From Lota lota (lineage: Eukaryota; Chordata; Actinopteri; Gadiformes; Lotidae), in NCBI GenBank assembly GCA_026745465.1, contig JACYXH010000509.1:167501-231500 (forward strand): 64,000 nucleotides of DNA, written 5' to 3'. Shown piece by piece: positions 1-64,000 of this stretch; positions within the stretch are counted from its first letter, which is position 1; every line of letters starts with the position of its first letter. Below the pieces are notes generated by a model. That model was given only the letters and a program-made list of their open reading frames with translations, ran no database searches and was not told where the DNA came from. The position numbers and the translations under genes are program-made.

Positions 1-2391
1 AGAATCCGAATTCGGGTGCCGTGATTTCATCGCCAAGTAGAGTCCAATTCAATTGTGGCGTGATCCCAAATCCTTGCTGCACAAAACGCTCAGCTCGGAC
101 GTTTCTGCACAGACGGTCCAACGGTTTGAATGACGGAGGGGACAGTGTCGCACAGTCCATGCCGTGGCTTGGTCGCAATGTATTCAACGCGTGTGAAAAT
201 ACGTCGTATCCACACGATGCGCATCTTACCAATGTTCATCCCAACGCAACTAAGCTAATGATCGTCTGGCTTCGCTGACGTCGCACAACAAGCCACGAGG
301 TGTAGCGATTGTCCGCAATGAGAAGAGGGAGAGGGGGGGGGGGGGGCATGGAAAAGTAGGGAGTCTTCATTTGTTGTTGTGATCGGTTTCCTCAATTCTT
401 TTGCCCTTGAGAACACAATAACGAATCGCACTCCGCGTAACCATTGCACTGCCAACTTTTTTTCTCCAAAATGGGACAGGCGCACTACCCGTGCGCTGCT
501 TACAGGTGTCGTCTCCAGGACCGCCTTTCAATTCGCTGATCAGCGTGTCAATTATTGACCGCGTGACTCCGCGTGTAGATGCCGCTGTTTATCGCAAGCA
601 TCGTGAAGATGAATGAAGCATTCTTAACCACACGCGCACTCGTGTTTTCTGCAAACCCACATAGTAGGCTATTTTCGTATATTCAATTGACTATGTGATT
701 CATAATTAAATGATCTTCAAGGCGTTTCAGGAGAGATCCATAATTAATCAGAATCTTTGTGAATGCAAGCTCCGTATAGCTCCTAACAAGTGAATGAACC
801 AACCAAGAGCTTGGTTGGTTCGTCTGTGGTTGTGTGGGTGAGTGGGTGTATGTGTGTGTGTGTGTATGTGTATATGTGTATGTGTATATGTGTATGTGTA
901 TATGTGTGTGTATGTGTGTGTGTATGTGTGTGTGTATGTGCGCGTGTGTATGTGTGTGTATGCGTGTGTGTATGTGTATGTGTGTATGTGTATGTGTGTG
1001 TGTGTAAGCATGCCTGCAGGAGAGTGTCTTCTTATGTTGTGTTTGGGTTATGAGAGGGCACTCACCACATGAGGATGAGGGCTGTGTGATCTATGCGGGG
1101 CCGTGTTATCTCCTGTCAAGGAATCAGCTAGGGGCCCTAGGCTAGGCTAGGGGCCCCATAATGACAAAACGACATGAGTAAAGTAGGTAATGTTTCTATA
1201 ATTATTAACTCAATACCAAATTGTACACACAATAATAAATAGATTGTGTCGTTTAAATCTGTTAAATTAAAACATCACTTAGTGTTTCTGTCACTTCAGG
1301 AGGCTTGGTCAAGTCTGGTTTAACTTAAGTCTTCATAAAGGTTCTTTCCCCCAGAGGTTGTGGGGAAAGTAGATCAGAGAAACGGATTTATCGTGTGTGC
1401 TACGGGCAACATGTTTACCACATTACCCAATTTAAATGGTCCTGCTGCCAAGTATTAACCATTTAAACATGTCTTTAATTTAAACTGCACATCAACCTAT
1501 TTCTCTTTACATCATTCAGTGAATTCCCTTTTAGTTATCCGGTTTATATAATCTGCTGCAGCTATTGTTTAATGGCCCAGCAAAGATTAAAATGTTTGAT
1601 CAGAAAGTTTTTATTTCTAGAAAGCATTACAAAAAACGAAAACAACATTGTTGTAATAATGTGGAAACAGTTTGGGCAGTACCATTATATCCTTCCTTTC
1701 AGTGGTTCCCTCCAGTAATCTCACATTCTCAATTACAGCACTTGTTTATTCTAAATTATTCACATAAAAACATATGGATTCATCCTATAATATATCTCTT
1801 AAATATAGGTCAGTTACACAATGCCAGCTCTGGTTACCATTGTACAAAATGCACACAGGGGCTGCACTGAAGGGGAAATCCAGAGCTGACGACATGGAAG
1901 AACCTGGCAGAACCTGAACAGACTCAACTGAAATGTGCATTTGTACCTAAAAGGAGACAAACCAATCCAGTGCATCTTCTATCCTCCAAACAGCAGTGGT
2001 CCAACACATTGCCCTCTGCGTGTCACAAAGAGGAACTACACCAGCACCAGCATGATTTCTTTACAGTAAATTAGGAATTGCAATTATTATTGCAGATAAG
2101 AAGTATGAAACAATTTGAGATGTAACAGAAACACTAAGTTTCTCTACCATGGTCCAATATGACCATTACGTCTTAACCAGATGATGCAATTACTGAAAGA
2201 TGATGATTAAAAATGCTCTTTTGGTAATAATAAAGTCACGGTTTGCGTTTTGTAGTTTAGATGTCAGATGTCTGCGTGGAAAAAATAGTTATCTTCCAAA
2301 CAAAGGGTGTTGTTGGCCACATGTTAATCAAATAACATGTTCTGCATTGTCTGCATCTGAAAACAAAGCTTTTTCCTTTTGAAAACCTCAT
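1..2391. other. Intergenic, no supported gene
   Basis: I see no conserved coding exon here. The stretch holds a poly-G run near 333-347 and the compound TG/TATG array at about 847-1004. A GC-rich direct repeat lies near 1127-1157. The part next to dnajc4 may include its 3' UTR. The open frames here are short and unlike any family I know. Confidence 0.5.
847..1004. repeat. Compound TG/TATG microsatellite
   Basis: About 160 bp of TGTG interrupted by TATG and TGCG steps. The open frames of Cys-Val or Thr-His repeats read from it are repeat translations, not genes. Confidence 0.95.
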
Positions 2392-2407
2392 TAATGTAAA
2401 GGCACAA

Positions 2408-2413
2408 TTTATT
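2408..2413 (-). terminator. dnajc4 polyadenylation signal (AATAAA, minus strand)
   Basis: The plus strand reads TTTATT, which is AATAAA on the minus strand, about 280 bp beyond the dnajc4 stop codon. This spacing fits a short 3' UTR. Confidence 0.5.
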
Positions 2414-2691
2414 CATTAGGTGTATTTCCACTTCAAACAGGCCAGTATCGGACATCTCTGCTTGTTCCTTTATCCCTTGTTTCGGTGGTACCTTGAATGT
2501 CTTCCACAATCAAAGCCTCGGGCTCCTTGTAAAGGCCGGCACATAAAACATTCTCTTGCGTCACAAAGTTTAACAACCGTCTCTTCATTTCTAAATCAAC
2601 TGCATGCTCACAGCACAAAGCTCTTTGCCTGCTCAAACCCAGCCACATCCACGGAAGACGCACGTTCTAGTCCATTCCACAGGGAAACAGG

Positions 2692-4686
2692 CTACTTCTC
2701 CTCACCCCCACTCCCGTTTGACAGGTTGTATTTCTCCACAAACTCTGCGTGTTTCCGACGGAGAATCTCTGTCTGCTTCTTGAAGCCGTTGACTCTGGAA
2801 ATTGACATACACATGCAAATGAATACATCTGATCGAATATTATATGTACTTAATACGTATATAACCGCCGTATATTTATTTCCCATGGTTTTATATGACG
2901 GTCAAGTGACACACATTTCCTATTCGCATTCTATCACCACCAGATTAATACAATATTTGTTTGTAATCCCCAAGTACCTTCAAAAAGCATACATTCATCC
3001 ATCTACTCTACACACACACACACACACACACGGGTTTCTTTACGGACCTAGCCCTCTCTTTGGATTGGTTGTAGATTTCTGTGATGTTGCGGTCCTTCTC
3101 GTCCATGAAGTTAGAGTGCACCTCTTCCAGTTTCCTGAAAGGGGAAAGTAGAGAACCACTGGGATTAGTTACAATGTTGATCAGTTCAGTATGCAGAGTA
3201 TGATGCATGATGTCAACATTCAACCCCGGTGCCACACATTCACCCCGAAACATCTACTCGCACCAAATCCACAAGTACGACTAATGAGTGCAATTAGCCA
3301 GCTGAAAACATGGTTGCACCACCATCAAGGCTGGACAGGACATTCTCAACATAATTAGGTAGTTCAAAAGGAAAAATACTTTTCATAGACAAGGCATGAA
3401 AGTGTTGAGCTACAAATATGAATAAAAGTAGGAGAGTGTGTGTGTGCTTATTTACGTATAACTTCCCTTCTTTCCCATAATATAAAACCCTGTTTGTTTT
3501 TTCACTTTGTCAATCGGAAATCAACCACCATTTTGGTGAAGGGCCCCTGCCAATCCCCGAACCCCTACCTGAAGAAGAAGAAGTGGCTCCCCACGCTGAC
3601 CAGCATGGTGAGGACGCAGTAGCCCACCAGCCGGAAGTTCCTCCTCCTCTTCCGCTGCCTCTCCTCCGGTGTAATCTCCTGGGCCTGGGACTGGCGGAAC
3701 TGCTCCCAGTAGCGAGTGTTGCCCTGAGGCTCCTCGCTACAGCAGATCCCATCAGATAAGAAGCATTTTTAAAGAAGATATAAGAAGCATTTTTAAAGAA
3801 GATATAAGTAGCACATTGTCAGTGATTTTTTCGAGTTGCTCACGTAACTGTATTGTAGTGTAGTGTGCGTGCGTGCGTGCGTGTGCACGTGCACACACCT
3901 GGCTCTGTAGCGGGCGGAGCTCGTGTGGTTGTTGGCGTTCGATCCTGGGGCCCACCCCCCTCTGTAGGGCGTCCGCAGCTTGAAGTCGTACTCCTTCCTG
4001 CTCGGCTCCCGGCCCAGCACCCGGTAGGCCTCGTTCAGCTCCACAAACTGGCTGTGCAGCGCTGGGTTGGACGGGTCACGGTCTGGGTGGAGCTACAAGC
4101 AACAGGAGGGGCAGCGGTGGTGTGAGCAGTGTATAAGCAGCACTGTCCAATGGGCTGATCTCATTCAATAGAAGGGAATGCTAGTCATCAGGTTACACGT
4201 TTGTAACCTGATGGAAGACCTGGATGCAGCTTGTTGACCGAATTGATTTAAACTGTTTGTTCAAAACAAAAAAGGTCCGCTGAGAGGTACTTTTGAATAT
4301 GAAAAGCCATATTGTGTCAACTGAATTTCATTGAAACTGTTTGGAAAAAATGCAAATCATTTACTTTTGCATTCACTGCACCGTTTTGTGACGAGAGCAC
4401 ATACCTCTTTTGATTTGGCAAAAAATGCATTTTTTATCTCATCCAAGGTGGCGCTAGGTTTGACTCCCAGTAGTTCATAATAGTTCACAACCGTTCTGCA
4501 AAGAAAACCCAAAGAATACAAGACTGTTGGGAGAAACATTAAGAAAGATAACTTGACATAACGTCTGCTCTCGCTCACTCATATACACTACCTGTTGGCT
4601 GAGCTTAGGGAGAGCATCCGCAGTCCACTCCTGTAGCACCAGAGACAACTCCGACCAAGACTCAGCTGAGCCTCAAACTGCATCAT
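2692..4686 (-). CDS. dnajc4: DnaJ heat shock protein family member C4
   Basis: Six coding exons: 4686-4592, 4495-4405, 4092-3899, 3736-3569, 3134-3048 and 2794-2692. They join at GT-AG sites with matching phases and give 245 aa. Exon 2 starts the J domain (YYELLGVKPSATLDEIKNAF), and the exon 2/3 junction supplies the HPD tripeptide that stimulates Hsp70 ATPase (LHPDRDP). A hydrophobic segment follows in exon 4 (VGYCVLTMLVSVGSHFFFF), so this is a single-pass membrane J protein. The NFMDEKDRN motif in exon 5 is typical of DNAJC4. The start is the first of two tandem Met codons. The open frame continues upstream to a possible acceptor near 4702, so the 5' end is the least certain part. Intron 3 contains a 24-bp tandem duplication near 3760. 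Head to head with nudt22. Confidence 0.9.
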
Positions 4687-4939
4687 GAAAAACGGGTACA
4701 GCGCCTGCGCAGAATATGTGAAAATTTGACTGATCAAAAATGTGACCGGTACTAAAATGGACATAAAAAGCCTCAATCCAAAAAAACAGAAGTCAAAATG
4801 AATGTAAAGAGCAAAAGCAATTTACTCATTAAAGAGGCTGACCTGCCTTGAGGTAGGCGTCACACCTTTCGGTGGGATTCCATCGGACGTAATTGAGTCA
4901 GTTCACAAAATAAAGACTCACGTCATCTCTTCGAGAAGG

Positions 4940-4949
4940 GTCACGTGAT
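4940..4949. promoter_or_regulatory. CACGTG E-box, CLEAR-like, between dnajc4 and nudt22
   Basis: GTCACGTGAT lies in the roughly 1.2-kb interval between the two divergent start codons. It matches the TFEB/TFE3/USF-type E-box core. A second CACGTG lies near 5445. A regulatory role is inferred from motif and position only. Confidence 0.35.
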
Positions 4950-5871
4950 GTGGCTCTGAAAGCAGAGGACTACGTGAATGCAATGTTTCGACCGGCAAGC
5001 TCTGCTATTTCGCTGACCTTTGTCACCCATTTGTCAAATAATTCTATATATTTTTTCACTTTCATCATATAAAAATATCTAAGAAACGTCAGGATAGCAC
5101 TGGTGATAGTTTAGCCCACGAAAGCAATATGTTTTCCCCCCGTAAACTATTTTAAGATAAGGGTTGTAGGTTAACAGTGGTAGGTATTCAATCCTAGTAA
5201 ACCACAGATTGCAAGACGTTCACTAGAGATTATAACCTATTCATGGTTAACCGGCTAATATAAAATCGAGCGTGACAAATATCTCATCTGGCAATATAGT
5301 GGAAACAATACAAATGATATCAGCAGAAACAAAACCAAAAAAAAACATACCACCACCATGAAACAGTTTCATAACACAGCTGTACCGAGGTGTGCAGGGG
5401 AAATGTCTCCGGGTAGAAACCGTTCTTCCTTTACACTTCGCATCACGTGCGGTCAATTCCCAGCGTAAATCCAACCCAAACGCGATGTGTTGGATGAGCG
5501 GTAGCAACGGTCTTTTTTTCAAAATACGGCACAGTGTACACATAAACACACTGTACAAATATCACAAAATAAGGTTGAAGTTGTACGGTTTACTTTCCAG
5601 TGGGCGGCAGTACTGTTCAAGTTATTCTAGGCACGTCAAAAAAGGAAGAGGAAGACATTTCTCACTTGTCGTGCATGTTGTCCCACCAGGTAGAACAGAA
5701 AACTGTCCACGTCGTGCGTTCCAACACAACGACCCATTTGTAACCTACTCTTACGACGCTACTAGAGACATCCGAGGAGGTGGAATGGTGTGCACTTCAC
5801 ATGTTGTTGTTGTTATAGAAGATCGTAAGGGGAAACGAATGCTGTAATTGATGCTCCAGGGTGTGTGTGAG

Positions 5872-8463
5872 ATGGACCCTGACGTGTCCGTGCTGCTGGA
5901 GTGTGCAGTCTGGCGCGGACTTGTGGAGGCCGAGGTCCAAGTTGAGCTCTCAGAGAGGTTGGTTTAATTAAGTTGTCAAAATGGACAAAGGAACTAAAGT
6001 TCCTGATCATTGAAACATAACGATTCATAGTCAGCTTATTTTATGGACAAATAGCATTTTGTTGTCCCTTTTCCAGCTTCAACAGACAGACAGATGCAGC
6101 TCTAGAGAGCCACATAGAAGAGGTGTGGACAGAACGCGTTACCAGGGAGCCCTGGCTTTTCAACGGTTCCAAATTCAGACTGCACTCATTTACCTTCGCC
6201 TCCTCGAAGTTTGCCCCCTCCCAAACCGGTTGCCGGTGTACCGAAGATCTCCCATGCGAACCTTCAAAGCATGGCCAACATTCCACCGATGCAGGTGACA
6301 AAGCCGCAGACGAGTGCAGATTTCTTACAGGGGAATGTGCCATTCATTCCACTTCCCAGTATACACAAGGTTGTCGCTATCAACAAGAAAATGGAGACTG
6401 TGGCGATCAACCCATAAGCTGTTCGGCTGGCGTAGACCCAGACTTGGGCACCATGGTCCAGGGCTCCACAGGAGGAGAGGCAGAGGCCAGTCCTCGCCTT
6501 ACTCTCAGGGTGGGCCTGACGTCCTACAAGGACTTCCTGGGGACCAACTGGTCCCACCGAGCCGGAGCTCTACGGCGGCGAGGAGAGGCGGAGTTTAATG
6601 ATCCGTGCGCGCTCTTGGCCCAGCCTCTGGGGGTGGGCGGGGTGCTGTGCACCAGTGACGGGAAGGTGGTGCTGATCAGGAGGAGCCAGCGGGTGGCAGA
6701 GGCCGGGGGGCTGCTGGACATCCCGGGGGGACACCCGGAGCCACAGGTGAGACAAGCACCTGGGTGCACCAGACCACCAGATGTCACACATCCTCGGAGG
6801 GTGGAAGGACATGTGCCAGGTACTGGTTGGACCTCACCACTGGTTTGTCAAACGTGGCAACATAATGACACGTCGATAAACGAGTTGTAGCAAAAACCAG
6901 GAAGAAGCAATGTGCTAGTAACCACTGCCCCACGCTATCCACACTGATCAATATGGGGTTTTAATGGAAGGTAAAAATCAATACCATCTATTATTTTAAT
7001 GGCTACTCTTGGAACACTACACATCCATTTCTATGGATATTTCTTTATTCATAATGGCTAAATGGACTGGCTATAAGTCTCCCATCAATGCAAATGTAAC
7101 ATTATCGACTTGAAATTCCCTGATCACACTGTTACGCCACACTCTCTCACCAGGCGGTGTGTCACCCTGTGGGCGATGGCGTGTGTCAGGATCCAATCAG
7201 CATCGCTTTGGTGCAGCAGAGCCCCAAGGCGGTAGTCTCGGAGATCTTCAGCTCCGTTTGCGCCGAGATCAGAGACGAGGTGACCCTTTTGTTCAGAACA
7301 CCGAGACGGTCTTCTGCCGAACCGTTCACAAATGCAAAGGAGGGGCGACCACAAGACAAAACACAGGGACACGTCCCAAATACCAGATGTTTTCGTTTTT
7401 GTTTCCGATTTGTGGACATTGGTGCGTGTGGTCACGTCATAACCCTCTATTGATACTCGCCAGCAACCGTGACGGTAACGAGTGTTTCACCAGCGGTGGT
7501 GCTGTTCCTTTAGTTTGATCTTAGTGTCTGGTGGCTCTCTAAACGGTGGTCTCGTGGGAGCAGAAACAAACGGCAGTAACTCCTTGTTTCCCTCTGAGCA
7601 GGTAAATGTTCAACTCAGTTCCCTTGGGGAGCCCGTGTTGATGGGCGTAGCGCTGAACCACACCAGCGCCGGCAGACCTAGCGCAGAGTTCTACGTCAGG
7701 TGGGCGCGCTTGACCCTAGTAGCACCGCCCGTGCCATCCGCTTCCATTGCTTTGATTGTAGACTCAAGACACACATTACGCCAGTTTGAAAAGTAAATAA
7801 TACAGATCTAGGTAAATTAAAAAAAGACATGCTCTAGTGGTAGTTTTTTTTTTTTTAACTTTTGATCAGGTGTCTTTTTAAACCATATTTCCATAGAACC
7901 CATGTAAATGTATATAACAGATAAAAATAAGTGTCTAATACACTTTATGGGCAATTTAGCAGATGGAACAATCGAGTGACCTTTTGAGTGACTATAACTT
8001 GAGGCAAGGAGCCTTTATTGGATCAGGCCTTTCATAATGTCTTTATCTGCAGCTGTTCCTTGACCTCAGAGGAAGTGAGAGAGTTGTACTGGAGAGGTGG
8101 AGCGGAGGCCAACGAGTCCACAGACATCGCTTTCCTCAGCAGAAAGGCAAGGGATCGCATTCATCGCTCCCAAAAATATTGGATTTGTACACATAGTAAT
8201 GTGCCAACCATTTCTACAGACAGAAAACTGCCCATTGCAGAATCCCTCCGTATATGTTTAGAAAATGTGCTTCTTCTTCCCTGTATTGTCCTCGTGTAAC
8301 AATGTAGGAGCTGTTGCAGCTGGACAGCTCCAAGCCTCTGTGGTCAGAGCTGTGTCCTTCAGCCAAGGGAGCTGTCCTGCTCTACCAGCTTGTCATGCCT
8401 GACGCATCAATCAGGCCAGAGCAAAGGATCTCAGACCAACAAAAGCACAAAGAAAAAGAATGA
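5872..8463 (+). CDS. nudt22: Nudix hydrolase 22 (UDP-sugar hydrolase)
   Basis: Seven coding exons: 5872-5957, 6077-6208, 6491-6746, 7154-7279, 7602-7699, 8053-8146 and 8308-8463. They give 315 aa, against about 303 in human. NUDT22 hydrolyses UDP-glucose and UDP-galactose to UMP and sugar phosphate. Family hallmarks are visible: [26 protein letters not shown], the PGGHPEPQ start of the divergent Nudix box, its helix with [28 protein letters not shown], and the C-terminal [15 protein letters not shown]. The Nudix box is split by an insertion, as in mammals. Intron 6 (8147-8307) appears to be GC-AG. Intron 2 (6209-6490) is 282 bp, stop-free and in frame, with a weak donor and acceptor, so a retained form would add 94 residues. 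Tail to tail with the hnRNP U-like gene. Confidence 0.92.
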
Positions 8464-8580
8464 TGTTTATCTTCCAAATGTTATGGTTTTAATACTTTTG
8501 GGTTTTTTGTCTTTTTACATACAAAGCACTGTGCCATTTCTTACTGAAAAAATACGTTGTTAAAATTGCACTGTTGAAAG

Positions 8581-8586
8581 AATAAA
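8581..8586 (+). terminator. nudt22 polyadenylation signal (AATAAA)
   Basis: AATAAA lies 118 bp after the nudt22 stop codon, in the 415-bp gap before the convergent hnRNP U-like stop codon. Confidence 0.6.
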
Positions 8587-8877
8587 ATCGATAAATTGAT
8601 TTGTGTGTAGAATGGCTATACAGATAACCTACACATCACTTCATGTAAAAAAACAACTAGAAATGATTGGCCAAAGCAGGAAGTGTGCACAGGCAACCTC
8701 TTAGAGATATTGGAACAACTATTAACAATAAAGTAAGCACTGTAGGTTTAAAAACAAAACAAAACTCCACTGAAGCAGTCAGCTTCAACCAGCAACCATC
8801 TGCTTGCAACAACCCTGATATTAATCCAGGGGAATTAGTGTGTTGTGGAGGGGGGGGAGTGGGGGGTGGGGGGGGTC

Positions 8878-13834
<4,957 letters not shown>

Positions 13835-13963
13835 TTTAGATCGAGTTATTCCGTTGGTCCTTGTTTCAACGTGTGTGTGCCATTCCTTTTTTGTGGAAAA
13901 ACGACAACTGCACGAATCCTGGACCAAAACAACATGAGTACAAATTCAATATGGTATCTAAGA

Positions 13964-14192
13964 ATGTGATTGGTTGAAATGTTCTTCGTCACAGTATTTC
14001 GAGTTTTTTATTTATTGTCAGGGTATAATGCTGCCCCCTATTGGTCTGGAAAGTGGGTGACTGACTTGAATAAGGACTTTCTGAATCTCAACAAAAGTGA
14101 ATATATTGTGCCTCTCCACTCCCCAACGCTTTCACAAAGGGACATTAATCATATACCGAACGTCACCCTCTCCATTATCATTTATATAATTA
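13964..14192 (+). repeat. Short interspersed repeat, copy A
   Basis: A 229-bp segment about 90% identical by eye to the reverse complement of 19864-20086. Both begin near ATGTGATTGGTTGAAATG and end in an AT-rich stretch. This copy starts 130 bp upstream of the hnRNP U-like start codon. No gene is recognised. It could be a MITE, a SINE or part of a larger element. Confidence 0.8.
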
Positions 14193-14199
14193 TTTTACA

Positions 14200-15350
14200 A
14201 ACATGAAATGTTTATGTAAATTGGCTTGAAGCTTAATTGGACTATTTGATTATTGTAAGCAAACAATTGAATATAGTGCAAGGGAATATGAATTCATAAC
14301 AATAAAGAATTTATTGGATAAAAAAAATGGAAATACACAAATGGTATAAATAAATTTACCTAAAAAACATAAATTTCACATCAATTCAGTCTCATCCATC
14401 TTTTCTTCAGACTTTGTATTTTCCACCATCTACATGTCATTACAACTGCTGGGATCAAATGTGAGGGTTAGCAACAACCGCTCCCATCGTCTACACCCCC
14501 ATGGGCTCCGCACAAATCTCTCTCAGCAATTCAAACTGTACCTGGTCCCTCATAGCTCGTGCACAGGTCGTTACACAGGTGCAACCGAGCTCCGACCAGA
14601 CCCGAGTCTTGGCTAGTTTGAATTGAGTTTGATTTAAACGCTTCACTTTATGCCCCACGAGAAGCTGCCTCCATGTAGACGACATCATACACAGAATCTT
14701 CACAAGTAGCGAGAGAGAGAGAGAGAACAAGAGAAAAACAGAATAATGCACATCGCACAATAAAGAACGTTCAAGTCAGCATGCTCACACAGTCAATCTG
14801 TCTTAATATAGTGGCTCGGTCACACATTCCTACCACATGCTTCACAGTTAAAAGCGCTTCAGTGCAACACCTGAATATTACCTCCAGGATTGAAAGGGTA
14901 TTCTCCCAAATGACACAGGTTCAGGGAGTGCCATAATGCAATACTTCGCTAAACACTTTGGACTTTGGACAAAAGCCCAGGGTCACAGGTAGTATTTGGT
15001 GTGGGATATGTAAACGTAACTAACATAAATAAAACAAACACCGAAGTACAATTATAATCCCATGGCAAGCTTTAGCTCCTGAATAACACTGTGTGATCAT
15101 TAGATCAAGGAATACAACTCTACATTTCTTTCTTTCCCAATTCTAATCCCTTTATGCCAAATCTTTTTACGGTAGCAGTGGACTGCTTAGGCACGGCAGT
15201 TGCATGTCATTTCAGCAAGACCTTCTAGCCCAGAAATCTGCAATGTGATCGTTTGTTCTAATTGTTTTGAAAAAAATGTCCCCCATAAGAAAATAGACAT
15301 ATATTTTCCACTCAAGTACTCATGCAGTAATACATATTCCTAGTACAGAA
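14200..15350. other. Intergenic stretch between hnrnpul and tmem179b
   Basis: AT-rich, with a short GA run near 14708-14726. I see no supported exon or RNA gene. Confidence 0.5.
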
Positions 15351-15358
15351 AAGCCTTC

Positions 15359-15364
15359 TTTATT
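15359..15364 (-). terminator. tmem179b polyadenylation signal (AATAAA, minus strand)
   Basis: The plus strand reads TTTATT about 235 bp beyond the tmem179b stop codon on the minus strand. This is the nearest AATAAA downstream of that gene. Confidence 0.45.
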
Positions 15365-15595
15365 ACCACTACAATGCCCCTTATTGTAATGGTAATAATT
15401 GTTTGCCATCAGCAATTTGATTCAAATCTTTGGCAACACGAGATCAGCAATGGGACCACTATTTAAGCTGAAAGAAAATCCTCAAAAGAAAAGACCAAAA
15501 ACGTACTCATAACCAAAAATTGACCTTCATTTTTTTTGTCATTCTTCAAACCATTTTGAGATGAGTCGCGGTAAACAATTCTTTTTGGGGGGCGA

Positions 15596-17592
15596 TCAGA
15601 CAAAGATGGTGGAGGCTGGATGTGGAGGAGTAGGGGATCCGTCCGAGGGAGTGTGAGCCAGCAGGAGCTCCTTCTCCCGGGGAAGACAGGCACCGCTGAT
15701 GTGCTGGCTGTGGGAGTGGTAGAGACGCAGGAAAGACAGGATGGATTGGACCAGCCACAGAGCCGTCACCAACCACAGAGACGCCTGGGAAGAGGGGGGG
15801 GCGCGATCAAGACACAGGGGTCAGACAGGGTCGTCAGTGATGGGAGGACTAGCAACTCAATGCAGTACGCGCCCCTGGAAAAGGATCCCTTAAAAACAGG
15901 GATTGTGTTGTATGTTGCTACAGTGATTGGGACCTACTTTCAGCTAAAAATGCATAGGTTCACGCAACGTGATTTTATGGAACAGTAACAACAAATTATT
16001 TAAGAATTGAATTATTATTATTAATTTTTTACAATGTAAGGTTTACTGTTAGGAATAGCCTGAAATCCATAAATATTGATTGGTTATATCAACTTTTGAA
16101 TATCAAAATGATCTCTGTGTTTGTACCATATTTGGTTGTATGTGCATGTGCGTGTGTGCATGTGCATGCGTGCCTTTAGATGTGTGATCCTAGTTCCCTA
16201 CCTGCGCCAGAGTGAGGTCTGTGTAGAAGGAAGATGTGTCAACATCCAGGTAGAAGGGGATGGATTGGGACTCAGCACAGCTGTGTGAAGGTAACAAAAC
16301 ACACACACACACATAAAGCAAAGATAATGTCAGCATATCAACATAAACCACAACGTAATGGCAACGAGACTAGCTTCCACTGTTGTGTGTAAAAAATAAA
16401 TGAAAATCCTGTGTGTGTCATGTGTGCTGGTGTTTTGACTAGTCTGCCAGGAACAATCCTAACAGTCTAGTGTGGAAGGATTTAGGAAGGGCCTTGCATA
16501 ATTCAATCAGCTATAATGTTTCTTTTTTTCTCTCCTTTCTTTTCCAATGAGGACTGGAAAACAGGCTCTCGCATGATGTGTTTACTTCTAAAGGGCAGGC
16601 CCAGTTATGTAATCCCGGACGTAACAGATCAATGCACCTATACACATCCAACCGCTGGGGTTCATGGCCCCAGACCATGTGTGCATGAAATATACATTGA
16701 TTCATTCACATTGGACCCAACACGATATACAATAGCAGATAGGAAGGAACTACCCTTATTCATCATCTAGGATTAATAAAGTATGTCCAACCCTATCTTT
16801 CCTTTTCATCTGACGTATCTCTATGTCAAAAGTCAAGTCCAGTCAAGTTGAGCCACGACGGCTAACCCACCTGTAAGGGCGTGTGTTGCCGTCGGTGACC
16901 GTGTCGCACCAGGAAGCCAGTCCCAGAGACAGGGTGAAGCTGGCCCCTCCGGAGAGGAACAGAACACACAGGCTGAGCAGCACGGTCAGGAAGGAGGACA
17001 CCAGGGTACTGGGGGACACACACGCATTAAGTACAAGCACACAGGTTACTATGTGATATAACCTTAACTGGACAGCAGACACTGATGCTATTATTTAGAT
17101 TCGTATTATTTACTTACATTTTAACTTTATATCGTAAGCAGTGCACAAAGCTATATTCAAAGTAATGATGATGATAATAGTAACTGAGAAGGGCGGGGCC
17201 ATTGAAGTAGCCTAGAAAGTGTCCGTCTTCAATGCAAGACGTTGTTTGTGTAAAAACATAGTCACTCACTCGTCATGCCGTCCGTGGAGATAAAAGAGGC
17301 ACCTCCAGCCCTGCGCGGCACCATACAACACCGTAAATATGCCCACAAATGTAGCGAGCTGGCAAGCGGCCGGTGGGCCCCACTGCTGCACCACCAAATG
17401 CGAAATGTCCCCGGATTGTCCCGTCAGTTCACTCCGGTTTTCGGTCCTCCAGTATCCCGTGGAGAAAAGAGCACAACGCCCTTTAAAAGCGGAGCCGTTT
17501 AAAGCCAGAGGGACGACCACCAGCAACCCTGCCGCTACCAAAAGGGAGTGGGCCGTGCAATGGGCCAACAACAGCCGTCGATCCAGCTCCAT
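15596..17592 (-). CDS. tmem179b: Transmembrane protein 179B
   Basis: Four coding exons: 17592-17270, 17008-16871, 16280-16202 and 15784-15596. They give 242 aa with consistent GT-AG phases. The protein has the TMEM179 layout of four membrane segments. The first is near residues 10-30 (LLVAAGLLVVVPLAL). The second is near 85-105 (LATFVGIFTVLYGAAQGW). The third is in exon 2 (SSFLTVLLSLCVLFL and ASFTLSLGLASWC). The fourth is in exon 4 (ASLWLVTALWLVQSILSFL). Exon 3 encodes an extramembrane loop (AESQSIPFYLD). The function of the family is poorly known. The start was set at MELDRRLLLAH because the upstream in-frame Met precedes residues unlike the family. The gene lies beside the hnRNP U-like gene, as TMEM179B and HNRNPUL2 lie close in human. 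Confidence 0.88.
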
Positions 17593-17799
17593 ATTTGATT
17601 CAAATACTAGTAATGCTGTTGAAAAACGAATATTGAACCTGTGCAAAAGCATTAAACGCGACCGCAGGTCCACGTTAATTCCCTCGGTCTATTTATTTTT
17701 TTTAAACGCATGCAGTAGCTTAGGCCAACGAGGGAGCACACAACTAGCATCCGATCCGTTATACAACGCCCAGTTACTACTGGACGACACAAGGTGGTG

Positions 17800-18520
17800 A
17801 CGCACGTTCCGCACGCATGTCTGTTTGGCCCATATGGGCCAACTGGCCCATTTGTAGGTTATTGGGCCATGTCAAGCACTTGATGGTGATGGTTTTATGG
17901 CCATGACATTGTAGTAATTTCATTTCGATTTAATTTATAATGGTTAGGCCTATGTGACAGTGTTTTTACTAAATTCTTAAATTGATCAATATTTGCGTTA
18001 TTCGTCTTTGGTATTACAATTAAATAGGCCTAGTCCTACCCATTTCGGTTGGATGGGAATGGGAACGTTATATGCAAAACAAGCTTTGATCTGCAATGAT
18101 TCAATAACCAATTGCTTTCGATAGCCTCGCTATTTTGCAAAGGAATGCTGGGAATTTCACGCAGGGGGGGTAGACACAAATTCTTTGTGGTGTGGTAGCT
18201 GTGACCCCCCCCCCCCCCCCCCCCCCCCCACACTCAGACACATCCTATAGTGTGGGTCGTTGAGGCAGTTGAAACAAAAGACCAGTGAATACGGGTAATT
18301 AAGTGCGAATCTTTACAAAGAAGCACTTTTTTGCGGCAGTTTAATTATGGACTTGACGTCCTTCTTTCTTTTTTGAAGAATAGTCGTTTACATTTAATAC
18401 AACGTATTACTGGCATATTCGTATGCATTTCCATCAGCCTAATGATCAACATCATTCAATGTTCCCATTCTGTAGGCCTATTTATGACTACATAGGGCTA
18501 GTAGTGCCATACATAGGTAG
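17800..18520. other. Intergenic stretch with short palindromes and a poly-C run
   Basis: No gene is seen. It contains a 16-bp perfect palindrome TGGCCCATATGGGCCA near 17827 and a run of about 23 C at 18207-18229. Confidence 0.6.
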
Positions 18521-18791
18521 GTAATCAGAATCAGCATCAGATTTATTGCCACGTAGGTTTTTACATACATTAATTTGTTTGGTTCTCAGTGGTGCATAAC
18601 AATAAACACGTATTGGGACAAGACAGGCAAACAAGGTGACTAGTAATAACAATAATAAAATATAATAGAGACATGATAAATAGATAATAATAGAAGAGAT
18701 GAGGTATTTATAATGGGAGTGCAAGTAACAGTCACAGTAATAACGGTAGTGCAAGTGTGACATAAGAGCAGCGCAATGAGACTGTATGTAC

Positions 18792-19114
18792 GGTGTCAGT
18801 GGGGGACCAGATACATGACGTACATGGTGTCAGTGGGGGACCAGATACATGACGTACATGGTGTCAGTGGGGGACCAGATACATGACGTACATGGTGTCA
18901 GTGGGGGACCAGATACATGACGTACATGGTGTCAGTGGGGGACCAGATACATGACGTACATGGTGTCAGTGGGGGACCAGATACATGACGTACATGGTGT
19001 CAGTGGGGGACCAGATACATGACGTACATGGTGTCAGTGGGGGACCAGATACATGACGTACATGGTGTCAGTGGGGGACCAGATACATGACGTACATGGT
19101 GTCAGTGGGGGACC
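18792..19114. repeat. 34-bp minisatellite, nine full copies and a partial one
   Basis: The unit runs from GGTGTCAGTGGGGGACC to ATACATGACGTACAT and starts at 18792 and then every 34 bp to 19098. The copies are essentially identical, so the expansion is recent. It lies in the 3' part of the LINE. Confidence 0.97.
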
Positions 19115-19236
19115 GGGGCCTTGTTGGCGAGGCAAAATGCTGTAGGAAAGAAGCTGTTGTTGTGGCGGGAGGTTTTGGTCTTGATGGACAGCAGCCTCCT
19201 GGCGGAGGGGAATGGATGAAAGAGTTTGTGACCAGG

Positions 19237-19283
19237 GTGGGGGGGGGGGGGGTGGGGGGGGGGGGGGGGGGTGGGGGGGGGGT
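19237..19283. repeat. G-rich run with single T interruptions
   Basis: About 45 bp of nearly pure G inside the LINE remnant. It creates artificial Gly or Pro open frames and could form a G-quadruplex. Confidence 0.9.
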
Positions 19284-19863
19284 CGGCCCACAATCCTTCC
19301 TGCCCGCCTCAGGGTCCTGGAGAGACGGCAGATTGCAGCCAATCACCCTCTCAGCGGAGGGAATGAGACGCTGCAGTCTGACCTTGTCCTTTGTGGTGGC
19401 AGCAGCGTACCAGATGGTGATGGAGGAGGTGAGGATGGACTCTATGATGGCGGTGTAGAAGAGGCACTATCATAGGTTTGGGCAGTTTGTACTTCCTCAG
19501 CTGTCGCAGGCAGTACATCCTCTGCTGGGCTTTCTTGATGGTGGAGCTGATGTTCAGCTCCCACTTGAGGTCATGGGTGATGATGATGCCCAGGAAGCGG
19601 AAGGACTCCACAGAGTCGACTGGGGAGTCCCACAGGGTGATGGGGGCTGATGGGGGCTGATGGGGGCGGATGGGGCTGGGTGCTTCCTGAAGTCCACAAC
19701 CATCTCCGCTGTCTTTAGAGCATTGAGCTCCAGGTTGTTCTGACCGCACCAGGACACCAGATGGTCAATCTCCCACCTGTAGGCAGACTCATCCCCACCG
19801 GAGATGAGCCCAATGAGGGTGGTGTCGTCTACAAGCTTCAGGAGCTTGACTGACTTTATAATC

Positions 19864-20086
19864 ATAATTATATAAATGATAATGGAGAGGGTGACGTTCG
19901 GTATATGATTAATGTCCCTTTGTGAAAGCGTTGGAGAGTGGAGAGGCACAATATATTCACTTTTGTTGAGATTCAGAAAGTCCTCACAGTCACCCACTTT
20001 CCAGACCAATAGGGGGCAGTATTATACCCTGACAACAAATTAAAAACTTGAAATACTGTAATGAAGAACATTTCAACCAATCACAT
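19864..20086 (-). repeat. Short interspersed repeat, copy B, inside the LINE
   Basis: Reverse-complement counterpart of 13964-14192. It interrupts the LINE reverse transcriptase between the FVDFS block and the DDTTLIG block, where roughly 50-60 conserved residues are missing. Confidence 0.8.
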
Positions 20087-20540
20087 TTGTATACAGGGAG
20101 AAGAGGAGGGGGGAAAGGACGCAGACTTGGAGGGGGGGGGGGGAGCCGGTGCTGATGGTCCGGGTGTCAGAGACATGTTTACCCAGCTTCACATACTGCT
20201 TCCTGTCAGACAGGAAGTTGGTGATCGACCTGCAGGTGGAGTCAGGTACGTGCAGCTGGGAGAGCTGAAATCCACAAACAGGATCCTTGCGTGGGTTCCT
20301 GCGGAGTCCAGGTGTTGGAGGACGAGGTGGAGTGCCATGTTAACTGCATCGTCCACAGAGCTGTTGGCTCGGTAGGCGAACTGCAGGGGGTCCAGGTGTG
20401 GGTCAGTGATGGTTTTGAGGTGTGACAGTACAAGGCGCTCGAAGCACTTCATTATCACAGAGGTCAGGGCGACGGGTCTGTAGTCGTTTAGCCCTGTGAT
20501 TCTTGCTTTTTTTTGGGGGGGGGGGACGACGACGGTGGAT

Positions 20541-20626
20541 GTCTTGAAGCAGGCTGGAACGTGGCATGTCTCCAGCGTCTTTAACACCTCACTGGAGACA
20601 TGCCACGTTACAGCCTGCTTCAAGAC
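20541..20626. repeat. Inverted repeat (35-nt arms) within LINE RT
   Basis: Arms 20541-20575 and 20592-20626 are reverse complements with one mismatch around a 16-nt loop. The frame reads through both arms. Confidence 0.9.
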
Positions 20627-20977
20627 CTCCACCGTCATCGCCGTCAGCTGATCGGCACAGTGCTTAAGGATGGAGGGAGAGACAGAGTCTGGTCCAGCTG
20701 CTTTGCGGGGGTTCTGCCTCTTGAATACTCTGTTAACGTCCCTCTCCAGGATAGAGAGAGACGTCGTTGTGGCAGGAGGGGGGAGGCGGCCTCTGAGGTG
20801 GGCCGTTGTGGAGAGGTGTGGGTCCCTGCTGAGGTGGGGGGGGGGGGGAGGGGGAGCTGGGGGTCCGGAACTGGTGGATGGGATCGCGGGGGATGGTGGC
20901 AGGACCGTCCCATTGTCCTTCAAATCGACAGTAGAACTCGTTCAGATCATTGGCCAGGCGCAAGTCATTTGTGGAGT

Positions 20978-21010
<33 letters not shown>
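20978..21010. repeat. Poly-G run
   Basis: About 33 consecutive G residues at the upstream edge of the recognisable LINE. Confidence 0.95.
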
Positions 21011-21013
<3 letters not shown>

Positions 21014-21060
21014 GGTTTGTAGTTGGTGATCTGCCTGAAACCCTTCCAGACAGAGGCCAG

Positions 21061-22044
21061 TTTATGGCACTGTCATATCATTAAAAGAGGTTTGGGGACT
21101 TAGACCATTAGAACTAACATTTTATTGCCCCGGGTGGAAAACCTCACTAAAATTGACAAAATCCACCTAGAATTGTGCAACTGAAGAACGATGCGTCTAG
21201 TTACAAGTAAATTACAACGTCTGATAGTATGAACTTTACACGTGAACATGGATCAGACTCCCTTTAGTCTGGTGCCACTCTGGACACATCCCTGGTTCAG
21301 TTAAATTGGGTTTTATTGTCTACCCACCTGAACGTTACCTGAACACTGGAGTGGAAAAGCACTGCAACAGTGCCACCTGGCTGTCTGATTGATAACATTA
21401 TTGAATTCTAAGAAGGCAGGGGGAATACCACGACTTGCTAACATGACGTGATGTTTATGGGATGGAAAGCAGAATCACGTGGCACCTATCTGGCGTCAGT
21501 TCTCCGCACCCTGCTTGTCTTGTAGGAATCTCAGGGAGACGCCCCATGACCTGCAGCCCTGATGCTGCTGCTTCTGAAACCGTAGCCTGAACTTGCATCA
21601 GTTGTTGACTCTACAAGACAACCAGGCACCCTTCTTTAAGACCACGGAGAAGGTGGTTCTGTGGTGTAAAGACGTCGACTCACTTGGTAGACTGAATGAC
21701 TTATGAATCGAAAATATAACCTGAAACGTGTCATAAACCCAATTACTCAGGTATGAACATAATCTACATAACCATAACATAATCCGAAAAAGGATTCCAT
21801 GCCCAAAAGTAGTTTTTTTTAATGTTTTTCTAACTTCATTCAAAGAGAAAATAGTGAACAGCATGTGATAGAGCCACTACACCCACTGTGTCAACACAAT
21901 TTTAATTGATCAATAATTTATTATGTCTGGCATGTTCTATTACTATTCAAATACAAACAGCTCTACACAAGCACTTGTGCACACACAACATGGTAAATTC
22001 CCACTCAATTTCCACAGAAAGAAAGTTCCTTCTTGGAAGTTGGT
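21061..22044. other. Intergenic, no supported gene
   Basis: AT-rich non-coding sequence. Open frames are short and unlike any family I recognise. Confidence 0.5.
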
Positions 22045-22352
22045 TGTCATGGCACGATCTACCAGAGTCGCTGGGATTGGCTGCAGTGCTGTGAGGTCAG
22101 AGGGGAGATTTCAAAAGCAGTGACTAAGACATGTATGAGCATAATACAACCATATGCAACCATTGCGCTCTCTTCCCTGTCTCTCCTACCATGGATAAGC
22201 TTGCATCAAGCTGTGTCATCTCACATCAGTCTTGATCATTTACAATCTATTATTCTTCACACTCAGAATGAAAGAAAGAAACAGGTTGTTAGGGGAACAT
22301 TCATGAGAACAATCCAAGGAAACAGTTCATGGTCCGATGGACTCCTCCTCCC

Positions 22353-22390
<38 letters not shown>

Positions 22391-22503
22391 ATGTGCGTTT
22401 GTGTGGTGGAGTGGCTAGACCATGTGACTCATCTGTGAGTCAGGTGGCCCCACAGGTTGCCTGTGGGGCCTTTCCTGACTGGATTAGTTACTGGAACAAT
22501 TAC

Positions 22504-22565
<62 letters not shown>

Positions 22566-22595
22566 TACGCAGTAACGGGCACTCACGCACCCACA

Positions 22596-22667
<72 letters not shown>

Positions 22668-22980
22668 ACACCTGGGAGGAGGAGTCCATCGGACCATGAA
22701 CTGTTTCCTTGGATTGTTCTCATGAATGTTCCCCTAACAGCCTGTTTCTTTCTTTCATTCTGAGTGTGAAGAATAATAGATTGTAAATTATCAAGACTGA
22801 TGTGAGATGACACAGCTTGATGCAAGCTTATCCATGGTAGTAGAGACAGGGAAGAGAGCGCAATGGTTGCATATGGTTGTATTATGCTCATACATGTCTT
22901 AGTCACTGCTTTTGAAATCTCTCCTCTGACCTAACAGCACTGCAGCCAATCACAGTGACTCTGGTAGACCGTGTCATGAC
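22045..22980. repeat. Long inverted repeat, 310-bp arms around CA/GT arrays
   Basis: Left arm 22045-22355 and right arm 22671-22980 are reverse complements at roughly 97% by eye. The 315-bp spacer holds a GT tract (22356-22388), unique sequence, and CA tracts at 22506-22563 and 22600-22669. The GT tract and the second CA tract extend the pairing of the arms. No transposase is seen. It could be a foldback element or an inverted duplication. Confidence 0.92.
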
Positions 22981-23700
22981 ACACTTCACATATTCTGGAT
23001 GTATATTCGAGAACATTCTGGAAAGGGCTGTGTAGACAAATGGAGGAAACAGAAAAGACACTAAAGCCTAGAACCAATACATATTTGGATTATAATTGGT
23101 TTATTATTCATGTAAAGCTAATCATATTTGATCTATTCCAGAATGCCGTTGAAGACGAGTAAACAAACGTTGTAAAGTGAAAGCTGTAAACTGTTACTGG
23201 AATCAGTATCAAATTTAACAACCCAACAATAGCCTACACTGTTTCCATCTTAACAGAAGGTGCCAGTGGTAGTCTAAAGTCAAGGCCACACACATTCATT
23301 CGCTACCATAGTCTGTAAAAAACATTTTAAAACATGACATTCATTTCGTGTCGGGACATCAATAACTATAAATCATGGGTCCAACCAACCATTACTGCAA
23401 TTACCCAAAACACCCGTCGCAATATGATCAACTATTGCATCAATAAAAAAAATAAAATAAAAAAAAAATCGTCTCACTGTGAAACTAAACTAAAAGGATC
23501 TTATAGCCTATATATGAAGTTACATTTTGTTCACGACAATACTCCAATAACATTTACTGTAGAAGAATGCTGATCATACTTTAATTTAATAGTAGATAGA
23601 TTATAGATTATTAATAGATTATTTCTGCGATGCAGCCCTGTACGTGAGTCGGCTCAGCGCTTGCTTCTTGAGCATGATTAGGTGCAATGCCTGGACATGT
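22981..23700. other. Intergenic, AT-rich
   Basis: No coding exon is seen upstream of the ddit4-like promoter. An A-rich run lies near 23440-23470. Confidence 0.5.
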
Positions 23701-23718
23701 TGCGTGAGCCTGATTCAA

Positions 23719-23723
23719 CCAAT
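23719..23723 (+). promoter_or_regulatory. CCAAT box upstream of the ddit4-like gene
   Basis: CCAAT lies about 100 bp upstream of the TATA box, a usual position for NF-Y binding. Confidence 0.5.
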
Positions 23724-23800
23724 AGCTCTGGCTCAACCGTGCCACCAGCCAAGAAGGGGGCGGGCCTGGACGGGCCGGTGCCACCGCAACGAACACCAGC

Positions 23801-23809
23801 TGACGCAAC
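23801..23809 (+). promoter_or_regulatory. ATF/CREB-type element (TGACGCAAC)
   Basis: TGACGCAAC resembles C/EBP-ATF4 composite sites (TGATGCAAT-like) and lies just upstream of the TATA box. DDIT4 is a known ATF4 target under stress. Binding here is inferred. Confidence 0.4.
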
Positions 23810-23818
23810 TACGGTCGC

Positions 23819-23826
23819 TATATAAA
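23819..23826 (+). promoter_or_regulatory. TATA box of the ddit4-like gene
   Basis: TATATAAA lies about 95 bp before the start codon, followed by a GC-rich leader. It fits a focused stress-inducible promoter with a start site near 23850. Confidence 0.75.
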
Positions 23827-23917
23827 GTTGCGGCCACCGCTTTTACGCACTTCAACCTTTCTACATGGAGCAACTACACATACAACGCGAAGGAGAGAGC
23901 GAGGAATCATCATCGAT

Positions 23918-24917
23918 ATGGTCTATACCACGGCTCTCGCAATTGGACACGGATTACCAATGCCTTCCTCGGAACAGGAAAGCGTCTTTGAGATGATTGG
24001 AAAGTATTTCTTTCCGTTCACGTCTAACAAAAGGACAGGTTTCGCCAGTCGCCGGGGAAGCGTCGAAAGCTGCGATGAAATCGAAAAGAACGCGCAAAGT
24101 AAGTTTATGTTAATTCGAAACGATAAAGCCGGTTTTGTTTAGGCATACAGGCCCATTGTATGCCTACATTTGAGATCTCAAGTCCTCCTCGTAGTGGAGC
24201 TCCTTCATATTAAAGAGTCTTGCTGATGTAATTGAGACACGGCTTGTGTGATGGTTCAACGTCTTGCCCAAGAGTTGCTGATCCTACGAAACGCCTTTCA
24301 TATGACTTGTCACGTTTTTACTATTGCATCCTAGGCAGAAAGTGATGTATAACTTATTACACTTATGACAAGCTTGGTTGCTTGATTTTGCATTATTGAA
24401 GCACTGGAGCATGTAGGTCCCCCTGTATTATTTTAACTAATCAATTTTTTTGTGCCCCATAGAAGCCGACATGGACACTGGCCTGGAGGACGAGGAGAGG
24501 CTTCTCCAGGAAAACATCGTGGGGCAGATGGAGCGGTGTCTCTCGGAGGCCAAGCGTTCGGCTCTCCGCTGCCAGGTGTTGCTGCTTCCGCGCCAGATGA
24601 CCGCCAAGGTGGCCCGGGACGTGGCGCGCTCCTCGGCCGAGGAGCCGTGCGGGCTACGGGGGGCCTTCATCATGGTCTACCTGGAGGAGGAAAAGAGAGA
24701 CGGGCCGGTGATGAAGCCTCTGGGAGTCATCCGGCCGGATCCCACCGTCACTCCAACCTTCGAGCTCTCCGTGGTCTTCAAGGCGGACAGCGACGGCTGG
24801 TCGCCGCTCAAACACATCTTCGTAACAGAAGAGGCGTTGAAACTGAGGCCCGAATACCGGCTAGTGAAGAGGAAACTCTACTCCTCTGAAAACCCGGTTA
24901 TTCACTGTTTTTACTAA
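23918..24917 (+). CDS. DNA-damage-inducible transcript 4-like (REDD family) inhibitor of mTORC1
   Basis: Two coding exons, 23918-24098 and 24463-24917, joined at strong GT-AG sites, give 211 aa. The C-terminal domain carries the REDD signature: [16 protein letters not shown], then [14 protein letters not shown] and [20 protein letters not shown]. The usual REDD1 pattern is [22 protein letters not shown] and VIKKKLYSSE. DDIT4 and DDIT4L are stress-induced cytoplasmic proteins that restrain mTORC1 through TSC1/2. The N-terminus ([16 protein letters not shown]) resembles neither mammalian paralogue, and the acidic stretch before the domain is short. The spaced RPEY replaces the usual STGFR. I cannot tell whether it is orthologous to ddit4, ddit4l or a fish-specific third copy, so no symbol is given. 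A TATA box lies just upstream. Confidence 0.88.
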
Positions 24918-25265
24918 GGCATAATGTAGCTCTCCTGTCTTTTTTCTTTCCACAGTTTGTCCTATCTCGGTATATTGTACACTGTTGTCACTCCATGGCG
25001 ATGCACATATTGGGACGGGATAAGCCCTGAAAACAATTGGTCTACTACTGTAAAATATATTTATATTCTTTTTCTTTATTTTTTACAGCCAAGTGTAATT
25101 GCTGCCTTGTTACTAAAGTTCATAAAAGCAAATGTGTTTTCAAATGTTCCCTTGCTAATGTGACCAATATTTGCACTGAATTTGACTGATAATAGCAATG
25201 TAAACTGTATTTGCTGGATGGGAATGAGCTGGCCTCACTGCCCTTATGTGTACTATGCTTTTATA

Positions 25266-25271
25266 AATAAA
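25266..25271 (+). terminator. ddit4-like polyadenylation signal (AATAAA)
   Basis: AATAAA about 350 bp past the stop codon, following AT-rich 3' UTR sequence typical of an unstable mRNA. Confidence 0.65.
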
Positions 25272-25289
25272 AGTCATTTTGCACACTAA

Positions 25290-26258
25290 CATTTAATTGG
25301 ACACGTTTTCCATCTTCTTGATTTGACTCACACAAAGAACTGTTAATAGAGCAAAGTCACCCAAACTACTGATACAGACGTGATACTTAAGAGCCCATGG
25401 GACAAAGATCAAATAATATTTTTTAATAAACAAATGTACAACTGAACACAGGATACGTGAACATCCACTGGCCCAAAACAAAGTCCATCGCAGAGTCACA
25501 ACAAAGTACTGTACCCTAACGCACGCACAAGACACAGTATACACCGACTCTGATATTTCTACTGCTATCACAGAAGTCAGTCTGCAGACTAAACTAGGGA
25601 TGCGTCATTTGTTTTTCAAAGTCCCCAATTCTGCTTTCTTGGCCAGATAACTCTTGGGGGGGGGGGGGGGGAAACGTTTTTTAGTCTTTAATGGTTATTA
25701 AAGTCACAAACATGGCTTGTTTTGGCACCACTGGACACAAGTGGTTCAACACATTAATTTAAGGGGGGGGGGGGGGGGGGGGGGAACAATCTATTGCTCT
25801 GCGGTCTGATGGGATAACACTGCAACGTCATTAAGGTTTGCAGGCGTTTAGTATTAAGAGGCATTCTTGACAGTACTACGAAGTCAGGTGTACCGGTGCA
25901 TCCCAAATACTACATAACATGGATCCCTTTTGACCGTTTACTTAGGAAAAGGAGCAAACCAGATCAGGGTTCAACTAACCCCTGATCTGGAGAGCTAACA
26001 CAAGTTCACACTAGAGCCTTTAAATGCTGTCCACCTCTGCCCACACATTAACATTCACACACCCACGCACACACAGGGGGCGTGCATGTGTGAGAAAGTA
26101 GCCTGTTAAAGGAAAAAAAAACGATACCCAGAACTATGACGTAATCTACAGTTTGGGATGACAGGGTCTCCATCTAGCTCTCTTGCTCTCTCTCTCTCTC
26201 CAAGTCCCTCTCTAGGTCTCTTGGCCTCCTTCGCACTGAAGTCTTGTGATTTCCCTCT
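25290..26258. other. Convergent intergenic interval and brd8 3' UTR
   Basis: Non-coding sequence between ddit4-like and brd8. It contains poly-G runs at 25656-25672 and 25766-25783 and a CT run near 26185-26200. Part must be the brd8 3' UTR. I found no convincing minus-strand AATAAA. Confidence 0.5.
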
Positions 26259-39854
<13,596 letters not shown>

Positions 39855-39972
39855 TCCTTTTGTGTCGAGGCCGTGATCCGTACTTCCGCCGGATCTCAGT
39901 CAGAAGTTCCGACACATTCAGGATCGACCAGAAAGAAAACACTGAACACTGTTAACATGGTTCCCACATTGA

Positions 39973-40045
39973 GGGGGATTAGCTCAAATGGTAGAGCGCT
40001 CGCTTAGCATGCGAGAGGTAGCGGGATCGATGCCCGCATCCTCCA
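39973..40045 (+). tRNA. tRNA-Ala (AGC) copy 1
   Basis: Consensus sequence. First copy of the array, with a 5' flank that is brd8 promoter sequence and not the repeat flank. Followed by the long spacer. Confidence 0.96.
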
Positions 40046-40388
40046 TACTATCCTCCTTGGGGAATGTGATGTATCATATATATACTAATAAGTGGGGCAA
40101 AAGGCTAAACCTTGTGCCTAACAGCAAGGGGATGGTGAACCATCAACCCATTTATTTATAAATGAAACTAGTTATGAACATGGAAGTTCTAATTAGTTCA
40201 AATGCAACCTTATAGGCTAAGCCTCAATAAATTAGCCTAAATTAAATGGACAAACCTCAAGAGGAATAGTGGAAATCTGTCGTTACCTTTTAAAATTCAC
40301 AAAATATTCCCTTAATTTATCAACCACAGAGCCTTCTTAAAACGGCTCCAACGACTCTGAATTGGCGGAAGGGACACAGCCTACTTAA

Positions 40389-40461
40389 GGGGGATTAGCT
40401 CAAATGGTAGAGCGCTCGCTTAGCATGCGAGAGGTAGCGGGATCGATGCCCGCATCCTCCA
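40389..40461 (+). tRNA. tRNA-Ala (AGC) copy 2
   Basis: Consensus sequence; 331-bp unit. Confidence 0.96.
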
Positions 40462-40719
40462 AAAGCAGTTTGAGAACATGGGTAGACCTACCTCATTAAT
40501 GTTTAACTTCTTTGTACTGTTAATTAATTGAACTAACTAACAGTAAGAATAGGTGATATCTGTCATTACCTTTTAAAATTCAACGCAAAGTAATGCATTC
40601 AATACATACTCCACCAACATGACGGCAGCACAAACTTTTCACTTTAATTATCAACCACAGAGCCTTCTTAAAACGGTTCCAACGACTCTGAATTGGCGGA
40701 CGGGACACAGCCTACTTAA

Positions 40720-40792
40720 GGGGGATTAGCTCAAATGGTAGAGCGCTCGCTTAGCATGCGAGAGGTAGCGGGATCGATTCCCGCATCCTCCA
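40720..40792 (+). tRNA. tRNA-Ala (AGC) copy 3
   Basis: T-loop position 60 is T (ATCGATT), which improves the B-box match; 204-bp unit. Confidence 0.95.
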
Positions 40793-40923
40793 AAAAGCTG
40801 TTTGAGAAAATGGGTAGACCAACCTCATTAATGTTTAACTTCTTTGTACTGTGAATTAATTGAACTGACTAACAGTAAGACTAGGTGATATCTGAATTGG
40901 CGGACGGGACAGAGCCTACTTAA

Positions 40924-40996
40924 GGGGGATTAGTTCAAATGGTAGAGCGCTCGCTTAGCATGCGAGAGGTAGCGGGATCGATGCCCGAATCTTCCA
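40924..40996 (+). tRNA. tRNA-Ala (AGC) copy 4, degenerate class B1
   Basis: GTTC in the D stem and CGAATCTTCC at the 3' side. Followed by the long spacer. Confidence 0.7.
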
Positions 40997-41343
40997 TACT
41001 ATCATCCTCGGGGAATGTGAGTTATCATATATATATACTAAAAAGTGGGGCAAAATGCTAAACTTTGTGCCTAACAGCAAGGGAATGGAGAACCATCAAC
41101 CCATTTATTAATAAATGAAACTAGTTATGAACATGGAAGTTCTAATTAGTTCAAATGCAACCTTATAGGCTAAGCCTCAATAAATTAGCCTCAATTAAAT
41201 GGACAAACCTCAAGAGGAATAGTGGAAATCTGTCGTTACCTTTTAAAATTCACACAAAATATTCCCTTAATTTATCAACCACAGAGCCTTCTTAAAACGG
41301 CTCCAACGACTCTGAATTGGCGGACGGGACACAGCCTACTTAA

Positions 41344-41416
41344 GGGGGATTAGCTCAAATGGTAGAGCGCTCGCTTAGCATGCGAGAGGTAGCGGGATCG
41401 ATGCCCGCATCCTCCA
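41344..41416 (+). tRNA. tRNA-Ala (AGC) copy 5
   Basis: Consensus sequence, followed by the long spacer. With copies 6-8 it repeats the layout of copies 1-4. Confidence 0.96.
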
Positions 41417-41761
41417 TACTATCCTCCTTGGGGAATGTGATGTATCATATATATACTAATAAGTGGGGCAAAAGGCTAAACCTTGTGCCTAACAGCAAGG
41501 GGATGGTGAACCATCAACCCATTTATTTATAAATGAAACTAGTTATGAACATGGAAGTTCTAATTAGTTCAAATGCAACCTTATAGGCTAAGCCTCAATA
41601 AATTAGCCTAAATTAAATGGACAAACCTCAAGAGGAATAGTGGAAATCTGTCGTTACCTTTTAAAATTCACACAAAATATTCCCTTAATTTATCAACCAC
41701 AGAGCCTTCTTAAAACGGCTCCAACGACTCTGAATTGGCGGAAGGGACACAGCCTACTTAA

Positions 41762-41834
41762 GGGGGATTAGCTCAAATGGTAGAGCGCTCGCTTAGCATG
41801 CGAGAGGTAGCGGGATCGATGCCCGCATCCTCCA
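41762..41834 (+). tRNA. tRNA-Ala (AGC) copy 6
   Basis: Consensus sequence; 331-bp unit. Confidence 0.96.
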
Positions 41835-42092
41835 AAAGCAGTTTGAGAACATGGGTAGACCTACCTCATTAATGTTTAACTTCTTTGTACTGTTAATTAA
41901 TTGAACTAACTAACAGTAAGAATAGGTGATATCTGTCATTACCTTTTAAAATTCAACGCAAAGTAATGCATTCAATACATACTCCACCAACATGACGGCA
42001 GCACAAACTTTTCACTTTAATTATCAACCACAGAGCCTTCTTAAAACGGTTCCAACGACTCTGAATTGGCGGACGGGACACAGCCTACTTAA

Positions 42093-42165
42093 GGGGGATT
42101 AGCTCAAATGGTAGAGCGCTCGCTGAGCATGCGTGAGGTAGCGGGATCGATGCCCGCATCCTCCA
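42093..42165 (+). tRNA. tRNA-Ala (AGC) copy 7, damaged anticodon arm
   Basis: The invariant T33 before the anticodon is G, and A42 is T, giving a mismatch in the anticodon stem. Decoding is probably impaired. Confidence 0.75.
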
Positions 42166-42296
42166 AAAAGCTGTTTGAGAAAATGGGTAGACCAACCTCA
42201 TTAATGTTTAACTTCTTTGTACTGTGAATTAATTGAACTGACTAACAGTAAGACTAGGTGATATCTGAATTGGCGGACGGGACTGAGCCTACTTAA

Positions 42297-42369
42297 GGGG
42301 GATTAGTTCAAATGGTAGCGCGCTCGCTTAGCATGCGAGAGGTAGTGGGATCGATGCCCGAATCTTCCA
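42297..42369 (+). tRNA. tRNA-Ala (AGC) copy 8, degenerate class B1
   Basis: Class B1 changes plus A23 to C in the D stem and C50 to T. Confidence 0.65.
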
Positions 42370-42714
42370 TACTATCATCCTCTGGGAATGTGAGGTATCA
42401 TATATATACTAAAAAGTGGGGCAAAATGCTAAACTTTGTGCCTAACAGCAAGGGAATGGAGAACCATCAACCCATTTATTAATAAATGAAACTAGTTATG
42501 AACATGGAAGTTCTAATTAGTTCAAATGCAACCTTATAGGCCAAGCCTCAATAAATTAGCCTCAATTAAATGGACAAACCTCAAGAGGAATAGTGGAAAT
42601 CTGTCGTTACCTTTTAAAATTCACACAAAATATTCCCTTAATTTCTCAACCACAGAGCCTTCTTAAAACGGCTCCAACGACTCTGAATTGGCGGACGGGA
42701 CACAGCCTACTTAA

Positions 42715-42787
42715 GGGGGATTAGCTCAAATGGTAGAGCGCTCGCTTAGCATGCGAGAGGTAGCGGGATCGATGCCCGCATCCTCCA
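42715..42787 (+). tRNA. tRNA-Ala (AGC) copy 9
   Basis: Consensus sequence; 204-bp unit. Confidence 0.96.
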
Positions 42788-42918
42788 AAAAGCTGTTTGA
42801 GAAAATGGGTAGACCAACCTCATTAATGTTTAACTTCTTTGTACTGTGAATTAATTGAACTGACTAACAGTAAGAATAGGTGATATCTGAATTGGCGGAC
42901 GGGACAGAGCCTACTTAA

Positions 42919-42991
42919 GGGGGATTAGTTCAAATGGTAGAGCGCTCGCTTAGCATGCGAGAGGTAGCGGGATCGATGCCCGAATCTTCCA
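42919..42991 (+). tRNA. tRNA-Ala (AGC) copy 10, degenerate class B1
   Basis: Class B1 changes; long spacer follows. Confidence 0.7.
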
Positions 42992-43338
42992 TACTATCAT
43001 CCTCGGGGAATGTGAGTTATCATATATATATACTAAAAAGTGGGGCAAAATGCTAAACTTTGTGCCTAACAGCAAGGGAATGGAGAACCATCAACCCATT
43101 TATTAATAAATGAAACTAGTTATGAACATGGAAGTTCTAATTAGTTCAAATGCAACCTTATAGGCTAAGCCTCAATAAATTAGCCTCAATTAAATGGACA
43201 AACCTCAAGAGGAATAGTGGAAATCTGTCGTTACCTTTTAAAATTCACACAAAATATTCCCTTAATTTATCAACCACAGAGCCTTCTTAAAACGGCTCCA
43301 ACGACTCTGAATTGGTGGACGGGACAGAGCCTACTTAA

Positions 43339-43411
43339 GGGGGATTAGCTCAAATGGTAGAGCGCTCGCTTAGCATGCGAGAGGTAGCGGGATCGATGCC
43401 CGCATCCTCCA
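43339..43411 (+). tRNA. tRNA-Ala (AGC) copy 11
   Basis: Consensus sequence; 331-bp unit. Confidence 0.96.
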
Positions 43412-43669
43412 AAAGCAGTTTGAGAACATGGGTAGACCTACCTCATTAATGTTTAACTTCTTTGTACTGTTAATTAATTGAACTAACTAACAGTAAGAAT
43501 AGGTGATATCTGTCATTACCTTTTAAAATTCAACGCACAGTAATGCATTCAATACATACTCCTCCAACATGACGGCAGCACAAACTATTCCCTTTAATTA
43601 TCAACCACAGAGCCTTCTTAAAACGGCTCCAACGACTCTGAATTGGCGGACGGGACAGAGCTTACTTAA

Positions 43670-43742
43670 GGGGGATTAGCTCAAATGGTAGAGCGCTCGC
43701 TTAGCATGCGAGAGGTAGCGGGATCGATGCCCGCATCCTCCA
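43670..43742 (+). tRNA. tRNA-Ala (AGC) copy 12
   Basis: Consensus body although the long-type spacer (476-bp unit) follows. Confidence 0.96.
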
Positions 43743-44145
43743 ATACTATCATCCTCAGGGAATGTGAGGTATCATATATATACTTAAAAGTGGGGCAAAA
43801 GGCTAAACCTTGTGCCTAACAGCAAGTGGATGGAGAACCATCAACCCATTCTTTTATAAATGAAACTAGTTATGAACATGGAAGTTGTAATTAGTTCAAA
43901 TGCAACCTTATAGTATTAGCCTCAATAAATTAGCCTCAATTAAATGGACAAACTTCAAGAAGAATAGGTGAAATCTGTTGTTACCTTTTAAAATTCAATT
44001 AAAATTCAACGTACAGTAATGTTTTCAATCCATAATGCACCAACATGACGGCAGCACAAACTATTCCCTTTTATTATCAACCACAGAGCCTTCTTAAAAC
44101 GGCTCCAACCACTCTGAATTGGTGGACGGGACACAGCCGACTTAA

Positions 44146-44218
44146 GGGGGATTAGCTCAAATGGTAGAGCGCTCGCTTAGCATGCGAGAGGTAGCGGGAT
44201 CGATGCCCGCATCCTCCA
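44146..44218 (+). tRNA. tRNA-Ala (AGC) copy 13
   Basis: Consensus sequence; 330-bp unit. Confidence 0.96.
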
Positions 44219-44475
44219 AAAGCCGTTTGAGAACATGGGTAGGCCTACCTCATTAATGTTTAACTTCTTTGTATTTTAATTAATTGAACTAACTAACAGT
44301 AAGAATAGGTGATATCTGTCATTACCTTATAAAATTCAACGCACAGTAATGCATTCAATACATACTCCACCAACATGACGGCAGCACAAACTTTTCACTT
44401 TAATTATCAACCACAGAGCCTTCTTAAAAGGGTTCCAACGACTCTGAATTGGCGGACGGGACAGAGCCTACTTAA

Positions 44476-44548
44476 GGGGGATTAGTTCAAATGGTAGAGC
44501 GCTCGCTTAGCATGCGAGAGGTAGCGGGATCGATGCCCGAATCTTCCA
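44476..44548 (+). tRNA. tRNA-Ala (AGC) copy 14, degenerate class B1
   Basis: Class B1 changes; long spacer follows. Confidence 0.7.
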
Positions 44549-44893
44549 TACTATCATCCTCGGGGAATGTGAGTTATCATATATATACTAAAAAGTGGGG
44601 CAAAATGCTAAACTTTGTGCCTAACCGCAAGGGAATGGAGAACCATCAACCCATTTATTAATAAATGAAACTAGTTATGAACATGGAAGTTCTAATTAGT
44701 TCAAATGCAACCTTATAGGCTAAGCCTCAATAAATTAGCCTCAATTAAATGGACAAACCTCAAGAGGAATAGTGGAAATCTGTCGTTACCTTTTAAAATT
44801 CACACAAAATATTCCCTTAGTTTATCAACCACAGAGCCTTCTTAAAACGCCTCCAACGACTCTGAATTGGCGGACGGGACACAGCCTACTTAA

Positions 44894-44966
44894 GGGGGAT
44901 TAGCTCAAATGGTAGAGCGCTTGCTTAGCATGCGAGAGGTAGCGGGATCGATGCCCGCATCCTCCA
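44894..44966 (+). tRNA. tRNA-Ala (AGC) copy 15
   Basis: C29 to T gives a tolerated G-U pair in the anticodon stem; 331-bp unit. Confidence 0.94.
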
Positions 44967-45224
44967 AAAGCAGGTTGAGAATATGGGTAGACCTACCTCA
45001 TTAATGTTTAACTTCTTTGTACTGTTAATTAATTGAACTAACTAACAGTAAGAATAGGTGATATCTGTCATTACCTTTTAAAATTAAACGCACAGTAATG
45101 CATTCAATACATACTCCACACACATGACGGCAGCACAAACTATTCACTTTAATAATCAACCACTGAGCCTTCTTAAAACGGCTCCAATGACTCTGAATTG
45201 GTGGACCGGACACAGCCTACTTAA

Positions 45225-45297
45225 GGGGGATTAGCTCAAATGGTAGAGCGCTCGCTTAGCATGCGAGAGGTAGCGGGATCGATGCCCGCATCCTCCA
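45225..45297 (+). tRNA. tRNA-Ala (AGC) copy 16
   Basis: Consensus sequence; 204-bp unit. Confidence 0.96.
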
Positions 45298-45428
45298 AAA
45301 AGCTGTTTGAGAACATGGGTAGACCAACCTCATTAATGTTGAACTTCTTTGTACTGTGAATTAATTGAACTGACTAACAGTAAGAATAGGTGATATCTGA
45401 ATTGGCGGACGGGACAGAGCCTACTTAA

Positions 45429-45501
45429 GGGGGATTAGCTCAAGTGGTAGAGCGCTCGCTTAGCATGCGAGAGGTAGCGGGATCGATGCCCGCATCCTCC
45501 A
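45429..45501 (+). tRNA. tRNA-Ala (AGC) copy 17
   Basis: D-loop A to G (CAAGTGG); otherwise consensus. Confidence 0.95.
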
Positions 45502-45759
45502 AAAGCTGTTTAAGAACATGGGTAGACTGACCTCATTAATGTTTAACTTCTTTGTACTGTTAATTAATTGAACTAACTAACAGTAAGAATAGGTGATATC
45601 TGTCATTACCTTATAAAATTCAACGCACAGTAATGCATTCAAAACATGCTCCACCAACATGACGGCAGCACAAACTATTCCCTTTAATTATCATCCACAG
45701 AGCCTTCTTAAAACGGTTCCAACGACTCTGAATTGGCGGACGGGACACAGCCTACTTAA

Positions 45760-45832
45760 GGGGGATTAGCTCAAATGGTAGAGCGCTCGCTTATCATGCG
45801 AGAGGTAGCGGGATCGATGCCCGCATCCTCCA
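45760..45832 (+). tRNA. tRNA-Ala body with ATC anticodon, copy 18
   Basis: G35 to T at 45794 turns AGC into ATC (45793-45795), an aspartate-codon anticodon. The rest is consensus, including the G3:U70 alanine identity pair. If expressed it could insert alanine at Asp codons. Confidence 0.9.
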
Positions 45833-46090
45833 AAAGCAGTTTGAGAACATGGGTAGGCCTACCTCATTAATGTTTAACTTCTTTGTACTGTTAATTAATT
45901 GAACTAACTAACAGTAAGAATAGGTGATATCTGTCATTACCTTTTAAAATTCAACGCACAGTAATGCATTCAATACATACTCCACCAACATGACGGCAGC
46001 ACAAACTTTTCACTTTAATTATCAACCACAGAGCCTTCTTAAAAGGGTTCCAACGACTCTGAATTGGCGGACGGGACAGAGCCTACTTAA

Positions 46091-46163
46091 GGGGGATTAG
46101 TTCAAATGGTAGAGCGCTCGCTTAGCATGCGAGAGGTAGCGGGATCGATGCCCGAATCTTCCA
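46091..46163 (+). tRNA. tRNA-Ala (AGC) copy 19, degenerate class B1
   Basis: Class B1 changes; long spacer follows. Confidence 0.7.
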
Positions 46164-46508
46164 TACTATCATCTTCGGGGAATGTGAGTTATCATATATA
46201 TACTAAAAAGTGGGGCAAAATGCTAAACTTTGTGCCTAACCGCAAGGGAATGGAGAACCATCAACCCATTTATTAATAAATGAAACTAGTTATGAACATG
46301 GAAGTTCTAATTAGTTCAAATGCAACCTTATAGGCTAAGCCTCAATAAATTAGCCTCAATTAAATGGACAAACCTCAAGAGGAATAGTGGAAATCTGTCG
46401 TTACCTTTTAAAATTCACACAAAATATTCCCTTAGTTTATCAACCACAGAGCCTTCTTAAAACGCCTCCAACGACTCTGAATTGGCGGACGGGACACAGC
46501 CTACTTAA

Positions 46509-46581
46509 GGGGGATTAGCTCAAATGGTAGAGCGCTCGCTTAGCATGCGAGAGGTAGCGGGATCGATGCCTGCATCCTCCA
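46509..46581 (+). tRNA. tRNA-Ala (AGC) copy 20
   Basis: C63 to T gives a G-U pair in the T stem; otherwise consensus. Confidence 0.94.
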
Positions 46582-46839
46582 AAAGCAGTTTGAGAACATG
46601 GGTAGACCTACCTCATTAATGTTTAACTTCTTTGTACTGTTAATTAATTGAACTAACTAACAGTAAGAATAGGTGATATCTGTCATTACCTTTTAAAATT
46701 CAACGCACAGTAATGCATTCAATACATACTCCTCCAACATGACGGCAGCACAAACTATTCCCTTTAATTATCAACCACAGAGCCTTCTTAAAACGGCTCC
46801 AACGACTCTGAATTGGTGGACGGGACACAGCCTACTTAA

Positions 46840-46912
46840 GGGGGATTAGCTCAAATGGTAGAGCGCTCGCTTAGCATGCGAGAGGTAGCGGGATCGATGC
46901 CCGCATCCTCCA
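46840..46912 (+). tRNA. tRNA-Ala (AGC) copy 21
   Basis: Consensus sequence. Starts a 1,615-bp block (copies 21-25) that recurs, at least in part, from copy 26. Confidence 0.96.
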
Positions 46913-47170
46913 AAAGCAGTTTGAGAACATGGGTAGACCTACCTCATTAATGTTTAACTTCTTTGTACTGTTAATTAATTGAACTAACTAACAGTAAGAA
47001 TAGGTGATATCTGTCATTTCCTTTTAAAATTAAACGCACAGTAATGCATTCAAAACATACTCCACACACATGACGGCAGCACAAACTATTCACTTTAATA
47101 ATCAACCACTGAGCCTTCTTAAAACGGCTCCAATGACTCTGAATTGGTGGACCGGACACAGCCTACTTAA

Positions 47171-47243
47171 GGGGGATTAGCTCAAATGGTAGAGCGCTCG
47201 CTTAGCATGCGAGAGGTAGCGGGATCGATGCCCGCATCCTCCA
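47171..47243 (+). tRNA. tRNA-Ala (AGC) copy 22
   Basis: Consensus sequence; 204-bp unit. Confidence 0.96.
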
Positions 47244-47374
47244 AAAAGCTGTTTGAGAACATGGGTAGACCAACCTCATTAATGTTTAACTTCTTTGTAC
47301 TGTGAATTAATTGAACTGACTAACAGTAAGAATAGGTGATATCTGAATTGGCGGACGGGACAGAGCCTACTTAA

Positions 47375-47447
47375 GGGGGATTAGCTCAAGTGGTAGAGCG
47401 CTCGCTTAGCATGCGAGAGGTAGCGGGATCGATGCCCGCATCCTCCA
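47375..47447 (+). tRNA. tRNA-Ala (AGC) copy 23
   Basis: D-loop A to G variant. Confidence 0.95.
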
Positions 47448-47705
47448 AAAGCTGTTTAAGAACATGGGTAGACCGACCTCATTAATGTTTAACTTCTTTG
47501 TACTGTTAATTAATTGAACTAACTAACAGTAAGAATAGGTGATATCTGTCATTACCTTTTAAAATTAAACGCACAGTAATGCATTCAATACATACTCCAC
47601 ACACATGACGGCAGCACAAACTATTCACTTTAATTATCAACCACTGAGCCTTCTTAAAACGGCTCCAATGACTCTGAATTGGCGGACGGGACAGAGCCTA
47701 CTTAA

Positions 47706-47778
47706 GGGGGATTAGCTCAAATGGTAGAGCGCTCGCTTAGCATGCGAGAGGTAGCGGGATCGATGCCCGCATCCTCCA
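47706..47778 (+). tRNA. tRNA-Ala (AGC) copy 24
   Basis: Consensus sequence. Confidence 0.96.
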
Positions 47779-48036
47779 AAAGCTGTTTGAGAACATGGGT
47801 AGGCCTACCTCATTAATGTTTAACTTCTTTGTACTGTTAATTAATTGAACTAACTAACAGTAAGAATAGGTGATATCTGTCATTACCTTTTAAAATTCAA
47901 CGCACAGTAATGCATTCAATACATACTCCACCAACATGACGGCAGCACAAACTTTTCACTTTAATTATCAACCACAGAGCCTTCTTAAAAGGGTTCCAAC
48001 GACTCTGAATTGGCGGACGGGTCAGAGCCTACTTAA

Positions 48037-48109
48037 GGGGGATTAGTTCAAATGGTAGAGCGCTCGCTTAGCATGCGAGAGGTAGCGGGATCGATGCCCG
48101 AATCTTCCA
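48037..48109 (+). tRNA. tRNA-Ala (AGC) copy 25, degenerate class B1
   Basis: Class B1 changes; long spacer follows. Confidence 0.7.
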
Positions 48110-48454
48110 TACTATCATCCTCGGGGAATGTGAGTTATCATATATATACTAAAAAGTGGGGCAAAATGCTAAACTTTGTGCCTAACCGCAAGGGAATGGA
48201 GAACCATCAACCCATTTATTAATAAATGAAACTAGTTATGAACATGGAAGTTCTAATTAGTTCAAATGCAACCTTATAGGCTAAGCCTCAATAAATTAGC
48301 CTCAATTAAATGGACAAACCTCAAGAGGAATAGTGGAAATCTGTCGTTACCTTTTAAAATTCACACAAAATATTCCCTTAGTTTATCAACCACAGAGCCT
48401 TCTTAAAACGCCTCCAACGACTCTGAATTGGCGGACGGGACACAGCCTACTTAA

Positions 48455-48527
48455 GGGGGATTAGCTCAAATGGTAGAGCGCTCGCTTAGCATGCGAGAGG
48501 TAGCGGGATCGATGCCCGCATCCTCCA
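48455..48527 (+). tRNA. tRNA-Ala (AGC) copy 26
   Basis: Consensus sequence. Confidence 0.96.
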
Positions 48528-48785
48528 AAAGCAGTTTGAGAACATGGGTAGACCTACCTCATTAATGTTTAACTTCTTTGTACTGTTAATTAATTGAACT
48601 AACTAACAGTAAGAATAGGTGATATCTGTCATTTCCTTTTAAAATTAAACGCACAGTAATGCATTCAAAACATACTCCACACACATGACGGCAGCACAAA
48701 CTATTCACTTTAATAATCAACCACTGAGCCTTCTTAAAACGGCTCCAATGACTCTGAATTGGTGGACCGGACACAGCCTACTTAA

Positions 48786-48858
48786 GGGGGATTAGCTCAA
48801 ATGGTAGAGCGCTCGCTTAGCATGCGAGAGGTAGCGGGATCGATGCCCGCATCCTCCA
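48786..48858 (+). tRNA. tRNA-Ala (AGC) copy 27
   Basis: Consensus sequence; 204-bp unit. Confidence 0.96.
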
Positions 48859-48989
48859 AAAAGCTGTTTGAGAACATGGGTAGACCAACCTCATTAATGT
48901 TTAACTTCTTTGTACTGTGAATTAATTGAACTGACTAACAGTAAGAATAGGTGATATCTGAATTGGCGGACGGGACAGAGCCTACTTAA

Positions 48990-49062
48990 GGGGGATTAGC
49001 TCAAGTGGTAGAGCGCTCGCTTAGCATGCGAGAGGTAGCGGGATCGATGCCCGCATCCTCCA
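48990..49062 (+). tRNA. tRNA-Ala (AGC) copy 28
   Basis: D-loop A to G variant. Confidence 0.95.
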
Positions 49063-49320
49063 AAAGCTGTTTAAGAACATGGGTAGACCGACCTCATTAA
49101 TGTTTAACTTCTTTGTACTGTTAATTAATTGAACTAACTAACAGTAAGAATAGGTGATATCTGTCATTACCTTTTAAAATTAAACGCACAGTAATGCATT
49201 CAATACATACTCCACACACATGACGGCAGCACAAACTATTCACTTTAATTATCAACCACTGAGCCTTCTTAAAACGGCTCCAATGACTCTGAATTGGCGG
49301 ACGGGACAGAGCCTACTTAA

Positions 49321-49393
49321 GGGGGATTAGCTCAAATGGTAGAGCGCTCGCTTAGCATGCGAGAGGTAGCGGGATCGATGCCCGCATCCTCCA
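49321..49393 (+). tRNA. tRNA-Ala (AGC) copy 29
   Basis: Consensus sequence. Confidence 0.96.
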
Positions 49394-49651
49394 AAAGCTG
49401 TTTGAGAACATGGGTAGACCGACCTCATTAATGTTTAACTTCTTTGTACTGTTAATTAATTGAACTAACTAACAGTAAGAATAGGTGATATCTGTCATTA
49501 CCTTTTAAAATTCAACGCACAGTAATGCATTCAATATATACTCCACCAACATGACGGCAGCACAAACTATTCACTTTAATAATCAACCACAGAGCCTTCT
49601 TAAAACGGTTCCAACGACTCTGAATTGGCGGACGGGACACAGCCTACTTAA

Positions 49652-49724
49652 GGGGGATTAGCTCAAATGGTAGAGCGCTCGCTTAGCATGCGAGAGGTAG
49701 CGGGATCGATGCCCGCATCCTCCA
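49652..49724 (+). tRNA. tRNA-Ala (AGC) copy 30
   Basis: Consensus sequence; 204-bp unit. Confidence 0.96.
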
Positions 49725-49855
49725 AAAAGCTGTTTGAGAAAATGGGTAGACCAACCTCATTAATGTTTAACTCCTTTGTACTGTGAATTAATTGAACTGA
49801 CTAACAGTAAGAATAGGTGATATCTGAATTGGCGGACGGGACAGAGCCTACTTAA

Positions 49856-49928
49856 GGGGGATTAGTTCAAATGGTAGAGCGCTCGCTTAGCATGCGAGAG
49901 GTAGCGGGATTGATGCTCGAATCTTCCA
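49856..49928 (+). tRNA. tRNA-Ala (AGC) copy 31, degenerate class B2
   Basis: Class B changes plus C56 to T and C62 to T. The invariant B-box C is lost. First B2 copy in the array. Confidence 0.6.
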
Positions 49929-50273
49929 TACTATCATCCTCGGGGAATGTGAGTTATCATATATATACTAAAAAGTGGGGCAAAATGTTAAACTTTGTGC
50001 CTAACAGCAAGGGAATGGAGAACCATCAACCCATTTATTAATAAATGAAACTAGTTATGAACATGGAAGTTCTAATTAGTTCAAATGCAACCTTATAGGC
50101 TAAGCCTCAATAAATTAGCCTCAATTAAATGGACAAACCTCAAGAGGAATAGTGGAAATCTGTCGTTACCTTTTAAAATTCACACAAAATATTCCCTTAA
50201 TTTATCAACCACAGAGCCTTCTTAAAACGGCTCCAACGACTCTGAATTGGCGGACGGGACACAGCCTACTTAA

Positions 50274-50346
50274 GGGGGATTAGCTCAAATGGTAGAGCGC
50301 TCGCTTAGCATGCGAGAGGTAGCGGGATCGATGCCCGCATCCTCCA
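50274..50346 (+). tRNA. tRNA-Ala (AGC) copy 32
   Basis: Consensus sequence. Its spacer has the GACATACCTC variant that marks the start of each later higher-order repeat. Confidence 0.96.
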
Positions 50347-50604
50347 AAAGCAGTTTGAGAACATGGGTAGACATACCTCATTAATGTTTAACTTCTTTGT
50401 ACTGTTAATTAATTGAACTAACTAACAGTAAGAATAGGTGATATCTGTCATTACCTTTTAAAATTAAACGCACAGTAATGCATTCAATACATACTCCACC
50501 AACATGACGGCAGCACAAACTATTCACTTTAATAATCAACCACTGAGCCCTCTTAAAACGGCTCCAACGACTCGGAATTGGCGGAATGGACACAGCCTAC
50601 TTAA

Positions 50605-50677
50605 GGGGGTTTAGCTCAAATGGTAGAGCGCTCGCTTAGCATGCGAGAGGTAGCGTGATCGATGCCCGCATCCTCCA
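50605..50677 (+). tRNA. tRNA-Ala (AGC) copy 33, class C
   Basis: A6 to T and G52 to T break one acceptor pair and one T-stem pair. Confidence 0.75.
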
Positions 50678-50935
50678 AAAGCTGTTTGAGAACATGGGTA
50701 GACCTACCTCATTAATGTTTAACTTCTTTGTACTGTTACTTAATTGAACTAACTTACAGTAAGAATAGGTGATATCTGTCATTACCTTTTAAAATTAAAC
50801 GCACAGTAATGCATTCAATACATGCTCCACCAACATGACGGCAGCACAAACTATTCCCTTTAATTATCATCCACAGAGCCTTCTTAAAACGGCTCCAACG
50901 ACTCTGAATTGGTGGACGGGACACAGCCTACTTAA

Positions 50936-51008
50936 GGGGGTTTAGCTCAAATGGTAGAGCGCTCGCTTAGCATGCGAGAGGTAGCGTGATCGATGCCCGC
51001 ATCCTCCA
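50936..51008 (+). tRNA. tRNA-Ala (AGC) copy 34, class C
   Basis: Same A6 and G52 changes as copy 33. Confidence 0.75.
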
Positions 51009-51138
51009 AAAGCTGTTTGAGAACATGGGTAGACATACCTCATTAATGTTTAACTTCTTTGTACTGTTACTTAATTGAACTAACTAACAGTGAGAATAGG
51101 TGATATCTGAATTGGCGGACTGGACAGAGCCTACTTAA

Positions 51139-51211
51139 GGGGGATTAGCTCAAGTGGTAGAGCGCTCGCTTAGCATGCGAGAGGTAGCGGGATCGATGCC
51201 CGTATCCTCCA
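51139..51211 (+). tRNA. tRNA-Ala (AGC) copy 35
   Basis: D-loop A to G, and C65 to T giving a G-U pair. Confidence 0.93.
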
Positions 51212-51469
51212 AAAGCCGTTTGAGAACATGGGTAGTCCTAACTCATTAATGTTTAACTTCTTTGTACTGTTAATTAATTGAACTAACTAACAGTAAGAAT
51301 AGGTGATATCTGTCATTACCTTTTAAAATTCAACGCACAGTAATGCATTCAATACATACTCCACCAACATGACGGCAGCACAAACTATTCACTTTAATAA
51401 TCAACCACAGAGCCTTCTTAAAACGGTTCCAACGACTCTGAATTGGCGGACGGGACACAGCCTACTTAA

Positions 51470-51542
51470 GGGGGATTAGCTCAAATGGTAGAGCGCTCGC
51501 TTAGCATGCGAGAGGTAGCGGGATCGATGCCCGCATCCTCCA
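51470..51542 (+). tRNA. tRNA-Ala (AGC) copy 36
   Basis: Consensus sequence; 204-bp unit. Confidence 0.96.
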
Positions 51543-51673
51543 AAAAGCTGTTTGAGAAAATGGGTAGACCAACCTCATTAATGTTTAACTCCTTTGTACT
51601 GTGAATTAATTGAACTGACTAACAGTAAGAATAGGTGGTATCTGAATTGGCGGACGGGACAGAGCCTACTTAA

Positions 51674-51746
51674 GGGGGATTAGTTCAAATGGTAGAGCGC
51701 TCGCTTAGCATGCGAGAGGTAGCGGGATTGATGCTCGAATCTTCCA
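51674..51746 (+). tRNA. tRNA-Ala (AGC) copy 37, degenerate class B2
   Basis: Class B2 changes; long spacer follows. Confidence 0.6.
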
Positions 51747-52091
51747 TACTATCATCCTCGGGGAATGTGAGTTATCATATATATACTAAAAAGTGGGGCA
51801 AAATGCTAAACTTTGTGCCTAACAGCAAGGGAATGGAGAACCATCAACCCATTTATTAATAAATGAAACTAGTTATGAACATGGAAGTTCTAATTAGTTC
51901 AAATGCAACCTTATAGGCTAAGCCTCAATAAATTAGCCTCAATTAAATGGACAAACCTCAAGAGGAATAGTGGAAATCTGTCGTTACCTTTTAAAATTCA
52001 CACAAAATATTCCCTTAATTTATCAACCACAGAGCCTTCTTAAAACGGCTCCAACGACTCTGAATTGGCGGACGGGACACAGCCTACTTAA

Positions 52092-52164
52092 GGGGGATTA
52101 GCTCAGATGGTAGAGCGCTCGCTTAGCATGCGAGAGGTAGCGGGATCGATGCCCGCATCCTCCA
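52092..52164 (+). tRNA. tRNA-Ala (AGC) copy 38
   Basis: D-loop A15 to G (CAGATGG); otherwise consensus. Confidence 0.95.
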
Positions 52165-52422
52165 AAAGCAGTTTGAGAACATGGGTAGACATACCTCATT
52201 AATGTTTAACTTCTTTGTACTGTTAATTAATTGAACTAACTAACAGTAAGAATAGGTGATATCTGTCATTACCTTTTAAAATTAAACGCACAGTAATGCA
52301 TTCAATACATACTCCACCAACATGACGGCAGCACAAACTATTCACTTTAATAATCAACCACTGAGCCTTCTTAAAACGGCTCCAACGACTCTGAATTGGC
52401 GGACCGGACACAGCCTACTTAA

Positions 52423-52495
52423 GGGGGATTAGCTCAAATGGTAGAGCGCTCGCTTAGCATGCGAGAGGTAGCGGGATCGATGCCCGCATCCTCCA
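52423..52495 (+). tRNA. tRNA-Ala (AGC) copy 39
   Basis: Consensus sequence. Confidence 0.96.
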
Positions 52496-52753
52496 AAAGC
52501 TGTTTGAGAACATGGGTAGGCCTACCTCATTAATGTTTAACTTCTTTGTACTGTTAATTAATTGAACTAACTTACAGTAAGAATAGGTGATATCTGTCTT
52601 TACCTTTTAAAATTAAACGCACAGTAATGCATTCAATACATGCTCCACCAACATGACGGCAGCACAAACTATTCCCTTTAATTATCATCCACAGAGCCTT
52701 CTTAAAACGGCTCCAACGACTCTGAATTGGTGGACGGGACACAGCCTACTTAA

Positions 52754-52826
52754 GGGGGATTAGCTCAAATGGTAGAGCGCTCGCTTAGCATGCGAGAGGT
52801 AGCGGGATCGATGCCCGCATCCTCCA
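52754..52826 (+). tRNA. tRNA-Ala (AGC) copy 40
   Basis: Consensus sequence; 204-bp unit. Confidence 0.96.
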
Positions 52827-52957
52827 AAAAGCTGTTTGAGAACATGGGTAGACCAACCTCATTAATGTTTAACTTCTTTGTACTGTGAATTAATTGAACT
52901 GACTAACAGTAAGAATAGGTGATATCTGAATTGGCGGACGGGACAGAGCCTACTTAA

Positions 52958-53030
52958 GGGGGATTAGCTCAAGTGGTAGAGCGCTTGCTTAGCATGCGAG
53001 AGGTAGCGGGATCGATGCCCGCATCCTCCA
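52958..53030 (+). tRNA. tRNA-Ala (AGC) copy 41
   Basis: D-loop A to G and C29 to T. Confidence 0.93.
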
Positions 53031-53288
53031 AAAGCTGTTTAAGAACATGGGTAGACCGACCTCATTAATGTTTAACTTCTTTGTACTGTTAATTAATTGA
53101 ACTAACTAACAGTAAGAATAGGTGATATCTGTCATTACCTTTTAAAATTAAACGCACAGTAATGCATTCAATACATACTCCACACACATGACGGCAGCAC
53201 AAACTATTCACTTTAATTATCAACCACTGAGCCTTCTTAAAACGGCTCCAATGACTCTGAATTGGCGGACGGGACAGAGCCTACTTAA

Positions 53289-53361
53289 GGGGGATTAGCT
53301 CAAATGGTAGAGCGCTCGCTTAGCATGCGAGAGGTAGCGGGATCGATGCCCGCATCCTCCA
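53289..53361 (+). tRNA. tRNA-Ala (AGC) copy 42
   Basis: Consensus sequence. Confidence 0.96.
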
Positions 53362-53619
53362 AAAGCTGTTTGAGAACATGGGTAGACCGACCTCATTAAT
53401 GTTTAACTTCTTTGTACTGTTAATTAATTGAACTAACTAACAGTAAGAATAGGTGATATCTGTCATTACCTTTTAAAATTCAACGCACAGTAATGCATTC
53501 AATATATACTCCACCAACATGACGGCAGCACAAACTATTCACTTTAATAATCAACCACAGAGCCTTCTTAAAACGGTTCCAACGACTCTGAATTGGCGGA
53601 CGGGACACAGCCTACTTAA

Positions 53620-53692
53620 GGGGGATTAGCTCAAATGGTAGAGCGCTCGCTTAGCATGCGAGAGGTAGCGGGATCGATGCCCGCATCCTCCA
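53620..53692 (+). tRNA. tRNA-Ala (AGC) copy 43
   Basis: Consensus sequence; 204-bp unit. Confidence 0.96.
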
Positions 53693-53823
53693 AAAAGCTG
53701 TTTGAGAAAATGGGTAGACCAACCTCATTAATGTTTAACTCCTTTGTACTGTGAATTAATTGAACTGACTAACAGTAAGAATAGGTGATATCTGAATTGG
53801 CGGACGGGACAGAGCCTACTTAA

Positions 53824-53896
53824 GGGGGATTAGTTCAAATGGTAGAGCGCTCGCTTAGCATGCGAGAGGTAGCGGGATTGATGCTCGAATCTTCCA
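53824..53896 (+). tRNA. tRNA-Ala (AGC) copy 44, degenerate class B2
   Basis: Class B2 changes; long spacer follows. Confidence 0.6.
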
Positions 53897-54241
53897 TACT
53901 ATCATCCTCGGGGAATGTGAGTTATCATATATATACTAAAAAGTGGGGCAAAATGCTAAACTTTGTGCCTAACAGCAAGGGAATGGAGAACCATCAACCC
54001 ATTTATTAATAAATGAAACTAGTTATGAACATGGAAGTTCTAATTAGTTCAAATGCAACCTTATAGGCTAAGCCTCAATAAATTAGCCTCAATTAAATGG
54101 ACAAACCTCAAGAGGAATAGTGGAAATCTGTCGTTACCTTTTAAAATTCACACAAAATATTCCCTTAATTTATCAACCACAGAGCCTTCTTAAAACGGCT
54201 CCAACGACTCTGAATTGGCGGACGGGACACAGCCTACTTAA

Positions 54242-54314
54242 GGGGGATTAGCTCAAATGGTAGAGCGCTCGCTTAGCATGCGAGAGGTAGCGGGATCGAT
54301 GCCCGCATCCTCCA
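54242..54314 (+). tRNA. tRNA-Ala (AGC) copy 45
   Basis: Consensus sequence. Starts a 2,481-bp eight-gene block repeated by copies 53-60. Confidence 0.96.
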
Positions 54315-54572
54315 AAAGCAGTTTGAGAACATGGGTAGACATACCTCATTAATGTTTAACTTCTTTGTACTGTTAATTAATTGAACTAACTAACAGTAAG
54401 AATAGGTGATATCTGTCATTACCTTTTAAAATTAAACGCACAGTAATGCATTCAATACATACTCCACCAACATGACGGCAGCACAAACTATTCACTTTAA
54501 TAATCAACCACTGAGCCTTCTTAAAACGGCTCCAACGACTCTGAATTGGCGGACCGGACACAGCCTACTTAA

Positions 54573-54645
54573 GGGGGATTAGCTCAAATGGTAGAGCGCT
54601 CGCTTAGCATGCGAGAGGTAGCGGGATCGATGCCCGCATCCTCCA
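54573..54645 (+). tRNA. tRNA-Ala (AGC) copy 46
   Basis: Consensus sequence. Confidence 0.96.
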
Positions 54646-54903
54646 AAAGCTGTTTGAGAACATGGGTAGGCCTACCTCATTAATGTTTAACTTCTTTGTA
54701 CTGTTAATTAATTGAACTAACTAACAGTAAGAATACGTGATATCTGTCATTACCTTTTAAAATTAAACGCACAGTAATGCATTCAATACATGCTCCACCA
54801 ACATGACGGCAGCACAATCTATTCCCTTTAATTATCAACCACTGAGCCCTCTTAAAACGGCTCCAACGACTCGGAATTGGCGGAATGGACACAGCCTACT
54901 TAA

Positions 54904-54976
54904 GGGGGTTTAGCTCAAATGGTAGAGCGCTCGCTTAGCATGCGAGAGGTAGCGTGATCGATGCCCGCATCCTCCA
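54904..54976 (+). tRNA. tRNA-Ala (AGC) copy 47, class C
   Basis: A6 to T and G52 to T. Confidence 0.75.
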
Positions 54977-55234
54977 AAAGCTGTTTGAGAACATGGGTAG
55001 ACCTACCTCATTAATGTTTAACTTCTTTGTACTGTTACTTAATTGAACTAACTTACAGTAAGAATAGGTGATATCTGTCATTACCTTTTAAAATTAAACG
55101 CACAGTAATGCATTCAATACATGCTCCACCAACATGACGGCAGCACAAACTATTCCCTTTAATTATCATCCACAGAGCCTTCTTAAAACGGCTCCAACGA
55201 CTCTGAATTGGTGGACGGGACACAGCCTACTTAA

Positions 55235-55307
55235 GGGGGATTAGCTCAAATGGTAGAGCGCTCGCTTAGCATGCGAGAGGTAGCGGGATCGATGCCCGCA
55301 TCCTCCA
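55235..55307 (+). tRNA. tRNA-Ala (AGC) copy 48
   Basis: Consensus sequence; 204-bp unit. Confidence 0.96.
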
Positions 55308-55438
55308 AAAAGCTGTTTGAGAACATGGGTAGACCAACCTCATTAATGTTTAACTTCTTTGTACTGTGAATTAATTGAACTGACTAACAGTAAGAATAGG
55401 TGATATCTGAATTGGCGGACGGGACAGAGCCTACTTAA

Positions 55439-55511
55439 GGGGGATTAGCTCAAGTGGTAGAGCGCTTGCTTAGCATGCGAGAGGTAGCGGGATCGATGCC
55501 CGCATCCTCCA
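55439..55511 (+). tRNA. tRNA-Ala (AGC) copy 49
   Basis: D-loop A to G and C29 to T. Confidence 0.93.
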
Positions 55512-55769
55512 AAAGCTGTTTAAGAACATGGGTAGACCGACCTCATTAATGTTTAACTTCTTTGTACTGTTAATTAATTGAACTAACTAACAGTAAGAAT
55601 AGGTGATATCTGTCATTACCTTTTAAAATTAAACGCACAGTAATGCATTCAATACATACTCCACACACATGACGGCAGCACAAACTATTCACTTTAATTA
55701 TCAACCACTGAGCCTTCTTAAAACGGCTCCAATGACTCTGAATTGGCGGACGGGACAGAGCCTACTTAA

Positions 55770-55842
55770 GGGGGATTAGCTCAAATGGTAGAGCGCTCGC
55801 TTAGCATGCGAGAGGTAGCGGGATCGATGCCCGCATCCTCCA
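55770..55842 (+). tRNA. tRNA-Ala (AGC) copy 50
   Basis: Consensus sequence. Confidence 0.96.
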
Positions 55843-56100
55843 AAAGCTGTTTGAGAACATGGGTAGACCGACCTCATTAATGTTTAACTTCTTTGTACTG
55901 TTAATTAATTGAACTAACTAACAGTAAGAATAGGTGATATCTGTCATTACCTTTTAAAATTCAACGCACAGTAATGCATTCAATATATACTCCACCAACA
56001 TGACGGCAGCACAAACTATTCACTTTAATAATCAACCACAGAGCCTTCTTAAAACGGTTCCAACGACTCTGAATTGGCGGACGGGACACAGCCTACTTAA

Positions 56101-56173
56101 GGGGGATTAGCTCAAATGGTAGAGCGCTCGCTTAGCATGCGAGAGGTAGCGGGATCGATGCCCGCATCCTCCA
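56101..56173 (+). tRNA. tRNA-Ala (AGC) copy 51
   Basis: Consensus sequence; 204-bp unit. Confidence 0.96.
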
Positions 56174-56304
56174 AAAAGCTGTTTGAGAAAATGGGTAGAC
56201 CAACCTCATTAATGTTTAACTCCTTTGTACTGTGAATTAATTGAACTGACTAACAGTAAGAATAGGTGATATCTGAATTGGCGGACGGGACAGAGCCTAC
56301 TTAA

Positions 56305-56377
56305 GGGGGATTAGTTCAAATGGTAGAGCGCTCGCTTAGCATGCGAGAGGTAGCGGGATTGATGCTCGAATCTTCCA
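56305..56377 (+). tRNA. tRNA-Ala (AGC) copy 52, degenerate class B2
   Basis: Class B2 changes; long spacer follows. Confidence 0.6.
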
Positions 56378-56722
56378 TACTATCATCCTCGGGGAATGTG
56401 AGTTATCATATATATACTAAAAAGTGGGGCAAAATGCTAAACTTTGTGCCTAACAGCAAGGGAATGGAGAACCATCAACCCATTTATTAATAAATGAAAC
56501 TAGTTATGAACATGGAAGTTCTAATTAGTTCAAATGCAACCTTATAGGCTAAGCCTCAATAAATTAGCCTCAATTAAATGGACAAACCTCAAGAGGAATA
56601 GTGGAAATCTGTCGTTACCTTTTAAAATTCACACAAAATATTCCCTTAATTTATCAACCACAGAGCCTTCTTAAAACGGCTCCAACGACTCTGAATTGGC
56701 GGACGGGACACAGCCTACTTAA

Positions 56723-56795
56723 GGGGGATTAGCTCAAATGGTAGAGCGCTCGCTTAGCATGCGAGAGGTAGCGGGATCGATGCCCGCATCCTCCA
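56723..56795 (+). tRNA. tRNA-Ala (AGC) copy 53
   Basis: Consensus sequence. Confidence 0.96.
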
Positions 56796-57053
56796 AAAGC
56801 AGTTTGAGAACATGGGTAGACATACCTCATTAATGTTTAACTTCTTTGTACTGTTAATTAATTGAACTAACTAACAGTAAGAATAGGTGATATCTGTCAT
56901 TACCTTTTAAAATTAAACGCACAGTAATGCATTCAATACATACTCCACCAACATGACGGCAGCACAAACTATTCACTTTAATAATCAACCACTGAGCCTT
57001 CTTAAAACGGCTCCAACGACTCTGAATTGGCGGACCGGACACAGCCTACTTAA

Positions 57054-57126
57054 GGGGGATTAGCTCAAATGGTAGAGCGCTCGCTTAGCATGCGAGAGGT
57101 AGCGGGATCGATGCCCGCATCCTCCA
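57054..57126 (+). tRNA. tRNA-Ala (AGC) copy 54
   Basis: Consensus sequence. Confidence 0.96.
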
Positions 57127-57384
57127 AAAGCTGTTTGAGAACATGGGTAGGCCTACCTCATTAATGTTTAACTTCTTTGTACTGTTAATTAATTGAACTA
57201 ACTAACAGTAAGAATAGGTGATATCTGTCATTACCTTTTAAAATTAAACGCACAGTAATGCATTCAATACATGCTCCACCAACATGACGGCAGCACAATC
57301 TATTCCCTTTAATTATCAACCACTGAGCCCTCTTAAAACGGCTCCAACGACTCGGAATTGGCGGAATGGACACAGCCTACTTAA

Positions 57385-57457
57385 GGGGGTTTAGCTCAAA
57401 TGGTAGAGCGCTCGCTTAGCATGCGAGAGGTAGCGTGATCGATGCCCGCATCCTCCA
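57385..57457 (+). tRNA. tRNA-Ala (AGC) copy 55, class C
   Basis: A6 to T and G52 to T. Confidence 0.75.
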
Positions 57458-57715
57458 AAAGCTGTTTGAGAACATGGGTAGACCTACCTCATTAATGTTT
57501 AACTTCTTTGTACTGTTACTTAATTGAACTAACTTACAGTAAGAATAGGTGATATCTGTCATTACCTTTTAAAATTAAACGCACAGTAATGCATTCAATA
57601 CATGCTCCACCAACATGACGGCAGCACAAACTATTCCCTTTAATTATCATCCACAGAGCCTTCTTAAAACGGCTCCAACGACTCTGAATTGGTGGACGGG
57701 ACACAGCCTACTTAA

Positions 57716-57788
57716 GGGGGTTTAGCTCAAATGGTAGAGCGCTCGCTTAGCATGCGAGAGGTAGCGTGATCGATGCCCGCATCCTCCA
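57716..57788 (+). tRNA. tRNA-Ala (AGC) copy 56, class C
   Basis: A6 to T and G52 to T. Confidence 0.75.
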
Positions 57789-57918
57789 AAAGCTGTTTGA
57801 GAACATGGGTAGACATACCTCATTAATGTTTAACTTCTTTGTACTGTTACTTAATTGAACTAACTAACAGTGAGAATAGGTGATATCTGAATTGGCGGAC
57901 TGGACAGAGCCTACTTAA

Positions 57919-57991
57919 GGGGGATTAGCTCAAGTGGTAGAGCGCTCGCTTAGCATGCGAGAGGTAGCGGGATCGATGCCCGTATCCTCCA
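57919..57991 (+). tRNA. tRNA-Ala (AGC) copy 57
   Basis: D-loop A to G and C65 to T, as in copy 35. Confidence 0.93.
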
Positions 57992-58249
57992 AAAGCCGTT
58001 TGAGAACATAGGTAGGCCTAACTCATTAATGTTTAACTTCTTTGTACTGTTAATTAATTGAACTAACTTACAGTAAGAATAGGTGATATCTGTCATTACC
58101 TTTTAAAATTAAACGCACAGTAATGCATTCAATACATGCTCCACCAACATGACGGCAGCACAAACTATTCCCTTTAATTATCATCCACAGAGCCTTCTTA
58201 AAACGGCTCCAACGACTCTGAATTGGTGGACGGGACACAGCCTACTTAA

Positions 58250-58322
58250 GGGGGATTAGCTCAAATGGTAGAGCGCTCGCTTAGCATGCGAGAGGTAGCG
58301 TGATCGATGCCCGCATCCTCCA
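58250..58322 (+). tRNA. tRNA-Ala (AGC) copy 58
   Basis: G52 to T breaks one T-stem pair; acceptor stem intact. Confidence 0.85.
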
Positions 58323-58580
58323 AAAGCTGTTTGAGAACATGGGTAGACCTACCTCATTAATGTTTAACTTCTTTGTACTGTTACTTAATTGAACTAACTA
58401 ACAGTAAGAATAGGTGATATCTGTCATTACCTTTTAAAATTCAACGCACAGTAATGCATTCAATACATACTCCACCAACATGACGGCAGCACAAACTATT
58501 CACTTTAATAATCAACCACAGAGCCTTCTTAAAACGGTTCCAACGACTCTGAATTGGCGGACGGGACACAGCCTACTTAA

Positions 58581-58653
58581 GGGGGATTAGCTCAAATGGT
58601 AGAGCGCTCGCTTAGCATGCGAGAGGTAGCGGGATCGATGCCCGCATCCTCCA
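58581..58653 (+). tRNA. tRNA-Ala (AGC) copy 59
   Basis: Consensus sequence; 204-bp unit. Confidence 0.96.
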
Positions 58654-58784
58654 AAAAGCTGTTTGAGAAAATGGGTAGACCAACCTCATTAATGTTTAAC
58701 TCCTTTGTACTGTGAATTAATTGAACTGACTAACAGTAAGAATAGGTGGTATCTGAATTGGCGGACGGGACAGAGCCTACTTAA

Positions 58785-58857
58785 GGGGGATTAGTTCAAA
58801 TGGTAGAGCGCTCGCTTAGCATGCGAGAGGTAGCGGGATTGATGCTCGAATCTTCCA
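58785..58857 (+). tRNA. tRNA-Ala (AGC) copy 60, degenerate class B2
   Basis: Class B2 changes; long spacer follows. Confidence 0.6.
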
Positions 58858-59202
58858 TACTATCATCCTCGGGGAATGTGAGTTATCATATATATACTAA
58901 AAAGTGGGGCAAAATGCTAAACTTTGTGCCTAACAGCAAGGGAATGGAGAACCATCAACCCATTTATTAATAAATGAAACTAGTTATGAACATGGAAGTT
59001 CTAATTAGTTCAAATGCAACCTTATAGGCTAAGCCTCAATAAATTAGCCTCAATTAAATGGACAAACCTCAAGAGGAATAGTGGAAATCTGTCGTTACCT
59101 TTTAAAATTCACACAAAATATTCCCTTAATTTATCAACCACAGAGCCTTCTTAAAATGGCTCCAACGACTCTGAATTGGCGGACGGGACACAGCCTACTT
59201 AA

Positions 59203-59275
59203 GGGGGATTAGCTCAGATGGTAGAGCGCTCGCTTAGCATGCGAGAGGTAGCGGGATCGATGCCCGCATCCTCCA
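59203..59275 (+). tRNA. tRNA-Ala (AGC) copy 61
   Basis: D-loop A15 to G, as in copy 38. Confidence 0.95.
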
Positions 59276-59533
59276 AAAGCAGTTTGAGAACATGGGTAGA
59301 CATACCTCATTAATGTTTAACTTCTTTGTACTGTTAATTAATTGAACTAACTAACAGTAAGAATAGGTGATATCTGTCATTACCTTTTAAAATTAAACGC
59401 ACAGTAATGCATTCAATACATACTCCACCAACATGACGGCAGCACAAACTATTCACTTTAATAATCAACCACTGAGCCTTCTTAAAACGGCTCCAACGAC
59501 TCTGAATTGGCGGACCGGACACAGCCTACTTAA

Positions 59534-59606
59534 GGGGGATTAGCTCAAATGGTAGAGCGCTCGCTTAGCATGCGAGAGGTAGCGGGATCGATGCCCGCAT
59601 CCTCCA
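59534..59606 (+). tRNA. tRNA-Ala (AGC) copy 62
   Basis: Consensus sequence. Confidence 0.96.
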
Positions 59607-59864
59607 AAAGCTGTTTGAGAACATGGGTAGGCCTACCTCATTAATGTTTAACTTCTTTGTACTGTTAATTAATTGAACTAACTTACAGTAAGAATAGGTG
59701 ATATCTGTCTTTACCTTTTAAAATTAAACGCACAGTAATGCATTCAATACATGCTCCACCAACATGACGGCAGCACAAACTATTCCCTTTAATTATCATC
59801 CACAGAGCCTTCTTAAAACGGCTCCAACGACTCTGAATTGGTGGACGGGACACAGCCTACTTAA

Positions 59865-59937
59865 GGGGGATTAGCTCAAATGGTAGAGCGCTCGCTTAGC
59901 ATGCGAGAGGTAGCGTGATCGATGCCCGCATCCTCCA
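59865..59937 (+). tRNA. tRNA-Ala (AGC) copy 63
   Basis: G52 to T breaks one T-stem pair. Confidence 0.85.
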
Positions 59938-60195
59938 AAAGCTGTTTGAGAACATGGGTAGACCTACCTCATTAATGTTTAACTTCTTTGTACTGTTACT
60001 TAATTGAACTAACTTACAGTAAGAATAGGTGATATCTGTCATTACCTTTTAAAATTAAACGCACAGTAATGCATTCAATACATGGTCCACCAACATGACG
60101 GCAGCACAAACTATTCCCTTTAATTATCATCCACAGAGCCTTCTTAAAACGGTTCCAACGACTCTGAATTGGCGGACGGGACACAGCCTACTTAA

Positions 60196-60268
60196 GGGGG
60201 ATTAGCTCAAATGGTAGAGCGCTCGCTTAGCATGCGAGAGGTAGCGGGATCGATGCCCGCATCCTCCA
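60196..60268 (+). tRNA. tRNA-Ala (AGC) copy 64
   Basis: Consensus sequence. Confidence 0.96.
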
Positions 60269-60526
60269 AAAGCAGTTTGAGAACATGGGTAGACCTACCT
60301 CATTAATGTTTAACTTCTTTGTACTGTTAATTAATTGAACTAACTAACAGTAAGAATAGGTGATATCTGTCATTACCTTTTAAAATTAAACGCACAGTAA
60401 TGCATTCAATACATACTCCACACACATGACGGCAGCACAAACTATTCACTTTAATAATCAACCACAGAGCCTTCTTAAAACGGTTCCAACGACTCTGAAT
60501 TGGCGGACGGGACAGAGCCTACTTAA

Positions 60527-60599
60527 GGGGGATTAGTTCAAATGGTAGAGCGCTCGCTTAGCATGCGAGAGGTAGCGGGAATGATGCTCGAATCTTCCA
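60527..60599 (+). tRNA. tRNA-Ala (AGC) copy 65, degenerate class B2
   Basis: Class B2 changes plus T55 to A, the most decayed T loop in the array. Confidence 0.55.
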
Positions 60600-60944
60600 T
60601 ACTATCATCCTCGGGGAATGTGAGTTATCATATATATACTAAAAAGTGGGGCAAAATGCTAAACTTTGTGCCTAACAGCAAGGGAATGGAGAACCATCAA
60701 CCCATTTATTAATAAATGAAACTAGTTATGAACATGGAAGTTCTAATTAGTTCAAATGCAACCTTATAGGCTAAGCCTCAATAAATTAGCCTCAATTAAA
60801 TGGACAAACCTCAAGAGGAATAGTGGAAATCTGTCGTTACCTTTTAAAATTCACACAAAATATTCCCTTAATTTATCAACCACAGAGCCTTCTTAAAACG
60901 GCTCCAACGACTCTGAATTGGCGGACGGGACACAGCCTACTTAA

Positions 60945-61017
60945 GGGGGATTAGCTCAAATGGTAGAGCGCTCGCTTAGCATGCGAGAGGTAGCGGGATC
61001 GATGCCCGCATCCTCCA
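60945..61017 (+). tRNA. tRNA-Ala (AGC) copy 66
   Basis: Consensus sequence. Confidence 0.96.
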
Positions 61018-61275
61018 AAAGCAGTTTGAGAACATGGGTAGACATACCTCATTAATGTTTAACTTCTTTGTACTGTTAATTAATTGAACTAACTAACAGT
61101 AAGAATAGGTGATATCTGTCATTACCTTTTAAAATTAAACGCACAGTAATGCATTCAATACATACTCCACCAACATGACGGCAGCACAAACTATTCACTT
61201 TAATAATCAACCACTGAGCCTTCTTAAAACGGCTCCAACGACTCTGAATTGGCGGACCGGACACAGCCTACTTAA

Positions 61276-61348
61276 GGGGGATTAGCTCAAATGGTAGAGC
61301 GCTCGCTTAGCATGCGAGAGGTAGCGGGATCGATGCCCGCATCCTCCA
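61276..61348 (+). tRNA. tRNA-Ala (AGC) copy 67
   Basis: Consensus sequence. Confidence 0.96.
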
Positions 61349-61606
61349 AAAGCTGTTTGAGAACATGGGTAGGCCTACCTCATTAATGTTTAACTTCTTT
61401 GTACTGTTAATTAATTGAACTAACTAACAGTAAGAATAGGTGATATCTTCCATTACCTTTTAAAATTCAACGCACAGTAATGCATTCAATACATACTCCA
61501 CCAACATGACGGCAGCACAAACTATTCACTTTAATAATCAACCACAGAGCCTTCTTAAAACGGTTCCAACGACTCTGAATTGGCGGACGGGACACAGCCT
61601 ACTTAA

Positions 61607-61679
61607 GGGGGATTAGCTCAAATGGTAGAGCGCTCGCTTAGCATGCGAGAGGTAGCGGGATCGATGCCCGCATCCTCCA
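61607..61679 (+). tRNA. tRNA-Ala (AGC) copy 68
   Basis: Consensus sequence; 204-bp unit with a more diverged spacer. Confidence 0.96.
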
Positions 61680-61810
61680 AAAAGCTGTTTGAGAAAATGG
61701 GTAGACCAACCTCGTTAACGCTTAACTTCTTTGTACTGTTAATTAAATGAACTAACTAACAGTAAGAATAGCTGATATCTGAATTGGCGGACTGGACAGA
61801 GCCTACTTAA

Positions 61811-61883
61811 GGGGGATTAGCTCAAGTGGTAGAGCGCTCGCTTAGCATGCGAGAGGTAGCGGGATCGATGCCTGCATCCTCCA
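61811..61883 (+). tRNA. tRNA-Ala (AGC) copy 69
   Basis: D-loop A to G and C63 to T. Confidence 0.93.
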
Positions 61884-62141
61884 AAAGCTGTTTAAGAACA
61901 TGGGTAGACCAACCTCATTAATGTTTAACTTCTTTGTACTGTTAATTAATTGAACTAACTAACAGTAAGAATAGGTGATATCTGTCATTACCTTTTAAAA
62001 TTCAACGCACAGTAATGCATTCAATACATGCTCCACCAACATGACGGCAGCACAAACTATTCCCTTTAATTATCAACCACAGAGCCCTCTTAAAACGGCT
62101 CCAACGACTCTGAATTGGCGGACGGGAAACAGCCTACTTAA

Positions 62142-62214
62142 GGGGGATTAGCTCAAATGGTAGAGCGCTCGCTTAGCATGCGAGAGGTAGCGGGATCGAT
62201 GCCCGCATCCTCCA
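62142..62214 (+). tRNA. tRNA-Ala (AGC) copy 70
   Basis: Consensus body followed by a long-type spacer (467-bp unit), like copy 12. Confidence 0.96.
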
Positions 62215-62608
62215 TACTATCATCCTCAGGGAATGTAAGGTATCATATATAAACTAAAAAGTGGGGCAAAAGGCTAAACCTTGTGCCTAACAGCAAGGGG
62301 ATGGAGAACCGTTTATTTATAAATGAAACTAGTTATGAACATGGAAGTTCTAATTAGTTCAAATTCAACCTTATAGGCTAAGCCTCAATAAATTAGCCTC
62401 AATTAAATGGACAAACCTCAAGAAGAATAGAGGAAATCTGTCGTTACCTTTTAAAATGCAATTAAAATTCAACGTACAGTAATGTGTTCAATCCATACTC
62501 CACCAACATGACGGCAGCAGAAACTATTCCCTTTTATTATCTACCACAGCGCCTTCTTAAAACGGCTCCAACGACTCTGAATTGGTGGACGGGACACAGC
62601 CTACTTAA

Positions 62609-62681
62609 GGGGGATTAGCTCAAATGGTAGAGCGCTCGCTTAGCATGCGAGAGGTAGCGGGATTGATGCCCGCATCCTCCA
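62609..62681 (+). tRNA. tRNA-Ala (AGC) copy 71
   Basis: C56 to T removes the key B-box base; otherwise consensus. Confidence 0.8.
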
Positions 62682-62938
62682 AAAGCTGTTTCAGAACATG
62701 TGTGGACCTACCTCATTAATGTTAGACTTCTTTGTATTGGGAGATAATTGAACCAACTAACAGTAAGAATAGGTGATATCTGTCATTACCTTTTAAATTC
62801 AACGCACAGTAATGCATTCAATACATGCTCCACCAACATGACGGCAGCACAAACTATTCCCTTTAATTATCAACCACAGAGCCTTCTTAAAACGGCTCCA
62901 ACGACTCTGAATTGGTGGACTGGACACAGCCTACTTAA

Positions 62939-62980
62939 GGGGGATTAGCTCAAATGGTAGAGAGCTCGCTTAGCATGCGA
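62939..62980 (+). pseudogene. Truncated tRNA-Ala (AGC) copy 72
   Basis: Only the first 42 nt remain, with C26-region GAGAGC in place of GAGCGC. The T arm and the 3' acceptor strand are missing, and the sequence passes into the gag-like element. Without a B box it cannot be a working pol III gene. Confidence 0.92.
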
Positions 62981-63968
62981 AATGTCGTAGGGTAATATGC
63001 CTTTTGGTCCAATTGAGGTTAAGCCACACGTTGAACATCCGTGTTGACCATCCGGAGGAACTGCTCCAACACGATCTTCTCCCCGATCGGCTCCTTTGTG
63101 TGAGTCTTTGGAGAAACCCACTTCTCATAGAGCTCATTTAGCCTTGTGAAAAGCTCTCTGGGGGTCTCTTCTGGTAAGACCTCCATTGCTCGGAACTTCA
63201 GTCTATAGGTCTCACTGTTAATTTCATACTTAGCCAAAATGGCTGCTTTGACTTTCTGATAACATAGTGTGTCCTCCATGTCCATGGCTATGTAGGCCGC
63301 TCTAGCTTTTCCCGTTAACAGAGGGACCAAGTAGATTGCCCACTCTGCCATGGGACACTGGCTCACTGTAGCCATGCATTCAAATGCCGTCAGGAAGTGT
63401 TCAATGCTCTCTTCTTCCAAGAAGCGCTGCATTTTAGGGCCTCTCCACCCAGACAGCTGGCCCTGCTGGATCCTTGGTGGACCTGGCTCTGCCACCACTT
63501 CGGCGTAACCTGGATGCTGCGCTCCAGGACCCGCATCCACTGCCGCTGGGGTCATCGCACGAACCGCCGCTGGCTCCTGGACCATGGCTGCTGGGAACAC
63601 CGCCGGGTCCGCCGCCGTCTCCCGGACCATCACCGCTGGGTCTGCTGTTGGAGCTGCTGAGACTGGGGCTGCCGCTTCCATGCGTCCACTCCTGTCCTTA
63701 GTAGCTCCCGCTTCAATTTTTTTTAACTGGTGGCCCACATAACACCACCGCTCCTCCTGGTTCTTCTCGAACTCTCTTTGCGCCGCGTCCTTCTCCTTTT
63801 GAGTCCGCATGAAGTCACGAAACATGGCTCTCAGTTCCGTGACTTCAGACTCTTCAATAGCCCCGCCTTCTGCACCTTTTTCCAGGCTGCAATCCTGCTG
63901 CTTTCTTCGACGCATGCTCATCCCTCATTGGCTACTGGTCCCGAAAACCACTGCCACCAAATTATGCC
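62981..63968 (-). mobile_element. LTR-retrotransposon gag fragment interrupting the tRNA array
   Basis: About 988 bp of foreign sequence between a truncated tRNA and tRNA-array spacer, which resumes at about 63969 (ACTAGTTATGAACATGG). It holds a leader and a gag-like open frame on the minus strand. No LTR, pol or target-site duplication is visible in the window, and array sequence is missing at the junction, so this is a rearranged piece and not a clean insertion. Confidence 0.8.
63019..63921 (-). CDS. Gag-like protein of a Ty3/gypsy-type retrotransposon (SCAN-related), partial element
   Basis: Open frame of 300 codons. The N-terminal part is basic and then predicted coiled coil (ESEVTELRAMFRDFMRTQKE). 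The middle is a low-complexity Ala/Pro/Val region. The C-terminal part looks like the gag capsid or SCAN fold: FLEEESIEHFLTAFECMATV, then LVPLLTGKARAAYIAMD, ILAKYEINSETYRLKFRAM and ELFTRLNELYEKWV. Gag capsid proteins package the element's RNA, and SCAN zinc-finger dimerisation domains were derived from such gags. The stop after VNTDVQRVA comes before a zinc knuckle, so the frame is probably cut short by the junction. A domesticated gene cannot be excluded from one window. Confidence 0.75.
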   Translation of the reverse strand: MSMRRRKQQDCSLEKGAEGGAIEESEVTELRAMFRDFMRTQKEKDAAQREFEKNQEERWCYVGHQLKKIEAGATKDRSGRMEAAAPVSAAPTADPAVMVRETAADPAVFPAAMVQEPAAVRAMTPAAVDAGPGAQHPGYAEVVAEPGPPRIQQGQLSGWRGPKMQRFLEEESIEHFLTAFECMATVSQCPMAEWAIYLVPLLTGKARAAYIAMDMEDTLCYQKVKAAILAKYEINSETYRLKFRAMEVLPEETPRELFTRLNELYEKWVSPKTHTKEPIGEKIVLEQFLRMVNTDVQRVA

Positions 63969-64000
63969 ACTAGTTATGAACATGGAAGTTCTAATTAGTT
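63969..64000 (+). repeat. tRNA-array long spacer resumes
   Basis: The last 32 bases match the long-spacer segment found after class B copies, for example near 60719. The array therefore continues beyond the window. Confidence 0.9.

Follow-up and report, generated by a model that had tools for sequence, protein, structure and literature searches.

A tRNA gene with an alanine body and an aspartate-type anticodon in a tandem tRNA-Ala(AGC) array of Lota lota

The window analyzed here, a 64-kb stretch (C509:167501-231500) of a 575-Mb genome of 867 contigs that was also searched, contains a tandem array of 71 full-length tRNA-Ala(AGC) genes at 39973..62681, all on the + strand, 36 of which are identical. 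The array was examined by a direct scan, which found the 71 full-length copies and one degenerate copy, as well as by Rfam (71 copies) and ARAGORN (64 copies). The degenerate 72nd copy, located at the array edge (62939), carried 18 differences, mostly in its 3' half, and ARAGORN detected no further tRNA on either side of the window, with 10 kb covered before it and 20 kb after it. The commonest spacing was 331 bases; spacings of chiefly 331, 204 and 418 bases, besides others, alternated within longer repeated blocks, and two kinds of 3' flank were distinguished (55 and 16 copies). This organization suggests that segmental duplication and conversion shaped the array. When the 228-base spacer 3' of the variant gene described below was searched against the genome, all 46 matching places were on C509, with 40 of 58 first-look candidates scored.

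Individual copies and other features of the window were also recorded. At 63.8 bits, copy 3 (40720-40792, G60T) scored highest as a tRNA among the array copies. In copy 7 (42093-42165), neither the universal U33 (T33G) nor the U28:A42 pair is retained; it is probably not a working tRNA, although it was still called Ala-AGC by ARAGORN. Seven of the ten ORFs scanned with Pfam were matched (SAP, AAA_33, RTP801_C, bromodomain, and the mobile-element types DDE_3, RVT_1 and SCAN), and by these matches the gene content of the window is vertebrate-like. The ORF with the SCAN domain (300 aa, 63019-63921, - strand) lies just past the array and possibly encodes a retroelement-derived gag-like protein. 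A perfect minisatellite of 34 bases (9.5 copies, 100% matches) was found at 18792-19114.

We characterized the 18th copy of the array, located at 45760..45832 on the + strand. Its sequence differed from the commonest array sequence (36 of the 71 copies in the direct scan) only by G35T, with T at 45794, which changes the anticodon at 45793..45795 to ATC, as the sequence-only reading had reported; the other 70 copies have AGC, and copy 18 was the only full-length copy with an anticodon change. The Rfam tRNA model (RF00005) gave 59.2 bits for copy 18 and 58.5 bits for the commonest copy, and the predicted fold of copy 18 was a full cloverleaf of -32 kcal/mol, the same energy as that of the one sister copy folded (46840). 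ARAGORN labeled copy 18 as tRNA-Asp. However, copy 18 was identical to the array consensus at 72 of 73 positions and to an Ala-AGC gene on contig C637 at 69 of 73, whereas its alignment with a native Asp-GTC gene gave just 38 matches in 74 columns. The position table placed G3 at 45762 and its partner U70 at 45829 (both +), so that the intact G3:U70 pair claimed earlier for this gene was verified; a script over the array found this alanyl-tRNA synthetase (AlaRS) identity pair in all 71 copies without exception, and in copy 18 it is accompanied by A73. Thus, of the features of a tRNA-Ala, copy 18 has the G3:U70 pair, the predicted cloverleaf and the tRNA length, but lacks an NGC anticodon. From these comparisons, the body of copy 18 is Ala, and naming such genes tRNA-Asp by the anticodon alone, as ARAGORN did here, is misleading.

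In the published list for eukaryotes, Ala identity rests on G3-U70 and has no determinant in the anticodon, and Asp identity elements are G34, U35, C36, C38 and G73 (both PMC9976931). Copy 18 has A34, U35, C36, U38 and A73, matching only two of the five Asp bases. Because it retains G3:U70 and carries only these two Asp bases, Ala charging is a sound inference; by the published identity rules, AlaRS would charge copy 18 and AspRS should not. The premise of the earlier reading, that AlaRS uses G3:U70 rather than the anticodon and that Ala charging follows, agrees with these listed rules.

Anticodon mutation in a tRNA-Ala body is a kind of change already known from other animals, and copy 18 is a further case. 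In human tRNA-Ala-AGC-6-1, G35C gives the anticodon ACC at an allele frequency of 0.085, and Ala is predicted to be inserted at Gly codons (PMC6779403; also covered by PMC11415595). Both cases involve one substitution at position 35 of tRNA-Ala(AGC), with Ala predicted at the codons of another amino acid; unlike the human allele, copy 18 has U35 and an Asp-type anticodon, and is one copy of an array in a fish genome. Copy 18 also belongs with the "prohibited" A34 tRNA genes of two-codon boxes, which were described in the large tRNA gene sets of animals such as cow, cat and zebrafish (PMC5372738). It shares with them A34 in a two-codon box and a tRNA-gene-rich genome; the relevant section of that paper names no tRNA body, whereas the body of copy 18 is demonstrably Ala. 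Isotype/anticodon disagreements of this sort, in which the body model and the anticodon conflict, are flagged by tRNAscan-SE 2.0 (PMC8450103); note that this is a descriptive category rather than a mechanism. Gene duplication followed by anticodon mutation is also the origin of CUG-decoding tRNAs from tRNA-Ala or tRNA-Ser, which was possible because AlaRS and SerRS do not recognize the anticodon; those tRNAs are in use for CUG decoding, whereas copy 18 is only a potential decoder. Anticodon effects of tRNA-Ala variants were reportedly treated by Cozma in 2023. The excerpts of the open-licence PMC literature covered here contained no description of an Ala-body ATC gene in fish.

Regarding decoding, A34 pairs with U only, and inosine pairs with A, U and C (PMC8007984). 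The yeast A34 deaminase was described as efficient on A34 tRNAs with a purine at 35, a pyrimidine there being unfavored (PMC5372738), whereas a cryo-EM study described substrate selection by ADAT2/3 as sequence-independent (PMC9643335). Because copy 18 has the disfavored pyrimidine 35, its A34 probably stays unmodified, and it would then probably read mainly GAU. With inosine at 34, it would read GAU, GAC and, in addition, the Glu codon GAA. Of the earlier proposal that this tRNA reads both Asp codons, GAU is retained, but GAC is doubtful.

To account for the origin of the variant, we counted the distinct site changes in the 71 array tRNAs. There were 19, G35T included, which predict 0.78 anticodon hits, with a probability of at least one hit of 0.55, indicating that the variant is not beyond chance as an evolutionary event. 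A stem position that does not pair was found in 20 of the 71 copies and a changed universal base in 8; in total 21 copies were damaged and 50 were undamaged by the same test, indicating that single copies can decay. The variant needs no explanation beyond drift of single copies under relaxed constraint. The 37 units with a length of exactly 331 bases were compared, which left out 34 of the 71 copies because their next copy lies at another distance. Variable sites numbered 8 of 73 in the tRNA and 44 of 258 in the spacer, a difference that was not significant (Fisher p 0.27). Pi was 0.017 in the tRNA, below the spacer mean of 0.040, which is compatible with some selection. In the 55 copies sharing one 3' flank type, mean pairwise diversity was 0.016 in the tRNA and 0.087 in the 40 bases upstream, and downstream it was 0.054 in the first 40 bases and 0.013 at 81-118 bases, after pairs differing by 0.3 or more were removed from each stretch.

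The closest paralogous stretches of the variant unit differed from it at 6 of 358 positions (copy at 60196) and at 8 of 358 (47706 and 58250), G35T included, and the 228-base spacer after the variant scored 412 bits against itself and 407 bits against the next-best place, indicating that the change is young. It is distinctly unlikely, in our estimate, that the T at 45794 is a sequencing or assembly error or a haplotype-specific allele, in which case the variant would not be fixed in the species. Consensus errors and the collapse of copies are most likely in near-identical repeats, and the variant is one base within such a repeat, seen in one copy only. However, the base lies outside any homopolymer, and the flanking differences of the unit form their own combination relative to each paralog, so that the unit is not a simple collapse. 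Selected remoulding, in which a tRNA-Ala would be turned into a new decoder (alloacceptor shift) or into a regulated source of tRNA fragments, appears extremely improbable: shifts of anticodon from one tRNA family to another are on record for eukaryotes (PMC3923123), but copy 18 shows no Asp-ward change outside the anticodon, as is evident from its 72/73 identity to the array consensus and its 38 matches over 74 columns with Asp-GTC, and it is a single, recent copy. For the variant, we prefer the explanation that one unit of a large tandem array of tRNA-Ala(AGC) genes recently acquired a single point mutation, G to T, which would have altered position 35 of the anticodon without any change to the Ala body. 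The variant also suggests that large tRNA arrays gather anticodon mutations at roughly the rate of their other mutations.

We next consider whether the gene would be expressed. The A and B boxes, described earlier as intact, were compared with their consensus strings. The A box of copy 18 fits the consensus, and the B box fits save for A54 in place of T54. Position 54 deviates from the array consensus in none of the 71 copies; since A54 is common to all of them, "intact" holds for the B box only in the sense that it is the same as in its neighbors. The 258-base spacer between the variant and the following tRNA (45833..46090, +) has its first TTTT 109 bases away, from the 110th base past the tRNA 3' end (~45942), and before it there are only TTT at +8, +41 and +50 and TTCTTT at +47. 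None of the 71 array copies has TTTT within 50 bases. Four T are sufficient for termination in humans (PMC5356446). For comparison, we examined 103 ARAGORN tRNA genes in other genome stretches, a non-random set comprising neighborhoods of the best-scoring matches and two arrays. In these stretches, TTTT was present within 40 bases of all 45 Thr, Phe, Ser, Gly, SeC and Ala-TGC genes, and within 45 bases of 0 of 18 Ala-AGC genes on C637, 3 of 35 Lys, 1 of 2 Asp-GTC, 0 of 2 "Stop-tta" and 0 of 1 Met genes. Given that 32 of 35 Lys, all 18 C637 Ala-AGC and one of the two Asp genes have no such TTTT, a missing TTTT may not mean silence; the array may be poorly transcribed, or may terminate at TTT-type signals.

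Even if a transcript is made, it would be one among many. Exact matches to a 24-base Asp-GTC core numbered at least 267 in the genome, and these gene cores would compete with the one variant gene. Some of these cores sit in a 171-base tandem on contig C172. The earlier view of copy 18 as a natural mistranslating tRNA was sound with respect to biochemical potential, but this is only potential, with no TTTT for 109 bases, and published relatives exist. If the gene is transcribed and processed, AlaRS would be expected to load Ala, which would be inserted chiefly at Asp GAU codons. An active form of this, in which copy 18 is transcribed, for instance in the ovary, charged with Ala and used to place Ala at Asp GAU at a low, tolerated rate, seems unlikely. 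The predicted cloverleaf and G3:U70 are intact, the structure of copy 18 shows no defect and its score is as good as that of the commonest sister copies, and Ala identity includes no anticodon determinant in the list cited above (PMC9976931); moreover, a human tRNA-Ala anticodon variant reaches an allele frequency of 0.085 (PMC6779403), and maternally deposited tRNAs of zebrafish are reported to originate in repetitive regions (PMC11417395). Against this stand the absence of TTTT for 109 bases, the dilution by the 70 sisters and by 267 or more Asp-GTC cores, and the occurrence of the variant as a singleton at chance level. A 5' tRNA half sharing the first 34 bases was reported as AlaAGC in mouse (PMC11551137), and this identity indicates that the tRNA family is real in vertebrates.

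A more specific version, which we consider very unlikely, is that the array is a source of the maternal tRNA pool and that copy 18 is transcribed in oocytes, where Ala-tRNA(AUC, partly IUC) would insert Ala at GAU, and also at GAC and Glu GAA where A34 is deaminated. If this were true, a vertebrate would have a built-in, stage-limited source of Asp/Glu-to-Ala errors. More generally, copy 18, if expressed, would offer a natural vertebrate test of tolerance to Asp-to-Ala errors, and would help to show whether the "prohibited" A34 genes of large tRNA arrays ever reach the ribosome. The output of the variant would most likely be nil or negligible, because the array genes have no nearby TTTT, the variant makes up just one of the 71 copies, and competition comes from at least 267 Asp-GTC cores; copy 18 is probably silent. 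Taken as a whole, a recent chance point mutation that left the Ala body intact, with an output most likely nil or negligible, is in our judgment the probable explanation.

Further variants were sought in the genome. Whole-genome pattern searches found no second anticodon-35 variant outside copy 18, and the pattern search was lossy. Its recall on the sister AGC copies in the window was 26 of 65 with one pattern and 27 of 68 with another, so that the uniqueness of the variant outside the window is weakly supported. One exact 30-base pattern gave no match to the ATC variant in viral_contigs, and one exact 19-base pattern found no Asp-body gene with ATC in the genome. At first look, the genome had 35,586 tRNA-like candidates, 63 of which were scored. 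A second array, at C637:840001-940000, contains 18 Ala-AGC, 18 Lys-TTT and 16 Phe-GAA genes; the spacing of its Ala genes is often ~1.86 kb. In body, these Ala genes match those of the array in the window, but their spacer is a different one, and nearby TTTT is absent there too. Two tRNAs of the second array were called "Stop-tta" by ARAGORN and were rejected as ochre suppressors: they have Lys-like bodies, and their anticodon-loop letters equal those of the closest Lys-TTT copy, with 8 differences elsewhere, so that the name looks like the result of a one-base shift of the loop.
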